Shown here one piece after another: positions 1 to 64,000 of a stretch of DNA of 64,000 bases. Source of the DNA: Chthoniobacteraceae bacterium (GTDB lineage Bacteria; Verrucomicrobiota; Verrucomicrobiia; Chthoniobacterales; Chthoniobacteraceae). A program made the translations under genes and the position numbers. Below the pieces are notes generated by a model that worked only from the letters and a program-made list of their open reading frames with translations, was not told where the DNA came from and made no database searches. Every line of letters starts with the position of its first letter. Position 1 is the first letter of the stretch. The stretch is from the NCBI GenBank assembly GCA_947471505.1, contig CANIWM010000004.1, positions 62,001-126,000 of the forward strand, in the 5' to 3' direction.

Positions 1-72
1 AATCGACCATCCATCTTGCCATCGCGAAGCGGTAGCCCTCGACTCATTGGAATGCCTCCAAAAGAGAATCCT

Positions 73-240
73 ATGAGCGAATCCACTAAATCGGGCGGTG
101 AACTCTTCATCGTCGATAACAGCGATGAATCATGGAAGGGGATCAAATACCTTCAGGACTGGACCGAAATCGCCAGCGCCTTCGATATTGCCACGGGCTA
201 TTACGAGATCGGCGCTCTCCTCGCTTTGGACGGGCGCTCC
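73..240 (+). pseudogene. 5' fragment of a PLD-like/SNF2-type helicase gene
   Basis: From ATG 73 the frame reads MSESTKSGGELFIVDNSDES and continues to about DIATGYYEIGALLALDG before a stop at 244-246. I recognise this as the N-terminus of large helicase-related proteins that begin with a phospholipase D-like domain, where the family would continue for hundreds of residues. Only about 55 residues survive, so this is a truncated remnant. The homology appears to end near base 235-240, exactly where a leftward reading fragment of another gene begins. The family assignment is from memory of the motif, so moderate confidence. Confidence 0.45.
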
Positions 241-363
241 GGCTGACGCCTGCGCGCCCGCCCCCTCCGCTGCGCCCGCACCAAATTCGGGAGCCGCCCC
301 CAGCGCCGAAAACACCCCCATTAACACACCGAATCCAACCGTGAAACTATAACGAAAATCCAC
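236..363 (-). pseudogene. 5' fragment of an exported protein gene
   Basis: Read leftward from a GTG at 361-363, the frame gives a short N-terminus, a hydrophobic stretch (FTVGFGVLMGVFSALGAA) and then an Ala/Gly-rich linker, as expected for a signal peptide plus the start of a mature secreted protein. The frame then runs into the antisense of the helicase fragment and has no recognisable continuation. I interpret it as the 5' end of a secreted-protein gene whose 3' part has been lost in the same event that truncated the gene facing it. Confidence 0.4.
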
Positions 364-468
364 GGCAGGTGTTACCTATGTCCTGACCCACGCCCATTCC
401 CTTGCGGCAAATCACGAATCACTACTAGCTTGAGTCCCGGGACGCCGTGCTGTTTCTTACGCGCCACT

Positions 469-1170
469 ATGCTCCGTCGCCTGCTCTCGCTCCTTGCCGT
501 TCTCTTTCTCGCCAACTCGCTCCACGCCGCTGTCTGGCAGTCGGCAGAATACGGCATCGCGGTCACGCTCCCTGACGGACCGGACTGGCTCCCGATGCCG
601 GAAGCGGTGACGCCCACCATCCGCGTACTCACCGGTGTGGCCAATCAGCGGACGAACTCGATGTTTAATCTCGCCGTGCAGATTCCGCTTGCAGGCAAAA
701 AGCTCGATGCACCCGAAGTTGCCGAGACGATCAAGAAAGACCTCACCGCGCTTGGATACTCGATTTTTGGATACTCGAAAACGGGGGCGGGCACGACGCA
801 ATGGCTCCAATTCCCCGTGAACCATAAGGACGCAAAAGGCGTCGTGCGGGCGACCGCGGCGAACGGCCAGATTTTCACCGTGACGATGCTGCGGGGCGAT
901 GGAAAGAGCGCGCTGGAAGACACGGATTTGGTCCGCACCGGCGCATCATTCCGCATCACGAACGAGCCAAGTGTGGCCATCGCCCCCGTAGCCCCCAGCC
1001 CTTCCGGCGCACCCGCTCCAGCGGCTGGAAAAGTCGTCTCTCCCGCCTCTCCCGCCGCACCAGTAGAGGAATCCGGCGAGATGGACTACAAGCGCATCGG
1101 CATCGCGGCGGGCGTTCTCATTTTCCTCCTCCTCATGGTGTGGGGCATCATCGGCTCAGGGAAAAAATAA
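469..1170 (+). CDS. Exported, C-terminally membrane-anchored protein of unknown function
   Basis: A 233-residue protein from ATG 469; the frame stays open further upstream from a TTG at 430, but ATG 469 places the signal peptide MLRRLLSLLAVLFLANSLHA directly at the N-terminus. A globular domain follows (about residues 21-165), then an Ala/Pro-rich linker (about 170-205), then a single C-terminal membrane segment (IGIAAGVLIFLLLMVWGIIG) ending in GSGKK. The layout suggests a periplasmic domain tethered to the inner membrane by its C-terminus. No catalytic motif is visible and I do not recognise the family. It lies 90 bp upstream of the glucan phosphorylase on the same strand, but nothing ties the two functionally. 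Confidence 0.8.
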   Translation: MLRRLLSLLAVLFLANSLHAAVWQSAEYGIAVTLPDGPDWLPMPEAVTPTIRVLTGVANQRTNSMFNLAVQIPLAGKKLDAPEVAETIKKDLTALGYSIFGYSKTGAGTTQWLQFPVNHKDAKGVVRATAANGQIFTVTMLRGDGKSALEDTDLVRTGASFRITNEPSVAIAPVAPSPSGAPAPAAGKVVSPASPAAPVEESGEMDYKRIGIAAGVLIFLLLMVWGIIGSGKK

Positions 1171-1260
1171 AAACGGCTTGCCCTCGCACGTCGGGGCTTA
1201 TTTAGTCCGCGTCGCTACCTTTCCCGGAACGTTCACATCAAACATTCTAAGAAAGGGAAA

Positions 1261-3831
1261 ATGCAACCGATACACACGTTTAACGTCGTCCCCCAACTCC
1301 CCAAAACCCTCGAACCTCTGCGCGAACTCGCGCTTAACCTATGGTGGACTTGGGAGCCGACGGCTCGCGCACTCTTCCGGCACCTCGACACGGACCTGTG
1401 GAGCAAAACGAACCATAACCCTGTGCGAATGCTGCAACTCTGTAAGCAGGCACGACTCGCGGAGCTTTCGGAAAACGACGACTTTCTCCGCGAGATGGGT
1501 GGCGTGATGAAGCGTTTCCACGCCTACATGACGCGCAAAGATACGTGGGCAAAGACGCGCACGGGCTCGCCACTTACCGGCCCCGTCGCTTACTTCTCGG
1601 CGGAGTTTGGCTTCCACGAATCCTTCCCGAATTACTCCGGCGGCCTCGGCATCTTGAGCGGCGACCATTGCAAATCGGCGAGCGATTTAGACATCCCATT
1701 CGTGGCCATCGGGCTGCTTTATCGGCACGGATATTTCCGCCAACAGATCAATAAAGAGGGCTGGCAAGAAAGCGTGGAGTTGAACCAAAACTTCACCCAC
1801 CTCCCCGTGCAGGAAGTGAAAGACAAAGGCGGCGACATCCTCACCGTCAGCGTCAAAATCCTCGACCGTTGGGTGAAGGCGAAGGTCTGGCGGCTCGCGA
1901 TTGGCCGAATCTCACTCTACCTGTTGGATACGTATCACCCCGACAACATCCCGGAAGACCGCGACATCACAGCCCAGCTCTACGGCGGCGACCACGAGAT
2001 GCGCATCAAGCAAGAGATCGTGCTCGGCCTCGGCGGCGTCCATGCGCTCGCGGCACTCGGCATTAAGCCCTCCGTGCATCACCTCAACGAAGGCCATGCA
2101 GCATTCATCTCGCTGGAGCTCATCCGGCGGCGCGTGCAAGAGCAAGGTCTCGACTTTTACTCCGCACTCCAAGCCACCGCTTCCGGCAATATCTTCACCA
2201 CGCACACCCCGGTGCCTGCGGGGAACGACGCCTTCCCGCTGGAGCTGATGCGCAAATACTTCGGCGATTACCCGGCAAATGTCGGCATCGACTTCGAGAC
2301 GTTTGCCAGCTTTGGCCAGACGCGAAAAGACCCGCACGAACCCTTCTCGATGACCATCCTCGCGCTCCGCAGCACGCGCCACGCAAACGGCGTCTCGGAG
2401 TTGCATGGTCGCGTCTCGCAGACGCTTTGGACGGATGTATGGGCGGGCGTTCCCGTTAAAGAAGTGCCCATCACCTCCGTCACCAACGGCGTCCACACAA
2501 AGACGTGGATGGCTCCCGATTTCGTGAAGATTTACGACCGCTTCATGCCCGACTGGGAGGAGCATCTCACCGACAAGGACTTCTGGCGGAAAGTGCAGGA
2601 CATCCCCGATGACGTCATCTGGGAAACCCACCAAAAACAAAAGGCGCGGCTCGTGAATTTCATCCGCGACCGCGTGCGGGTGCAGCGGCAACGCCTCGGA
2701 GAAAGCCCAGAAAAAATCCGTGCCGTCTCCGGGATGCTCAACCCCGAAGTGCTCACCATCGGCTTTGCCCGCCGTTTCGCCACGTACAAGCGCGCGACGC
2801 TCCTTTTCTCCGATAAGGAACGGCTGCTGAAGCTCATGAATAACCCCGAGCGCCCCGTGCAATTTGTCTTCGCCGGCAAAGCGCACCCGAAGGACGAACC
2901 GGGCAAGGGCTTCATCAAGAAAGTCTATGAATTCACCCGGATGCCCGAGTTTGAGGGGCGCATCGTTTTCTGCGAAGACTACGATCACTACGTCGGGCGG
3001 CGCATGTATCAGGGCGTCGATCTCTGGCTCAATAATCCCCGTCGCCCCCTCGAAGCCAGCGGCACCAGCGGTATGAAACTCCCGCCAAGCGGCGGCCTCA
3101 ATCTCAGCGTCCTCGACGGATGGTGGTGCGAAGCCCACACCGGGAAAAACGGTTGGGCCATCGGCGCAGAAATCCCCGAAAGCACCGCGGAACTCGATGA
3201 GAAATTCGAGACCGAAGTGGATGTCGCCAGCCTTTTCCACATCCTGGAGACGCAAGTCCTCCCGCTCTACTACGCCAAGCCTGATGGCCGACTCCCGCTC
3301 GCATGGATCAACCTCATGCGCGAATCCATCCGCACCATCCTCCCCGTCTTTAATACGCACCGGATGGTCCAGGAATACACCGAGCGCCTCTACGAGAGCG
3401 CCGCTCGCGCACATACCATTCTCAACTCCGACGGGTGCAAAAAAGCCATCGAACTGAGCCAGTGGAAATCGAACATCCGCCGCGACTGGTCCCACATCGC
3501 CGTCAGCGATGTCACCGTCCGGAACGGCAACAGCCCGAGCGTCACGGTCGGCCAGCAACTGGATGTCAGCGCCCGCGTCGCTCTCGGCCCCATCGCACCC
3601 GAGTTCGTGCGAGTGCAGGCGTTCTTCGGCGAAAATGTGAACGGTCAAATCACCGGCGCAAAGACTGCCGACCTCAAAATGGTAGAGAAGCTCGCAGACG
3701 GCACCTATCGCTTCGCCGGAGCCATCCCTGCTGACGAAAGCGGCAGCTACGGCCTCAGCGTGCGCGTCATCCCGAGCCACCCGAATATCATTCAGGCGCA
3801 CGAGCTGCGGCTGATCACTTGGGCACGCTAA
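1261..3831 (+). CDS. glgP: Alpha-glucan phosphorylase (GlgP, DUF3417-type)
   Basis: This 856-residue enzyme phosphorolyses alpha-1,4-glucan (glycogen or maltodextrin) to glucose-1-phosphate using pyridoxal phosphate. The N-terminal 110 residues match the DUF3417 extension of the short alpha-glucan phosphorylase branch (LNLWWTWEPTARALF). The core contains AYFSAEFGFHES, HLNEGHAAF, the ATYKRA phosphate-site region and the PLP/active-site segment RRPLEASGTSGMKLP. The last ~120 residues form a beta-rich extension. The start is supported by AAGAAAGGG just upstream of ATG 1261. It is transcribed alone or with the upstream unknown gene and ends just before a double-hairpin repeat that separates it from the convergent FHA-ATPase gene. 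Cytosolic glycogen breakdown is the expected role. Confidence 0.95.
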   Translation: MQPIHTFNVVPQLPKTLEPLRELALNLWWTWEPTARALFRHLDTDLWSKTNHNPVRMLQLCKQARLAELSENDDFLREMGGVMKRFHAYMTRKDTWAKTRTGSPLTGPVAYFSAEFGFHESFPNYSGGLGILSGDHCKSASDLDIPFVAIGLLYRHGYFRQQINKEGWQESVELNQNFTHLPVQEVKDKGGDILTVSVKILDRWVKAKVWRLAIGRISLYLLDTYHPDNIPEDRDITAQLYGGDHEMRIKQEIVLGLGGVHALAALGIKPSVHHLNEGHAAFISLELIRRRVQEQGLDFYSALQATASGNIFTTHTPVPAGNDAFPLELMRKYFGDYPANVGIDFETFASFGQTRKDPHEPFSMTILALRSTRHANGVSELHGRVSQTLWTDVWAGVPVKEVPITSVTNGVHTKTWMAPDFVKIYDRFMPDWEEHLTDKDFWRKVQDIPDDVIWETHQKQKARLVNFIRDRVRVQRQRLGESPEKIRAVSGMLNPEVLTIGFARRFATYKRATLLFSDKERLLKLMNNPERPVQFVFAGKAHPKDEPGKGFIKKVYEFTRMPEFEGRIVFCEDYDHYVGRRMYQGVDLWLNNPRRPLEASGTSGMKLPPSGGLNLSVLDGWWCEAHTGKNGWAIGAEIPESTAELDEKFETEVDVASLFHILETQVLPLYYAKPDGRLPLAWINLMRESIRTILPVFNTHRMVQEYTERLYESAARAHTILNSDGCKKAIELSQWKSNIRRDWSHIAVSDVTVRNGNSPSVTVGQQLDVSARVALGPIAPEFVRVQAFFGENVNGQITGAKTADLKMVEKLADGTYRFAGAIPADESGSYGLSVRVIPSHPNIIQAHELRLITWAR

Positions 3832-3862
3832 GGCGGGGCTTTTCCGACGCGGACGCAAAAAC

Positions 3863-3920
3863 GTAGCTCGACATTCCAATGTCGAGAACGCCCAGTCTCG
3901 ACTTTGGAAAGTCGAGCTAC
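3863..3920. repeat. REP/BIME-like inverted pair of hairpins
   Basis: Two near-identical hairpins face each other: GTAG then CTCGACATT-CC-AATGTCGAG, a 10-nt spacer, then CTCGACTTT-GG-AAAGTCGAG then CTAC. Each stem is 9 bp with a 2-nt loop, and each carries a GTAG tetranucleotide on its outer side, the layout of a bacterial interspersed mosaic element made of two REPs in opposite orientation. It lies between two convergent genes, and the TAG stop of the leftward FHA-MoxR gene (3917-3919) is part of the right arm. It could also act as a transcription terminator. Confidence 0.75.
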
Positions 3921-5233
3921 TGCTCACTGTCAGTGTGCACGAAGTCGATGATTTTGCGGACGATATAATCCTCGTCTTTCCGGTCTTCGATCGCGCGTTG
4001 ATTGATCGCGATACGGTGGCGGAAGACGCCCGACGCGACGGCCCGGACATCATCCGTCGTGACAAAAAGGCGGCCTGCAAGGATCGCGCGCGCTTTTGCC
4101 GCCAGCAGGAGTGCGAGGGCCGCGTTTGGCCCAGCGCCAGTCGCCACGCAGCGATTTACCGCAGCGGGCGCTCCAGCGTTATGCGGTCGAGTCGCGCAGG
4201 TCAGGCGCACGGCGTATCGGGTGATGCACTCATCGATGGCGAAATCCTTCACCAACGCGCGCAGTGTGACGACTTGGGCGGCGGTGACGACGCCTTCGAA
4301 AATGGACTCCGGGACGGGAGCGCTGTCTGCCGGGTTTGCACGCAAGCTGAACATGATTTCGTCGAGGTAATGCGGTTTCATGGGGAAAGGAGCATCCCAC
4401 TTCGGGTCGTCCTGTGTGAGTAAGGCGCAGAATGGGTCCGACACAGGCCACGTCCGTTCGGCCAAGACGATATTCCTCTCGCGCATCGCGCTAAAGAGGG
4501 CGCTGAGGTTATCAGGGGAAGAGCGATTGATGTCTTCGGCCATGAATATCTGGGAGAAAATCGGCCCCGGCTGCAATCGCGGCGCATGCGCAGGGCTCTC
4601 CTTTACGTCCGTGCCCGTGATGTCGGCGAGGGACATGTCGGGCCTCATCCGTTGGCGGTTCACCCGGAGACGCAAAACACTACCTATGACGTTCAGAACG
4701 ACCGTCTTCGCTCGTTCCGAAAGGCCAGAGAGCAGACAGTGACCGCCAGCAAGGATGGCGATGAGGATATCGCGAATCATCCCCGACTGCGATCCGACGA
4801 GGCGGGCTAGTTCGCGCTCTAACCGCATCATCTTTCCCGCTACTAAACGCACCAATTCCAGTGTTTTCGGGTCGTTTTGGAGCCCCAACGGCTCCCGTGG
4901 CAGGGCGCGACTCGCCGCAGCCTCCGTCTCGGCGGTGAGGCGGTCATTGTATTCAAAAACAAAGACGCTATCGCCGACGAGAATCTCGTCGCTGTGGTTC
5001 AACGCCCCGCACTTGACCGGCGAGCCGTTAATCAGAGTCCCGTTCCTACTGTCGAGGTCGCGAATTGTCCACTCCCCGGATTCACAGAGGATCTCGGCAT
5101 GCCGACGCGAGGCAGGGCTCTCAGGATCGAGAACGATGTCGCTCCCCGGTTCACGCCCGATGATCATCGGACGTGAGTCGAGCGAATAGACCTGGCCTTG
5201 CTGAAAGCCGAGAAGGACGCGAAGTTGTGGCAT
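3917..5233 (-). CDS. FHA domain-MoxR-type AAA+ ATPase with altered Walker motifs
   Basis: A 438-residue protein from ATG 5233 (the frame is open upstream to 5380, but ATG 5233 starts directly at the FHA domain). Residues 1-95 are a forkhead-associated phosphothreonine-binding domain, with GREPGSDIVL (26-35), SRRHAEI (42-48) and DSRNGTLING (61-70). Residues 120-438 resemble MoxR AAA+ ATPases, which work as chaperones or in cofactor insertion. The expected P-loop G-x-x-G-x-AKT reads GLSERAKT (170-177), and the expected Walker B LLADEINR reads FMAEDINR (230-237), with the acidic pair inverted. ATP hydrolysis may therefore be altered. The FHA domain suggests control by a Ser/Thr kinase; one is encoded about 9.4 kb away at 14663. 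It is transcribed divergently from the giant secreted protein gene. Confidence 0.85.
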   Translation of the reverse strand: MPQLRVLLGFQQGQVYSLDSRPMIIGREPGSDIVLDPESPASRRHAEILCESGEWTIRDLDSRNGTLINGSPVKCGALNHSDEILVGDSVFVFEYNDRLTAETEAAASRALPREPLGLQNDPKTLELVRLVAGKMMRLERELARLVGSQSGMIRDILIAILAGGHCLLSGLSERAKTVVLNVIGSVLRLRVNRQRMRPDMSLADITGTDVKESPAHAPRLQPGPIFSQIFMAEDINRSSPDNLSALFSAMRERNIVLAERTWPVSDPFCALLTQDDPKWDAPFPMKPHYLDEIMFSLRANPADSAPVPESIFEGVVTAAQVVTLRALVKDFAIDECITRYAVRLTCATRPHNAGAPAAVNRCVATGAGPNAALALLLAAKARAILAGRLFVTTDDVRAVASGVFRHRIAINQRAIEDRKDEDYIVRKIIDFVHTDSEQ

Positions 5234-5522
5234 TGCTGACGGGTGAAAATTCCCCTGCGCTGGTAAAAGCAGCTTACGAGCGCAGGGCCGATAAAATCCC
5301 GGGGGTTCCCGCGACCGGAAAACGGCAGCCCCGTGGCACGGGAATGGCAGCACGGGAGGCGCGCCGTCGAGCCCGTCCACCTCCCTCGAATGGCGTCGCG
5401 CAATCTCTCATCGCTCAACTCTCAACCACGAACTCTCGACCAACGCGTTACCGAAGACGGACTTGCATATACCGAAAATATCGCCATCGTGCCGCACTCT
5501 TTCCGTCACCCATTATTTACCC

Positions 5523-8500
5523 ATGATACGAACCACTCTGTACTTCACCGCCCTCCTTTCACTCCTGATCGGGTCGGCTTTTGCCGTGCCGGTGGCGGTA
5601 GATGATGCGTTTTCGACCAATGAAGATACGATTCTGTCGGTGTCACCGACGCCTTTTTTGGGGACGGATACGTTTGGGACGGATTTGTCGGGATGGACGT
5701 TTATAAATAATATTTTCCCGTTCACGGGAACGGGCGGAACTTCTTCCAACACTTGGGCGAGCGCGGCTGGGAACCCAGGCGGCGCAGCGCAACTGACACG
5801 ACAGTATAATGGGAGCAATGTGGGGAACACTCGGACGGCTGGATATTCCAAGGGATTTACGCTGCCGACTGCCCAGACAGTGCGCGTGACGTTTGATTGG
5901 CGAGCGACGATCACTGGAGCCGCAGCCACTGCGACTGCCACGGCTCAGTCCCGACTAACAACAAGTGGCGCTGCAACTTCCCATACAACGTTCACGGGGA
6001 ATGGGACTTCGGCATGGCAGACAGTGACTTATACCGCGACACTAGGGGCGGGCGCACAAACGCTTCAGGTGGGTGTTGTTTTGTCGGGTAATAATGTAGC
6101 CGGGGCGGCGGCCACCGTTAGTTTTGACAACATAAAGGTGGAGCCGTTGGTAGGCGGCGGAGTCCTGACAAACGACACCGGTGGGGCAATTTCCGCAGCG
6201 CTGGTTGCGAACGTCACACACGGCTCGCTGACGCTGAATGCCGACGGTTCTTTCCTCTACACGCCGACAGCCAATTACAACGGTGCGGACGCTTTCACCT
6301 ACACGGCGAGCGATGGGACAACCGCCTCAAACGTGGCCACGGTGAACCTGACGGTGACGGCGGTGAATGATGCGCCAGTAGGCGCGAATGATACGTATTC
6401 CACGAACCGAAATATGACACTGACCGTGCCGGTAGGGACGGGTGTTTTGGTCAATGATACCGATATTGATACACCGGCGGGAAGTCTCACCGCAGTCCTC
6501 ATCTCGAATGCGGCTAATGGGGTGGCTACGCTGAATGCAAATGGCTCGTTTACCTACGTGCCGACGACGGGTTTCGTGGGGTCGGATACCTTCACCTATG
6601 TGGTGAGCGATGGCGCGCTGCAGTCGGCGAATACGACGGTCAATATCAACGTCATCGGGGTGAATACGCCGGTGGCGGTGGCAGATGCTTATACGATCGT
6701 GCGCAATGGTTCACTGACAGTGACGACGACGACTCCGGGGACGACCCTGGAGGACGCGGTACCTTTTTTGGCGACGAATTGGAAATATCTGGATAACGGA
6801 ACGGACCAAGGGACCGCGTGGCGCGCCTCGAATTTCGTAGATACTGCGTGGAAGACCGGGACGGCGGAACTGGGCTATGGCGATGTTCCTGCGGATGAGG
6901 CGACGATCGTGGATGATAACCCGACACCGGGCTTCAACTCGGCGGATACGAATAAGTATATCACGACGTATTTCCGCAAGACGTTCACGGTGACGGACGC
7001 GCATCGGGTGACGAATGTGGCGGTTTCCCTGAAATACGATGATGCGGGAATCGTGTATATCAACGGCACTCAGGTGCTCATTACTCCGGGAATCACGACC
7101 GGCGCCCTGTTTAATGCGCTCTCATCGGTAAGTAGTGAAAATGCAAACATGACAGTGAATCTGACGCTGCCAGCGAGCGCGCTGGTGGAGGGAACGAACG
7201 TCTTGGCGGTGGAAATCCACCAGACCCTCCAGACTAGTTCGGACATCAGTATGGACTGCAAGGTGGCGCTGACGAAGACGATCTATGCGGGCATTTTAAC
7301 GAACGATTCGGACGCGGAAAATGACCCATTCACGGCGAATCTCGTCTCCAATGTGACGCATGGGACGCTCACGCTGAACCCAAATGGCACGTTCACTTAC
7401 ACGCCCACGGCGGGCTATGTGGGGACGGATAGCTTCACCTACACGGCGAATGATGCGACCGGGCCTTCTGCGGTCACGACGGTGACTTACACGATGATCG
7501 CGGGGCCGAATCAGTCCCCCGTCGTCGTCGCCGATAGCTACAATGCGACGGAGGATACGACGCTGACGATCGCTGCGCCGGGTGTGCTGGCGAATGATTC
7601 GGACGGCGAGGGCGATACCTTCACCGCTGCGGTCGTGACGGGCCTGAGTCCGGCGAACGCAGGGACGCTGACCCTGAACGCGAACGGCTCATTTTCCTAC
7701 GTGCCGGCGACGAATTTCTTCGGGGTGGCGACGTTCACTTATCGTGCGACGGATTCGGTAGGCGCGGCATCTTCGCCAGCGACGGTGACGCTGAATGTGG
7801 CAGGGGTAAATGATGCGCCAGTGGGCGTGGCGGATTCATTTTCTACGGACGTGGGTGTGACGCTAAATGCTGCCGCTCCCGGTGTGTTGGCGAACGATAC
7901 GGACGCAGACGCCGACTCGCTGACGGCGGTACTCGTAAGCGGCCTCAGCCCTGCGAATGCGGGGACGCTGACGCTGAATGCAAACGGGTCTTTTAGCTTT
8001 GTGCCAGCGGTTGGGTTCTCGGGCACGACGACGTTTGTTTATAAAGCGAACGACGGAACGGTGGACTCGGCGAATACGACGGTGACGATTCGCATCAACG
8101 CGCGGCCCGTAGCGAATAATGACACGTATTCTGCGACGGAGGATGTGCCTCTCACCGTGAGCGCGGCGGGTGTGCTGGCGAACGATACGGACGCGGAGAA
8201 CGACCCTCTCACGGCCATCCTCGTCGCTGCTCCAAATGCGGCCCAAGGCGCGGTGACGTTGAATGCAAATGGCTCGTTCACTTTCACCCCGGCAGCGAAT
8301 TTCAATGGAGCGGCTACGTTCACCTACAAAGCAAATGACGGCGTGCGCGACTCCACGACGAATGCCACGGTGACGCTCAATGTCGCAGCGGTGAACGACG
8401 CGCCGGTGGGCGTGGCGAATAGCTACGTGACGCCTGTGAGCACGTCGCTGACGATCTTTGCAGCGTCGGGCGTGCTGGCAAATGACACGGACCCGGAGGG

Positions 8501-11500
8501 CGATACGCTCACCGCTATCGCCATCGCGCAGCCGACGCACGGGACGCTCGGGCTGAATCCTGACGGCGCATTTTTCTACGCACCGACAGCGGGCTACATC
8601 GGGCCGGACAGCTTCACCTACCGCGCGAGCGACGGCACGTTGCAATCCGCAGTGACGACGGTGAACTTGCAAGTCGGCATCGACCCGAAGGTGGTCGTGA
8701 TTAACGAAATCATGTATCACCCAGCGTCGAACAACGACCTCGACGAATACATTGAGCTGCATAATACCGGCACGGGGCCGATGGATTTGACGGGCTGGCA
8801 GTTCACCAAAGGCGTGGATTTTGTCTTCCCGGCAGTGACGATTCCGGCAGGCGGCTATCTCGTCGTCGCAGCGAATGTGGCGAGCTTTAACGCGGCTTAC
8901 GGCAGTGTGCCTCTCATCGTCGGCGGCTGGACGGGCTCGCTGGCGAATGGCGGCGAGACGATTCGTTTGCAGTATCCAGACTCCTCTTCCTCCGATGGCT
9001 TGAGCGAGGTGAATAAGGTCACTTACTCCAAGGAAGGCGACTGGGGAAATCACCGCGTTTACACCGACCCGACGAGCGTTGCGAATCCGCCGGAGACTGG
9101 CTGGGAGTGGCAGACGCGGGCGGATGGATTGGGCGATTCGCTGGAACTAATTAACCCGGCGCTGCCCAATACGAATGGCCAAAACTGGACCAAGCGCGAG
9201 ATCGGCGCGACGGGCAACCAACGCACACCAGGTGGAGCGAATACGGATATTACGCTGACGCCGACGCTGAACAGCGCGCCGCTCATTTCCGGCGTGAAGC
9301 ATCGTCCAGAAATCCCGTTGCCCACGCAGACGGTAAACGTCACGGCAAAGCTCAAAGACGAACTGGCGACAGGCGTAACAGGGAAAGTCCTTTACCGAAC
9401 CTGGACGCCGAGCCAGAGCACGGCGGGCGGGAATTTCACCGAAGTCGTGATGGCGGATGACGGACTCCACGGCGACGGCCTTGCGAACGACGGCGAGTTC
9501 GGGGCCACGCTCCCGGTGCAAGTGGTGAATACGATTGTGGAGTTTTACGTGCAGGCAACGGACGGCGGAGCCCGCAGCCGCACATGGCCTTCGCCCACGA
9601 CCGTCGCTGGCGCACAGGGGGCGAACTGCCTTTACCAAGTGGATACCGAAACATGGACCAATCGCCAGCCGATGTACCGCCTCATTTCGACTGGGTTGGA
9701 CGAAAACGGATTCCTTCCCGCGAACTGGACCAAGGATTCGCAGGCTGCGATCAACGTCACTTTCATCGGCACGCACGGCGATGAGATTGAGGTCCATTAC
9801 CTCGGCGCACTCCGCGTTCGTGGCGCGGGGAGCCGCAGTAACGTCCCCCGCAATTGGAAGATGGAATGGGTCGCTGATGACCCATTCCACAACCAGACGC
9901 AGGGCAATTTCAACATCGCGTATTCCTATCTCCAGTATCTCGGCGCGCAGCTCATGAAGCAGGCGAATCTCCCGCATGAAGGCGCGATCCCGGTGCAGGT
10001 CCGCCTGAATCACACGAACTATGCGGGCAGCACGGGCAACGCCGCAAAATATGGCTACGGCATGTATGTCCACATGCAGCCCATCGGCGATAGCACTTAC
10101 ATGGACGAGAATTTCTCCACGGATAGCAGCGGGGATATTTATAAAAAAGTGCGCCTTGGTGCGACGAACTGGACCGTGCGGACGACGGGCTCGAATACGC
10201 CCGACTTCACCAACTACATCGCGGATGGCTGGGGCAAGCAATCGAACACCGCTGTGAATGATTGGAACACCCTTCACTCGTGGATGAAGGTCATCACGAC
10301 CAGCTACACGGAGGCGACGCTCGGGCAAGTCATTGACATAGACCAATGGTGCCGCTCGCTCGCGATGGCGACGATTTTGAACGACGCGGAGACGAACATC
10401 AGCAGCGGAGCGAACGACGACTTCGGTATGTATTTCGGCGTCACAGACCCCCGCGCGAAGCTGCTCATCCACGACTACGACACCATCCTCGGAGGCGGCG
10501 ATACCACCACGACGGCTACGGGCAACAACATCTACTCCATGATTGATCCGACCTTCGCGGCGGGAAATGCCGAGGTGCTCTCGCAGATGACGAACTTCTA
10601 CTCCGACCCGCAGATCAACCAGCGGCTCAAGGCCCAGTTCTTCGACTTGCTGAACACCGTTTTTCTCCCTGCGAATTTCAGCGCAACCGTGGACGAACAG
10701 TTGAGCGACTGGGTGAGCCCCGGCACTGGCAATGCGCTCCCGGCGGCATCGCGCGATGGGTTCAAAACCTATGCCGCTGCGCGCCGCACCTACATTCTGG
10801 GAATCATCAACGGCACGTTCTCCGCAGCGTGCAGCCTCGCGGCAACGAATGGCTTCCCGACCACGACGACGGCGACGACTACCGGACTCTCGGGCACTGT
10901 GAATTCCCTCACCACGCACAAGGTCACCGTGAACGATGTGCCAGTAACGCTGAATAACTATATCTCGGGCGGCAGCGGCAGCGGCACATGGACGGCAGGC
11001 AGCCTCGTCACGCTCAAGCCCGGCATCAACCAAGTCACCGTCCGCGCACTCGGGACGGGCGATGTGGTGCTCAACACGCAAGTGTTTGAAATCGTCTATG
11101 ACGACGCCTCAGTAGCCAGTGTCGCGGCGATTAACGGCAACACCGTCTGGACCGTTGCAGGCGGCCCTTACCGGGTCACCGCATCGCTGACGATTGATAA
11201 CGAGACATTGAGCATCGAGCCCGGCACCACTGTCTATGTGGACCAAGGCATGAGCATCAACGTCAGCGGCACAGGCCGCATTCTTGCGGAAGGAACAGCA
11301 GCGTTGCCGATTCTGTTTAGCAAGCAGCCGTCTGCCGCTGGGTCGTGGAACGGATTTTTCATCGACGAAGCGACGCAGGAATCGCGCTTCAGCCACGTCA
11401 TCATCGCCGACAACGGCGGCGTGGCAATCAGAGCTCAAACGGGCTCGCGCGTCGTTATTGATAACGTCACATTCCGCAATGCCGCCCAGCAATTCCTCTC

Positions 11501-14500
11501 GTTGAACGATAGCTCGTTCGTAGTCAGCAACACCACTTTCCCAGACTCCACCGCTGCGTTTCCGCCAGTATCCGGTTCAGGGGTGCTCGTCGGCGGCGAA
11601 GCGGTCGTGAAGGATTGCACATTCGGCAAGACGCTCGGCGCAAATGCGTCGCTCACTTTCTCCAACATGAAGCGACCTGGCCCAATCCTACAACTCTTGC
11701 GCAACACCTTCAACGGGTCGCAGGCCGACTTGGTCCAACTGAACGGCTGCGACGGCTGGCTAGAGGGCAACACCTTCCTCCACGCCCACAAAAACAGCGG
11801 CACGGTGAAAGCGAGCGCCATCGCGGGTGGCGCGTTTTTATCTCTCAAGAGCAACGTCACCATCATCCGCAACCTCATCTACGACTGCGACCACGCCATC
11901 ACCATGCGCGAGGGAAATGCAGCGGCTGTCGTGCAAAACACCATCGCCCACATCACGAACACCGGCGGCACCGACACCGCCTCGGGCGTGTTCAATTTTG
12001 CCGACGCAGCCGAGACTCCCGGCTCCGGCTTGATCGGCGAGGCCAACATCATCTGGGACGCCGCCGCGCTCACTCGCACTTACAACAGCGCACTCACCCT
12101 GCTAAACCTCGATAACAATATCCTCCCGGTCGCGTGGGCTGGCTCCGGCACCGACAACGTCGTCGCCGATCCGATGCTAAACCTCGCCAGCATTACTACA
12201 CCGGCCACCGCCACGGCTGCGCAAGTCGCCGCCGCATTTATCGCCGATGTCAATTCGCCCGCCATCGGCACCGGCATCCTCGGCGTCGCGGATCGCGGTG
12301 CCCTCATCCCGGTTGGCGTCCTCGTCGCTGGCGCTCCCGGATCACCCACGCCGCTCACGAATGCGCTCCTCATGTTTGGCCCGAATGGCGGCTTCGGTTC
12401 GTTCGCGGCGTACGGCTACACTCATTACCAAGCGGCTGTAGATGGCGGCGCATACGGCGCAGTCACCCCAATTTCCACATCGCTCAACCTCAGCGGCCTC
12501 AGCACAGGTCCACATACCGTTTCCATTCTCGGTAAAAACGACGCAGGAATCTGGCAAACCGCGCCCACCTCCGTTTCATGGACGGTGAACCCCGCCGCAA
12601 TCACCGTACGAATTAACGAAATCCTCGCCAACAACGTGAACGCTTACCCAGTCGGCACCACCCGACCCGACATGATCGAGCTCTACAACTACGGCACCCT
12701 CGCCGTGAACCTCGGCAATTGCAGCGTCAGCGACAGCCCCACGCTCCCGCAGAAATTCATCATCCCCGCCAATACGACGATCCCCGCAGGCGGCTACCTC
12801 ATCCTCCTCGGCAATATTGCGGACGCAAATCCCGGCATCCACATCGGGTTCGGGCTCGACGCCGATGGCGACACACTCTCGCTTTCCCCCCCCGGCGCTG
12901 TCATCGGCACCACGCCCGTGGATACCGTCACCTTTGGCCCGCAAATCGCCGACCTCTCCATCGGGAGAGTAGGCGTGAACCGCACATGGATGCTCACCAC
13001 CCCATCGCCGCTCGCTGCGAACACAGGAGTCCCCCTCGGTAGCAACGCCGGGCTGAAAATCAACGAATGGTGCGGAGCAAACGACTTCATCATCGCTGCC
13101 GACTTCCTAGAGCTTTACAACCCCGCCACACGCCCCGTGGCACTCGGCGGCATGTTCCTCAGTAACGACATCCAAGTTCCCAACCTGCACGTCATCGCCC
13201 CGCTCAGCTACATCGGCGCAGGAGGCTTCACACGATTCGTCGCGGATGGAGACATCACCGCTGGCGCGAACCACCTCTCTTGGTCCATCTCCCGCCTTCG
13301 CGAAACCATGCGCCTGCTCAACTCCTCCGGCACTCTTATGGACCAAGTCATCGCTGGCCCCGAGCGCCCCGATAGCTCCGAAGGCCGAGCGACAGACGGC
13401 TCCGTTACCCTTGCATACTTCAGTCTTCCGACGCCTGGATACTCGAACAACACCGTCCTCACCACACAGCAGGACTTACTCGATTTCCTCCGCATCACGG
13501 AGCTGATGTATAACCCAAGCGGCGGCACAAACGGGCCCGAGTTCATCGAACTCAAGAACACCAGCACCACCCTCACTCTCAATATCGGCGGCGTCCAGTT
13601 CACCAATGGCATCGACTACACCTTTCCCGCCAACACGACCCTCACGCCTGGCCAATTCATCGTCATCACCAGCAACCCATCTGCGTTCCAAACCGCCTAC
13701 GGCTTCGCCGCATTCAATGGCACCCCATACACCGGCAAGCTCGCCGATGGGGGAGAACGGGTCCGCCTGGAAATCTCCGGCTACCAACTCGGAATCCTAG
13801 ATTTCAGCTACTCCTCGTCGTGGTATCCGACGGCGAACGGTACCGGCGCATCCATCGAAATCATCAGCCCACTCGCCGACCGCTCCACATGGGACGTGAA
13901 AGAAAGCTGGCGCGTCACCGCCCCGAACCCCGGCCTGCAAGGCGTCTTCGGCGTCGTCGCGGGCGACGACTTCACCGTTTCACTCCCCGCCACCGCCTCG
14001 CTCACCGGCGTCGTTAGCTACGGCTCGCAAGTCCAAGGCAACGTCACCCTCGCATGGACCAAAGACAGCGGCCCCGGCAGCGTCGGCTTCTCCGCCCCGA
14101 CTGCGCTCACCACCACCGCCAGTTTTTCACTGCCCGGCAACTACGTCCTCCGCCTCACCGCCACGGGCACCACGACGGTCTTCGACACCGTGCTCGTCTC
14201 TGTAGATGAGGATTACACGAACTGGGCTACGCGCACCATCGGCTCCAACCCAGCCACCAACGGACTGCTCAACGACGCCGACAACGACGGCCTCAAAAAC
14301 ATCCTCGAATACGCCTTCGGCACCAGCCCCAACGCGCCCACTCCCGCGCTGCTCACCAGCTTCAACAGCGGCGGACTCTTCGCCGTCAGCTTCACCCGCT
14401 CTGCCACGGCCAACGTCACCTTCGCCATCGAAGTCGCCGATAGCATCAACGGCCCATGGACAAGCGACACCATCGTGACGAACCTCCAAAGCGACAACGG

Positions 14501-14588
14501 CATCCTGCAAACGTGGGTCGGCTACGACACGCGCCCCATCACCGCCAACACCCAGCGCTACATCCGCGCTCGCGTCACCGCGAACTGA
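5523..14588 (+). CDS. Giant secreted protein: cadherin-like repeats, lamin-tail domains, CotH-like domain, beta-helix
   Basis: A 3,021-residue exported protein from ATG 5523, where the signal peptide MIRTTLYFTALLSLLIGSAFA begins. Approximate order: seven cadherin-like/tandem-95 Ig repeats with G-V-L-x-ND-x-D motifs (22-1055), two of them interrupted by beta-sandwich inserts (42-214 and 402-587); lamin-tail domain 1 (1058-1220, VVINEIMYHP); an Ig-like domain; a CotH-kinase-like region (1380-1800; RVRGAGSRS, LLIHDYDTILGGG); a right-handed beta-helix (1880-2250); lamin-tail domains 2-4 (from about 2361, 2511 and 2655); a PKD/Ig domain; and a C-terminal module with DADNDGLKNILEYAFG (2895-3021). 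CotH-family domains are protein kinases in known cases, but activity here is not shown. A surface adhesion or matrix role is inferred. Codon choice drifts from GAT/GCG/ACG-rich in the 5' third to GAC/GCC/ACC-rich in the 3' third. Confidence 0.9.
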   Translation: MIRTTLYFTALLSLLIGSAFAVPVAVDDAFSTNEDTILSVSPTPFLGTDTFGTDLSGWTFINNIFPFTGTGGTSSNTWASAAGNPGGAAQLTRQYNGSNVGNTRTAGYSKGFTLPTAQTVRVTFDWRATITGAAATATATAQSRLTTSGAATSHTTFTGNGTSAWQTVTYTATLGAGAQTLQVGVVLSGNNVAGAAATVSFDNIKVEPLVGGGVLTNDTGGAISAALVANVTHGSLTLNADGSFLYTPTANYNGADAFTYTASDGTTASNVATVNLTVTAVNDAPVGANDTYSTNRNMTLTVPVGTGVLVNDTDIDTPAGSLTAVLISNAANGVATLNANGSFTYVPTTGFVGSDTFTYVVSDGALQSANTTVNINVIGVNTPVAVADAYTIVRNGSLTVTTTTPGTTLEDAVPFLATNWKYLDNGTDQGTAWRASNFVDTAWKTGTAELGYGDVPADEATIVDDNPTPGFNSADTNKYITTYFRKTFTVTDAHRVTNVAVSLKYDDAGIVYINGTQVLITPGITTGALFNALSSVSSENANMTVNLTLPASALVEGTNVLAVEIHQTLQTSSDISMDCKVALTKTIYAGILTNDSDAENDPFTANLVSNVTHGTLTLNPNGTFTYTPTAGYVGTDSFTYTANDATGPSAVTTVTYTMIAGPNQSPVVVADSYNATEDTTLTIAAPGVLANDSDGEGDTFTAAVVTGLSPANAGTLTLNANGSFSYVPATNFFGVATFTYRATDSVGAASSPATVTLNVAGVNDAPVGVADSFSTDVGVTLNAAAPGVLANDTDADADSLTAVLVSGLSPANAGTLTLNANGSFSFVPAVGFSGTTTFVYKANDGTVDSANTTVTIRINARPVANNDTYSATEDVPLTVSAAGVLANDTDAENDPLTAILVAAPNAAQGAVTLNANGSFTFTPAANFNGAATFTYKANDGVRDSTTNATVTLNVAAVNDAPVGVANSYVTPVSTSLTIFAASGVLANDTDPEGDTLTAIAIAQPTHGTLGLNPDGAFFYAPTAGYIGPDSFTYRASDGTLQSAVTTVNLQVGIDPKVVVINEIMYHPASNNDLDEYIELHNTGTGPMDLTGWQFTKGVDFVFPAVTIPAGGYLVVAANVASFNAAYGSVPLIVGGWTGSLANGGETIRLQYPDSSSSDGLSEVNKVTYSKEGDWGNHRVYTDPTSVANPPETGWEWQTRADGLGDSLELINPALPNTNGQNWTKREIGATGNQRTPGGANTDITLTPTLNSAPLISGVKHRPEIPLPTQTVNVTAKLKDELATGVTGKVLYRTWTPSQSTAGGNFTEVVMADDGLHGDGLANDGEFGATLPVQVVNTIVEFYVQATDGGARSRTWPSPTTVAGAQGANCLYQVDTETWTNRQPMYRLISTGLDENGFLPANWTKDSQAAINVTFIGTHGDEIEVHYLGALRVRGAGSRSNVPRNWKMEWVADDPFHNQTQGNFNIAYSYLQYLGAQLMKQANLPHEGAIPVQVRLNHTNYAGSTGNAAKYGYGMYVHMQPIGDSTYMDENFSTDSSGDIYKKVRLGATNWTVRTTGSNTPDFTNYIADGWGKQSNTAVNDWNTLHSWMKVITTSYTEATLGQVIDIDQWCRSLAMATILNDAETNISSGANDDFGMYFGVTDPRAKLLIHDYDTILGGGDTTTTATGNNIYSMIDPTFAAGNAEVLSQMTNFYSDPQINQRLKAQFFDLLNTVFLPANFSATVDEQLSDWVSPGTGNALPAASRDGFKTYAAARRTYILGIINGTFSAACSLAATNGFPTTTTATTTGLSGTVNSLTTHKVTVNDVPVTLNNYISGGSGSGTWTAGSLVTLKPGINQVTVRALGTGDVVLNTQVFEIVYDDASVASVAAINGNTVWTVAGGPYRVTASLTIDNETLSIEPGTTVYVDQGMSINVSGTGRILAEGTAALPILFSKQPSAAGSWNGFFIDEATQESRFSHVIIADNGGVAIRAQTGSRVVIDNVTFRNAAQQFLSLNDSSFVVSNTTFPDSTAAFPPVSGSGVLVGGEAVVKDCTFGKTLGANASLTFSNMKRPGPILQLLRNTFNGSQADLVQLNGCDGWLEGNTFLHAHKNSGTVKASAIAGGAFLSLKSNVTIIRNLIYDCDHAITMREGNAAAVVQNTIAHITNTGGTDTASGVFNFADAAETPGSGLIGEANIIWDAAALTRTYNSALTLLNLDNNILPVAWAGSGTDNVVADPMLNLASITTPATATAAQVAAAFIADVNSPAIGTGILGVADRGALIPVGVLVAGAPGSPTPLTNALLMFGPNGGFGSFAAYGYTHYQAAVDGGAYGAVTPISTSLNLSGLSTGPHTVSILGKNDAGIWQTAPTSVSWTVNPAAITVRINEILANNVNAYPVGTTRPDMIELYNYGTLAVNLGNCSVSDSPTLPQKFIIPANTTIPAGGYLILLGNIADANPGIHIGFGLDADGDTLSLSPPGAVIGTTPVDTVTFGPQIADLSIGRVGVNRTWMLTTPSPLAANTGVPLGSNAGLKINEWCGANDFIIAADFLELYNPATRPVALGGMFLSNDIQVPNLHVIAPLSYIGAGGFTRFVADGDITAGANHLSWSISRLRETMRLLNSSGTLMDQVIAGPERPDSSEGRATDGSVTLAYFSLPTPGYSNNTVLTTQQDLLDFLRITELMYNPSGGTNGPEFIELKNTSTTLTLNIGGVQFTNGIDYTFPANTTLTPGQFIVITSNPSAFQTAYGFAAFNGTPYTGKLADGGERVRLEISGYQLGILDFSYSSSWYPTANGTGASIEIISPLADRSTWDVKESWRVTAPNPGLQGVFGVVAGDDFTVSLPATASLTGVVSYGSQVQGNVTLAWTKDSGPGSVGFSAPTALTTTASFSLPGNYVLRLTATGTTTVFDTVLVSVDEDYTNWATRTIGSNPATNGLLNDADNDGLKNILEYAFGTSPNAPTPALLTSFNSGGLFAVSFTRSATANVTFAIEVADSINGPWTSDTIVTNLQSDNGILQTWVGYDTRPITANTQRYIRARVTAN

Positions 14589-14662
14589 TGCGGTCGATTT
14601 GTAAAATTGCGGTTCACACGGCTTGCACTCCGATTACCGGCTGATACCCTGCGCGACTTTTC

Positions 14663-17191
14663 ATGGAGTTTGTCGATTATAATACAGCCACCTGTCCTAC
14701 GTGCGGAATGCTCATTGATGTATCTAATGAGGATGTCTTCGCCAAGATTCATTGCGCCGGTTGCGGAACGTGGATGCGCGTACGGCAAATCTTCGCAAAC
14801 TTCGAGATTCAGGGGATTCTCGGCGAGGGCGGACAGGGAATTGTTTACCGTGCCATTGACCTAAAGCTAAACCGATCCGTGGCGATGAAAGTCATCCGCC
14901 GAGAGTTCAGCAAAGATGAGAACTTCAAGCGGCGCTTTGAAAGCGAGGCACAGATTACCGCATCGCTGAACCATCCGCATATCGTGAAGGTTTACTCCTA
15001 CGGTGAAGACCAAGGGATGATGTATCTCGCGATGGAGATGGTCGGGGCAGGAAGTCTGGACAGCCTGATGACCGACGGCGCGAAAGTCCCTGAAGACCGA
15101 GTATTGGAGGTCGGTATCCAGATCGCGCAAGGGCTGAAAGCGGGCCTAGAGAAAGGCCTCATTCACCGCGATATCAAGCCGGGCAATATTCTATTTGCCG
15201 ACGACCAGACGGCTAAGATTGTGGACTTCGGGCTCGCGATCCTTGTTGAGAAACAGCACGAAGAAGAGGGCGAGATGTGGGCGACTCCGTTCTACGTCGC
15301 ACCGGAAAAACTCGATGGGACGCCGGAAGATTTCCGGAGCGATCTCTACTCCCTAGCTGCGGCAATGTTCCATGCAATCGCGGGACGCCCCCCATTTATC
15401 ACGGAGTCGAACTCCATGTCGGAGCTCAAAAAAATCAAGAGCCGTCCCGTTCATTTGCTGAGCTTCGCGCCGGGGGTCTGCAATGCCACGGCGTTCGTCA
15501 TTGATAAGGCGCTGGCTGTCTCCCCCTCCGACCGATTTGATAGCTACGACGCTTTCATTGAAAACCTTCAATTCGCGCGTTCAGAACTCCGCAAAGGAAA
15601 GAGCCGTCCTCCGCGGCGTCTCGTCCTGTCCTCGGCGAGCAGTGGGAGTTGGATCACCTTTGCCGCAGTGGCTGCGGTTGTCGCAGGGGGCCTCTATTAT
15701 TGGATGCATCGGCCAGCATCCCTGCCTCCCGCAGCGATAGTCAAAGACGATAAGACCCCGAAGATCAGCCCTGAAGTCCGCTACGCCGAAGCTCGGCGCG
15801 ACATCTTGAGCGGAAAGCGCGAGCAAGCAGCCGCATCCTTCCGCGAACTCTTCGCCGACAATCGACTCGGTGAACCCCTCCACAGTTGGAGTGCCGTCCA
15901 CGAAGCACTCTCCGAATTCCTGCTTGGGCGCCCCGTCATCGGGCAAGAAGCTCTGAAGAAAATGGGCGAAGGGATTTCCCCCAATGCGCTCGGCATGGAT
16001 GAGGAAACGACCGCCTTCTTTACCCTCGTCGCGAAGCACGGCGCATCGAGTGAAGCGACGCCCGTCTCCGAAGCGGCGGCGTATAAAAAGGACGGGGTGG
16101 AAGCCCTAGGACTGCTCGTCATCGGACTCAAAAACTGGGAAATCGGCGCACACTCCGAGGCCGTGAAGTGGATGAGAGAATACCAAGCAGCGGCACCTTC
16201 TGGCCCTGCAACTTGGGCGGGTGAATACCGCAAAGTCGTCGTCAGCTACCTTGAAGACTTCACCCACTTCCAGACCGTCGCTGGTGATATCCGCGACTTT
16301 GAGCGCTCTCCTGAAAAGGCCGCCGCCGCACTCAAAAACGTCGCCGCAGTAAAGGCCAAGCTAAAGTCCGCCTCGCTCGTCGCCCTGCTCTCCGACTTGG
16401 AACGCGACAACACCAGCAAGATCGAAGCGGCCCTCGCCAACTACGCCGAGAACATGAAAAAGCAGCGCGCCGAACAAGAGCGCGCGGAGGAAGTCGCACT
16501 CACGGAAGTGAAAATGAAGCTCAAAGGCCTCTGCGAAAACTACCGCTTTGGCGAAGCCATCACCCTCATCAAAGGCGCAGAAATCACGCTCGAACAAAAC
16601 GCCGCCGAACGCGACTTGCTCGCACAGCGCATCACCTGGCTCGTCAACTTCAAGGAACAACTCATCAAAGACCTCTCCACCGCCGGCTACAACGCCCCTC
16701 TGATGAAAAAGAACGGCCAGCAAGTCGTCGGCGGCGTCGTCCGCGCAAACGATACTCAGCTCGACGTGAAGGTCGCTTTCGGCGTCCTGCCTATTCCATG
16801 GGCCGACCTGACTCCCGATAGCGTCATGGCCATGGCCGCCACCTTCCTCAAAGCGAACCTCCCCATCGACACCCTGGCAGAGCGCAACTGGCAACTCGGC
16901 GTCTTCGGCCTCTTCACCGGCAAGGTCAACGAGGGCGTCAAATTCATGGACGCCGCCGCAGCCGTCCGCGACGAATACCGAGTCCAGCGCGCCATGTTCT
17001 TCGAGAGCACCACGCAAGACCCAGCTCCTGCGCCTGCTCCGAAAACTCCAGCGGCTCCCGCGCCCGCGCCGGAGGCACCGATGGCCGAGGGAACTGAGAT
17101 GGCCAAAGCCCCGCTCAATCCCTCGAACCCGAACTCGCCCGCGACGACACAAATCAACCTCCGCCGCCCGAAGCCACCCGGCCAACCATAA
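14663..17191 (+). CDS. Transmembrane Ser/Thr protein kinase with N-terminal zinc ribbon
   Basis: An 842-residue Hanks-type kinase. Residues 11-34 hold two CxxC pairs (C11, C14, C31, C34), a likely zinc ribbon. The kinase domain spans about 46-310: glycine loop GEGGQG (54-59), ATP lysine K76 (VAMK), catalytic loop HRDIKPGN (168-175), DFG at 188-190 and an APE-type segment YVAPEKL. A single membrane helix follows (about residues 327-348, SWITFAAVAAVVAGGLYYWM). The remaining ~490 residues lie on the other side of the membrane; they are alpha-helical (GKREQAAASFRELFADN and similar TPR-like stretches) and end in a Pro/Ala-rich tail. The long outer part suggests sensing or scaffolding at the envelope. 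It starts 74 bp after the giant gene on the same strand and could be co-transcribed with it. Its targets may include the FHA protein at 3917-5233. Confidence 0.93.
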   Translation: MEFVDYNTATCPTCGMLIDVSNEDVFAKIHCAGCGTWMRVRQIFANFEIQGILGEGGQGIVYRAIDLKLNRSVAMKVIRREFSKDENFKRRFESEAQITASLNHPHIVKVYSYGEDQGMMYLAMEMVGAGSLDSLMTDGAKVPEDRVLEVGIQIAQGLKAGLEKGLIHRDIKPGNILFADDQTAKIVDFGLAILVEKQHEEEGEMWATPFYVAPEKLDGTPEDFRSDLYSLAAAMFHAIAGRPPFITESNSMSELKKIKSRPVHLLSFAPGVCNATAFVIDKALAVSPSDRFDSYDAFIENLQFARSELRKGKSRPPRRLVLSSASSGSWITFAAVAAVVAGGLYYWMHRPASLPPAAIVKDDKTPKISPEVRYAEARRDILSGKREQAAASFRELFADNRLGEPLHSWSAVHEALSEFLLGRPVIGQEALKKMGEGISPNALGMDEETTAFFTLVAKHGASSEATPVSEAAAYKKDGVEALGLLVIGLKNWEIGAHSEAVKWMREYQAAAPSGPATWAGEYRKVVVSYLEDFTHFQTVAGDIRDFERSPEKAAAALKNVAAVKAKLKSASLVALLSDLERDNTSKIEAALANYAENMKKQRAEQERAEEVALTEVKMKLKGLCENYRFGEAITLIKGAEITLEQNAAERDLLAQRITWLVNFKEQLIKDLSTAGYNAPLMKKNGQQVVGGVVRANDTQLDVKVAFGVLPIPWADLTPDSVMAMAATFLKANLPIDTLAERNWQLGVFGLFTGKVNEGVKFMDAAAAVRDEYRVQRAMFFESTTQDPAPAPAPKTPAAPAPAPEAPMAEGTEMAKAPLNPSNPNSPATTQINLRRPKPPGQP

Positions 17192-17194
17192 AGG

Positions 17195-17647
17195 TCACTC
17201 CCCGCCGCCCTGCTCCTCCATCTTCCGCAAAATATCCGTGCGATCCTCCACTTCCTCCCACACCTCGCTCGCCACATAAATCGGCGCTCCCTGCTGGATC
17301 GCCAGCGCGATGCTGTCGCTCGGGCGGCCATCGAGCTCGATGATCTTCCGTGCGTGCAACTCGTTCTCCGCGCTGATGATCAGCCGCGCAAAATACGTCT
17401 CGCTCTTCATGTCATTGATAATCACCCGCTCCACCTTCGCACCCAGCGCCGCCATCAAATGCCCCATCAAATCATGCGTCAGCGGGCGCTCCTTCGGCGT
17501 CTTGTTCATGAACATCGCAATCGCCGCACCGACGCCCTCATCCACATAGATGATGAAAACCTTCTGCTCAGTGCCGATAAAAACCGCACGCCCACTGTTG
17601 TAGGGCATGATCGCGCGGACTGTGACCGGAATAACGTTTTTGCTCAT
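17195..17647 (-). CDS. Bifunctional nuclease (BFN/DUF151) family protein
   Basis: A 150-residue protein with the DUF151/bifunctional-nuclease core: IINDMKSETYFARLII, then ELDGRPSDSIALAIQQGAPI, the diagnostic stretch of the family. Plant and bacterial relatives have been reported to have RNase and DNase activity, though the bacterial role is poorly defined. The protein is full length for the family (about 130-170 residues). It converges on the kinase gene, with 3 bp between the two stop codons. No signal peptide is present, so it should be cytosolic. Confidence 0.88.
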   Translation of the reverse strand: MSKNVIPVTVRAIMPYNSGRAVFIGTEQKVFIIYVDEGVGAAIAMFMNKTPKERPLTHDLMGHLMAALGAKVERVIINDMKSETYFARLIISAENELHARKIIELDGRPSDSIALAIQQGAPIYVASEVWEEVEDRTDILRKMEEQGGGE

Positions 17648-17774
17648 GCGGCGGAGGTAATGGACCGCGCGGGAAAATGCGAGCGAGAGTTGCGCGATGC
17701 CTCAATTCTCTCCCTCCCTGCGCCGACCCCCGCCCAGGAATCGCCGTGTTCCTCAAGTTGAGCCGCGTCCGGGG

Positions 17775-18779
17775 CTATTGAGTCCCCCGTGCTCGGAAGT
17801 AATTCAGCAAACTCGCCAGATCCTCGCCATTTCGGGCCTCGTGTTGCCGCAAACTGAGTGGCAGATCGCCAATAGTCATCTTCCCGAAGAGCAGCGTAAC
17901 CAAGTTGCCCGACTTCCTCCCGCTAAGCTTCTCGTTCAAATAGGTCTGCCACTCCTTCTTCACCCACTGGCTCATCACATGTTCGCGTGAACTCGTCACC
18001 ACGAGCATGTGGCGCGCACCCTCCAGAGCGTTATCGATCGCGTCGAAGTAGTCGCTATTGCCCATTTCAGGCAGTTCCTGTTCGCAGAAAAAGACCCGAA
18101 GACCCGCCTTCCGCAGAAACGCCTCCGCCACCCGAGCGTGCGGGTAATCTTGGCTCTTCACGCTGAGAAAAACATCGTAGGCATAGCGGTCCAGAGGGGC
18201 CGCTGGAGTTGGAGTTTGCTGGGCCTTGTTGGAAAAATAGAAGGCGAGAATGTCCTGCGGCGATGCTGGGACATCCCCCGATTGAGTCCAGACCCGCTGC
18301 AGCAGTTCCGCAGGTAGTCCGAGCGCGTCGTTCCCCTCCAGAACGAGGTCCTTGAGCGCGTTGAGTTGTCCGATCTCTTTCGGTAAGGAAGTAAGCTGGT
18401 TGTTGAATAGGTAAAGGTCTTCCAGTGCCTTGAGTCCTCCAATCTCAGGTGGCAGTGTGGTGAGCTGATTGTTGGCGAGGTAGAGCCCCGTCAACGCCTC
18501 AAGCTGCCCGATCTCAGGCGGCAGCGTGGTTAGTAAGTTGTTCTGGAGGAAAACAGAATCCAGCGCCTTGAGATAGCCGATCTCCGGCGGCACATGAGTC
18601 AGACCGAGGTTGCTCAAATCGAGGCCCGTGCTCCCATTGCGGAGGCAGGCTTCCATCCGCTTCAGCGCCTCGTCGTAGGCAGCCTGCTCTTTCTCGCGCA
18701 TCAGCGGTCGTGGCCTAGGCAGGAGGGTGGATGGCGGAGGAGCCTTCGCAGACTGTGCGGCGATGATCTGTTTTAACAT
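17775..18779 (-). CDS. Leucine-rich repeat protein with C-terminal TIR domain
   Basis: A 334-residue protein from ATG 18779; a longer frame to 18815 exists, but its added residues match nothing. Residues 51-152 contain about five LRRs of 23 residues (LPPEIGQLEALTGLYLANNQ-type). A linker leads to a TIR domain at about 198-320 (YDVFLSVKSQDYPHARVAEA, then RHMLVVTSSREHVMSQWVKKEW). Bacterial TIR domains are often NAD+-cleaving effectors in immunity (Thoeris and others) or signalling modules. In the helix that usually carries the catalytic Glu I read NSDYFDAIDNAL, with Asp but no Glu, so NADase activity is uncertain. It stands alone with no defence-type partner beside it. The LRR-then-TIR order resembles a sensor-effector fusion, which is inference. 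Confidence 0.88.
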   Translation of the reverse strand: MLKQIIAAQSAKAPPPSTLLPRPRPLMREKEQAAYDEALKRMEACLRNGSTGLDLSNLGLTHVPPEIGYLKALDSVFLQNNLLTTLPPEIGQLEALTGLYLANNQLTTLPPEIGGLKALEDLYLFNNQLTSLPKEIGQLNALKDLVLEGNDALGLPAELLQRVWTQSGDVPASPQDILAFYFSNKAQQTPTPAAPLDRYAYDVFLSVKSQDYPHARVAEAFLRKAGLRVFFCEQELPEMGNSDYFDAIDNALEGARHMLVVTSSREHVMSQWVKKEWQTYLNEKLSGRKSGNLVTLLFGKMTIGDLPLSLRQHEARNGEDLASLLNYFRARGTQ

Positions 18780-18866
18780 GGGGCAGAAAATTGATAGCTG
18801 CTGCGACCTTGGCAAGGATTACATTTCCAATCTCCTCCCTAGAGCACCAACGCGTCGCAGAATTCG

Positions 18867-19742
18867 TCATCCCGAAAACGTCCACGCGAGAATGCGGCTC
18901 CGCTTCTGCCCCTGCGCCATGTCGAGGGTCTTCACATCGCTCGCCCTTGCGGCGCGCAGGGCGCGGCGGAGGCGGGGAAGGTGTTCGCTTTTGGAGACGA
19001 GCGTGGTGAACCACTGGCAGCACGAGGGACGTTCGGCGCTCTCCGCGATCATCCGCTGGATGAATGCAAGCTCGCCGCCGTCGCACCACAGCTCGCGGCT
19101 CGTGCCGCCGAAGTTCAGGGCGGGCTTTTTCCCGCCGAGGTTGCGCACTTTCCTCCGTGTGCCCGCTGCTGCTTCGGCTGCGGAGGCGTGAAAAGGCGGG
19201 TTGCACATCGATGCCGCGAACTTCTCGCCGGGCTGCAGCACCCCTTGGAAACACTGCATCGCCGAGGGCTGGAGACGGCATTCGATTTGTCTGGGGAACG
19301 CTCCCGCCAGCGTGCTCGCCCATCGCACGGCGGCGGCGTCGATGTCCGTTCCGACAAAGCGCCAGCCGTATTCCGCCGCCCCGATGAGCGGGTAGATGCA
19401 GTTCGCCCCCACGCCGATGTCCAGCACCCGCACCGCCTTCCCGCGCGGGACCGCGCCGCCTGCCGCGAGCAAGTCGGCGAGGTGATGAATGTAATCGCTG
19501 CGCCCCGGAATCGGCGGGCACAAAGCCCCACTCGGGATGTCCCACAGCCGCACCCCGTAAGCGTCGAGCAGCAGCGCTTGATTCAGCGCCTTCACCGCCG
19601 CCGGGTCCGCATAATCGACCGACGCATCGCCATGCACACCCGCTCGGACAAAAGGCGCGAGCTTCGGGAAAGCCGCAGTCAGTTTCGCAAAGTCGTAGCG
19701 CCCGCGAAAGCGATTGCGCGGATGCAGCCCGTCTTTGCTCAT
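18867..19742 (-). CDS. rlmF: 23S rRNA (adenine(1618)-N6)-methyltransferase RlmF
   Basis: A 291-residue SAM-dependent methyltransferase. It carries the RlmF signatures [13 protein letters not shown] near the N-terminus, the segment ending in [18 protein letters not shown], the SAM-binding motif [26 protein letters not shown] and the catalytic CNPPFHAS. RlmF methylates N6 of A1618 in 23S rRNA in the cytosol. Length fits the family (about 290-310). It starts 6 bp downstream of the stop of the deoxyhypusine-synthase-like gene on the same strand, so the two are probably co-transcribed. Confidence 0.95.
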
Positions 19743-19748
19743 CCCGCT

Positions 19749-20924
19749 TTACCGCTTCGTCCCCGTCACGCTCCGCCCGCTGCGGCCTTTCACCGGCTTC
19801 TTCTTTTTGTCGAGGTCCGTGCGGTGTTCGACTTTCGTCACTTGGCCGTGCTTGAGATACATCGCACGGATCGTCTCCAGCATTGCATCGCGTCGGTCGT
19901 AGAGGCGCTTGAGTTTGCGCGGCTTTGCCTTCGTCAGCGCATACGCCGTGATGATGGGTAAAGTGATCGTCGAGTCTGCGTAGCACACGACACAGCCGGG
20001 CAGATTATCCGGATCGATTTTCCCCCAGCTCACCGCCTCCGCAGGCGTTGCGCCGCTGAGTCCGCCGGTGTCTGGGCGGGCGTCGGTGCATTGCAGAAAG
20101 TAGTCGTGCCCGCGCTCCTCAATGCCCATCACCTCTTGGATTTGCGGCTCCGTTTGCAGCATAAAATTCTTCGGCGACCCACCACCCAGGATGAACACGC
20201 TGCTCAGCTCCCCGCTCGATTTCGCGGCGTACACGATGGCTGCGGTCTGATTCACATCGCGGTTCACGTCCATGAGCAACTTCGAGTCGCGTAGAGACAT
20301 CGCTGCGACGTTCATCCCGATGCTGCTATCGCCGGGGCTGCTCGTGAAAATGGGCACGCCGTATTTGTAAGCCGCCGCCAGCACACTAGTCTCGCTCAGC
20401 CCGAGCTTCTTCTCCCGCGCCGCCACATATTTCCCCAGCAGATAGTGAAACTCATCCGTCCCCATCGTCCGCTGAAACTCCGGCCCCTGAATCACCTCGC
20501 GCACAAACGCATCCGTATCCAGCAGCACATCATAGTCAAAGAGCACATCGTAAATCCGAATCACCCCCTCCTTGCGCAGCACCACATCATCCAGGAACGG
20601 CGACCCCGCATACAGCTCCATGCCGAGGCCGTAGTGGAGGTCGTGGTAAAGATTCGCCCCCGTGCTGATAATCCAATCCACAAACCCCGCCTTCATCAGC
20701 GGCACGATGGCGGCTTTTCCCAGCCCCGCAGGCGTCAGCGCCCCCGTCAGCGACATCCCCACCGTCCCATTTCCCGCCACCATCTTCTGCGTGAAAAGGC
20801 GGCACGCCTCCGCGAGACGACCGCCATTGTAGGCTTTAAAAGAATCATCCACGAGCTGCGCCACGGTGAGCCCCTTGCGGATGGAATTTGGAAGAAGACG
20901 TGGAAATTTTTTGTTCAGCGACAT
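19749..20924 (-). CDS. Deoxyhypusine synthase-family protein
   Basis: A 391-residue protein from ATG 20924, the start just before [20 protein letters not shown]; an open extension to 21011 lacks homology. It shows the deoxyhypusine synthase fold: [19 protein letters not shown] (51-69), [16 protein letters not shown] (86-101), [11 protein letters not shown], and the region around the covalent lysine of eukaryotic DHS, here [10 protein letters not shown] with Lys252. The eukaryotic enzyme transfers a butylamine group from spermidine to eIF5A, which bacteria lack. Bacterial homologues have been linked to polyamine metabolism such as homospermidine or spermidine formation, so the substrate here is open. 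A very basic tail (KKKKPVKGR) ends the protein. rlmF follows after 6 bp. Confidence 0.88.
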
Positions 20925-21037
20925 GCCGCGCGGTGTAGGGAACACGACGAGAGAGTGCAAGTGAATGGTTCCCCAGCCACGGGATTGACACCGCTCCTTC
21001 AGCGGCCCCATCTTTCGCCCTCATTTTCCAAACTGGT

Positions 21038-22210
21038 ATGGCTCAAAAAATCCTCGTCATTGACGAATCACAAGTGTCGGCGCGTCTCGTCGAAAACGTT
21101 CTTCAGCAGAACTTTCCCGGCTGCGATGTGCTCTCTGCTTCTCGCGGGGCGGATGGGTTTGAGAGGTTCGCGGTGGCGCATCCCGATGTGATCCTGCTCG
21201 CCGACTCGCTGCCGGATATGGACGCGGAGTCTGTGCTGGAGCGGTTTGCGGCGGACCCGGCTTCGGCGCATGTGCCGATTATCCTGATGCTCGATCCGGC
21301 AAAAGGGACAGACTACGAGGGGCGCTACCCGACGGTGTTCCGCGTGCTGACGAAGCCGCTGACGGCCGAGGCGCTGCTGGATGCGGTGCAGGATTTACTA
21401 GAGAGCAAGCCGTCTGCGCGCCGGATGTTGCCGGGGCGGAGCGGCGGTGCGGGGGTGGTGTTCAGCGGGCACACGGGCTTCTTTTCGCTGCGGCAATCGC
21501 TGCAAATGGCGCAGGGCGACAGGCTCACGGGCATCCTGCGCTTTTTCCTCGGGCGGCACCCCATCGAGCTGTTCATGTCGGGCGGGCGCTTCCTTTTCGC
21601 GACGACGAAGAACTCGCATCTCTACTGCGCGGGCTCGCCGGTGATCCTGAGCGCGACGAACTTGGGACTGATCTTCGAGGGGACGGTGAATCAAGCGGTG
21701 ACGGGGTGCCCGATGTTTCTCTTCCTGAGTGCGCGCAATGGTTTCCCGCACGACGACGTGGTGCAAATCACGCGCGACCACGGCCAGCGGCTCTTCGCGC
21801 AGCTCTATACGGCGGGGCGAGTGAACTTCGAGTTCGAGGAAACGGACCGCGTGCCGGAGTACGTGCGCAATTTCCCGCCGAGCAATGAGGACGCGGATAA
21901 TTACATCCTCGCGGCGCTGCGTCATGTGCGCTTCGACCAACTCCCGCCCGCCCAGCGGCCCGACCCGAACGGCTCGCCCGCCTATACACGGCGCGGCTAC
22001 GAGATGATCCAAAAGATGAAGCTGAACGATGTGGAGGCGCGCTTCGCCACAGCCATCAATGGCTCCGAGGCACTGCAAGTGATCGCCCAGCGTATCGGCA
22101 TCCCGTTGAACGATGCGCTGCTGATCGTCTTCCGTTTTCAGGCGCTGGAGATCATCGACTACTGGAGCAGCAGCGCACTGAGTCTGCCGAGCGGGAACGA
22201 GACGGTATAA
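21038..22210 (+). CDS. Pseudo-receiver protein with DUF4388/PATAN-like domain
   Basis: A 390-residue protein. Residues 1-122 have the response-regulator receiver fold (KILVIDESQVSARLVENVL, VLTKPLTAEALLDAV). The acidic pair D9/E10 and Lys106 are kept, but the phosphoacceptor position is Ala55, with an Asp shifted one place to 56 (ILLADSLPDMDA), and the conserved Thr/Ser is Leu85. Residues 145-300 resemble DUF4388/PATAN domains found next to receivers (GHTGFFSLRQSLQMAQGDRLTGIL; LYTAGRVNFEFEE). The last 85 residues are helical. Phosphorylation-independent signalling is inferred. It is divergent from the DHS-like gene, with a 113-bp intergenic region. Confidence 0.82.
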   Translation: MAQKILVIDESQVSARLVENVLQQNFPGCDVLSASRGADGFERFAVAHPDVILLADSLPDMDAESVLERFAADPASAHVPIILMLDPAKGTDYEGRYPTVFRVLTKPLTAEALLDAVQDLLESKPSARRMLPGRSGGAGVVFSGHTGFFSLRQSLQMAQGDRLTGILRFFLGRHPIELFMSGGRFLFATTKNSHLYCAGSPVILSATNLGLIFEGTVNQAVTGCPMFLFLSARNGFPHDDVVQITRDHGQRLFAQLYTAGRVNFEFEETDRVPEYVRNFPPSNEDADNYILAALRHVRFDQLPPAQRPDPNGSPAYTRRGYEMIQKMKLNDVEARFATAINGSEALQVIAQRIGIPLNDALLIVFRFQALEIIDYWSSSALSLPSGNETV

Positions 22211-22275
22211 GGCGCTGAATTAAGCGACTCCGCTTGCCAAGGACGGGGACGGTGCGTAGCGTCCGCCCCCATTTT

Positions 22276-23835
22276 ATGAGCAACAAACGAGTATCACTTT
22301 ACGACACCACACTCCGCGACGGCACGCAGGGGACGGGAATTTCGTTCTCGGTGCTCGATAAGATTCGGGTGGCGGAAAAGCTGGATGAGTTCGGGATTGA
22401 TTACATCGAAGGCGGCTGGCCGGGGAGTAATCCGAAGGACGCGGAGTTTTTCACCGAGGCGGCAAAGCGGAAGTGGAAGCACGCGAAGCTGGCGGCTTTC
22501 GGCATGACGCGGCGGGGCAACTCGAAGGTGGAGGAGGATGCACAAGTGAAGGCGTTGCTCGATGCGCAGACGCCGGTGGTGTGCGTGGTGGGGAAGACGT
22601 GGCCGCTGCACGTCACGCATGTTTTCAAAGTCACGACGGAGGAAAACCTCGCGATGATCGGCGACACGGTGCGCTATTTGAAGAGCAAGGGGCGCGAGGT
22701 GCTTTACGACGCGGAACATTTTTTCGATGCGTATAAAGACGACCCGGCTTACGCGCTGGAGACCATCAAGGTAGCGACGGACGCGGGCGCAGACCTCGTG
22801 GTCTTGTGCGAGACGAATGGCGGGAACTTGCCGGGCTTTATCGCGGAGGTGACGGCCAAAGCCATCGCGCATCTGGGCCGCGCGGTGGGCATCCACACGC
22901 ACAACGATTGCGGGCTCGGCGTGGCAAATGCGCTGGCGGCTATCGAAGTCGGGGCGTGCCAAATCCAAGGAACCATCAACGGCTACGGCGAGCGCGTGGG
23001 GAACTGCAACCTCATCACCGCCATCGCGAATTTGCAGCTCAAGCTCGGCATTCCCGTGTGCGACGACCTCACGAAGCTGCGGGAGCTGGGGCAATTTGTG
23101 GCGGAACTCGCCAACGTCGCGCCGGACATCCGCGCGCCATTCGTGGGGACTGCGGCTTTTACCCACAAGGGCGGGCTGCATGTGGATGCGGTTCAAAAAC
23201 TGGCGAGCAGCTACGAGCACATCGACCCTGCGCTGGTGGGGAATGAGCGCGTCATCGCCGTCTCGGATATGAGCGGGCAGGCAAACATCCTGAACCGCGC
23301 CGAAGCACTCGGATACCCGCTGGGCAAGGGCTCGACGGAAGTCAAAGATGTGCTGAACGAAGTGAAGCGGCTGGAGTCGGAGGGCTACGAGTTCGAGGCA
23401 GCAGAGGCGTCGTTCGCGCTGCTGCTGCGGAAGGTGACAGGGAAATACACGCCGCTCTTTACCATGCTGGAATACCACTGCTCCTACCGCTGTGCTGGCG
23501 ACGGACGGGGGAACAAATGTGAGGCGACGGTGAAGCTGCGCATCGGCGGTGCGGAGAGCTACCAAGTCGCAGAGGGCGATGGCCCCGTGAACGCGCTGGA
23601 CGCCGCGCTGCGCAAAGCCCTCGCGCCTTTTCACCCGAGCATCGAGGGCATCCGGCTGGAAGATTACAAAGTGCGGATCATCAACGGCCAAGCGGGCACG
23701 GCGGCGAAGACGCGCGTCCACATCACCAGCAGCGACGGCGCGACCGCGTGGGGCACCGTCGGCGTGAGCGATAACATCATCCAAGCAAGCTGGCTGGCGC
23801 TTGTGGACAGCTTCGAGTTTCAACTCGGCAAATGA
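22276..23835 (+). CDS. cimA: (R)-citramalate synthase (CimA)
   Basis: A 519-residue enzyme from ATG 22276, immediately before SNKRVSLYDTTLRDGTQGTG. It condenses pyruvate and acetyl-CoA to (R)-citramalate, the first step of the threonine-independent isoleucine route. The HMGL-like TIM barrel is marked by LYDTTLRDGTQG, IEGGWPGSNPKD, GIHTHNDCGLGVANALAA and TINGYGERVGNCNL. The C-terminal LeuA dimer/allosteric domain covers about residues 400-519. The PGSNPKD and FTHKGGLHVDAV motifs fit the CimA branch rather than isopropylmalate synthase. The stop codon overlaps the ATG of the next gene (ATGA at 23832-23835), so it heads a three-gene operon. Confidence 0.92.
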   Translation: MSNKRVSLYDTTLRDGTQGTGISFSVLDKIRVAEKLDEFGIDYIEGGWPGSNPKDAEFFTEAAKRKWKHAKLAAFGMTRRGNSKVEEDAQVKALLDAQTPVVCVVGKTWPLHVTHVFKVTTEENLAMIGDTVRYLKSKGREVLYDAEHFFDAYKDDPAYALETIKVATDAGADLVVLCETNGGNLPGFIAEVTAKAIAHLGRAVGIHTHNDCGLGVANALAAIEVGACQIQGTINGYGERVGNCNLITAIANLQLKLGIPVCDDLTKLRELGQFVAELANVAPDIRAPFVGTAAFTHKGGLHVDAVQKLASSYEHIDPALVGNERVIAVSDMSGQANILNRAEALGYPLGKGSTEVKDVLNEVKRLESEGYEFEAAEASFALLLRKVTGKYTPLFTMLEYHCSYRCAGDGRGNKCEATVKLRIGGAESYQVAEGDGPVNALDAALRKALAPFHPSIEGIRLEDYKVRIINGQAGTAAKTRVHITSSDGATAWGTVGVSDNIIQASWLALVDSFEFQLGK

Positions 23836-24428
23836 CACCGAAGAAGAAACCACCCACCGTCGGCGAGCGCGCGGAATCGATCAACGAGCACCTCGGGCGT
23901 CGCGTGAAGAAACTGCGCGCCCTGCGCGGCTGGTCGCTCGACAATCTCGCGCAAGCCAGCGGCGTCTCCCGTTCGATGCTGAGCGAAATCGAGCGCGAGA
24001 AGGCGAACCCGACGCTTGCCGTGACGTATCGCATCGCCAGCGCATTCGGCATGGGCATCGCGGAACTCATCGAGACGAGCGAGCGGCAGGCGGCCATCCA
24101 AGTCGTCCGCGCGTCGGACCGTGGGCAGGTGTATCGCTCGGATAAGAACTGCCAGATTCGCACGCTCTCGCCGCTCAATTTGGAAAAGGATGTGGAGTTT
24201 TACGAAGTCACTGTGCGCGTCGGAGCCGAGTTGCGTAGCACGCCGCACTTCGAGGGCACGCGCGAGTTTATCACCGTGGAGAAAGGGAACATCCGGCTCG
24301 AAAGCTCGGACGATTCTGCCGAACTCGGACCCGCCGACTCGGCCACTTATCGCGCCGACGTGCCGCACTCGATCATCAACATCGGCGAGTGCGACGCAGT
24401 GCTTTTCCTCGTGGATATTTACCGGTGA
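23832..24428 (+). CDS. XRE-family regulator with C-terminal cupin domain
   Basis: A 198-residue transcription factor. Residues 22-78 form the helix-turn-helix (RRVKKLRALRGWSLDNLAQA, SGVSRSMLSEIEREKANPTL). Residues 110-198 form a cupin sensor domain (HFEGTREFITVEKGNIRLES, DVPHSIINIGECDAVLFLVD). This layout is typical of small-molecule-responsive regulators such as the PuuR/SinR-like group. It overlaps cimA by 4 bp and prmC by 4 bp, so it is translationally coupled to both. Control of cimA by an isoleucine-route metabolite is a plausible but untested idea. Confidence 0.92.
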   Translation: MTPKKKPPTVGERAESINEHLGRRVKKLRALRGWSLDNLAQASGVSRSMLSEIEREKANPTLAVTYRIASAFGMGIAELIETSERQAAIQVVRASDRGQVYRSDKNCQIRTLSPLNLEKDVEFYEVTVRVGAELRSTPHFEGTREFITVEKGNIRLESSDDSAELGPADSATYRADVPHSIINIGECDAVLFLVDIYR

Positions 24429-25264
24429 AGACCGTCCTCGAAGTCATCACGGCGACGGCGGAATACTTCACCAAAGCCAAAGTCGAGAGCCCGCGCCTGA
24501 ACATCGAGCACCTCCTTGCGCACGTCCTCGGGATGAAGCGCATGGGCCTCTACTTGCAGTTCGAGCGCACGCTCAACGAAGCCGAACTCGCCCCGCTGCG
24601 CACGCTCGTGAAGCGCCGTGCCGCTGGCGAGCCGCTCCAGTATTTGCTAGGGACGGCGGAGTTCTTCAAACACACGCTCAAGTGCGACGCCCGCGCGCTC
24701 ATCCCGCGCCCGGAGACAGAGGAACTCGTCGAGCATCTGCTCACCGAGGGCAAAGCCGAAGACTGCGCGTGGAAGCGCGGACACATCGTGGATGTCGGCA
24801 CCGGCACGGGCTGCATCGCCATCGCGCTGGCTGCTGCATTTCCCGAAGCCCGCGTGACTGCCGTGGATGAATCCGACGCCGCCCTCGCGCTCGCTGCGGA
24901 GAATGGCGCGAAGCTCGAAAGTCGCGTGTCCTTTATAAAGAGCGACCTGCTCGCAGCGGTTGACGGCCCCATTGATCTGCTCGTGGCAAATCTCCCGTAC
25001 ATCCCGAGCGATGAGATTCCCGGCCTCCAGCGCGAAGTCCTGCACGAGCCCCGCATGGCGCTCGACGGCGGCTTCGATGGCCTCGCGCTCGTGCGTCGCC
25101 TTTTGGATGAGGCAAAAATAAAGCTCTCGCCGGGGGCCCGCATCGCCTTGGAGCTTCACCTCGACCAACCGTCGAAACTCGCCGCCGAACTCACCGGCTA
25201 CGCGGAAGTGAAAGTCGCGAGCGATTACAGCGGGCGCGAGCGGTTTCTGTTTTTGCGCGCTTAG
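24425..25264 (+). CDS. prmC: Peptide chain release factor glutamine methyltransferase PrmC
   Basis: A 279-residue protein starting at GTG 24425, which overlaps the TGA of the regulator (GTGA); an in-frame ATG at 24389 would lie inside the upstream gene. PrmC methylates the Gln of the GGQ motif in RF1/RF2. Signatures: GEPLQYLLGTAEFF (69-81), ALIPRPETEELVEHLL (91-106), SAM loop VDVGTGTGCIAIALA (122-136). The catalytic NPPY motif reads NLPY (189-192), a change at its second residue. Length and the N-terminal helical domain are normal. Its stop overlaps that of the convergent barrel gene by 4 bp. Confidence 0.93.
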   Translation: MKTVLEVITATAEYFTKAKVESPRLNIEHLLAHVLGMKRMGLYLQFERTLNEAELAPLRTLVKRRAAGEPLQYLLGTAEFFKHTLKCDARALIPRPETEELVEHLLTEGKAEDCAWKRGHIVDVGTGTGCIAIALAAAFPEARVTAVDESDAALALAAENGAKLESRVSFIKSDLLAAVDGPIDLLVANLPYIPSDEIPGLQREVLHEPRMALDGGFDGLALVRRLLDEAKIKLSPGARIALELHLDQPSKLAAELTGYAEVKVASDYSGRERFLFLRA

Positions 25265-26370
25265 AACTGCCAGCTCACCCCGCCTTGCACGCGGTAGTCG
25301 GGCACGGTCTGCACTCCGCTATTGTCGCGGCGGATGGGGAAGTCGATGCCGACGTTCACGCTCAGTTGTTCACCGGCAGTGACGGCGAGGCGCGGGCCTA
25401 CGAAGACCGTCGTGATGCCCGTGTCGTCGAGCCGTGCGCCACGGAACTCATCCTCGCTCTTGGTCTCCCCGGAGAAGCGGACGCCGAGCGCGGCGTTCCA
25501 GCCTTCGCTTTGTAGAAGGACGAAGCCGCCGCCTGCGTGCCACGAGAGGTCATCGGCGAAGTCATAAGAATGCAGCCCATCGCCCCGCAGAGTGTATTGC
25601 AGGCCCGCCTCAAAAAAGGCGCGCTTCCATTGGCAGCTTACATCGGCCCCGAAAACGCCGTCGAGGCTGCCTGTGCCGAGCGCGAGGTCGTGGCCGTGGA
25701 CGCCGCTAGGTTCTTCGTCCTCGTGGTGCTCCTCCTCCTCGAAGTGAGCAGGAGTCACGATGACCTTCTGGGTTTCGGTGCGGAAGACGGGGATGAATGT
25801 GCCATTTACTTCGACAAAAGTCCCCGTGTTCACCCTCCTTGTCACATTTTCGCTCACCTCCGGCACGAACACCTTCTCCTCCTCATGCCCGTGCTCATGC
25901 TCCCCCTCCTCCCGCAGTCGGCTGCTGTCGCCGGTGGGGAGTTTGATGCCCGCATTGACCCGCATCGTGAGACGGAAATCGCCGCGCTCCATGCGCAGCG
26001 CCGTCCACGAGCCGATCAGCGAGATGTCGCCGAAGCCCGACTCCGTGCCGTTTTCAAGGGTCCCATTTTCCACGCGCCGGAATGTGCGCGCGATGTATGG
26101 CACATTAAGCTGCACGCCAAAGGTAGGAGCGAAGTCGTAGCCCGCGTAAATCTGCGTGATGCTGCTGTGCATATATTGCCCGGCGGGGTTCGAGATTCCG
26201 CGCCCGGAATCTTGCAGCCGTCCGTAGTCGGTGAATTGCTCCGCAACACCCGCGTGCCAGCCCGCGCGCGGCTCCAGTCGGACAGACGGCAGCTCACACG
26301 CGCAAAGGTCGCAGGCGTGAGCGGCGGTGGTGAGGCAAAAGAGCGAGGCGGTAAGAAGAGGCAGTTTCAT
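25261..26370 (-). CDS. Outer-membrane beta-barrel protein with acidic/His-rich loops
   Basis: A 369-residue exported protein with signal peptide MKLPLLTASLFCLTTAAHA, then a CDLCAC cluster (C20, C23, C25) at the mature N-terminus. The rest alternates amphipathic strands (GVQLNVPYIARTF, GDISLIGSWTAL, DFRLTMRVNAGIKLPTG, and so on) and ends in a C-terminal aromatic (SWQF), as outer-membrane barrels do. Two loops are rich in His and Glu: EEGEHEHGHEEE (154-165) and HFEEEEHHEDEE (209-220), followed by HGHD. The loops and Cys cluster suggest metal binding, which is inference. It resembles barrels annotated as transporters of the meta-pathway type. It is convergent with prmC. Confidence 0.8.
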   Translation of the reverse strand: MKLPLLTASLFCLTTAAHACDLCACELPSVRLEPRAGWHAGVAEQFTDYGRLQDSGRGISNPAGQYMHSSITQIYAGYDFAPTFGVQLNVPYIARTFRRVENGTLENGTESGFGDISLIGSWTALRMERGDFRLTMRVNAGIKLPTGDSSRLREEGEHEHGHEEEKVFVPEVSENVTRRVNTGTFVEVNGTFIPVFRTETQKVIVTPAHFEEEEHHEDEEPSGVHGHDLALGTGSLDGVFGADVSCQWKRAFFEAGLQYTLRGDGLHSYDFADDLSWHAGGGFVLLQSEGWNAALGVRFSGETKSEDEFRGARLDDTGITTVFVGPRLAVTAGEQLSVNVGIDFPIRRDNSGVQTVPDYRVQGGVSWQF

Positions 26371-26420
26371 GTGGGCGAGTGGGTAGCTTTTCTAAGTCAC
26401 CGGGGGCAACGAATTATTCT

Positions 26421-27734
26421 TCACCCGGCCAGTCGCTCGTAGCGAGCAGCCGTCGCGGGAGCTACGCCAGCGCTCGTCAAATCGATCACACGCTGCTCAG
26501 CAGTGAGCGTGGCGAGCGCGGGGGCGTAAGCAGCGTTGATATTCCCGATGAGCACCGTGTCCACTCCCGCCACGGCTTCTTCCGCGCTGGCGACCATGAG
26601 TTTCGCGATGTGCGGGATGTGCCCCTCTATGTAGCGGCGGTTCGCGCCGACGAGCCGCGCGGTGTTCACATACGGGTCGAAGAGCCGCAGCTCGCAGCCT
26701 TTGCCCAGCAGCGCCTCCACGACGGTGACGATGGGCGATTCCCGCAGGTCATCCGTCCCGCCTTTGAACGCGAAGCCGAGCACGGCGATCTTCCGTTTTC
26801 CATCGTTCGTGATGAGCCGTAGCGCGCTGCGAATCTGCGCGTCGTTGCTCGGCGTGATGTGCGAGAGCATGGGAATTTCGATGTCCCGCGAGCGCGCCAG
26901 CCACGTCAGCGCGCGCAAGTCTTTCGGCAAGCACGAGCCGCCGTATGCGAAGCCCGGCTTGAGGTAAGCGGGCGACAAGTTCAGCTTCGTGTCTTGGCAG
27001 AAAATGCGCATCACCTCGTGGCTATCCACGCCGATGGCCTTGCACAGCGCGCCCACTTCGTTGCCAAAAGTAATCTTCAGCGCGTGGAAGATATTGTCGC
27101 AGTACTTCACCGTCTCCGCGACTTCCAGCGCCGTGTGGATGAGCGGCGCGGAGATGCCATCGTAGAGCCGCGCGACCAGCTCTCCATCCGCACGATTTCG
27201 CGAGCCGATGACGGTCTTGGGCGGCGCGTAAAAATCCGCAACTGCCGTGCTCTCGCGCAGAAACTCAGGGTTCATCACCACGCCAAAATCTACATCGAAC
27301 ACCTTCCCCGAAGCCCGCTCCAATGCCGGGATCACCACATCCCGAATCGTCCCCGGAAGCACCGTGCTCCGCACCACCACGACGTGCCGCGCCGCCTTCC
27401 CGCGCAGCACCGCGCCGATGTCTTCGCACACGCGACGAATGTAGGTGAGGTCCAGCTCCCCGCTCGGCTGGCTGGGCGTCCCCACGCACAGCAGGGAAAG
27501 CTCCGTGGCCTCCACGGCCTCGCGTGCATCCGTCGTCGCCCGCACCGTCCCGGTAGCCACGCCCGCCGCGAGAAGCTCCTCGATTTCCGCCTCGATAATA
27601 GGCGAGCGCCCGGAGTTGATGAGGTCCACTTTGGCCCGCTCCGTATCCACGCCGACGACGCGATGCCCCGCCTTCGCGAAGCAACCCGCCACGACGGTGC
27701 CGACATACCCGAGCCCAAAGATGCTGATGTTCAT
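26421..27734 (-). CDS. GDP-mannose 6-dehydrogenase-like nucleotide-sugar dehydrogenase
   Basis: A 437-residue protein of the UDP-glucose/GDP-mannose dehydrogenase family, which makes nucleotide-sugar uronic acids with two NAD+. The Rossmann start ISIFGLGYVGTVVAGCFAKA is followed by AGRSPI-type text (NSGRSPIIEAEIEELL), which favours the AlgD branch over UDP-glucose dehydrogenase. The catalytic segment FAYGGSCLPKDLRAL holds the nucleophilic Cys. KVDLIN, STVLPGT and NPEFLRE are also present. GDP-mannuronate would feed an exopolysaccharide. The glycosyltransferase at 30850 is the nearest sugar-related gene. Substrate preference is inferred from motifs only. Confidence 0.9.
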   Translation of the reverse strand: MNISIFGLGYVGTVVAGCFAKAGHRVVGVDTERAKVDLINSGRSPIIEAEIEELLAAGVATGTVRATTDAREAVEATELSLLCVGTPSQPSGELDLTYIRRVCEDIGAVLRGKAARHVVVVRSTVLPGTIRDVVIPALERASGKVFDVDFGVVMNPEFLRESTAVADFYAPPKTVIGSRNRADGELVARLYDGISAPLIHTALEVAETVKYCDNIFHALKITFGNEVGALCKAIGVDSHEVMRIFCQDTKLNLSPAYLKPGFAYGGSCLPKDLRALTWLARSRDIEIPMLSHITPSNDAQIRSALRLITNDGKRKIAVLGFAFKGGTDDLRESPIVTVVEALLGKGCELRLFDPYVNTARLVGANRRYIEGHIPHIAKLMVASAEEAVAGVDTVLIGNINAAYAPALATLTAEQRVIDLTSAGVAPATAARYERLAG

Positions 27735-27820
27735 GCTCGCAAGATTCCAGACGCGCGGGGGGAAAGGGAACGCTTTTCTGCGCTTGCGGCTCAGACCACC
27801 GCCCGCAAAAGTCGCGCGCC

Positions 27821-28174
27821 ATGAGCAACATCGTCAGCATTCATCCTTACTTCAAAGTCCACGCAGGTCAGATGGACGCCGCCCGCGCCGTCCTCGCCAC
27901 GTTCTGCGAGAAGACGAAGACGGAGTCGGCGTGCCTCTATTACGACTTTACGGTGAACGGCGATGTCGTCTTTTGCCGCGAAGCCTACGTGGGAGCGGGC
28001 GGCGCGCTGGCGCATCTCGCAAATGTAAGCGCGCCGCTCGCCGAGATGCTGCAACTTTCCGACCTCATCCGCCTAGAGCTGCACGGCTCCGCTGCTGAGC
28101 TGGCGCAGCTTAGAGAGCCCCTCGCCGCGCTGCCGGTGGAGTGGTTCACTTTTGAGTGCGGCATCGGGCGGTAA
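27821..28174 (+). CDS. Antibiotic biosynthesis monooxygenase (ABM) domain protein
   Basis: A 117-residue single-domain protein with the ferredoxin-like ABM layout: VSIHPYFKVHAGQMDAARAV at the start, then CLYYDFTVNGDVVFCREAYV and a C-terminal helical region. Family members act as small oxygenases or as YgiN/LsrG-like enzymes; no cofactor is predicted from sequence. It is divergent from the nucleotide-sugar dehydrogenase. The FG-GAP gene starts 8 bp after its stop, so the two may share a transcript. Specific substrate unknown. Confidence 0.82.
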   Translation: MSNIVSIHPYFKVHAGQMDAARAVLATFCEKTKTESACLYYDFTVNGDVVFCREAYVGAGGALAHLANVSAPLAEMLQLSDLIRLELHGSAAELAQLREPLAALPVEWFTFECGIGR

Positions 28175-28182
28175 GTCACGGT

Positions 28183-30837
28183 ATGCGGCCCCGCATCGAA
28201 CCTCTCGAAGCCCGCATCGCTCCGGCGGCGGCGAGTATTGATCTGCGCTCGTTTCATGGCGTGGAGTTTCTCGGCGAGTCTGCGGAGGATGGCTTTGCGT
28301 CTTCGCTGAGCGGCGAGGGGGATGTGAACGGCGACGGTTTTGCAGATCTCATCATCGGGGCAAGTTCCGCGCTTTCTGGAGCCGGCACGAGCTACGTGCT
28401 TTTTGGCAAAGCGAACGGCTTCGGGGTGGGCTTGCAACTCTCCGCGCTGGATGGCGCGGATGGCTTCAAAATCGTGGGCGAAGCAGCGGGCGATTATTCC
28501 GGCGGCACAGTGAGCAGTGCGGGCGACGTGAATGGCGATGGCTTTGCCGACTTGCTCATCGGCGCATCGGGCGCAGATGCCAATAACAGCGGCTCTGGGG
28601 CGAGCTACGTCGTCTTTGGAAAGGCGAGCGGCTTTGGTGCGACGCTGAATCTTTCCACGCTCGATGGCAGCAACGGCTTCAAGATGCAGGGCCGGACGGG
28701 GTTTGATTTTTCGTTCGGTGCGATGCGGACTGCGGGCGATGTGAACGGCGACGGCTTCGCGGACCTCATCATCGGCGCACCCGAGGCAGACCCGAATGGC
28801 GACGCCTCCGGCGCGAGCTACGTGGTCTTTGGCAAACCGAACGGCTTCCCCGCGACGATGAATCTCTCCACGCTCGATGGCACCAGGGGCTTCATCATCC
28901 AAGGCGAGGCCGCTGGCGATCGCGCGGGGACTTCCGTGAACGCGGCAGGCGATGTGAATGGCGATGGCTTTGCGGACCTTTTGGTGGGGACGGCTTCGAT
29001 CGCTTCCTTCACCAAAAAAATCGGGACGAGCTACCTCATCTTCGGCAAAGCGAGCGGGTTCAGCGCGAGCTTCAATCTCTCCACGCTCGATGGCAGCAAC
29101 GGCTTCAAACTGACGAGCGGCCTGTATGAGTTCTCCAGCCACGCCGTGAGCAGCGCGGGCGATGTGAACGACGATGGATTCGACGACATCCTCATCGGCG
29201 CACGCAAAGAACTCCCGCGCGGCGAGGCGTATGTGGTCTTCGGGAAAGCGGGCGGCTTTGCGCCGAGCATCGCACTCAAGTCGCTCAATGGCAGCGATGG
29301 CTTTATCATCCTCGGCGATAGGAAAGGCGCTCGCGCTGGCGACGCCGTGAGCGCGGCGGGCGATGTAAATGGCGACGGCATCGCCGACATCCTCATCGGC
29401 GATCACAAGGCCGGGGACCGAGGGAAGTTCTCCGGCGCAGGCTACGTCATTTTCGGCAAGACGAGCGGCTTCAAGGCGAAGGTGAAACTCTCAACTCTCA
29501 ACGGGACCAATGGATTCAGGATCAAGAGCAAAGCCGCTGGAGACTTCCTCGGGACGGCGGTGAGCGGAGCTGGCGATGTAGATGGCGACGGCTTCGACGA
29601 CATCCTCGTGGGAACAGCCAAAGGGGCGGCTTACCTCGTCTTCAGTTTCGACAAAGACTCGATTCAGTTGGCCGCGAACGGCAAGAGCGTAACTTACACC
29701 GACCTTGATGGCGACCGCGTGACCATCGCCACGAGCAAGGGAACGCTCGGTCTTTCGCAGTTGGTGTTCGCCGCTGAGGATAGCAGTAGCTATGGCTCCC
29801 AACTCAACTCGCTCTCCTTTGCTGCGCAGCAATTTACCGGCGCAAACATCACCATCACCGCCAAGCCCGGCCCGCGCGGCGGCGATGGGCGCGTGAATAT
29901 CGGCACGCTCGATGCCACAGGCGTGAACCTCGGGACGGTGAATATCGACGGCGACATCGGACACCTCAATGCAGCCACGGAGTCTGGCCCTTTTGCCCTA
30001 CCCGCGCTCCGCTCGCTCACCGTGCGGAGCATCGGGATGTTTGACGCAAACGCCGCTGTATTCTTGCAAGGCGCACTGCCGAAGCTCGCCATTCGCGAAG
30101 ACCTGCGAGCCGCATTCACCCTTGCCGGGAGCGACGCGGTGCTCGGCGCGGTGACTATCGGCGGCTCCATCGTGGGCGGTGGGATTTACGCGAAGGCCGC
30201 CATCGAGGCACTCACCGTCGGCGGTGATATTCGCTCGGCGGGCGCACCTTTGCTCATCGCGACGGATGGCGTGCTCGGCGTGCTGAAAGTCGGCGGCAGC
30301 GTGCTCGGCACGAGCGCCGCGCCCGTGCAGATTCGCGCGCTCAGCGAGTTCATCATCGGGAGCGACGGGGAGTTTATCTCCATCGGGAAAATCGCAGTCG
30401 CGGGCAACGTCGAGTTTGCACAGATCGCAGCGGGCGTGGGCTCGCTGTTCTATCACGCCTACGGAACTATCGGCAGCATCACCGTCGGCGGCGACTGGAC
30501 CGCCAGCACCGCAATCGCCGGAGTCGGCGCTGGAGTGGATGGCAAGCTCGGGACGAATGACGACGCGAGATTCCCCGGCGCAAACTCTACGCTGCTCTCC
30601 CGCATCGGCAGCATCCTCATCAAAGGCCGCGCCTACGGCACTGCGGCGGACAGCGGCGATATGTTCGGCATCGTCGCCGAGCGCATCGGCAAAGCGAAAA
30701 TCGGCACGCAGACGTTCGCCTTCACGCCGGAAGCGAATGAAGCATTCTTTGCGGCGACGACCGGCCCCGGCGCGGGCACGGAGAGTCCCGCGTTTGATTT
30801 CATCATCCGCGAACTCATCTCCACGACGCCGATGTGA
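28183..30837 (+). CDS. FG-GAP repeat surface protein with LE-x-RIAPA N-terminal motif
   Basis: An 884-residue protein from ATG 28183. It lacks a classical signal peptide and instead starts MRPRIEPLEARIAPAAA, a motif shared with the protein at 42125-43639. About residues 30-490 contain seven FG-GAP (integrin alpha-type) repeats of roughly 64 residues, each with a calcium-type loop such as GDVNGDGFADLIIGA and a following SYVVFGK strand; together they should fold into a beta-propeller. The C-terminal ~390 residues are Gly-rich parallel-beta text (VTIGGSIVGGGIYAKAAIEA, LTVGGDIRSAG). Cell-surface or extracellular location and adhesion are inferred. Adjacent repeats are also close at the DNA level. 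Confidence 0.88.
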   Translation: MRPRIEPLEARIAPAAASIDLRSFHGVEFLGESAEDGFASSLSGEGDVNGDGFADLIIGASSALSGAGTSYVLFGKANGFGVGLQLSALDGADGFKIVGEAAGDYSGGTVSSAGDVNGDGFADLLIGASGADANNSGSGASYVVFGKASGFGATLNLSTLDGSNGFKMQGRTGFDFSFGAMRTAGDVNGDGFADLIIGAPEADPNGDASGASYVVFGKPNGFPATMNLSTLDGTRGFIIQGEAAGDRAGTSVNAAGDVNGDGFADLLVGTASIASFTKKIGTSYLIFGKASGFSASFNLSTLDGSNGFKLTSGLYEFSSHAVSSAGDVNDDGFDDILIGARKELPRGEAYVVFGKAGGFAPSIALKSLNGSDGFIILGDRKGARAGDAVSAAGDVNGDGIADILIGDHKAGDRGKFSGAGYVIFGKTSGFKAKVKLSTLNGTNGFRIKSKAAGDFLGTAVSGAGDVDGDGFDDILVGTAKGAAYLVFSFDKDSIQLAANGKSVTYTDLDGDRVTIATSKGTLGLSQLVFAAEDSSSYGSQLNSLSFAAQQFTGANITITAKPGPRGGDGRVNIGTLDATGVNLGTVNIDGDIGHLNAATESGPFALPALRSLTVRSIGMFDANAAVFLQGALPKLAIREDLRAAFTLAGSDAVLGAVTIGGSIVGGGIYAKAAIEALTVGGDIRSAGAPLLIATDGVLGVLKVGGSVLGTSAAPVQIRALSEFIIGSDGEFISIGKIAVAGNVEFAQIAAGVGSLFYHAYGTIGSITVGGDWTASTAIAGVGAGVDGKLGTNDDARFPGANSTLLSRIGSILIKGRAYGTAADSGDMFGIVAERIGKAKIGTQTFAFTPEANEAFFAATTGPGAGTESPAFDFIIRELISTTPM

Positions 30838-30849
30838 GCGTGGCGCTGA

Positions 30850-32127
30850 ATGTTCTTTTTCCCCACGCCGCCGCGCAGCTACGGTGTGCGCCGCTTGAGA
30901 ATCCTTTTCCACAATTGCCGAATCCTCCACCCGCTGAACGGCGGCGACCGCATCCGCACTTTCAATATGCTGAAGGAGCTGCGAAAGCGGCACCACATCA
31001 CGTATCTGTGCCTGCGCACGCCTGCGGATAGCGATGAGTCCGTGGCGCTCGCGAGCGAGTATTGCCATGACCTGATCCCCGTCGCGCACGCGGTGAAGAA
31101 CAAGCGTGGGTTGCGATTTTATGCGGAGGTCTTGGGCAATACGTTGTTTGGAAAGTATCCGTTTCTCGCTTCGAAGTATGTCTCCGCCGAGAGCATCGCG
31201 CATCTCTCGCGACTCGTCGCGGGCGGACAGTTCGACTTGTTAATATGCGACTACCTCGCGCCGATGGGGAACTTGCTGGATCTGCCCGAGCGGCCGCGCG
31301 TGCCGATGATGCTCTTTCAGCACAACGTGGAGTCGGTCATCTTTAAGCGCCACGCGGAGACCGCTACGAATCCGCTGAAGCGCGCGCTTTATCGCAAGCA
31401 ATGGCGGGCGGTCGAGCGCATGGAGCAGCAGGCGGCGGCGTTCGTGGATGCGCAAGTTTCCGTCTCCGATTCCGACACCGCGCTCTTCCGGGAAATGGGG
31501 ATGCGCAATGTGCTCGGCGCGGTGCCGACGGGGGTGGACTGCGAGTTCTTCCAGCCGCCCGCGCAGCCGCCGAAGCGCCCGGTGATGGCGTTTCTCGGCT
31601 CGATGGATTGGGATGCGAACCAAGACGCCGTGCGCTGGTTCACCACCGAAGTGCTGCCGCGCATCCGGGCGCGTGTGCCGCAGGCGGAGTTCCTCGGCAT
31701 CGGGCGCAACCCGCCTGCATCCTTGCTCGCGCTGGCGGCGAGCGACCCGCTCGTGCGCCTCACCGGCACCGTCCCCGACGTGCGCCCGCACATGGCGGAG
31801 GCGGCGGCGATGGTCCTGCCGCTGCGAGTCGGCGGCGGCACGCGCATCAAAGTGTATGAGGCGATGGCGATGGGGACACCGGTAATTTCTACAACCATCG
31901 GCGCGGAGGGGCTCGACTACACCCACGGCAGGAACATCCTCATCGCGGACACCGCCGAAGCATTCGCAAATGAAGCCATCGCACTGCTCTCGGACGCGGC
32001 GCGTGCCGCCGACATCGCTGCGGAAGCGCGGCGGCATGTGGCGGCGAACTACTCGTGGGGCAGCGTCGCGAGTATCTTCTCCCGCTACTGCGAGCAGACG
32101 GTGGAGCGGGCGAAGCCGAGGATATGA
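30850..32127 (+). CDS. Glycosyltransferase family 4/1 protein
   Basis: A 425-residue GT-B glycosyltransferase as read from ATG 30850. Homology appears to begin at RILFHNCRILHPLNGGDRIR, so a GTG at 30886 or TTG at 30895 may be the true start. The C-terminal half has the GT-1 features PVMAFLGSMDWDANQDAVRW, VRLTGTVPDVRPHMAEAA, LPLRVGGGTRIKVYEAMAMG and EGLDYTHGRNILIADT, with E-x7-E-like spacing around KVYEAMAMG. It should transfer a sugar from a nucleotide donor, probably for an exopolysaccharide or surface glycan. Its stop overlaps the next ATG (ATGA, 32124-32127). Confidence 0.9.
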   Translation: MFFFPTPPRSYGVRRLRILFHNCRILHPLNGGDRIRTFNMLKELRKRHHITYLCLRTPADSDESVALASEYCHDLIPVAHAVKNKRGLRFYAEVLGNTLFGKYPFLASKYVSAESIAHLSRLVAGGQFDLLICDYLAPMGNLLDLPERPRVPMMLFQHNVESVIFKRHAETATNPLKRALYRKQWRAVERMEQQAAAFVDAQVSVSDSDTALFREMGMRNVLGAVPTGVDCEFFQPPAQPPKRPVMAFLGSMDWDANQDAVRWFTTEVLPRIRARVPQAEFLGIGRNPPASLLALAASDPLVRLTGTVPDVRPHMAEAAAMVLPLRVGGGTRIKVYEAMAMGTPVISTTIGAEGLDYTHGRNILIADTAEAFANEAIALLSDAARAADIAAEARRHVAANYSWGSVASIFSRYCEQTVERAKPRI

Positions 32128-32609
32128 GCACCGCCGCCGCTCGGCTCTGCGTGGAATGTGGGATGTGCTGCAACGGCGTGATGTTCTCCGTCGTGAAACT
32201 CCAGCCCGGCGAGTCCGCAAAGTCGCTGGGAGCGCTCGGACTAAAAGTGAAGCGCGGAGCATTCGCGCAGCCATGCTCGGCGCTAGAAGGGCTCCGGTGC
32301 TCGATTTACGCGGCGCGGCCCACGCGGTGTCGGCTGTTCGAGTGCCAGCAGTTGAAGCGCGTAGCCGAGGGCACAATCACCGAAGCGACCGCGCTAGAAG
32401 CCATCCGCGAAGCACAGCGCCGAGTCGCGGAGCTTGAGGCCCTCTTAGAAAAAGCGGGCGGCAGCAACCCAAGGAAATCGCTCTTCCACCGCTGCATCAC
32501 CGTGCTCGCCGAGATGCCAACCTCCGAACTGCGCGCGGAACTCGCACTCGCGATGGAATCGCTGGAGGCGATGCTGGATGCGGACTTCAGAACGCCTCAG
32601 CTCGCGTAG
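32124..32609 (+). CDS. YkgJ-family cysteine-cluster protein
   Basis: A 161-residue protein from ATG 32124. It has the CxxCxxCC N-terminal cluster (CVECGMCCNGVMF), then CSALEGLRCSIYAARPTRCR and FEC, the conserved Cys pattern of the YkgJ/UPF0153 family thought to bind zinc or an iron-sulphur cluster. The C-terminal half is helical and may include a coiled coil (RRVAELEALLEKAGG). It is translationally coupled to the glycosyltransferase. Its 3' end overlaps the convergent UbiA gene by 13 bp. Function of the family is not established. Confidence 0.87.
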   Translation: MSTAAARLCVECGMCCNGVMFSVVKLQPGESAKSLGALGLKVKRGAFAQPCSALEGLRCSIYAARPTRCRLFECQQLKRVAEGTITEATALEAIREAQRRVAELEALLEKAGGSNPRKSLFHRCITVLAEMPTSELRAELALAMESLEAMLDADFRTPQLA

Positions 32610-33589
32610 AACTTTTTTCCGGCCCATGCGCTCAACGGGACCAGCGCCAGCAGGGCGAAGGCGCTGAGGAGGCTGGGGATGGTTTTTAGGCCGCTGTAGG
32701 CGTTGCCGGGCATGACGCAGAGGGCGGCTTGCATGACGAGGAGGAGTCGGATGTAGCCGCCGATGGCGGGTGGGATGGGGCGCGGCGGGGTTTTGAGGAG
32801 GTCGCCGGTTTGCATGACGCAGAGGACGAGGGCGACGAGCCAGAGCGTCGGCGAGGGGTCCATGAGGATGCGTCCGGTGAACTGTTTCAGGATGATGTAT
32901 CCGGCGAATGCGGCGGCGAGGGGGAGCATTTTGGCGAGCTTGGGGACGATGGGTTTTGTCTCGTGGCGGGCGAGGTTGGTGACGGCGGCGATGTAGAGCG
33001 TGGTGCCGATGGCGGCGGCGGTGGCGCTGAAAAGTCCCCAGCCGGTGCGCTGCGCTTCGAGGACGAAATAGGGCGTCAACATTCCGAAGGAAAAGGGGAG
33101 CGCGTCGGCCCAGGCGATGGTGGTGGAGTCGAGGCCCGCGCCCGCGATTGCGCCGAGGATGAGGCTGAGTCCGCGACAGAGCCCCATGTTGATCGCGCCG
33201 ATGATGGGGATGCGCTTGGTGGTGGCGTTGTAGAGCCAGACGGTGATGAGCAGCGCGACGCCCATGACGGCGCTGCGGGGGCCGAGCCCGGCGTGAAGCG
33301 TGCCGATGCCCGCGACGCACAGGGCGAGGATGGCGGTGACGGCGGCGCTGCGCGAAATGGCTCCGCTGGGAAGTGGGCGGTTGGGGCGGTCGGCGAGGTC
33401 TTCTTTGGTGTCGATGACATCGTTCATCGCCAGACCGGCGGCATAGATGCAAAGGCTGGCGACGATGGCGGGGACGACGCGGTGGTCGAGCACGCCGCCC
33501 GTGGCGATGAGGAACCCAGCGAGCGGATCGCCGGGGACGGTGAAGAGATTCGGGGCTCGGAAGAGCTGGAGCCAGGCGCGGAGTTTCAT
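32597..33589 (-). CDS. UbiA-family prenyltransferase (EboC-like)
   Basis: A 330-residue polytopic membrane protein of about nine helices. The prenyl-diphosphate/Mg2+ motif is NDVIDTKEDLADRPNRPLPSG, matching the N-D-x-x-D-x3-D motif of UbiA enzymes. The start LRAWLQLFRAPNLFTVPGDP resembles the EboC branch. The second D-x-x-D-type motif is weak here. UbiA proteins transfer isoprenoid chains to aromatic or other acceptors at the inner membrane. The ATG overlaps the stop of the upstream isomerase-like gene by 4 bp (33586-33589), making it the last gene of a DAHP synthase / TIM barrel / UbiA operon. Confidence 0.9.
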   Translation of the reverse strand: MKLRAWLQLFRAPNLFTVPGDPLAGFLIATGGVLDHRVVPAIVASLCIYAAGLAMNDVIDTKEDLADRPNRPLPSGAISRSAAVTAILALCVAGIGTLHAGLGPRSAVMGVALLITVWLYNATTKRIPIIGAINMGLCRGLSLILGAIAGAGLDSTTIAWADALPFSFGMLTPYFVLEAQRTGWGLFSATAAAIGTTLYIAAVTNLARHETKPIVPKLAKMLPLAAAFAGYIILKQFTGRILMDPSPTLWLVALVLCVMQTGDLLKTPPRPIPPAIGGYIRLLLVMQAALCVMPGNAYSGLKTIPSLLSAFALLALVPLSAWAGKKFYAS

Positions 33590-34464
33590 GTTTCGGTTAG
33601 CATCCGGCGGAGGTGGGCGATGCAGATGCGGCTGGCGGGTTCGGCGTGGGCGGAGAAGGCGTGTCCGGCGGGGAGGTGCTGTGCGTCGTGGTCGAGCGGG
33701 ACGACGCGCCAGTGGGTCTCTAGGGTGATCCAGCCGTGATAGCCGTTCGCTTTAAGCGTGCGAAAGTGCGCGGGGAAATCGAGCTGGCCGGTGCCGACTT
33801 CGAGACACGTCGGCGCGGCTTTGGTGCCAGCGCGGCGGGCGTCTTTGATGTGGACGTGGCCGACGAGCCCGGCGACGGCATCGAACGCGGGGCCGACGGG
33901 GTCTTCGTCGCCGTCGAGGTAGAGGCAGTTGCACGGGTCCCAGACGAGTGTGGCGGCGTCGTTCGGCGGGAGGTGTCGCCAAAACTCGGCGGTCTCGGCG
34001 GCGTCGCCCATGATGCAGTTCGCTTCGTTTTCGATGCCGATGCGGATGCCGGTTCCTTTTACGAAATCGAACAGTTTCCCAAAGTGCGACGCGGCCCGCG
34101 CGAGGTCGTCGCGGGTTGCGGGATCCGAGCGGCGGAGGAATGTGAAGACGCGCACAAGATCGGTGCCGAGGATGTGCGCGGCTTCTACGGAACGCTGGAA
34201 CAGCTCGACGTGCGCGGCGATCTCGCTGGGGGAATCGAGGTCGCACTTAAAGACCGGCGACGCTGCGCCCGCGATGGCGAGCCCGGCGTCCTTGGCGCGG
34301 GTGGCGATGGTGCGGAGGTCGTCCGGCGAGAGGTCGCGGAAGGCTTTGCCGAAAAGGCTGCGCACTTCGATGCCGTCGAGCTTTTCCTCGGTGGCAAAGC
34401 GGAGGACGGCGTCGAGGTCTTGCGAGACCTCGTCGGTGAGGATGGCGAGGCGATACCAACTCAT
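33586..34464 (-). CDS. Sugar phosphate isomerase/epimerase-like TIM-barrel protein
   Basis: A 292-residue xylose-isomerase-like TIM barrel (AP endonuclease 2 superfamily). Visible pieces: LAILTDEVSQDLDAVLRFA, GIEVRSLFG, RIGIENEANCIMG, LVWDPCNCLY, VGHVHIKDA and GWITLETHW. These carry the Glu, Asp and His residues normally used to bind a divalent metal. The substrate cannot be told from sequence. It lies 3 bp after the DAHP synthase stop and overlaps UbiA by 4 bp, so all three are one operon. EboE proteins of the ebo cluster have a comparable fold, which is suggestive only. Confidence 0.88.
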   Translation of the reverse strand: MSWYRLAILTDEVSQDLDAVLRFATEEKLDGIEVRSLFGKAFRDLSPDDLRTIATRAKDAGLAIAGAASPVFKCDLDSPSEIAAHVELFQRSVEAAHILGTDLVRVFTFLRRSDPATRDDLARAASHFGKLFDFVKGTGIRIGIENEANCIMGDAAETAEFWRHLPPNDAATLVWDPCNCLYLDGDEDPVGPAFDAVAGLVGHVHIKDARRAGTKAAPTCLEVGTGQLDFPAHFRTLKANGYHGWITLETHWRVVPLDHDAQHLPAGHAFSAHAEPASRICIAHLRRMLTET

Positions 34465-34467
34465 CGG

Positions 34468-35499
34468 CTAGCTCCTGCGGATGTCCCAAAGCTGGCGCGC
34501 TTGGGTGATGATTTTCTTGAGCACGTCGGGGGTGACGGCTTGCTTCGGGTCGTCGCCGATTCCTTTGCTCGGCGCGACGTTGGCCTCGATGCACAGGCCG
34601 TCGGCTCCGTAGGCGATGGCGGCGAGCGCGGCAGCGGGGACGTAGGCGGCTTTGCCCACGGAGTGCGATGGGTCCACGACGACCGGGGCCCAGGTGCGCT
34701 CTTTCAAAAGCGGGACGATGCTTTCGTCGGGATGGTTGCGGTATCCGTCGAGCGTCGGAGAGGTGCCGCGCGGGCAGAGGATGACGTTGGGATTGCCAAG
34801 CTGGACGATGTATTCCGCCGCGGCGATGAACTCCTGCGTGGAGCCCATGTGGATGCTGCGCTTCAGCAAAACAGCTACGTCGCGCCCGACGATGGCTTGG
34901 CCGATTTGGCGGAGGAGCGAGTAGTTTAGTGCATTGCGTGCGCCGACTTGGAGGCAATGAACCCCCGCATCGAGCGCGAGGCGGAGGTGCTCTTCGTCCA
35001 TCACTTCGGTATCGACTGGAAGGCCCGTAGCGCGACCCGCTTCCATGAGGATGTCGAGCGCCTTGGCGTCGCCTTGGTAGCTGTAGGGATTCGTGCGCGG
35101 CTTCCACACGCCGCCGCGCAGGGCGTTCGCGCCCGCCTCCTTTATGGCGTGCGCCGTCTCGATGGTGAGCGTGGGGTTTTTCGGGTCAATCGTGCACGGC
35201 CCCGCCACTACGAAGAGCGATTGCCCGAGCGTGACACCGCCGATTTTTACCCGGTGTGAAGCGAGGCTAGAGCGAATGTCCATGAGCTTGTGCGGGCTCT
35301 GGATGCGGTCCACCCGGTTCACGAAGGGGAGCCCTTCGAGCTTGGTGATCATGTCGTCATTCCGCTCATCGCCGATGATGGCGTAGATGGACTGCACCTC
35401 GCCGTAGATCACCTGAATCTTGCATCCAAACGAGCCGACGATGTCTGTGACTTCCTTGAGTTGCTCGTCTGAGAGTTTGCTGACGTTTGGTATGATCAT
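34468..35499 (-). CDS. aroF: 3-deoxy-7-phosphoheptulonate (DAHP) synthase, AroF/type I-beta
   Basis: A 343-residue enzyme from ATG 35499, the start of MIIPNVSKLSDEQLKEVTDI. Residues 1-70 form a ferredoxin-like (ACT-type) regulatory domain as in Thermotoga DAHP synthase. The catalytic barrel contains VVAGPCTIDPKNPTL, GGVWKPRTNPYSYQG, VDTEVMDEEH, QVGARN, VLLKRSIHMGSTQEF, LCPRGTSPTLDGYRN and VVDPSHSVGKAAYV. It joins phosphoenolpyruvate and erythrose-4-phosphate as the first shikimate step. The N-terminal domain suggests aromatic amino-acid feedback. A second, unrelated-class DAHP synthase is at 63007. It is first in the operon with the TIM-barrel and UbiA genes. Confidence 0.94.
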   Translation of the reverse strand: MIIPNVSKLSDEQLKEVTDIVGSFGCKIQVIYGEVQSIYAIIGDERNDDMITKLEGLPFVNRVDRIQSPHKLMDIRSSLASHRVKIGGVTLGQSLFVVAGPCTIDPKNPTLTIETAHAIKEAGANALRGGVWKPRTNPYSYQGDAKALDILMEAGRATGLPVDTEVMDEEHLRLALDAGVHCLQVGARNALNYSLLRQIGQAIVGRDVAVLLKRSIHMGSTQEFIAAAEYIVQLGNPNVILCPRGTSPTLDGYRNHPDESIVPLLKERTWAPVVVDPSHSVGKAAYVPAAALAAIAYGADGLCIEANVAPSKGIGDDPKQAVTPDVLKKIITQARQLWDIRRS

Positions 35500-35616
35500 A
35501 TTCGGAAAAGGGCGCGGAACGTAGCGTCCACACGCCGGGCTGCAATGCCGGAGATTAAAGAGAACGCTCCGAGCAAGAGCTTGCTCCCTGTGGATTTCCA
35601 TGCGAAACGGCGTGGC

Positions 35617-36132
35617 ATGAAACTATTTCTGTTTTCGATCATGATGTCCCTCGTCACCGGAGTCTCGGCGTGGGCGGAGGCCAGCCCGATAAGAATGGAT
35701 GTGCAGCAGCGGCAGAAGACGGACTCAAAGGGGAAATCACACGAGTCGAAGACGCAGATGCGATCGCTGGAGATTTCGCTTCAGAATCTGTCGCGGTTAA
35801 ATTGCGACAATCTCGTGGTGAAGTATTGGTTTTTTGCAAAAGGGATTAAGGACGGAGACACGGATATTTTCAAACATGGCGAGCGCAAGACTTCGGTGGC
35901 TGCGGGGAAAAAGGAAGTCGTGGAGAGTGAGTCGGTAAGCTCCTCCTACACCGAAGATCATGTGGAGGTAGAGAAGGGGAAGAGCAAGGGAGGCAAGAAC
36001 GCGACGCCCAAGGTGAAGAAGGTCGAGGGTTCAGGGGACCGTATTGTCGGTTATGGCGTGCGGGTGATGGATGGGGAAAAGGTGCTGGCCGAGGTTTTCA
36101 GCCCACAGGGCCTGAAGGAAAAGGTGAAGTAA
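35617..36132 (+). CDS. Exported protein of unknown function
   Basis: A 171-residue protein from ATG 35617, which puts the signal peptide MKLFLFSIMMSLVTGVSAWA at the N-terminus; the frame extends upstream to 35545 without a leader-like start. The mature part is rich in Lys and Ser, with beta-rich stretches (LEISLQNLSRLNCDNLVVKY, DRIVGYGVRVMDGEKVLAEV) separated by a charged, probably disordered segment (EKGKSKGGKNATPKVKK). No known domain recognised. It is divergent from the DAHP synthase operon and convergent with the LacI-type regulator. Confidence 0.78.
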   Translation: MKLFLFSIMMSLVTGVSAWAEASPIRMDVQQRQKTDSKGKSHESKTQMRSLEISLQNLSRLNCDNLVVKYWFFAKGIKDGDTDIFKHGERKTSVAAGKKEVVESESVSSSYTEDHVEVEKGKSKGGKNATPKVKKVEGSGDRIVGYGVRVMDGEKVLAEVFSPQGLKEKVK

Positions 36133-36140
36133 TCGCCGCG

Positions 36141-37265
36141 CTATTTCTTCACCGGCGCAGTGGATTCGCGCTTGATGAGTGTGACCGGGCGAATCGTGCG
36201 CTGGGGTGTGGCGGGAATCCCTTCGCGGACTTGACGATCGGCCTCAGCAGCAGCGGTGGTTGCCAGATCGACCACGGATGAAACCACCGTGGTAATCCCG
36301 ATGGGGCTCGCTAGAGGCTCAGCGTGGTCGGATAGCGAGATGATACTGAGATTCCCTGGAACGGAAATGCCCCGTAGGAGTGCGCCCGCAGCGATCCCGC
36401 ATGCAGCCGCTTCGCTGAGGCACAGCAACGCGGACGGCTGACGGGAACCGAGAGATTGGACGGCAGAGCAGCCGGCCTCAAAAGTCAGGTCGCCCTGAAA
36501 GATGTCCTGCGGAGAAATGAGGATGCCATTCTCTTGAGCAGCGATACCGATCGCGCGATTGAGCTCCGCGATTCGGGGATCGAGGCTACCAAAAGGACCG
36601 CTGACGATGCCGATATTCTTGTGCCCGAGCTCGGCGAGATGGCTGAGTGCGAGTTTGGCAGCGGCGGTGTAGTCGGGGAGGACGCTGGAGGTACCGGGGG
36701 CATGGGACTCGTGCCCGACGACGACGACGGGGTAGCCGCGACGCAGGGTGATGCGGCAGAGCGATGCGTTTGTCGTCCCGACGCAGATGAATTTCGACGC
36801 CGTGCCGTTGCGAATGGCAGTGGGGAGGCTGGGGTCTTCCGGCCCGTATTCTTGCCCTTCGGCGAAAAGTGCGACGACAATCCCGTGATGGTCGTTGGAA
36901 CTGAGGAGCGCGCTGGCGACGCGCGCCGCGAAAGGATTGGAGAGGCCGCCGGGGAGTTTGTCGGAGACGAGGAGGCAGGTGTCCCCGGTTTCTGGATACA
37001 TACGGACTTCCGCCCGGAGGTCGTTCGGCACATAGCCGAGGTCACGGCAAACCTTGAAGACCCGATCGCGAGTTTTGTCGCTCACCCGAATTCCGTAGTC
37101 GCGATCATTGAGCAGGGAAGAGATGGCGCCTTGTGAGACGCCTGCCAATTTCGCAATTGTGGCCATAGTAATCGGTTTGGTCGGGCCGCCAGTTAGTTTG
37201 GCAGCTCGATTTACTCCCGGCATTCCACTTGATCCGAAGGATTCTCCTTCCGAGGGCTGGTTCAT
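36141..37265 (-). CDS. LacI-family transcriptional regulator
   Basis: A 374-residue regulator from ATG 37265 (an ATG at 37295 is also in frame). The helix-turn-helix and hinge are at about residues 30-90 (TMATIAKLAGVSQGAISSLL, RVSDKTRDRVFKVCRDLGYV). The rest is a periplasmic-binding-protein-like ligand domain (LLVSDKLPGGLSNPFAARVA, HLAELGHKNIGIVSGP, LSIISLSDHAEPLASPIGIT). It follows the MFS transporter gene by 91 bp on the same strand and is a likely local regulator of uptake, probably of a sugar. It has about 30 extra residues before the HTH compared with standard LacI proteins. Confidence 0.92.
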   Translation of the reverse strand: MNQPSEGESFGSSGMPGVNRAAKLTGGPTKPITMATIAKLAGVSQGAISSLLNDRDYGIRVSDKTRDRVFKVCRDLGYVPNDLRAEVRMYPETGDTCLLVSDKLPGGLSNPFAARVASALLSSNDHHGIVVALFAEGQEYGPEDPSLPTAIRNGTASKFICVGTTNASLCRITLRRGYPVVVVGHESHAPGTSSVLPDYTAAAKLALSHLAELGHKNIGIVSGPFGSLDPRIAELNRAIGIAAQENGILISPQDIFQGDLTFEAGCSAVQSLGSRQPSALLCLSEAAACGIAAGALLRGISVPGNLSIISLSDHAEPLASPIGITTVVSSVVDLATTAAAEADRQVREGIPATPQRTIRPVTLIKRESTAPVKK

Positions 37266-37356
37266 AGTCCATAGGCGTGAAGGATTTACGCACAACTCTC
37301 AAGCAAAAAGCCTCATCAGCCGCGAGAAATGCGGCGGATTGGAGGGATTGGGCACC

Positions 37357-38844
37357 TTATTCCTGAACTTCGGCCTTTGGTTCGGGCAGGAAGTAGCCCA
37401 ACACGAGCGCCAGAACGGCGATGCTCACGGCGACGTAGCCAGCGGCTTGGGCGATGTGCATCGGCTTGGCGTCGCCGCCTGCGATCATCGGGGCGATGAC
37501 GTTGGCCGTCAGCAAAGCCGCGCTGGTGCCGATCATCCGCCCGCCGACATTCGTGGCGAAACTGCCGCCGGTGCCGCGTAGGTGGAGCGGAAAGACCTTG
37601 GGCAGATATTCGCCGAAGTAGCTAAATTGCGCGACGGTAAGAAGGCCACATGCCGCGTAGCCCCACAAGAAAGCATCGCCGCCTTTTGCAAATAGGACGA
37701 AGTACGTGACGGGCAAAATCACCACGGCGGGGAACTGGAAAACCCGCAAGAGCGCCCGCCGCGAGATGCCCACGATGATCAGAACGGCCAACGCGATTCG
37801 CCCGGTGAGGCCACCCATTTCTTGGAAGAATTGCACGCGGTTGCTCATCGCTTGCACGTCTTTATTGATCGGCTGCTGCTGCACAAAGTTCGCTTTGATT
37901 TCCGCGATAAGTTTCCCGCGCTCGGCAGGGTCGGTCGTGGCGTTCAGTTTCGTGTTCAGCGCCTCGCCCGCTTTGCGTAAAGGGGCGAGCTGCTTTGCCT
38001 GTGCAGAAAGCTCAGGTAGGCCGGGCGTGACTCGCGCGACAGTGACTTGCAGCGCGCCAAACGCGATGCCGTAAGCGCACGCCGATAGCGCCGCCGTGAG
38101 CAGCGTCACGCGCCGAAGCTCGGGCGAGAAGAGAGCGCCAAAGCTCGGGCGCTTCAGCGTGCCCGCGGCGCGGCGCTCTTGCCACACGCGCGACTCCGGC
38201 ACGAATGGAAGCAGCAGCGCGATGGGAATCGCGGGGAGCATCCCCGTGAGCAGTAGAAAGCGCCACGTCCCCGGCGTTGCCGCACCAAGCCCGGCAGGCA
38301 ATCCGAGCGTGGGGAGCGTCGCGGCATTTGCCAAAATCCACGCGCTCATTGTGGTGACGAGCACGCCACCGAGCGATGCAAACGCCTGCGTGATCCCGAG
38401 CCATTTCTCCTTTTGCTTTTTGTCTTCAAACAACTCCGCGATCCAAGTGATTGCCGCCACGAACTCTACGCATACGCCGATGAAGGTGGTGCAGCGGAAA
38501 AAGATGAACGTCTCCAGCGAAGTGCTGTATGCCGCCGCGACGGGCGAAAACGAGTAGATGAAGATCGCACCGGCCATGACGAACTTGCGCCCCAGCTTGT
38601 CCGTGAGCCAGCCGCCGAGCAGTCCAAAGACACCCCCGCACAACGCGGTGATCCACAGCAACCTGCCCACCCACGCAGTGACGAGCGGGTTGTTCTGCGG
38701 CACTTTGAGAAGCTCGGCGATGGCGGCTGGGGCGACGAGCGGCGTCATCAGCAGCTCGTACGTATCGAAGAGAAAGCCGATGGCGGCAACGATGATGATG
38801 AGCACATGCGTGCGGCTCAGGCTGGTAGGCGAGTTGGTATTCAT
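37357..38844 (-). CDS. MFS transporter with a long TM7-TM8 loop
   Basis: A 495-residue inner-membrane transporter with twelve predicted helices. The first half carries the MFS signature GGWLTDKLGRKFVMAG after helix 2 and PESRVWQERR after helix 6. Between helices 7 and 8 there is an unusual hydrophilic insert of about 70 residues (LSAQAKQLAPLRKAGEALNT to NKDVQAMSNRVQFFQEMGG), predicted helical and, by topology, periplasmic. The sequence resembles sugar/organic-acid proton symporters. The LacI regulator downstream supports a carbohydrate or acid substrate, but the identity is unknown. Confidence 0.9.
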   Translation of the reverse strand: MNTNSPTSLSRTHVLIIIVAAIGFLFDTYELLMTPLVAPAAIAELLKVPQNNPLVTAWVGRLLWITALCGGVFGLLGGWLTDKLGRKFVMAGAIFIYSFSPVAAAYSTSLETFIFFRCTTFIGVCVEFVAAITWIAELFEDKKQKEKWLGITQAFASLGGVLVTTMSAWILANAATLPTLGLPAGLGAATPGTWRFLLLTGMLPAIPIALLLPFVPESRVWQERRAAGTLKRPSFGALFSPELRRVTLLTAALSACAYGIAFGALQVTVARVTPGLPELSAQAKQLAPLRKAGEALNTKLNATTDPAERGKLIAEIKANFVQQQPINKDVQAMSNRVQFFQEMGGLTGRIALAVLIIVGISRRALLRVFQFPAVVILPVTYFVLFAKGGDAFLWGYAACGLLTVAQFSYFGEYLPKVFPLHLRGTGGSFATNVGGRMIGTSAALLTANVIAPMIAGGDAKPMHIAQAAGYVAVSIAVLALVLGYFLPEPKAEVQE

Positions 38845-38904
38845 AGACGGCAGTGAGCGCCGGTTATTACGTAAGCGTAGTATTTCGGGAAGCGTTTTTT
38901 GCGG

Positions 38905-39372
38905 CTACATGAGCCGCGCTGGGATGGAAAACTCCAGCCGCCCGTATCCGCCTTTTAGCTCCGGCAGATCGATGGAAAGGAGCGTCGCTTTTCGCACATG
39001 GATACAGCCGTAGTGTGTCGAACCGAGGAGAAATCCCGCGAAGCCACTCAGATCAGGCTCGTGCCCCACGAGCATCACGGAAGGCGCGGATTTATACTCA
39101 TCGAGTCGCTCTAAGATGCCCGCTGGTGTGGCCCCACAGATCAGCCATCGGACGGTGATCAGCTCGGACTTTAGGTGCCCGGCGACCTCGTTGGCTGTCT
39201 GATGTGCGCGGCGGAGCGGGCTAGTGAGGATGAACCGCGGTCGTATCTCGTGCGCGTCGCAGTAACGTGCGACGCGGCTCGCCTGCATCATGCCTTTTTC
39301 GGAAAGGAATCGCTGGTCGTCGCTCGGGGCGACTGTGTCAGCATCGGCATGGCGGAGCAGGTAGAGTTGCAT
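38905..39372 (-). CDS. sixA: SixA-type phosphohistidine phosphatase
   Basis: A 155-residue histidine phosphatase-superfamily protein. It has the RHADAD form of the RHG motif at residues 7-12, LTSPLRRAHQTA with the conserved Arg, and VGHEPDLSGFAGFLLG with the second catalytic His. SixA removes phosphate from phosphohistidine of phosphotransfer proteins. Length fits (about 150-165). It starts 5 bp after the fabG stop on the same strand and is probably co-transcribed. Confidence 0.92.
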   Translation of the reverse strand: MQLYLLRHADADTVAPSDDQRFLSEKGMMQASRVARYCDAHEIRPRFILTSPLRRAHQTANEVAGHLKSELITVRWLICGATPAGILERLDEYKSAPSVMLVGHEPDLSGFAGFLLGSTHYGCIHVRKATLLSIDLPELKGGYGRLEFSIPARLM

Positions 39373-39377
39373 GGCAG

Positions 39378-40124
39378 CTACATCATCACCATGCCGCCAT
39401 CCACCGAGAGTGTCTGCCCGGTGATGTATTTTGCCTCACCGCTGGCGAGAAATGCGACGGCTGCCGCGATGTCCTCGCCGTCTCCAAATCGGCCGACCGG
39501 AATCTCTTTTATGACTTCCTCTTTGATCTTCTCCGGCAGCACATCCGTCATATCCGTCGCGATGAATCCCGGCGCGACGGAGTTCGCGGTAATGCCTCGG
39601 GAGGCGAGCTCGCGGGCGATGACTTTGGTAAAAGCGATGAGCCCCGCTTTGCTGGCGGCGTAGTTGGCCTGCCCGGCATTCCCCATGAGGCCGGAGACGC
39701 TGGCGATATTGATGATGCGGCCACTGCGCTGCTTCATCATCGCACGGACGACGCCTTGGTAGAAATTGAACGCGCCCTTGAGATTCGTCGCGATGACCGT
39801 GTCCCAATCTTCCGGCGACATCCGCATGGAGAGTCCGTCTTTCGTCACGCCCGCATTGTTCACCAGCACATCCACGCGGGTGAAGTCTTCGAGGATTTGC
39901 CCGCACAGCTTTTGCACCGCAGCGTGGTCTGCCACGTCCACTGCGTAAGGCTTCGCGAGGCCGAGGTGCTTGGCGTTGATCTCCTCCGCGACGGCGATGC
40001 TGTTCTTTTCCGTCCGCGATACGATGGCGATGCGTGCGCCTTCATTGGCGAGGCGGAGGGCGATGGCCCGCCCGATTCCTCGGCCTGCGCCGGTGACGAT
40101 GGCTACTTGGTTTGCAAATCTCAT
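39378..40124 (-). CDS. fabG: 3-oxoacyl-[acyl-carrier-protein] reductase FabG
   Basis: A 248-residue short-chain dehydrogenase from ATG 40124, directly before RFANQVAIVTGAGRGIGRAI; an open extension to 40286 would run into asnB's start. NADP-binding TGAGRGIG, NNAG, the Ser-Tyr-Lys catalytic set (IASVSGLMGNAGQANYAASK), PGFIATDMTDVLPE and a C-terminal GQTLSVDGGMVM are all present. It reduces 3-oxoacyl-ACP in fatty-acid elongation, although SDRs of this subgroup also serve PHB or other pathways. It is divergent from asnB with a 160-bp intergenic region. Confidence 0.93.
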   Translation of the reverse strand: MRFANQVAIVTGAGRGIGRAIALRLANEGARIAIVSRTEKNSIAVAEEINAKHLGLAKPYAVDVADHAAVQKLCGQILEDFTRVDVLVNNAGVTKDGLSMRMSPEDWDTVIATNLKGAFNFYQGVVRAMMKQRSGRIINIASVSGLMGNAGQANYAASKAGLIAFTKVIARELASRGITANSVAPGFIATDMTDVLPEKIKEEVIKEIPVGRFGDGEDIAAAVAFLASGEAKYITGQTLSVDGGMVMM

Positions 40125-40284
40125 GGGGGACCTTTCTTCCCCGAACCGTGCGTCTTGTCGAGCCTTCCCACCGCAAATTAGCCCGTCGCGCAAAAATATG
40201 GCGCTTGCCTGAATTGATGGCTGACTCCGCCTCGGCAGATCGTTCATATCGCGCAATGCCACTTTTTCACCATTCGCAGCCGAC

Positions 40285-42138
40285 ATGTGCGGAATAGCAG
40301 GGTTTGCGGGGCTCGGGGACCGCGAGACACTTCAGCGGATGACCGCGCGCATCGCCCATCGCGGGCCGGATGATGCGGGGCATTGGCACGAAGAAGGTGC
40401 GGGGGTCTTCCTCGGCTTCCGGCGGCTGAGCATCGTGGACCTGAGCACTGGCGCGCAGCCGATGTGGACGCGCGGTTGCGCGAAGTGCGGCCAACTCGGC
40501 ATCGTCTTCAACGGCGAAATCTACAACCACGCCGAACTCCGCGCGGAGCTGACGGCGCTCGGACACAGCTTCCACACCGACCACAGCGACACGGAGACGC
40601 TCCTCCACGCCTACACGGAATGGGGCGACTCTTTCACCGAAAAGCTGAACGGCATGTGGGCCTTCGTCATCTACGATCCCGTGCGGCGCAGGCTCTTCGG
40701 CTCTCGCGACCGCTTTGGGAAAAAGCCGCTCTATTACTTCCACGAAGGCGCGACCTTCGGCTTTGCCAGCGAACTTCCCGCGCTGCTGGAGCACACAAAC
40801 TGCCCGCGCTCCGTCTCCCATGTCGCGCTGCAAAAATACTTCGCGTGGTGCTACATCCCGGCTCCGCGCAGCATCGTCGAGCGTGTGTGGAAGCTCCCCG
40901 GCGGCCACGCATTCTCCTACGACCTCGCCGCGAACTCCCTCAAAACGTGGCAGTGGTGGAGCTTCCAAATCGAGCCCGACCTCGCGCTGGGGACGGAAGA
41001 CGCAGTCGCCGAGCAACTCGCGCACACGCTCGAAGCCGCGACCAAACGCCGCCTCATGTCCGACGTGCCGCTCGGCGTATTTCTCAGCGGCGGCATAGAC
41101 TCCAGCGCCATCGCAGCCCTCGCGGCGCGGCATGTCCCGCAGGGGAAATTGAACACGTTCAGCATCGGGTTCACCGACCCGTCGTTCGACGAATCCAGCC
41201 ACGCCAAGCTCGTCGCCGACACCCTCGGCTGCATCCACCGCCACGAGACGCTCGACCTCGATAAAAGCCGCGCGCTTCTCCCCTCGCTCATCTCCCGGCT
41301 CGATGAACCACTCGGCGACAGCTCGCTGTTGCCCACGTATCTCCTCAGCAAATTCACCCGCGAACACGTCACCGTCGCGCTCGGCGGCGACGGCGGCGAC
41401 GAGCTGTTTGCCGGCTACGATCCCTTCAAAGCACTGCGCGCCGCCGAGCAGTGGCAACGCTGGGTCCCGCGCCCCGTCCACCAAGCACTGCGGCTCCTTG
41501 CCGCCCGCCTCCCCGTCTCGCATGCAAACGTCAGCTTCGACTTCAAAGTGAAGCGCTTCCTGCGCGGCACGAGCTACCAGCCCGCGCTCTGGAACCCCGT
41601 CTGGATGTCCGCGCTAGAGCCTTCCGAAATCGCCGAACTCACCGGCGAACCCTGCGACCCCGAGGACGTGTTCAGCGAAGCCATCGAAGCCTGGGACCGC
41701 TGCAAACAGCCGAGCCTCGTGGACAGATCGCTGCAATGGTGGACGGACATTTACCTCCGCGACGACATCCTCGCAAAAGTGGACCGCGCTTCCATGCTCT
41801 GCTCTCTCGAAGCCCGCTCCCCTTTCCTCGACATCGAAGTCGTGGACTTGGCCCGCCGCATTCCGTGGCAGATGAAACTGCGCGGCGGCACGACGAAATG
41901 GATCCTCAAGCAAGCCCTGCGAGGCATCATCCCAGACACCATCATTGACCGTCCAAAAAAAGGATTCGGAATGCCAATCGGAACCTGGCTCCGGGAAGGA
42001 AAGTTCGACTTCGCTCCCACGCCATTCGTCACCAAGAAGCTCGCAGCTCACCGCGCGGGCAAAGCCGACGACCGCCTCTTTTTATGGTGCCAGTGGGTCT
42101 TCGAGAACTGGATGAAACACGCGCTTAGAGGCTCTTAA
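40285..42138 (+). CDS. asnB: Asparagine synthetase, glutamine-hydrolysing (AsnB)
   Basis: A 617-residue enzyme. Cys2, exposed after Met removal (MCGIAGFAG), is the glutaminase nucleophile. The class II amidotransferase domain includes RIAHRGPDDAG, FNGEIYN and GSRDRFGKKPLYY. The synthetase domain has the PP-loop FLSGGIDSSAIAALAA, LGGDGGDELFAGY and the C-terminal FLDIEVVDLA / KKGFGMPIGTWLR. It makes asparagine from aspartate, or amidates a related carboxylate in surface glycan synthesis. A CxxC-like pair (GCAKCGQ) sits in the N-terminal domain. Its last 14 bp overlap the 3' end of the convergent LE-x-RIAPA gene. Confidence 0.93.
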   Translation: MCGIAGFAGLGDRETLQRMTARIAHRGPDDAGHWHEEGAGVFLGFRRLSIVDLSTGAQPMWTRGCAKCGQLGIVFNGEIYNHAELRAELTALGHSFHTDHSDTETLLHAYTEWGDSFTEKLNGMWAFVIYDPVRRRLFGSRDRFGKKPLYYFHEGATFGFASELPALLEHTNCPRSVSHVALQKYFAWCYIPAPRSIVERVWKLPGGHAFSYDLAANSLKTWQWWSFQIEPDLALGTEDAVAEQLAHTLEAATKRRLMSDVPLGVFLSGGIDSSAIAALAARHVPQGKLNTFSIGFTDPSFDESSHAKLVADTLGCIHRHETLDLDKSRALLPSLISRLDEPLGDSSLLPTYLLSKFTREHVTVALGGDGGDELFAGYDPFKALRAAEQWQRWVPRPVHQALRLLAARLPVSHANVSFDFKVKRFLRGTSYQPALWNPVWMSALEPSEIAELTGEPCDPEDVFSEAIEAWDRCKQPSLVDRSLQWWTDIYLRDDILAKVDRASMLCSLEARSPFLDIEVVDLARRIPWQMKLRGGTTKWILKQALRGIIPDTIIDRPKKGFGMPIGTWLREGKFDFAPTPFVTKKLAAHRAGKADDRLFLWCQWVFENWMKHALRGS

Positions 42139-43639
42139 ACTGATGCCCGAACGGCTCGAAGACATTCGTGGCCGATAGCGTAGCGAGGTTCACGCCAGCA
42201 CCGCCGTCGGCGAACCACTTCACGGCAAAACGCGTCATGTCATTGGCCGATACGCTGCTGACTTCCAGCGTGTCCGCGCCGTCGCCGAGGAAGATGCTCG
42301 CCGTGCCGCCGAACGTCGTGACGCCGACGCTGCCCGCTCTTTCGATCTTCACAGAGTCCGCGCCCACGCCGGTCGAGATGGTGGTTTTTCCGAGGAAGTG
42401 AACGCCGTCGATGTTCACCACGTCCGCACCATTGCCGAGACTGATGGCGCTGGTGCCGGAGATGGCGAGCTGGCTGAGCGTGATGTTCGCAGCGGAGTTC
42501 CCCGTGCCGATGCCGGAAATGGCGAGCCCTTTGCCGATGGAAAGCCCGCCGGTGATGAGCGCCGACTGGCCAATACCGATGCCGAGATTGACCGAGAACT
42601 TTCCGACGACGATCCCGCCGCCGCTCCACTCGAATGTGTCTGTGCCGTTCAGCCCGGCGACCGTCACACCGAGGCCCACGTAGATGCCGGAGCTCGCGCT
42701 AATGTCCACCGAGTTCACCCCCGCGCCGAGCGTAGCGGAGAGTCCGCCGAGGAGGGAAATCGTGCTGGCTTGAATCGTCAGATCATCCACAAGGCCGCCG
42801 CCGGTGTATTTGATCCCGCCGAGCATGGAGAGGCTGCCGCCGGCCGCGAGGGTGACGGTGTTGGAGGCGCTGCCGAGCTTGAAGGTGGCGTTCCCTTTGA
42901 TGAATGCGCTGCCGTTTGCGCCGAGAGTGAGCGTCGTCGTGCTGGCACCGAGCGCGGTGATCGTGAGCGCGTCGCCGATGGTGAGTGAGCTGGATGGGGT
43001 GATAGATACCGCGAGCTGCCCGCCGCCGGGAGTGATGAACAATGCGCCGCCGATGACGATCCGGGCGCTGTCTATGGGTGTGGCGTTGATCGTTTCTTTG
43101 CCCGTGCCGCCGGTGAACACGAGACTTTTGCCCACGGAGAGCGCCGTGGCGGAGAGCGTGTATGTGTTGTCCCCATCCCCGCCGGAAAGGGATGCAGTGC
43201 CGCCGACGAGGACGCTCTCGCCTTCCAGCACGAGGGTGTCTGCGCCTGCTCCGCCGAGCAGCGTGAGGTTCCCGCCGACGGTCGAGGCACTCACGCGAAT
43301 CGTGTCCGCGCCGTCGCCGCTGTCGAACGTCACATGGCGCAGCGCGGTGCTGCCGGTAAGCGCGATGGTGTCGTCCCCGCCGCCGAGAGCGACTTTGATG
43401 TCGCTGGTGATCGCCTCCAAGGTGAGCGCCGTGCCTGCGTCGAGCGCGGCGGCGGATCCGAGCTTCAACTGCGTGCCCGCATCGGGCGTGATGGTGAATG
43501 AGCCCGGCGCGGGATTGGTGATCGTGATCGTCTGCGCATCCGTGTCGCCGATGGGCGCACTGATGCTGAGCACCCCGGCCTTTACAGAAATGGAAACGAT
43601 GCCCGCCGGAGCGATGCGTGATTCAAGAAGTTCGATCAT
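42125..43639 (-). CDS. Beta-rich repetitive surface protein with LE-x-RIAPA N-terminal motif
   Basis: A 504-residue protein from ATG 43639, the start of MIELLESRIAPAG; an upstream ATG at 43675 adds 12 residues. It lacks an ordinary hydrophobic leader but shares LE-x-RIAPA with the FG-GAP protein at 28183. The rest is Gly/Ala/Thr/Ser-rich, with short repeats such as ALGGGDDTIALTG, LLGGAGADTLVLEGE and TFDSGDGADTIRVSA, resembling RTX/calcium-loop or parallel-beta text. Probably extracellular. No catalytic motif seen. It converges on asnB with 14 bp overlap. Confidence 0.82.
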   Translation of the reverse strand: MIELLESRIAPAGIVSISVKAGVLSISAPIGDTDAQTITITNPAPGSFTITPDAGTQLKLGSAAALDAGTALTLEAITSDIKVALGGGDDTIALTGSTALRHVTFDSGDGADTIRVSASTVGGNLTLLGGAGADTLVLEGESVLVGGTASLSGGDGDNTYTLSATALSVGKSLVFTGGTGKETINATPIDSARIVIGGALFITPGGGQLAVSITPSSSLTIGDALTITALGASTTTLTLGANGSAFIKGNATFKLGSASNTVTLAAGGSLSMLGGIKYTGGGLVDDLTIQASTISLLGGLSATLGAGVNSVDISASSGIYVGLGVTVAGLNGTDTFEWSGGGIVVGKFSVNLGIGIGQSALITGGLSIGKGLAISGIGTGNSAANITLSQLAISGTSAISLGNGADVVNIDGVHFLGKTTISTGVGADSVKIERAGSVGVTTFGGTASIFLGDGADTLEVSSVSANDMTRFAVKWFADGGAGVNLATLSATNVFEPFGHQFKSL

Positions 43640-43702
43640 GCCGCAGGTGATCGTCTGCGCAGGCGGATTCGTCAACTCGCGGCTACCTCAATGGTGAGCG
43701 AA

Positions 43703-43754
43703 GCCGTGGACTGCTGTGACTTGTCACAGCCGTAGCCCCCGCGACTTGTCGCGG
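43703..43754 (+). repeat. Tandem pair of REP-like hairpins
   Basis: Two similar units in direct order: CCGTGG then GCTGTGAC-TT-GTCACAGC (43713-43730), and CCGTAG then CCGCGAC-TT-GTCGCGG (43739-43754). Each has a short perfect stem, a TT loop and a CCGTRG head; the second carries the GTAG tetranucleotide also found in the element at 3863. It lies between two leftward genes (43639 start and 43792 stop). Confidence 0.65.
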
Positions 43755-43791
43755 CAAGGAGTCGAGGCAACCGCCAAGGGCTCTGCGCTCC

Positions 43792-44346
43792 TCAACGGAG
43801 AGCAGGCTCGCGCCCTTGGGAAGCGTTGCCGAGTCCATTCATCCGCAGGGGCACTTCGCCGCCGGGGAATTTCACTTTCATTTCCAGCGTGCCGCCGAGG
43901 GCTTTTATGATTGCGGAAAGCGTGTCGAGGTGGAGGTCTTGGCGGCGTTCTACTTTCGACACTGCTGCTTGCTGGATGCCCAGCCGCACTGCGAGTTCGG
44001 CCTGCGAAAGTCCCTGTACTTCGCGCAAATCTCGCAGCCCGACAGAGCCCACTTCGCCATCATCTACGAGCTGCTCGACACGCCGTAGCAGCATCGCGGT
44101 ATCCGCATATCGCTCAGACGGAAGTTCGCCGAAAACCGCATCGTTGTTCGCTGGGTGAAGGCCAAAGCCCAAGTTCGGCTGCCAATGGACGGTAAAGCTC
44201 CCGCTCCGATGCCCGACATCCATCCACCAATCGCCCGTCGTATCGCCACCTTTCTCGCAAGTGATGTTGAGCCCCGAGTGCATCGTCTCCAATCCTTCCA
44301 AGAATTGCCGCACCGCTGTGGGTTGCTCTTTTTGAAATAATTCCAT
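43792..44346 (-). CDS. XRE-type HTH protein with unknown N-terminal domain
   Basis: A 184-residue protein. The C-terminal third is a Cro/XRE helix-turn-helix (LRDLREVQGLSQAELAVRLG, IQQAAVSKVERRQDLHLDTL), ending with ALGGTLEMKVKFPGG, a tail common in HigA-type antitoxins. The first ~100 residues (FTVHWQPNLGFGLHPANNDA, RYADTAMLLRRVEQLVDDGE) are not recognised and contain several Trp and His. It sits 38 bp after a 147-residue unknown gene on the same strand. A toxin-antitoxin relation is possible, but the partner does not look like RelE/HigB. Confidence 0.82.
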   Translation of the reverse strand: MELFQKEQPTAVRQFLEGLETMHSGLNITCEKGGDTTGDWWMDVGHRSGSFTVHWQPNLGFGLHPANNDAVFGELPSERYADTAMLLRRVEQLVDDGEVGSVGLRDLREVQGLSQAELAVRLGIQQAAVSKVERRQDLHLDTLSAIIKALGGTLEMKVKFPGGEVPLRMNGLGNASQGREPALR

Positions 44347-44384
44347 GCGGGGAATAATGCCGCACTGTGCGAATTTCGCAAGTG

Positions 44385-44828
44385 CTATTCTAACTCAGCA
44401 ACCGTCCGACCATCGGCACCCGGCTTATCGAGTTCAGTTCGTTCGCCGATGATTGCCATCACCCCGTCCTTGAGTCCACGCTCGAAGACCCGAATCGCAA
44501 TCGCTCCATTGTCCGCGATGATTGTGTAGTGGGACGTGTGGCGGTAGCGGCGCAACCCCGGCTTCCCGTCCACCATCCGCGCCATCTCAGCCACGGGCGG
44601 ATAAAGCCGTTCCGCATTGAAATGCCCATCAGGAACGCCGCTGTAATCATTTTCTATATCGCGAAAAATGCTCGTTATCAAAGCCAACGCATCGTCTCGA
44701 TTCGCTGCCGCAGGCGCATTGCCGAGTGCCATGAGAATCAGATGCACGCGCTCCCGTTTACTCTTCTGCGCTCCTTGGGTTGTCCCGTCGGCTGGTTGCC
44801 ATCTTGAATCGCTATTGTCTCCCGTCAT
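44385..44828 (-). CDS. Protein of unknown function next to the HTH gene
   Basis: A 147-residue protein from ATG 44828; the frame is open upstream to 45020 but that part is antisense-like text inside trpS. The first ~35 residues are polar and probably disordered; the rest is mixed alpha/beta (RVHLILMALGNAPAAANRDD, RRYRHTSHYTIIADNGAIAI, ERGLKDGVMAIIGERTELDK). No family recognised. It begins 31 bp after trpS and ends 38 bp before the HTH gene, so all three could be on one transcript. Confidence 0.7.
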   Translation of the reverse strand: MTGDNSDSRWQPADGTTQGAQKSKRERVHLILMALGNAPAAANRDDALALITSIFRDIENDYSGVPDGHFNAERLYPPVAEMARMVDGKPGLRRYRHTSHYTIIADNGAIAIRVFERGLKDGVMAIIGERTELDKPGADGRTVAELE

Positions 44829-44859
44829 CACGGTATTGTTACGGTTGAAAAGCGGGCCC

Positions 44860-45834
44860 TTACCGCAGCCCCGTCGCGAGGCGCACGCGCTCCATCGTTT
44901 TTGCAGCGACGGCCCGCGCCCGCTCGGCACCGTCGCGGAGGACGGCGTCCACGTAGGAAGGGTCGGCTGCAAGCTCGGCGCGCTTCTCGCGCATCGGGCG
45001 GAAGTGCTCCCATAGCGCATCGAAGAGTCGCTGTTTGAATACGCCGTAGCCCTGCCCGCCCGCGCGGAAGTCTGCCTCCATCGTGGCGACGTCGCCCTCG
45101 CTGGCGAAGAGCCGGTAAAGCGCGACGATGCTGCTGTGCGTGGGGTCTTTCGGCGACTCCACGGGCGTGGAGTCCGTGACGATGGACATGATTTTTTTGC
45201 GCAGCGGCTTCTCGGCGTCGAAGAGCGGGACGGTGTTGTTGTAGCTCTTGCTCATCTTCTGCCCGTCGAGGCCGATGACCGTCGCCATCTGCGGCAGGAT
45301 GCTGGCTTCCGGCATCACGAAGAGCGGTTCCTTTTTACCAAACGTGCGGTTCATCACAGCGGCGATGTCGCGGGTGACTTCGACGTGCTGCTTCTGGTCG
45401 CGGCCCACGGGTACAATGTTCGAGTCGTAGAGCAAGATGTCCGCAGCCATGAGCACGGGATACGCGAAGAGGCCGTGGACGGGCACTTGGTTGCGGGCGA
45501 CGTGGTCTTTGAAAGCGTGGCAGTTTTCCAGCATCGGCATGGGCGTGACGCACGAGAGAATCCACGCCAACTCCGTGTGCTCGGGCACGTCGCTCTGGCG
45601 GAAAATCACCGCCTTTTTCGGGTCGAGCCCGCACGCGAGAAAGTCGAGCGCGACGCCGCGCGTGTTGTCGCGCATCGCCTGCGGGTCGCGCACGGTGGTG
45701 AGCGCGTGGTAGTCGGCGATGAAGTAAAAAGCCTCGCCCTGCGATTGCAGTTCGATGGCAGGTTTCATCATGCCAAAGTAGTTACCCAAGTGCGGTGCGC
45801 CGGTCGGTTTGATGCCGGAAAGGATGCGTTTCAT
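44860..45834 (-). CDS. trpS: Tryptophanyl-tRNA synthetase
   Basis: A 324-residue class I aminoacyl-tRNA synthetase from ATG 45834 (MKRILSGIKPTGAPHLGNYF). The HIGH motif appears as PHLGN, and KMSKS as GQKMSKSYNNTVPLF. Other family text: ADYHALTTV, YPVLMAADILLYDSNIVPVG and DQKQHVEVTRDIA. It charges tRNA-Trp in the cytosol. Length is normal for the bacterial enzyme (about 325-345). It is divergent from ribD with an 87-bp intergenic region. Confidence 0.96.
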   Translation of the reverse strand: MKRILSGIKPTGAPHLGNYFGMMKPAIELQSQGEAFYFIADYHALTTVRDPQAMRDNTRGVALDFLACGLDPKKAVIFRQSDVPEHTELAWILSCVTPMPMLENCHAFKDHVARNQVPVHGLFAYPVLMAADILLYDSNIVPVGRDQKQHVEVTRDIAAVMNRTFGKKEPLFVMPEASILPQMATVIGLDGQKMSKSYNNTVPLFDAEKPLRKKIMSIVTDSTPVESPKDPTHSSIVALYRLFASEGDVATMEADFRAGGQGYGVFKQRLFDALWEHFRPMREKRAELAADPSYVDAVLRDGAERARAVAAKTMERVRLATGLR

Positions 45835-45921
45835 TCCCGTGGTAAATGCGAGGGCGCAGCGGCGGTGTCGAGCCGGATTCGCGATTGACGACGGGCACGC
45901 CATCACGGCTCTCTAGCCCCG

Positions 45922-46941
45922 ATGAACCGCCAACTCGCCGAGGATGAAAGCCACATGCGCGCCGCACTGCGCGAGGCCCGACGCGGCATCGGCCTCACTT
46001 CGCCGAACCCGGCAGTCGGCGCAGTCATCATGAAAGGTGGGCGCATTTTATCCCGTGGCTGGCACCGCAAAGCCGGGATGCCCCATGCGGAAATCGAAGC
46101 CCTTCGCGCGCTCAAAAATCCCGCCGATGCACGGGGCGCGACGTTCTACATCACGCTGGAGCCGTGCTGCACTCATGGCCGCACGCCGCCTTGCACCGAG
46201 GCTATCGTGGCAGCGGGTTTTCGCCGCGTCGTCTTCGGCGCGACCGACCCAAATCCCGCCCACGCCGGGCGGGCAATCGGCATCTTGGAAACGGCCGGGC
46301 TACGCGTCACGCACGGCATCCTCGCCGACGAATGCGCGGAGCTGAATGCGGGCTTCAACCATTGGGTGACGACGGGCCTGCCGCTCGTCATCGCAAAGGC
46401 CGGGATGTCGCTCGATGGTCGCCTCACGCGCCCGCCCGGCGAAGGCCAATGGCTCACCAGCGAAGCCTCCCGGCGCGATGCGATGAAGCTCCGCGCCACC
46501 GCCGACGCCATCCTCATCGGCGCACAAACCCTGCGCGCCGATAACCCACGCCTCACGCTGCGCGGAATCAAAGGGCGACAGCCATTGCGCGTCGTCCTCA
46601 CCCGCTCCGGCGACCTGCCGAAAAGCGCGCACCTTTTCACCGACGAGCACAAAGCCCGCACCCTCGTCTATCGCGGCAAGTCACTCCGCGCCGTCCTCCG
46701 CGACCTCGGCAAGCGCGGCTGCACGACCGTCCTCATCGAAGGCGGCGGCGAACTCCTCGGTACGGCATTCGACGCCGGGCTCGTGCAGCGTGTCGTCTTC
46801 TACATCGCCCCCATCCTCTGCGGCGGCCCGAATGTGGTGAAAGGGCGCGGCGTAGCAGCCTCAGCCATCGCCCCGAAGCTCGCAGCCCCGACGTATCGGC
46901 GAATCGGCGGCGACCTCGTGATCGAAGGCAAACTCGTCTAG
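45922..46941 (+). CDS. ribD: Bifunctional riboflavin deaminase/reductase RibD
   Basis: A 339-residue protein that deaminates and then reduces the pyrimidine intermediate in riboflavin synthesis. The N-terminal deaminase domain has HAEIEAL and EPCCTHGRTPPC for zinc and catalysis, plus TSPNPAVGAVIM. The C-terminal reductase domain has AKAGMSLDGRLTRP, ILIGAQTLRADNPRL and VLIEGGGELLGTAF. Length is slightly short of the usual 360-370 but both domains are intact. No other rib gene is near. A hairpin terminator follows 53 bp downstream. Confidence 0.95.
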   Translation: MNRQLAEDESHMRAALREARRGIGLTSPNPAVGAVIMKGGRILSRGWHRKAGMPHAEIEALRALKNPADARGATFYITLEPCCTHGRTPPCTEAIVAAGFRRVVFGATDPNPAHAGRAIGILETAGLRVTHGILADECAELNAGFNHWVTTGLPLVIAKAGMSLDGRLTRPPGEGQWLTSEASRRDAMKLRATADAILIGAQTLRADNPRLTLRGIKGRQPLRVVLTRSGDLPKSAHLFTDEHKARTLVYRGKSLRAVLRDLGKRGCTTVLIEGGGELLGTAFDAGLVQRVVFYIAPILCGGPNVVKGRGVAASAIAPKLAAPTYRRIGGDLVIEGKLV

Positions 46942-46994
46942 GCGCTCTATGGACGCAGCCTAATGGCGAGGGCGGCGACAGGCCGGAAAAACAA

Positions 46995-47030
46995 AACCGG
47001 GAGCCGCGCTGTATGCGCGGACTCCCGGTT
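46995..47030. terminator. Bidirectional hairpin terminator between ribD and the 47054 gene
   Basis: AACCGGGAG-CCGCGC pairs with GCGCGG-A-CTCCCGGTT around a 5-nt loop (TGTAT), with a single bulged A. It lies between convergent genes. Read leftward, the stem is followed by TTTTGTTTTT, so it fits an intrinsic terminator for the leftward gene; read rightward, the T-run is missing and termination would be weaker. Confidence 0.8.
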
Positions 47031-47053
47031 GTGCGAAAATGTCGCTTCCGTCC

Positions 47054-48439
47054 TTAGCGGAGACTTGGCTTCACGGTGCCTTCCACCACGATTGGCGGCA
47101 GTGGCCCTGCGTTCGTCGATACCTTTAGTTCGATAGCGCTAAAGCTCCCAGCCGTGACTGTCACTGTCCCCGTCGCAATCTCAAACTTAGGACGAGGGAA
47201 GTAGTTGCCGCCCGCCATCCGAGAGACGGTAGCGCCAGCTAATGGAAACATGCAGTCGCCCTCATAATCGTCGAACCAACTGTAGCCTCGCATCGCGGTG
47301 ACCTGGTAGGTCCCATCGGGCGTATTGATCGAAAAAGCGCCTTCCTCATCCGTGGATGTGTCTTCCTCGAAGGGCGGGCGGACGCTGCCGTCCGCCGCAG
47401 AAGTCTCCAAAACACTCACATTCCAGCCTGAAGCCGCAGTTCCATCCGCGAATTTAACGGTGCCATTCACACCCGTATCTTCCTGGGGTTCCCGCGGTCC
47501 GAGTTCCGGCAAAATACGAATGACGGCTTTCGTCTTCACGCCATCTGCGACATCGACCTCCAGTTCACCCCATACCCAGTCGTCGCCATTTGGCCCCTCG
47601 GCGGAGATATAGTAATGACCGACGGGCGGAGTGAGTTTGAACATCCCGTTCTCGTCCGTCGTTCCTTCCCAATAAAACGGCTCGCGAAAGTGAATCGCAT
47701 TGTCGTCCCATGATTCCGAGACTTGCACATAGAAGCCCGCGCCGGGCGTCCACGCCTTCGCGATAGGCTCGCCATTTTTGTCGCGCTCACCGAGGAGCAC
47801 GCAACCGTCCATACTTCCCGTCGCGCTTTCTTCAGCGGGCGGCGTGACGATAAATTGCGCGCTGGCGCTGAAGCTGCCCGCGCTGGCGGTGATGGTGTAG
47901 GTGCCGGGATAAAGTGGCGAATCTTCGATGACCAAAGGGACGCTCACCGAACTGCGCCAAGTCTTGCCAGCCGGGAGTGTGCAAATGATCTGCTCTTCCT
48001 CGTAGTTCTCCTCTTCCTCACCATCCGCATTGAGCCTCGTCCGCAACGCGGAGACAGGATTATCCACTTCCTCCACCGGCGATGGAGACTCCCAATAGAC
48101 GTTCCCGTCTTGATCCGAAAGGGTGATGTAGAAATGGCACTTCGCCCCCTCTTGCGAGTCGTAGGCGAACTCGATCGGGTTCTTGCTCCGGTTTGAGAGC
48201 GACACCGCAGTCACGAAATGATCCTTCACCAGAGCACGGAGCCGTTTCTTTTTCGCCAGCTTCTTCTTAGCGGCGGCAGTGAGTGGCTCGTCTGGCGTCG
48301 GATCAATCTCATCGCCCGGAAGCACCATCGGGAGTTCCGAAGCGCTCGTGCTGAGCGAGATGGTGACCTGCGCTTGCGATTTCTGCCCAGAGAGAAGCAA
48401 CGCAAGGAATGCAACAACGGTGATGAGTGTTTGTTTCAT
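47054..48439 (-). CDS. Exported BsuPI-like and carboxypeptidase-regulatory-like domain protein
   Basis: A 461-residue secreted protein with signal peptide MKQTLITVVAFLALLLSGQ. A Lys-rich stretch (TAAAKKKLAKKKRLRALVKD) precedes a BsuPI-type beta domain at about 72-205 (VSLSNRSKNPIEFAYDSQEG, HFYITLSDQDGNVYWES; YPGTYTITASAG). Two carboxypeptidase regulatory-like beta-sandwiches follow (WEGTTDENGMFKLTPPVGHY and DTSTDEEGAFSINTPDGTYQ). No catalytic residues are evident. The role is probably structural or binding at the cell envelope. Confidence 0.83.
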   Translation of the reverse strand: MKQTLITVVAFLALLLSGQKSQAQVTISLSTSASELPMVLPGDEIDPTPDEPLTAAAKKKLAKKKRLRALVKDHFVTAVSLSNRSKNPIEFAYDSQEGAKCHFYITLSDQDGNVYWESPSPVEEVDNPVSALRTRLNADGEEEENYEEEQIICTLPAGKTWRSSVSVPLVIEDSPLYPGTYTITASAGSFSASAQFIVTPPAEESATGSMDGCVLLGERDKNGEPIAKAWTPGAGFYVQVSESWDDNAIHFREPFYWEGTTDENGMFKLTPPVGHYYISAEGPNGDDWVWGELEVDVADGVKTKAVIRILPELGPREPQEDTGVNGTVKFADGTAASGWNVSVLETSAADGSVRPPFEEDTSTDEEGAFSINTPDGTYQVTAMRGYSWFDDYEGDCMFPLAGATVSRMAGGNYFPRPKFEIATGTVTVTAGSFSAIELKVSTNAGPLPPIVVEGTVKPSLR

Positions 48440-48527
48440 AATTTAATGCGCCCTAAGTGCCGTGCTCCTATGAATAGTGCAAACCGAATTTTGCGAAGAT
48501 TTCGGGGAGGAATCGCGACGTTTTAGT

Positions 48528-49856
48528 TCAGTCAATTTCGCGCCCGACCTTCTTCCGGAGGGTGACTCGGTTCATGCCGGTCTCGCGGGCGAGGATGGTA
48601 GGCTTGCCGTCGAAGTGGGCGAGTAAATGGCGGAGGGCCATGCTCTCGATGGCGTCGTGCATTTGGCGGTAGGTGGCCTTTTCTGCGAGGCGAGTGTCGA
48701 GCCAGCTTGCGAGGGCTGCGATGAGCGGCGCGTCGGGGTCTTTTTGGGGGAGTTCGCGGAGGTGTGGCGGGAGGTGCTGAGGGAGAAGGACGGGGCCGGT
48801 GCAGACGGCCGCGGCGTGTTCGAGGGCGTTGCGGAGTTCGCGGAGATTGCCCGGCCAGTCGTGGCGCTCTAGCTCGGCGATAGTCTCGGGAGCAAGGCTG
48901 AGTGGGGCTCGGAGGAAAGCGGCGGCGAGGGCGGGGATGTCGGCGCGGCGGTCGCGGAGGGGCGGCAGTTCGAGTTCGAGGACGTGGAGCCGGTAGAAGA
49001 GGTCTTCGCGGAAACGGCCGGCTTTCACTTCGTCGCGGAGGTTTTTGTGGGTGGCGATGATGAGGCGGAGTTCGATGCGGATGTCGGTGCGTCCGCCGAC
49101 TCGGGTGAAGGCGCGCTCTTCTACGAAGCGGAGGAGTTTTGCCTGCACGCTGGGGGCGATGTCGCCGATTTCATCGAGGAATAAGGTGCCGCCGGCGGCG
49201 CGCTCGATGTGACCCTGTCGGTCGCTGGTCGCGCCGGTGAATGCGCCCTTTTCGTGGCCGAAAAGTTCGCTCTCTAGCAAGTGCTCGGGAAGCGAGCCGC
49301 AGTGGAGCGTGATGAAGGGCGCGGCGGCGCGTGGGGAGTGATCGTGGATGACTCGGGCGGCGAGCGTCTTGCCCGCGCCGGTAGGGCCGGAGAGGAGAAC
49401 GGGCGCGTCGCTCGTGCTGGCGTGGGCGATGCCGAGAAAGACGCGCTGCATTGCGGGCGCGGTGCCGATCATTTGGGGGCGCGGGGCGACAGCGGGTTGC
49501 GCGGCGGGCGCGGTGGTGAGGACTTGCTGGATGGTCTGCTGGACTTCGCGGAGGTCGAGAGGTTTAACGAGGTAGGCGGCGGCTCCGAGCTTGCGTGCGG
49601 CGACGGCGTTTTCGAGGTTGCCGTGGGCGGTGATGATGATGACGGGGACGCCGGGAGCTTGTGCCCGTGCCTTTTCCAGCACGGCGAGGCCGCTGATGTC
49701 GGGCAGGCCGATGTCGAGGATGGCGAGGCTACTTGCGCTGAGTCTCTCCAGCCCGGCGCGACCACTGGCGCAGGTTTCGGTTTCGTGTCCGAGGCGGCGG
49801 CAGGCGGTGGCGAGGGCGGTGGCGAGGGCGGGTTCGTCTTCGATGATGAGGATCAT
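48528..49856 (-). CDS. Sigma-54-dependent NtrC-type response regulator
   Basis: A 442-residue regulator. The receiver (1-115) has IIEDEPALATALA, the phosphoacceptor in LAILDIGLPDISG and LVKPLDLREV. The AAA+ domain (130-345) has Walker A SGPTGAGKTLAARVI, the sigma-54-contact motif ESELFGHEKGAFTGA, Walker B GGTLFLDEIGDI and the arginine finger region GRFREDLFYRL. A Fis-type HTH ends the protein (PTILARETGMNRVTLRKKVG). It activates sigma-54 promoters after phosphorylation by the kinase encoded just upstream, with which it overlaps by 4 bp. Confidence 0.95.
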   Translation of the reverse strand: MILIIEDEPALATALATACRRLGHETETCASGRAGLERLSASSLAILDIGLPDISGLAVLEKARAQAPGVPVIIITAHGNLENAVAARKLGAAAYLVKPLDLREVQQTIQQVLTTAPAAQPAVAPRPQMIGTAPAMQRVFLGIAHASTSDAPVLLSGPTGAGKTLAARVIHDHSPRAAAPFITLHCGSLPEHLLESELFGHEKGAFTGATSDRQGHIERAAGGTLFLDEIGDIAPSVQAKLLRFVEERAFTRVGGRTDIRIELRLIIATHKNLRDEVKAGRFREDLFYRLHVLELELPPLRDRRADIPALAAAFLRAPLSLAPETIAELERHDWPGNLRELRNALEHAAAVCTGPVLLPQHLPPHLRELPQKDPDAPLIAALASWLDTRLAEKATYRQMHDAIESMALRHLLAHFDGKPTILARETGMNRVTLRKKVGREID

Positions 49857-51160
49857 AAATGGGTAGGCAGCGCGAGCGTCACGGCTGCGCCGCGCGCGGT
49901 ATTTGCGATACGGAGTTCGCCGCCGTGGGCTTTGAGGATTTCGGCGGTGACGCTGAGGCCGATGCCCATGCCGCCTTCTTTTTCGCTGTAAAAAAGCTCT
50001 GTCCCCCGTGCGAGCGCCGCTGCGGAGAAGCCGGGGCCGGTGTCGGCAAAAATGAGCGCGGCCCGTGCGCTGGTGATGTGCAGTTCGCCGCCGCTGCTCA
50101 TGGCGTGGATGGCGTTCATCATCACATTCGTGATGGCTTGAGCGAGGCGGCGGCGGTCGCCCAGTACGGAGACGCTGGCGACTTCCGAAATGATGCTCAC
50201 TTTCGCATGAGCAGCGGCGGGTAAAACGGTGCGGATGCCTTCAGCCACGAGTGCCGCGAGGTCGCACGGCGCGACTGCCGGGGGCTGCGGGCGGGCGAGG
50301 AACATCCACTGATTTACCAGCGCTTCGATCTTCGCGTTCTCCCCGAGAATGGTAGTGAGCGATTCGTTGGGCGTGTCCGTTTCGAGGAGCTGCGCGTGGA
50401 GCTTGATGGCGCAGACAGGGTTGTTAATTTCGTGTGCCAGCCCTGTGGCCATGCGGCCCAGCGTGGCGAGGCGCTCGGCTTGCTCGCGGGCGCGGCGCTC
50501 CGCTGAGAGTTGCTGGCGGGTGTCTTGGTAAGCGCGGGCAAGTTGGCCGATTTCGTCCGAGCGCGAGGCTTCGGGGAGCAGCTCGGCATTTTCCTCCGCG
50601 ATGTGCGGGAGGCGCGCGGCGAGCGTGCGGAGGGGGCGGACGATGCCGCGTGCGAGCGCGGCGGCAAGAGCGAGCGAGATAAGCCAGAACGCGCCGAGCA
50701 CCGCGTACGTCCGGCCCGCACTCAAAGCTCGCAAAGGCGGGGTATCGCGCAGGAGGATCAGCCGAAAACCGTCGCGCAGAGGGACGGAGATTGCCTCCTG
50801 TTCTCCCGGCATCGGCGTCACCGAACTGGACGCATCGCGCACAACATCGTTCCACATCCAAGCGAACGCTTTTCCCGAATATTGAATGTCGTGACGTCCC
50901 GGCGCGGTATTTGGAAACCGACGACCATCCGGCTGTTCAAAAAACACCGTCACGCCAAGCACTTCGCTCAAACTCAGCGCCGTCCGCTCCGTGAGCGGCG
51001 CACCGGTGCGCACGAAGTCCGCGTTCGCTTTCGCCATCGCGGCAAAAAGCTCCTGCGACTGCCGCCGCTCTTCCGAGCCGAGCCAAAAGACGAGCGCCAG
51101 CGAACCCGCGACGACATACGCCAAAAACGCCAACGCCAGCCGGAGAGAAAGTCGGCTCAT
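49853..51160 (-). CDS. Membrane sensor histidine kinase
   Basis: A 435-residue kinase from ATG 51160 (MSRLSLRLALAFLAYVVAGS). Helix 1 covers about residues 5-27 and helix 2 about 163-183, with a periplasmic sensor of about 135 residues between them. HAMP-like linker RGIVRPLRTLAARLPHIAEE, H-box ATGLAHEINNPVCAIKLHAQ, N-box TNVMMNAIHAM, then FADTGPGF and GGMGIGLSVTAEILKAHGG. It should phosphorylate the NtrC-type regulator encoded next (4-bp overlap). It is divergent from the outer-membrane barrel gene at 51373, with 212 bp between starts. Confidence 0.94.
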   Translation of the reverse strand: MSRLSLRLALAFLAYVVAGSLALVFWLGSEERRQSQELFAAMAKANADFVRTGAPLTERTALSLSEVLGVTVFFEQPDGRRFPNTAPGRHDIQYSGKAFAWMWNDVVRDASSSVTPMPGEQEAISVPLRDGFRLILLRDTPPLRALSAGRTYAVLGAFWLISLALAAALARGIVRPLRTLAARLPHIAEENAELLPEASRSDEIGQLARAYQDTRQQLSAERRAREQAERLATLGRMATGLAHEINNPVCAIKLHAQLLETDTPNESLTTILGENAKIEALVNQWMFLARPQPPAVAPCDLAALVAEGIRTVLPAAAHAKVSIISEVASVSVLGDRRRLAQAITNVMMNAIHAMSSGGELHITSARAALIFADTGPGFSAAALARGTELFYSEKEGGMGIGLSVTAEILKAHGGELRIANTARGAAVTLALPTHL

Positions 51161-51372
51161 CGGCGGTATTTCGAGTGAAAGGTCATGGTCATCATCTATC
51201 CACGCCAACGATTCAGCGCGAACATTTCTTAGCCATCACCCGAAAGAAAAGACGCGCCCTGGGCAAAGAATACACCTTTTTTCCAGAGACGGACCGGCAT
51301 CCGGGCAAACGTGGCACGGCCCCGGCTAAATGCGCGCTCGCACTCGATAGAGCGCACATTTACCAACATCAA

Positions 51373-52242
51373 ATGACCAACAAACTCACTACACTCATCG
51401 CCCTCGCCGCAACATCGGCGCTGGCAGCCGAAACGAAACCCGCCGTCCAAAAGATGCCGGAAGTCACCGTCACCGACGCCAATTTACTCACCGAGGAACG
51501 GCCCGTCGGCGAAACAGGTCGCCCGGAATGGACCTCCGCCCGGCGCTTCCCGACCACCCGCGTTTATATCCAAAAGGAGCCTTGGGAGGTCGGCGTGGAG
51601 ACGTGGTGGCGCTATCGCAACAAGCGTGACGGCACCAAGGTGAGCCGCATGACTGGCGAGATCGAAATCGGCCTCCCGCACCGGATGCAGCTCGACCTTT
51701 ACTACGACATGGCCGTGCAAGGCGACCGCAGCTCGCGCACGGAAGATTACGCCGTGGAGCTTCGCTACGCGTTGGCCGATTGGGGCAAGCTGCCGCTGAA
51801 CCCGACGGTATATGCGGAATACAAATTCGTGGAAGAAGGCGCGGATGTCTTGGAACTAAAACTCCTACTCGGGGACCAACTCCCCGGCGGCTGGCATTAC
51901 GGCGCGAACTTTGTGTGGGAAAAGGAACTCGCGGGCGAGCGGACGACCGAATGGCAGCTCGTCGCGGGCGTGAGCAAGACGCTCATTGATGGCCAACTGA
52001 GCCTCGGCGTGGAGGGCAAATACGTCCACGAAACGACCTCCACTAGCCGGGGCGAGCCGGAGCACAAAATCCACGTCGGTCCCAGCGCGCAGTGGCGGCT
52101 GAACGACAAATTCTCCGTCGCCACGACGGTGCTCTTCGGCCTCACGGATGACGCTCCACACGAAGAGTGCTGGCTGATTCTCAGCTACGACTTCGGGAAA
52201 AGTGGGGAGTCGAAATACAAGCCCATCTCGGGCCGTCGCTAA
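51373..52242 (+). CDS. Outer-membrane beta-barrel protein
   Basis: A 289-residue exported protein from ATG 51373, where the signal peptide MTNKLTTLIALAATSALAA starts; the open frame upstream to 51175 is not leader-like. After a short Pro-rich mature N-terminus, alternating strands dominate (VGVETWWRYRNKRDGTKVSR, GEIEIGLPHRMQLDLYYDMA, YAVELRYALADWGKLPLNPT, KLLLGDQLPGGWHYGANFVW). No plug domain is seen. The TonB-like gene starts 6 bp downstream, so they form an operon. The closely divergent sigma-54 two-component system may control it (inference). Confidence 0.82.
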   Translation: MTNKLTTLIALAATSALAAETKPAVQKMPEVTVTDANLLTEERPVGETGRPEWTSARRFPTTRVYIQKEPWEVGVETWWRYRNKRDGTKVSRMTGEIEIGLPHRMQLDLYYDMAVQGDRSSRTEDYAVELRYALADWGKLPLNPTVYAEYKFVEEGADVLELKLLLGDQLPGGWHYGANFVWEKELAGERTTEWQLVAGVSKTLIDGQLSLGVEGKYVHETTSTSRGEPEHKIHVGPSAQWRLNDKFSVATTVLFGLTDDAPHEECWLILSYDFGKSGESKYKPISGRR

Positions 52243-52248
52243 GACCGT

Positions 52249-52923
52249 ATGACGCTCAGCGGGAAATCACTTTTCGCCTCCACACTTCTGCACGGTTCGC
52301 TCGTGGCAGTGATGGCTGGCGTCGTGCTTTATCCCGCTGTGAAAATGACCGACGCACCAGCCAGCTCCGAGGACTCCGGGGCTGGCTGGTCGCTCGTCAT
52401 CGAGCAGCCCGCCGAGGCCGCTGAGAGCCCGTCTGCGGAGGTCGCGCCGGAAGTCACCCCGCCCATTCGCATCGCCACTCCCACGGTGCTCGCGACGCCG
52501 ACCCTGCCTGTCACGGACATCATCGCCACGACCGCGATGGGCGCACTTCCCGTCATCGCCGCAGCGCCGTCTTTCGCCATGAAACCGCGCGCGAAAACCG
52601 GCGGCAAAAGCAGAGTTGGAAGTGGAGCAGGCTCGGGAAATCGCAGCGCCATTTACACGCCCGCAAGTTACCTCAGCACGCCGCGCCCGAGCTTCCCGGC
52701 GACGGCGAAAAGTGCGCGCATCAGCGGCACCGTGATTCTCTCCGTCTCGCTCGACGATAGCGGCCATCCCATCGCTGTGAACGTGCGCACAAGCAGCGGT
52801 CACCCGGAGCTCGATGAAGCCGCTCTCCGGGCCGTGCGAGCATGGCGTTTTCACCCCGCGAAACTCGACGAACGTCCCGTGCCCACGCGCCTTGAAGTTC
52901 CTGTGCGCTTTGCGTTGAGCTAA
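52249..52923 (+). CDS. TonB-family energy transducer
   Basis: A 224-residue protein with one N-terminal membrane helix (LFASTLLHGSLVAVMAGVVL), a Pro/Ala-rich periplasmic spacer and a C-terminal TonB domain at about 135-224 (PRPSFPATAKSARISGTVIL, SVSLDDSGHPIAVNVRTSSG, ELDEAALRAVRAWRFHPAKL). TonB proteins pass proton-motive energy to outer-membrane receptors. It directly follows the barrel gene (6 bp). No ExbB/ExbD or TonB-dependent receptor is encoded in this window. Confidence 0.9.
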   Translation: MTLSGKSLFASTLLHGSLVAVMAGVVLYPAVKMTDAPASSEDSGAGWSLVIEQPAEAAESPSAEVAPEVTPPIRIATPTVLATPTLPVTDIIATTAMGALPVIAAAPSFAMKPRAKTGGKSRVGSGAGSGNRSAIYTPASYLSTPRPSFPATAKSARISGTVILSVSLDDSGHPIAVNVRTSSGHPELDEAALRAVRAWRFHPAKLDERPVPTRLEVPVRFALS

Positions 52924-53018
52924 AGCATTGGATTGCGTTCGCCGCCGTTCGGCGCGAGCATTTCCCCGAAATAAAATTGAATGCCGCAAGCACCAGCGGC
53001 GTCTCTTTTCCCGAACCT

Positions 53019-55013
53019 ATGAAACTACACACACTCGTTCTTGCCTGCGCCGCTTCGCTCCTCGCCTCGCCCACTTGGGCAGAAGATCGGCTGAGTTTTG
53101 ACTCCTTCCACGACTCCCTCTCGCCCTACGGCGAATGGAACCAAACCGACACCTACGGCCTCGTCTGGCAGCCCACCGGCGTGGACCGCGACTGGAGCCC
53201 TTACACCGATGGATACTGGAGCTACACCGATGCCGGGTGGACTTGGGTGAGCTACGAAGACTGGGGCGGCATCTGCTATCACTACGGTCGCTGGGTCGAG
53301 CTCGAAGGCCCCGGTTGGTGCTGGGTTCCCGGCTACGAGTGGGGCCCCGCGTGGGTGTCGTGGCGGAAAAGCGACGACTACGTCGGCTGGGCACCGCTCC
53401 CGCCGGAGGCTCGCTGGGAAGTCAACGTCGGTATCAGTTCATGGGCCGACACGCACTACGACATCGGCCCCGCACACTACTCGTTCTGCCACTCGCGGGA
53501 CTTCGGAGCGCCCGTGCTGCGTGGCGTCATCGTACCGCGTTCGCGGAATGTGACCATCATCAACTTCACGACGAACATCACCAATATCACATACAATCGC
53601 GACAGCGGCTACGTGTTCAACGGCGGGCTCGACTACGACTACATCTCCCCGCGCTGCGCCCACACCCTCCCCGCGCTCAAGCTCGTGCAAAACACCACGA
53701 ATATCTACGTGAACGGCAATCGCGGAAACGTCTTCATCAACGCCCAACGCGGCAACGCCCTCTACGTCGCCGCACCCCAGCGCGCCGAGAGCAACTGGAA
53801 CGTCCTCACCCGCAAACCCGTCATCGCCAAAACCTTCGCCGCACCCGTCGTCTCACGCGGCTGGGCCGGGATGGATAAAGACGGCACCCGCGACAAGCTG
53901 CTCGTCAAAATGCGCGGCGAAGTCAATGACGCGACGCCCGCCTCCGCTCCCGCCCGCGCCTTCCGCCCCGAGAGCATCGCCGTCGTCCCCAAGAAGGCCG
54001 ACCCCACACTCCCACGGCCTTCGCTGCTCAAAGCAAACGTCAGCCGCCCAGCCGACGATTCGCAGGATGGACCAAGCACTTTGAAAGCGCCCGTCGCCCG
54101 CCCAATGGTGCCCGACGCCCGCGAAGAAAAGCCGACCGTCCTCAAGCAGCCCATCGTCCACCCCGGCAGACCTGACGACGACAGCGACAAGCCCGTCGCC
54201 ATCAAACCCCAGCGCCCCGCGGCGCCTACGGACGAAAAGCCGACGCTTCTCAAACAGCCCATCGTCCGCCCAAGCAGGCCCGATGACGACAGCGACAAGC
54301 CCGTCGCCATCAAACCTCAGCGCCCCGCAGCGCCTACAGACGAAAAGCCGACGCTCCTCAAACAGCCCATCGTCCGCCCAAGCAGGCCCGATGACGACAG
54401 CGGCAAGCCCGCCGCCATCAAGCCCCAACGCCCGCCCGTCATCGAACGTCCAGCCGCGCCGAAAGACGACAGCGTCCTCCGCAAAAAAATGGCCGAGCAA
54501 GCCGACGACAACAACGCTCGCGAAGCCGCCATCGCCCGTGAAAGAGCCAGCCAAGCCGCAAGGCAACGCGAAGCCGACGACGCCCGCCGCATGACCGTGG
54601 AAAAGCAACGCCGCTCCGCCGACGCCGAGGATGCACAGCGCAAACAAGCAGAAGCCGCCCGCAACGCCGACGAAAACGCCCGTCGCCAAGCCCAACAACG
54701 CTCCGCAGCCGCAGCCGAATCCAACGCGCGCCGCGAGCAAGCCGCCGCGATGGAAAGACAACGCAACGCCGCCGAGCAGGACAACGCCCGCCGCGCACAA
54801 GCCGCCGACTCCCAACGCCGCGCACAAGCCGAAATGGCCAACCGCGCCGCCAACGAGGCTCGCCAGCGCCAATCCGAAGCAGCCCGCCAAGCTCCGCCAC
54901 AACGTCCGCCTCAAGCCATTCCACAGCGCCCCCCAGCTCCCACGCAGCCTGCGCCTTCCCAAAATCGTCCGCTCACTGAAGAGGAACAAAAGCTCCTCAA
55001 AAAGAAGCGGTAA
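53019..55013 (+). CDS. DUF6600 exported protein with repetitive, coiled-coil tail
   Basis: A 664-residue protein from ATG 53019 (signal peptide MKLHTLVLACAASLLASPTWA). Residues 25-175 are the Trp/Tyr/Gly-rich DUF6600 region (SPYGEWNQTDTYGLVWQPTG, ICYHYGRWVELEGPGWCWVP, WAPLPPEARW). The middle carries three near-identical 36-residue repeats (LLKQPIVRPSRPDDDSDKPV), and the last ~180 residues are an Ala/Arg/Glu/Gln-rich segment, probably a coiled coil or extended helix like TolA. DUF6600 function is unknown, though it resembles cell-surface aromatic-rich repeats. Probably periplasmic or envelope spanning. Confidence 0.85.
   Translation: MKLHTLVLACAASLLASPTWAEDRLSFDSFHDSLSPYGEWNQTDTYGLVWQPTGVDRDWSPYTDGYWSYTDAGWTWVSYEDWGGICYHYGRWVELEGPGWCWVPGYEWGPAWVSWRKSDDYVGWAPLPPEARWEVNVGISSWADTHYDIGPAHYSFCHSRDFGAPVLRGVIVPRSRNVTIINFTTNITNITYNRDSGYVFNGGLDYDYISPRCAHTLPALKLVQNTTNIYVNGNRGNVFINAQRGNALYVAAPQRAESNWNVLTRKPVIAKTFAAPVVSRGWAGMDKDGTRDKLLVKMRGEVNDATPASAPARAFRPESIAVVPKKADPTLPRPSLLKANVSRPADDSQDGPSTLKAPVARPMVPDAREEKPTVLKQPIVHPGRPDDDSDKPVAIKPQRPAAPTDEKPTLLKQPIVRPSRPDDDSDKPVAIKPQRPAAPTDEKPTLLKQPIVRPSRPDDDSGKPAAIKPQRPPVIERPAAPKDDSVLRKKMAEQADDNNAREAAIARERASQAARQREADDARRMTVEKQRRSADAEDAQRKQAEAARNADENARRQAQQRSAAAAESNARREQAAAMERQRNAAEQDNARRAQAADSQRRAQAEMANRAANEARQRQSEAARQAPPQRPPQAIPQRPPAPTQPAPSQNRPLTEEEQKLLKKKR
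54126..54449 (+). repeat. Three tandem 108-bp repeats inside the DUF6600 gene
   Basis: Units start at 54126, 54234 and 54342, each 108 bp and in frame (36 residues, E-K-P-T-x-LKQPIV ... KPxAIKPQRP). The second and third units are nearly identical for most of their length, and the first differs at a few positions. The layout points to recent in-frame duplication and possible copy-number variation between strains. Confidence 0.85.
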
Positions 55014-55033
55014 CAGCAGCCGCTACGAGAGAA

Positions 55034-55912
55034 TCAAGGCGTCTTCTTCTCGTTGCGGTGGCCTCGGTGGCAGGCTGCGCAGTCTTCGCTCACTCGCTGC
55101 ATCGCGGCATCGGCGGCAGTGAGCGATGAGGCGCGGATGGCTCTTCGGAGGGCGTCCGCTGCCTGCGTGCTCTCGGCAAGTTTCTCGCGATAGTCGGCGG
55201 GGCGTTTGGCGGCGTCTTCGGTCCGAGCGAGTTCGCGGAGATGCTCCCAAAGTAAGGTCGCTTCGTTGGCGGCGTCGGCTTTCCATCCGGCTTTCTGTGA
55301 GTCCTTGAGCGCGTCGAATCGGTCGTCGATTTCCACCATCGTATCCACGAGAGCGGGCGTTTTCGCGACCTCGGGCAGTGCGCCGACTTTCGCAAGCTGC
55401 TCTTTAGTGACGGGCCGAAACTCGCGCACGGCCCGGTAGAGCCCGGTGTATTCTTCCGCCGTTCCTGCCTTTCTCAGCCATGCCTCTGCGTCTTGCGGGG
55501 ACCAGCTTGCGGTGGCCTCGCAGATGACCGCCACTGCGGCAGGGCCTCGATGTTTACCGTGGTGGCAGTGGACGTAAATGAGCCCGTCCCCCGCCGTCGC
55601 GGCTGCGCTGGCCAGCTCGGGGACGCGCGCGGCGGATACTCCGTCGTAGCCGATGGGTAGGTGGATGTAGCGCAGTCCGTGCTTGCGCGCGGCGGCGATG
55701 TCGGGCTTTGCGCCATCGACGCTGATGATGGTTTTGACGCCCATTTTCTCCAGCGTAGCGAAGGCTTCGTCGCCCTCGGGCTGGGAGCCGGAGATGATCT
55801 GCGGGGTCACGCGAAATGCGTTGTGCAGCTCTTTCACCGAAAGAGGCTCCACATCCGCGCCAAGGGCGAACGAGGTTAGTCCGACGAAAGCGAGACGCTG
55901 GAAAAACGTCAT
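55034..55912 (-). CDS. Exported Cys-phosphatase domain fused to cytochrome c'-like tail
   Basis: A 292-residue protein with a short signal peptide (MTFFQRLAFVGLTSFALGA). Residues 30-165 match the tyrosine/dual-specificity phosphatase fold: GSQPEGDEAFATLEKMGVKT and the P-loop H115-CHHGKH-R122 (C-x5-R with Cys116). Residues 185-292 are helical and end with C278-AA-C281-H282, followed by RGHRN, the C-terminal CxxCH heme site of cytochrome c'. A redox- or heme-linked periplasmic phosphatase is implied, though the phosphatase could equally be a rhodanese-like or non-catalytic variant. Its ATG overlaps the BufC stop by 4 bp, so it is the last gene of the bufferin-type operon. Confidence 0.85.
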   Translation of the reverse strand: MTFFQRLAFVGLTSFALGADVEPLSVKELHNAFRVTPQIISGSQPEGDEAFATLEKMGVKTIISVDGAKPDIAAARKHGLRYIHLPIGYDGVSAARVPELASAAATAGDGLIYVHCHHGKHRGPAAVAVICEATASWSPQDAEAWLRKAGTAEEYTGLYRAVREFRPVTKEQLAKVGALPEVAKTPALVDTMVEIDDRFDALKDSQKAGWKADAANEATLLWEHLRELARTEDAAKRPADYREKLAESTQAADALRRAIRASSLTAADAAMQRVSEDCAACHRGHRNEKKTP

Positions 55913-56793
55913 CGGCAGAGCCAGTCGAGCTTGATGAACATCGCAAATGTCTCGCGGACGCGCAGGACGGATTCAGCCGCAGACATTTCGACGGTCGCGA
56001 ACGCAGCTTCGCACGCCTCTTCGAGGGTAGAGCCTGCGCGCAATGCAGCGACGAGGCTGAAAGTGATGGCGTCGATACGCTTAAAATAGACGATGTTGTC
56101 CACGCGGTGAACCGCGAGAAAGAGAGGCTCGGGCAGTGGCTTCACGCTGAGACGCAGAGGGCGCGGGGCACGGCGGGCTTTGGCGGCGTTGCTGGATACG
56201 GTGGTCTCGCTGGTGCGCTTACGGAGTTTAGCGAGAAGCGTATCAACCGGATGTCGAAGCTCGACGAGCTGGAGATAGGGCTGGATGCCGAGGCGCAGTC
56301 GGGAAGGGTCCGCAGCGGCGAGCTTCGCGGGGCTGATGGGCTCACGGGCGGGTTCATCAAACGCAAGAGTCGCGGCCCATTCCACACGGGCGACATCGTA
56401 GGCGAGTGCGCAGTGCCGCCCGGTGAGCGCGGGGTTTTCTGCGAGGAATGCTGGGAGGTGCGAACCGAGGTTGCGCAGCGTCCATGAGTGCGAGGGGTGC
56501 GCGCTGAGGTAGGCGATCGTCAGTTTATCAAAGCACCGTGGGCCGATGACGGCGCGGACGCCGGGGAAGTCATCGCCGAAGAGCCCCGTGAGCCGCCACC
56601 AGTATTGCTGGTTGTAAACCTCCAGTCGCTCGAACGACGTGAGCCGGTCGTTCGACGCGATGGTGGCATCGGCAAACTCCCGGTTGCCGCGCTGCATCGT
56701 CTGGTCGGGCCGGAGCGGCTGACGGATGGCGTCGAGCATGGCGCGCTGCATCTCGCGCAGGGTGCCGGGCTTAGGCTGGGCGGACTTTGGCAT
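55909..56793 (-). CDS. bufC: DUF2063 (BufC-type) partner protein
   Basis: A 294-residue protein with the DUF2063 N-terminal domain: RLEVYNQQYWWRLTGLFGDDFPG near residues 57-80 and the downstream region TIAYLSAHPSHSWTLRNLGS. Such proteins partner DUF692 (MNIO) enzymes and are thought to present the precursor peptide. The C-terminal ~150 residues, with the fragment VHRVDNIVYFKRIDAITFSL, are less typical. It overlaps BufB by 23 bp and the phosphatase gene by 4 bp. No signal peptide, so cytosolic. Confidence 0.88.
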   Translation of the reverse strand: MPKSAQPKPGTLREMQRAMLDAIRQPLRPDQTMQRGNREFADATIASNDRLTSFERLEVYNQQYWWRLTGLFGDDFPGVRAVIGPRCFDKLTIAYLSAHPSHSWTLRNLGSHLPAFLAENPALTGRHCALAYDVARVEWAATLAFDEPAREPISPAKLAAADPSRLRLGIQPYLQLVELRHPVDTLLAKLRKRTSETTVSSNAAKARRAPRPLRLSVKPLPEPLFLAVHRVDNIVYFKRIDAITFSLVAALRAGSTLEEACEAAFATVEMSAAESVLRVRETFAMFIKLDWLCR

Positions 56794-57619
56794 TGGGCAG
56801 ATATTTTGCGGCTTTGAGGGCTTCTTTGTGGACTTCGTTAAACGAGGGGATGCGGTCGTCCCATTCCAGTAAAGTGGGGATGCTGCCGCAGCGGCGGATG
56901 ACTTCCGCGTAGATGTCCCACACGGGGTCGCAGACGGGGTGGTCGTGGGTGTCGAGGATGATGTGCTTGTGCCGCGTGTGGCCGGCGATGTGGATTTGCG
57001 CGACGCGCTCCAGCGGGACGCCGGCGAGGTAGTCGCGCGGGTCGAAGCGGTGGTTCTGCGAGGAGACGTAGATGTTGTTCACGTCGAGGAGGATGCCGCA
57101 GTCGGCGCGCTCCACGACTTCGCTGAGGAACTGCCATTCGTTCATCTCGCTGGCGCGAAACTCGGCGTAGCTGCTGAGGTTTTCTACGGCGATGGGCAGC
57201 TCGACGAAGTCCTGCACTTCGCGGATGTTGCGCGCGGTGGTTTCTACGGCCTCCTTCGTATAAGGCATGGGCAAAAGGTCGTGGCTGTAAGTGCCATCCA
57301 CGCTGCCCCAGCAGAGGTGGTCGCTCAGCCACGGAGTGCCGGTGCGCTTCACGAGGCGCTTGAGCTTGCGGAGATGCTCGCGATTGGGCCGCTCGCTGTT
57401 GCCGAAATACATGGAGACCCCGTGCTGCACGACGCGGTAGTTTTCCAAAATAGAATCGAGGACGTGGAGCGGACGCCCGCCGTCCACCATGTAGTTTTCC
57501 GAGATGATCTCAAACCAGTCCACGACAGGCTTTTTCTCTAAAATATGCCGGTAGTGTGGGACTCGGAGCCCGATGCCGATGCCGAGGTCGGTGGAAGCGT
57601 TGAAGCGGGAAGATGGCAT
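56771..57619 (-). CDS. bufB: DUF692 multinuclear iron oxidase (BufB-type MNIO)
   Basis: A 282-residue TIM-barrel enzyme of the DUF692/MNIO family, which uses two or three iron ions to modify cysteines of ribosomal peptides (for example MbnB, and BufB in bufferin synthesis). Candidate ligands are all present: H66 (VQHGVSM), H101 (LSDHLCW), E146 (VENLSSY), D179 (LLDVNNIYVS), H214 (IHIAGHT), D223 and H225 (LDTHDHP) and E252 (LLEWDD). N-terminal text GIGIGLRVPHYRHI is typical. It overlaps BufC by 23 bp and is preceded by the Cys-rich peptide gene. Confidence 0.93.
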   Translation of the reverse strand: MPSSRFNASTDLGIGIGLRVPHYRHILEKKPVVDWFEIISENYMVDGGRPLHVLDSILENYRVVQHGVSMYFGNSERPNREHLRKLKRLVKRTGTPWLSDHLCWGSVDGTYSHDLLPMPYTKEAVETTARNIREVQDFVELPIAVENLSSYAEFRASEMNEWQFLSEVVERADCGILLDVNNIYVSSQNHRFDPRDYLAGVPLERVAQIHIAGHTRHKHIILDTHDHPVCDPVWDIYAEVIRRCGSIPTLLEWDDRIPSFNEVHKEALKAAKYLPNAKVRPA

Positions 57620-57633
57620 TGATTGAAAATGAC

Positions 57634-57680
57634 GAATGACGAATGACGAACCGGGTTGCGAATTTCGTCATTCGTCATTC
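57634..57680. repeat. 17-bp perfect inverted repeat of TGACGAA-type motifs
   Basis: The left arm 57634-57650 (GAATGACGAATGACGAA) pairs exactly with 57664-57680 around a 13-nt loop. Inside each arm the heptamer ATGACGA is repeated. It lies between the precursor-peptide gene and BufB. There is no T-run in the reading direction, so it looks more like a dispersed repeat, attenuator or processing hairpin than a standard terminator. Confidence 0.7.
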
Positions 57681-57739
57681 ACCATTGGCTCCCGCCCAGA
57701 CCGGAGTCTGGGCGGAAGCCTGTGTGATGAGGAAAGGGG

Positions 57740-58054
57740 TTAGGCTTTCTTCTCTTTTTTCTTCGCGCCGTGTGTCGGCTTGCCTTCCTTCACTCCGCAG
57801 CCGCCTTTGCCTTTGCAGGTGTTCTTGCCAGCGCAGCCAGCGTCGCCGCTCTTGCAGCCGCCTTTGCCTTTGCAGGAGTTTTGGCCTTTGCAGGTGTGGG
57901 TTTCGCAGGAGGCCTTCTCGGCTTTCTCTCCAGCGGCGGGCGCGCCTTTTTCGTCAGCGGCCTGTGCTTTGGTCATATAGCCACCGAAGACGATGCCTGC
58001 GAGGGCGGCTCCGGCGAGCATGGTTTTGGTGGAACGGATTGTGATACGCTTCAT
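57740..58054 (-). CDS. bufA2: Cys-rich exported precursor peptide (BufA2-like bufferin)
   Basis: A 104-residue protein from ATG 58054 (an open frame to 58111 lacks a leader). The signal peptide runs to about residue 32 (TMLAGAALAGIVFGGYMTKAQA). The mature part has seven cysteines (50, 55, 61, 67, 74, 80, 86) in a CKGQNSCKGKGGC pattern used twice, then a Lys-rich tail (GAKKKEKKA). This repeat is what I associate with BufA2-type bufferins, copper-binding peptides whose cysteines become thiooxazole-type groups by MNIO action. The leader on the minus strand is A-rich (CCTAAAAACAAAAACAAAC) without a clear Shine-Dalgarno. Copper sequestration is inferred from the family. Confidence 0.82.
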   Translation of the reverse strand: MKRITIRSTKTMLAGAALAGIVFGGYMTKAQAADEKGAPAAGEKAEKASCETHTCKGQNSCKGKGGCKSGDAGCAGKNTCKGKGGCGVKEGKPTHGAKKKEKKA

Positions 58055-58401
58055 GTTTGTTTTTGTTTTTAGGTTTATTGATCGACCCGCCGAAATCGAC
58101 GGACCGACCATCAGACGTTAAAGCGGGAAGTTTATTCCGTGAGTATTCATTTTTGACGAAATCGGATGAAGTTTTCGCCACACCTGCGGCTCTACTCGAT
58201 GAGCGAACCATTGCGTGAATGCTCCGCTTTTCGGGGTAAGGCTTCAATAGTGTTACGGACACATGGTAGCGAAAATCAGAGAGATGGACCAGCCGTGGAA
58301 ACTCGCCTGTTCGCCTTCTTTCCGCCTCTCTTCGCCACACGTTTGCAAACTGTGTTACGAGATGAAGGCGTTTCAGCTTCAAAATCACCGTTCAAAATTC
58401 C
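58055..58401. promoter_or_regulatory. Divergent intergenic region between bufA2-like and beta-strand-repeat genes
   Basis: 347 bp with no credible ORF. It must carry the leftward promoter of the peptide operon and the rightward promoter of the 1,112-residue gene. The leftward leader is A-rich. Short direct repeats are visible: TTCGCCACAC at 58174 and 58331, and GTGTTACG at 58250 and 58352. I cannot assign a sigma-factor box with confidence. Confidence 0.4.
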
Positions 58402-61400
58402 ATGCAGTCACCCATCGTATCCAAACCCTCGTTCGCCGCCGCGCTCCTGCTCGGCGTTTCGTGCTGCCATGCTTTTTCTGCGACTTTTCAATGGGGAAAT
58501 ACAGTGGGAAACTGGAGCGTGCCTGCGAACTGGCAAGGTGCAGCGGCGCCCGCTGGGACAAGCTCGGCGGACGCTCTGGTGTTTTCCGGAGATGTCGGGA
58601 CGACGCTGGGTGTCGCCCCCAATTACACCACGACAAACGACACGGCAGCAGTGCCTTTCTCTCTCAACTCCATCACCCTGAATGCCACGGATGCGGCGGC
58701 TCTAGTCACCGATCCGGCGAACATCATCGCGGGAAACACGCTCGCGTTTGGCGGAGCGAATCCCCAACTGATTCAGAACGGTGCCGGGCATTTCACCTTC
58801 ACCACGCCGATTGTCGTTCCGGCGTCCCTTCACTTCGGTGGCAACGGAGTCGGTTCAGTGACGTTCAATCGCAAACTCTCCGGCTTTGGCACCATCATTA
58901 AAGACGGAAGCAGCGTATTTCGTTTTGGAACTTTTCCGCCGCCGATTGTACCGCCCGCCACGACGTCCACTGCGCCCTCGGAGAATACGTGGTTTGGCCC
59001 GCTTCAAATCAATGCGGGGACGGTTCGCTTTAACAACAACGCGGAATCTGGTCGCACAGCGCTGCGGGCAAATCCTGTGGCACTGCTCACGGGAGCGTCG
59101 CTAACATGCGCTTCGGAGCTTCGACTCGGCACGCTCTCGGGCAACGGAGGATTGGTCGAATCTCAAGTTGTGGGAACGAATACGGACACCGAAGACATCG
59201 TCGTATCCGCGTTTAGCAGTGGAACCTTCGCAGGCACGATTCACCTCGGCGTCCCGACAGGCACAGGCAACGATCTTGGCGCGCTGGTCGTCCGCGGCCC
59301 CGGCACCCAGACGCTGACGGGGACCCTGAATCTCAGTAAAGATGTCGCCGTGGGAGGCAGCCTTACATTTGACGGAGGGGCATCGCTCTCCGCGCAGACA
59401 ACGGGAGCTATCGTGATGGGCGGAGGCACATTCCGGCTGGAGAATGTGACGACAAACAACAACAACCGCCTACGTGATGGCGACAGCCTTTCAACAGGGC
59501 TCGATAACATTGGCGGCGGGCTTTTTCAGCTCTCAGGCCATGCGGGAGGGACGACAGAGACGCTGGGGCGGCTTCAGCTTTCCTCCACAAACGGCACCAT
59601 CAATCGCGGGCGCTCGGGCCAGCTCAATGTGCAAGTCGTCCACCGTGCCGGAGCAGGCGCGGCTACGGTGCTCACGATTGCGGGGTATCAACGCGACGCG
59701 TCGTTTGCGCGTGCGCTCAATACGGTGGAGTTCTCGGCCATCGACAACGTGGGCACTACACTGAATCTCGGCACTGCGGGCAATAATCCGCGCATCGTGC
59801 TTTCCACCGCACCGACGCTTGCAAGCTCCTTGCTCTCCAGCTCTGCGGGAAGCTCCAGCTTTGGCTGGGCAACTGTGCAAAAGACGGACGGCGTCGCCTT
59901 TGCCACACACGGCGCGAATGGCATCGCGGCTGTGACTACGACTACGCTGGCGCCAGCGACGTCGAGCGGGACCGTGAATTCGCAACTGACAACCTCCGCG
60001 ACCATCACCCCCTCGAACTACGCGCAAAATAGTATCCGCCTGCTCCCCGCCAGCAGCGGACTCACGATGACGCTCGGTGCAGCGGCAACTCTGACTACCA
60101 CCGCAATCGCGCTGGCAGGGCCGAATGATTTCACCATCACCGGCGGCACACTTGGCGGAGGCGGCCCGCGATTTATCAACGTCGAAAAAGCGAAACTCAC
60201 GCTGGCAAGCGGATTGGGCAGTACGCAGCCGCTGGTGAAGTCCGGCAATGGAATCCTAGCCCTCACGAAGACGACAAACGTGACCAGCACGCAACCGTGC
60301 GCAATTAACAGCGGCACGCTCTACGCAACCCCCGGCACAACATTGCCCAACGGCGAACTGCGCTTTCGCGGCGGCGTGCTCGGCATCATCGGCGGCGGGA
60401 TGTTTGCGAGGCCGTTTATCATCTCGAACGCGCCGGGGCCAGGGACCGTGAACTGGAGCGGGCTGGAGTATGTCGCCACGCCCACCCCGACCTCAAACAC
60501 GCTCCCGGAAGACCGAGGCAGCGGCGGCTTCGCGGCGATCGATGCAAATGCCAGCGTGGACCTCGGCGTAGCGGGCGTAAGCGATATACTTTGGGAGCAA
60601 AAGGGCTTCGTGCAGAGCGGCTTTGCGCTCGTCCTCGGCAGCCCGCAGGCAGCGGCAAAAATTACGCTCATCGACAACCTCAGCCTCAGTTCCGGCGAAT
60701 CGAACATCAACTACAACGCCCGCGAAATCCGAGTGCCAGACAATGCCGCATCGACCCTCGACCGCGCAGTGCTCTCCGGCGTCTTGAGCGGCACGACGCA
60801 CAACGACTTGCTGAAAACCGGCGCAGGAACACTCGAACTCACCGCCGTGAATACGTTCCTCGGCGCAGCGATCATCCACGCAGGCACACTCGTCGTCACC
60901 GGCAGCGCAACCACGGCCATCGGCCTCGACGTGATGACTGGCGCGACGCTCGCAGGCTCCGGCAGCACGACCGCCGTGCTCCTAGAAGGAGGCGGACAGA
61001 TTTCCCCCGGCGACAGCAGCATAGCCACCCTCACCGCCGCCGCCCTATCGTGGCGGGCAGGCGGCATCGCGCGGCTCGAACTCGGCACTGCGAACACCAG
61101 CGACCGCATCAACCTCGGCAGCGGCGCACTGGTAAAGGATTCTGCAAGCGGCACGTTCGCTGTCGATTTCGCCAACACAGGCGCGATGAATCAGACCTAC
61201 ACCCTCGCCACGTTTGGCAGCACGACGTTTAGCGCCAGCGACTTCACCGCTACGAATCTCGCCGCCGGAGTCACCGGGCGCTTCATCGTCACTGCGAACT
61301 CACTCGTCTATTCGACAGTCCCATCGACCCCGATGAGCACGTGGCGGGAGACTTATTTCGGCCTCGGCGCGACGAACAGCGGCACCGCCGCAGACAACGC

Positions 61401-61740
61401 AGACCCCGATGGCGACGGCCTGCAAAACCTCGCCGAATACGTCCTCGGCGGTAGCCCGATCCTACCCACCCGCACCACGACTCCGGGCTACTCGCTCGGC
61501 ACACTGACCTTCACCCGCAACCTCGCCGCGACCGACGTAGCACTGCGCATCGAGGCCCGCGACTCGCTCGCCACGGGCACATGGCTGACCATCGCGACAC
61601 GCGCAATCGGCGCAGGCTCGTGGACGACGACGAGCGGCGTCTCCGTGGTGGAAAATGGAAGCGCCGTAACCGCTACGGACGGGGTCACCCCAGCGACACA
61701 AAGCCAGCGGTTTCTCCGACTGGCCATCGATCATCCGTAA
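58402..61740 (+). CDS. Autotransporter-associated beta-strand repeat protein
   Basis: A 1,112-residue secreted protein. The signal peptide is at about residues 10-27 (SFAAALLLGVSCCHAFSA). The body is Gly/Thr/Asn-rich passenger text with autotransporter-type strand repeats (GAGTLELTAVNTFLGAAIIH, AGTLVVTGSATTAIGLDVMT, LVVRGPGTQTLTGTLNLSKD). No C-terminal translocator barrel is present. The last ~135 residues form the module DNADPDGDGLQNLAEYVLGG plus a beta domain, similar to the C-terminus of the 3,021-residue protein. It is a surface or matrix protein of unknown ligand. Confidence 0.88.
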   Translation: MQSPIVSKPSFAAALLLGVSCCHAFSATFQWGNTVGNWSVPANWQGAAAPAGTSSADALVFSGDVGTTLGVAPNYTTTNDTAAVPFSLNSITLNATDAAALVTDPANIIAGNTLAFGGANPQLIQNGAGHFTFTTPIVVPASLHFGGNGVGSVTFNRKLSGFGTIIKDGSSVFRFGTFPPPIVPPATTSTAPSENTWFGPLQINAGTVRFNNNAESGRTALRANPVALLTGASLTCASELRLGTLSGNGGLVESQVVGTNTDTEDIVVSAFSSGTFAGTIHLGVPTGTGNDLGALVVRGPGTQTLTGTLNLSKDVAVGGSLTFDGGASLSAQTTGAIVMGGGTFRLENVTTNNNNRLRDGDSLSTGLDNIGGGLFQLSGHAGGTTETLGRLQLSSTNGTINRGRSGQLNVQVVHRAGAGAATVLTIAGYQRDASFARALNTVEFSAIDNVGTTLNLGTAGNNPRIVLSTAPTLASSLLSSSAGSSSFGWATVQKTDGVAFATHGANGIAAVTTTTLAPATSSGTVNSQLTTSATITPSNYAQNSIRLLPASSGLTMTLGAAATLTTTAIALAGPNDFTITGGTLGGGGPRFINVEKAKLTLASGLGSTQPLVKSGNGILALTKTTNVTSTQPCAINSGTLYATPGTTLPNGELRFRGGVLGIIGGGMFARPFIISNAPGPGTVNWSGLEYVATPTPTSNTLPEDRGSGGFAAIDANASVDLGVAGVSDILWEQKGFVQSGFALVLGSPQAAAKITLIDNLSLSSGESNINYNAREIRVPDNAASTLDRAVLSGVLSGTTHNDLLKTGAGTLELTAVNTFLGAAIIHAGTLVVTGSATTAIGLDVMTGATLAGSGSTTAVLLEGGGQISPGDSSIATLTAAALSWRAGGIARLELGTANTSDRINLGSGALVKDSASGTFAVDFANTGAMNQTYTLATFGSTTFSASDFTATNLAAGVTGRFIVTANSLVYSTVPSTPMSTWRETYFGLGATNSGTAADNADPDGDGLQNLAEYVLGGSPILPTRTTTPGYSLGTLTFTRNLAATDVALRIEARDSLATGTWLTIATRAIGAGSWTTTSGVSVVENGSAVTATDGVTPATQSQRFLRLAIDHP

Positions 61741-61943
61741 CACGTATTTGAGCTATCGAGGACAATACGCGCGACCGGAGTTTCCCCCAAAAGGGCCTGC
61801 GCGAAAGCGGCTACATCACTCATACGGCGGCAGACGGTAAAGAGGGGCGTCTCGCCCGCTGCGGTGGCACATCACGTTGGGAGACGCTTCGCGACTCAGG
61901 GGGCCGGGACGGCCCCCCTCCTTGGTCGATTTATTGCGATGAT
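61741..61943. other. Intergenic region with GC-rich hairpins
   Basis: No gene seen. It contains GGGGGCC-GGGAC-GGCCCCC (61899-61917), a strong stem without a T-run, and an inverted pair GCGTCTC (61847-61853) / GAGACGC (61881-61887). These could serve as a terminator for the preceding gene or belong to a dispersed repeat. Confidence 0.5.
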
Positions 61944-61946
61944 AAA

Positions 61947-62290
61947 CCAGTTCATCTGAAACCTGAACCAGTTCACGTCGGACGTGAGCCAGTTCACCTC
62001 AAACCTGAACCAGTTCAACTCAGACATGAACCAGTTCGCCTTGGACCTGAGCTAGTTCAGCTCTGGGCCAGTAAGTTCACCTGAAACCTGAACTGATTCA
62101 CATCGCCACTGAGCCAGTTTAACCTTGGACATGAACGGTTGACCTTGAAGGTGAAGCAACTCACGTCGGACCTGAACCAGTTCACGATAAACCTGAACCG
62201 ATTCACACAAGACCAGAACCAGTTCACGACAAACCTTAACGAGTTCACCTCAGCACTGACCTTATTCACCGTCACACCGAACAAGGTCAC
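61947..62290 (+). repeat. 21-bp tandem repeat array, about 17 copies
   Basis: The unit is close to AACCTGAACCAGTTCACCTC plus one base. Its CCAGTTCA core recurs every 21 bp from 61947 to about 62290, with a single 1-bp slip near 62070. In the rightward frame the unit would encode a heptad like QFTSNLN. The first half has in-frame stops (for example TGA at 61956 and TAG at 62053), and only 62139-62336 stays open for 65 residues. I treat it as a decayed or non-coding minisatellite rather than a gene. Confidence 0.85.
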
Positions 62291-62349
62291 TTCGGCCCCC
62301 TACTTAAACACCAAAGAGATAAATGTTTACAGCTAAAGCCCGTTCTCAC

Positions 62350-62907
62350 TCACCGATTACGGCGGCGTGACCGGGCCTCCGCCGTCTGGCGGCGGCGTGG
62401 GCGGCTCACCGCTCCCCCTTGCCCCTCGAACTGCTCGCTCAGCGTATCGTAGAGCGATTGCAGGCTGACCACGTCTTCCTTCGCCGTCTTCACGATTTTG
62501 TAAAACTTGCGCGCCTGACGGTAACGCTCCGCCCCGACCACCGCGCGCGTGTCCCGCACCTTTTGCAACTGTGCCGCTAGGGCCACTTCCACCTCCCCGA
62601 GCTGGTCAAAGTAGAGCTCGTCCTTGTCCCACTTCGTTTTGCTCAAATAGGCAGGCATCACAGTCGGGAACGTCGCCGCGCCGGTGATCGCCGTGTCGCA
62701 AAAAGTTTCGCGACCCGCGCCCACGCGTTGCAGTAACTGGCATTCGTCGTCGGTGAGCGTCACCAACGCGGGAAATTGAGGCGCGAGCGCCACGATGTCG
62801 GCCTTCAGCGCATCAAGCGCGGCCGGTGTGAATACAGCAGAGATGTTTTGAATTGGCGCCACCGGCAACCAGTGCCCTGAGTCCCATGTCAGCGGTTGCG
62901 ATGGCAT
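62350..62907 (-). CDS. Protein of unknown function with basic C-terminus
   Basis: A 185-residue protein from ATG 62907 (MPSQPLTWDSGHWLPVAPIQ); an open extension to 62976 looks unrelated. It is mostly alpha-helical (FTPAALDALKADIVALAPQF, GEVEVALAAQLQKVRDTRAV, RYRQARKFYKIVKTAKEDVV, LQSLYDTLSEQFEGQGG) and ends in an Arg-rich tail (RPRRRQTAEARSRRRNR). No known domain recognised. Its stop lies 60 bp after the 21-bp repeat array. Confidence 0.75.
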   Translation of the reverse strand: MPSQPLTWDSGHWLPVAPIQNISAVFTPAALDALKADIVALAPQFPALVTLTDDECQLLQRVGAGRETFCDTAITGAATFPTVMPAYLSKTKWDKDELYFDQLGEVEVALAAQLQKVRDTRAVVGAERYRQARKFYKIVKTAKEDVVSLQSLYDTLSEQFEGQGGAVSRPRRRQTAEARSRRRNR

Positions 62908-63006
62908 GGAGCGACTCTCGCACGCCCCCGCCCCATTTGGATACGCAACTGGAGTGGCGCATCCCGCACTTGCCACAAATCACTTCTCACCAATCACAAC
63001 GCGCAA

Positions 63007-64000
63007 CTACGCCTTCTCCGCCGTCTCGCGGATAAGTTGCTCGGTCGTCGCCCAATCAATGCACTGGTCGGTGATGCTCTTGCCGTATTCCAGCGCGTCC
63101 ATACCGTCGTCGAGCGACTGTGCGCCGGCGAGGAGGTTGCTCTCCAGCATCGCGCCGATGAGCCCTTTTTCCTTCACGCGCTGGTCGAGGATGGCGCGGT
63201 AGGTCGCAGGCATGAGCGTTTGTTTCTTGTGGCAGTTTGCGTGGCTCGCGTCGGCCATTACCACTCGCGGGAGGCTGTGTTTTTGTAAAAGAGCGAGCGT
63301 ATCGGCGATGGATTTCTCGTCGTGGTTCGGCCCGCCGTCGCCTCCGCGGAGGATGACGTGGCAATCGGGGTTGCCTTCCGTCGCCACCACGCTCGCGCGT
63401 CCGTCGTTATCAATGCCGAGGAAGGTTTGCGGCTGCATTGCCGCCTTGATGGCATTGATGGCCGGGAGGATCGCACCGCTCGTTGCATTTTTGAAGCCGA
63501 CGGGCGTGGACAGGCCGCTCGCCATCTGTCGGTGCGTCTGGCTCTCCGTCGTCCGCGCGCCGATGGCGCTCCAGCAGATGAGGTCTGCGATGTATTGTGG
63601 GGTGATCGGGTCGAGCATCTCCGTAGCCGTGGGGAGTCCGAGGTCGAGCACGTCGAGAAGGAAGCGCCGCGCCTGCCGGAAGCCCTCGGGGATGTCGTTT
63701 GTGCCGTCGAGATGCGGGTCCATGATGAGCCCTTTCCAGCCCACGGTGGTACGGGGCTTTTCAAAATAAACGCGCATCACGATGAGAACTCGCTCTTTCA
63801 CCTCATCGGCAAGTTTCGCCAGTCGCTCGGCATATTCCCGCCCGGCTTTGAGGTCGTGGATGCTGCACGGCCCCACCACGAGGATAAAGCGGTCATCCTC
63901 CGCATTCAGCACGCGAGAAATATCGGTCCGAGCCTGCGCGACGAGCGACGCGTGGCGCTCTAGGCGCGGGTTGGTGGTAAACATTTCGCGCGGCGTGGGC
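63007..64000 (-). CDS. aroG: DAHP synthase, AroG/AroF/AroH type I-alpha (5' end beyond window)
   Basis: At least 325 residues from the in-frame Met at 63984. Compared with E. coli AroG about 25-30 N-terminal residues are missing, and the frame stays open to the window edge (reading PTPRE before the Met), so the true start lies outside. Family text: LVVGPCSIHDLKAGREYAER, VMRVYFEKPRTTVGWKGLIM, PTATEMLDPITPQYIADLI, GARTTESQTHRQMASGLSTP, HVILRGGDGGPNHDEKSI and YGKSITDQCIDWATTEQLI. It makes DAHP for the shikimate pathway and is of a different class from the enzyme at 34468. Confidence 0.93.
   Translation of the reverse strand, partial: PTPREMFTTNPRLERHASLVAQARTDISRVLNAEDDRFILVVGPCSIHDLKAGREYAERLAKLADEVKERVLIVMRVYFEKPRTTVGWKGLIMDPHLDGTNDIPEGFRQARRFLLDVLDLGLPTATEMLDPITPQYIADLICWSAIGARTTESQTHRQMASGLSTPVGFKNATSGAILPAINAIKAAMQPQTFLGIDNDGRASVVATEGNPDCHVILRGGDGGPNHDEKSIADTLALLQKHSLPRVVMADASHANCHKKQTLMPATYRAILDQRVKEKGLIGAMLESNLLAGAQSLDDGMDALEYGKSITDQCIDWATTEQLIRETAEKA

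Follow-up and report, generated by a model that had tools for sequence, protein, structure and literature searches.

We conclude that the four genes at 55034-58054 of the window (the whole stretch of 64,000 nucleotides analysed here) are most probably two unrelated units lying side by side: a Buf2-like cassette and a resident gene, gene 4, that is not needed for metallophore biosynthesis. The window sequence carries four minus-strand open reading frames, for a precursor, an MNIO, a DUF2063 protein and gene 4, exactly as a first-pass annotation had described them. The overlaps given there also agree to the base, with 23 bp between the MNIO and DUF2063 genes (56771-56793) and 4 bp between the DUF2063 gene and gene 4 (55909-55912), the latter being an ATGA in which the stop of bufC lies on the start of gene 4. 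The further proposal that the fourth gene is a new metallophore accessory did not survive comparison with other genomes. The features are:

57740-58054, minus strand: BufA2-like precursor, 104 aa, with a Sec-type signal and 7 Cys (NF050166 and alignment with 13 relatives)
56771-57619, minus strand: MNIO (DUF692/PF05114), bufferin maturase BufB, 282 aa (PF05114, NF050167)
55909-56793, minus strand: DUF2063 partner protein (BufC-like), 294 aa, with a complete C-terminus (PF09836)
55034-55912, minus strand: gene 4, a 292-aa exported fusion of phosphatase and cytochrome (Pfam, homologue alignment, AlphaFold2)
55395-55840, minus strand: DSP-PTPase-fold domain, roughly residues 25-173 of gene 4 (match to TpbA, 4r0s)
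55547-55570, minus strand: phosphatase loop HCHHGKHR, gene 4 residues 115-122 (C-x5-R invariant in 84/84)
55037-55375, minus strand: class II cytochrome c domain, gene 4 residues 180-292 (profile and fold searches)
55067-55081, minus strand: heme-attachment motif CAACH, gene 4 residues 278-282 (CxxCH invariant in 84/84)
55337-55339, minus strand: gene 4 Met192, candidate distal heme ligand in helix 1 (invariant in 84/84)
55905-58213, no strand: segment without counterpart in the relative G032, which has 166 bp there; the entire buf cassette lies in it, together with the region upstream of the cassette (blastn boundaries, junction alignment)
52977-55013, plus strand: DUF6600 protein, convergent flank, common to G032 (synteny comparison)
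58402-61740, plus strand: PATR-repeat (autotransporter-like) protein, divergent flank, common to G032 (synteny comparison)

Judged by sequence, the first three genes are a bufferin-type (Buf2-like) cassette in the order A-B-C on a single strand, as had been annotated. We took the ATG at 58054 as the precursor start; an in-frame ATG at 58111 would lengthen the protein, and its relatives begin with MK. Sequence and alignment point to a signal-like stretch at the N-terminus, and the seven cysteines reported earlier are all there: an alignment with 13 verrucomicrobial precursors places six of them on a conserved motif, a doubled C-x-G-K-N-x-C-K-G-K-G-G-C-like pattern, and leaves the first, C50, as an extra. 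Against the NCBIfam BufA2 model NF050166 the precursor reaches 24.9 bits, below the curated cut-off of 60, which is an annotation threshold, and for this reason we call it Buf2-like rather than BufA2 proper. Ten verrucomicrobial relatives also score under that cut-off (22-53 bits), suggesting that the model under-scores the whole verrucomicrobial group and that the precursor is not an odd single gene.

The family assignments of the two partners stand far above chance. The MNIO matches PF05114 with E=2.5e-108 and exceeds the cut-off of the BufB equivalog NF050167 (354.7 bits against 310), and the DUF2063 protein matches PF09836 with E=1.2e-17 (64.3 bits, cut-off 27.2), with a putative C-terminal NGO1945_C (RRE-type) domain at 22.8 bits, below the cut-off of 27. 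Scores of the cassette proteins against the HvfB and HvfC models are below cut-off. No DoxX gene was found in a 15-kb stretch around the cassette, a search for Rfam families around the locus found none, and a plasmid search returned no near match. In an MNIO tree built to trace where the cassette came from, the forks of which are weakly supported, the window genome groups with G039 and G029 and not with all of its congeners. In related systems an MNIO and a DUF2063/RRE partner form cysteine-derived 5-thiooxazoles on exported copper-sequestering peptides (PMC12452194, PMC12668002).

Gene 4 encodes an exported protein that joins a dual-specificity-phosphatase fold to a cytochrome of class II (c'/b562-type). 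Its N-terminus is signal-like, and the AlphaFold2 model has a mean pLDDT of 94 and a pTM of 0.88. The C-x5-R loop and the CxxCH heme motif noted at first pass turned out to be family-wide: H115, C116, H117, H118, G119, R122, Met192, C278, C281, H282 and R286 are invariant in 84/84 aligned homologues, and K120 and H121 are each kept in 83/84. The protein passes the PTP-SAK model PF22784 (29.7 bits, cut-off 27), and a fold search aligns the phosphatase part with TpbA (4r0s) at Z 18.1 and 2.9 A over 156 residues.

A different reading of this domain, as a sulfurtransferase or persulfide enzyme of the Blh/TIGR01244 kind coupled to its heme, is one that we regard as unlikely. In its favour are weak matches to Blh sulfurtransferase/dioxygenase, TIGR01244 and BLH_phosphatase (34/59 family members match the last), and the general-acid candidate Asp90, which aligns with an Asp of TpbA, is conserved in 76% of homologues only. 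Against it, the best sequence and fold matches are TpbA and other true DSPs, and PTP-SAK is matched by 53/59 members.

When the complete protein was used as query, the fold search gave phosphatases, so the cytochrome part was modelled (pLDDT 93.5) and searched alone. Its model aligns with anammox Kusta0087 (6r6o) at 2.4 A over 103 residues with Z 14.2, a modest value for a helical bundle, and with many cytochromes c' and cb562. Since the Foldseek E-values for this part are weak (best 0.0099), the assignment relies mainly on the invariant CxxCH and on a profile search, independent of the fold, that found cytochrome c', b562 and c-556. Cytochrom_C_2 (PF01322) scores 25.5 bits, one bit under its cut-off of 26.5, and matches 50/59 family members at E<=0.01. 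If the first helix is taken as gapless, the starts of the aligned ranges place Met192 on b562 Met7 and on Kusta0087 residue 32, whereas in the weaker sequence alignment b562 Met7 falls three residues after Met192. Ligation of the heme by Met192 and His282, six-coordinate as in c-556 and b562, is likely; this would favour an electron-transfer or redox-sensing heme over a gas-binding, five-coordinate one as in c' proper.

The 80 loci with a homologue of gene 4 come from Planctomycetota, Verrucomicrobiota, Hydrogenedentota and unclassified bacteria, with matches mostly near full length, and an even sample of Planctomycetota holds the gene in 98/294 species. From the conservation of these protein sequences the phosphatase-cytochrome fusion is an old and conserved one. 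The family has no shared neighbour that we could detect: among 58 adjacent same-strand genes, 102 Pfam families were matched and none occurred in more than three. It is apparently undescribed in the literature; our searches on such a fusion found nothing relevant, and the MNIO landscape paper has, in its main text, no mention of phosphatase, cytochrome, Verrucomicrobia or Planctomycetes.

The availability of a close relative allowed us to view the locus without the cassette. G032, the nearest relative, is syntenic with the window over about 20 kb, mostly at 89-96% nucleotide identity with short stretches lower, and has a gene 4 with 90% protein identity standing alone between the same divergent PATR-repeat and convergent DUF6600 genes. 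By blastn and junction alignment, the 2.3 kb at 55905-58213 stand where G032 has 166 bp and no buf genes, and the segment absent from G032 has its left boundary close to the third codon of gene 4. Three further genomes (G025, G026 and G030) have gene 4 as G032 does, and no PF05114 match was found in any of the four. Other gene-sized differences between the window genome and G032 lie within the same stretch, so that the cassette difference looks like ordinary gene turnover. The reading we prefer is that the cassette was inserted in the window lineage, since it stands directly upstream of gene 4 at none of the other gene-4 loci examined; loss from G032 is a less likely possibility, given that one relative alone shares the locus. 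Whether by insertion or by loss, the four-gene arrangement appears confined to a small lineage. Gene 4 itself is maintained: Ka/Ks between the two genomes is 0.185 overall and 0.093 in the phosphatase domain, indicating purifying selection, a value that does not separate the time before the insertion from the time after it.

Such an insertion might have placed gene 4 under copper control and been selected for that effect, with gene 4 taking no part in peptide modification. The 166 bp that differ in G032 lie directly upstream of gene 4 and are its likely promoter, gene 4 and bufC are both intact at the junction, and in two other Verrucomicrobiota (loci L034 and L035) gene 4 stands beside or near CusF/SCO1 copper-protein genes. 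Nevertheless, we think selected promoter capture distinctly improbable: the case is a single genome, the promoter search at the locus found no sigma-70-like site, and the other gene-sized differences from G032 mean that the junction may be neutral. Against the reading of two unrelated units, the ATGA overlap makes co-translation plausible in the window genome, so that a recent local function is possible, and the copper-protein neighbours at L034 and L035 speak on the same side. In a more specific version, the fusion is a redox-gated exported phosphatase, widespread in Planctomycetota and Verrucomicrobiota, whose class II heme controls the catalytic cysteine or is served by it, and which in the window lineage became part of a bufferin operon induced by copper. 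This version is speculative and we think it improbable; if it were true, periplasmic dephosphorylation would be linked to copper stress.

The role first proposed for gene 4 was that of a dedicated new bufferin accessory, perhaps acting as sensor, redox partner or export-side modifier. A census covered 74 MNIO loci, drawn from Verrucomicrobiota and Planctomycetota, some of them cut by contig ends. The core of bufA, MNIO and DUF2063 is constant (DUF2063 in 67/74 and BufA in 61/74), and the usual extra gene is DoxX, present at 36/74 loci and directly after DUF2063 in 26 of the 36. Gene 4 directly follows DUF2063 at 1/74 loci, that of the window, so the conservation beside DUF692/DUF2063 in relatives that an accessory role would lead one to expect is absent. 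Viewed from the other side, the 80 gene-4 loci with flanks of up to 6 kb include one MNIO (L035), 5.2 kb off with genes between.

Genome-wide samples give the same picture. Within the order (213 genomes), 41 have an MNIO, ten a full-length gene 4 and six both; the even sample of Verrucomicrobiota (319 genomes) has MNIO in 29, 27 of these over cut-off, and gene 4 in three, with no linkage of the two beyond the window genome; among the 294 Planctomycetota, 85 have MNIO and 42 both. The two genes are linked in the window genome only out of 48 genomes that hold both: in the 42 Planctomycetota and in the five other verrucomicrobial genomes they lie on different contigs or >=0.9 Mb apart. The four-gene set, sought in all three samples, was found in the window only, and an arrangement seen in one genome gives no evidence for a new metallophore accessory.

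There is a weak genomic co-occurrence of gene 4 and MNIO, with 42 Planctomycetota genomes observed to have both against 28 expected (Fisher p=0.0003) and MNIO in 6/10 gene-4 genomes of the window's own family (p=0.04), but this excess may stem from lineage or shared ancestry and genome size. Together with the same-strand overlap with bufC and the exported appearance of both products, it is what speaks for a dedicated accessory; against it stand the single locus, the frequent occurrence of gene 4 without MNIO, its lack of linkage in all 47 further genomes that carry the two genes, and its presence in G032 without the cassette, and we consider this role very improbable. An assembly or binning artefact is more improbable still: the window genome is split into 153 contigs and the junction is in one assembly only, but the contig measures 126 kb, synteny with G032 extends to both flanks, other family members have similar cassettes and the cassette GC of 0.60 is close to the 0.615 of the window.

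On the preferred reading of two unrelated neighbours, and by analogy with characterised bufferins, the DUF2063 protein would present the Sec-targeted precursor to the MNIO, which would convert cysteines of the repeated motif into 5-thiooxazoles, and the mature peptide would be exported and buffer periplasmic copper. The resident gene 4 would supply an exported protein combining a cysteine-dependent DSP-type phosphatase with a class II cytochrome c, possibly for heme-linked phosphatase action in the periplasm. The cassette would have inserted directly upstream of gene 4 and replaced its own upstream region; because that region is gone, the bufferin promoter probably drives gene 4 as well.

This locus illustrates how a tempting 'operon' inference can stem from one insertion, and with its reassessment those looking for metallophore accessories have one false lead fewer. 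Two real leads emerge in return: a phosphatase-cytochrome family that is carried by about a third of the sampled Planctomycetota species and is worth following on its own terms, and a verrucomicrobial type of Buf2-like precursor under-scored by current models.

Among known systems, the cassette is closest in layout to the bufferin Buf2 (BufA2) clusters bufABC(D) (PMC12452194), in which a signal-peptide-bearing six-Cys precursor is likewise followed by an MNIO, which in the window meets the BufB model, and then by DUF2063. It departs from them in a precursor that falls below the NCBIfam cut-off and has one cysteine more, and in lacking DoxX, a frequent but not obligatory member of Buf2 clusters, the position of which is often the one held here by gene 4. 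The captophorins (fontiphorin and oxazolin/HvfABC; PMC12668002) share the MNIO and DUF2063/RRE partner, the Cys-rich precursors and the link to copper; unlike theirs, the window precursor is without EGKCG repeats, and the HvfB/HvfC models are not reached. For gene 4, the nearest counterpart of the first domain is TpbA, the periplasmic dual-specificity tyrosine phosphatase of Pseudomonas aeruginosa, which has the same DSP fold, HC-x5-R loop and candidate acid Asp position but no cytochrome domain, and is about 22% identical. The second domain shares with class II cytochromes c (c', c-556, cb562; Kusta0087, 6r6m) the four-helix bundle, the C-terminal CxxCH followed by an Arg and an invariant Met at about the position of the axial Met7 of b562, and differs from them in being fused to a phosphatase domain.

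Further window stretches of 1-2 kb (43691-44860, 46941-48531 and 51229-52947) each have no match within the syntenic part of G032, the nearest relative, indicating high gene turnover in this region. The 166 bp that G032 carries in place of the bufferin-type cassette (L112:10232-10397) include a partly inverted repeat, CCACGGAAGGACACGGAAAG ... CTTCCGTGTC, which is perhaps a small repetitive element. Within the convergent DUF6600 gene, in-frame repeats RPSRPDDDSDKPVAIKPQRPAAPTDEKPTLLKQPIV occupy window 54116-54439, and comparison with G032 gave staggered matches spaced 108 bp there.

The exported phosphatase-class II cytochrome fusion encoded by gene 4 was present in 98 of the 294 Planctomycetota genomes sampled, about one third of the species (L053, L064 and L068 among others), and its HCHHG-x2-R loop, CxxCH motif and Met192 are all invariant. 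A literature search for a published description of this fusion found none. As for its neighbours, SCO1/SenC and CusF-SCO1 copper-protein genes lie immediately upstream of it in L034, whereas in L035 (1860-2753) the distance is about 3 kb. The L034 coordinates are:

L034:4308-5839, SCO1/SenC and CusF-SCO1 genes
L034:5788-6816, gene 4

Several planctomycetes (L069, L073, L085, L079 and L108) have solute-binding-protein ABC transporter genes of the SBP_bac_6 type, possibly encoding an iron transporter, downstream of gene 4 or divergent from it.

Relatives of the window's family carry a gene for thiol-disulfide interchange, of the DsbD type, that precedes bufA in the same orientation and almost adjoins it in three loci. 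The loci with this gene are:

L123:1-978, bufA strand, DsbD-type
L127:1488-3806, bufA strand, DsbD-type
L130:4646-6805, bufA strand, DsbD-type
L124:2642-4819, bufA strand, DsbD-type (further locus)
L129:11648-13501, bufA strand, DsbD-type (further locus)

We consider the DsbD-type protein a more credible redox partner of bufferins than gene 4.
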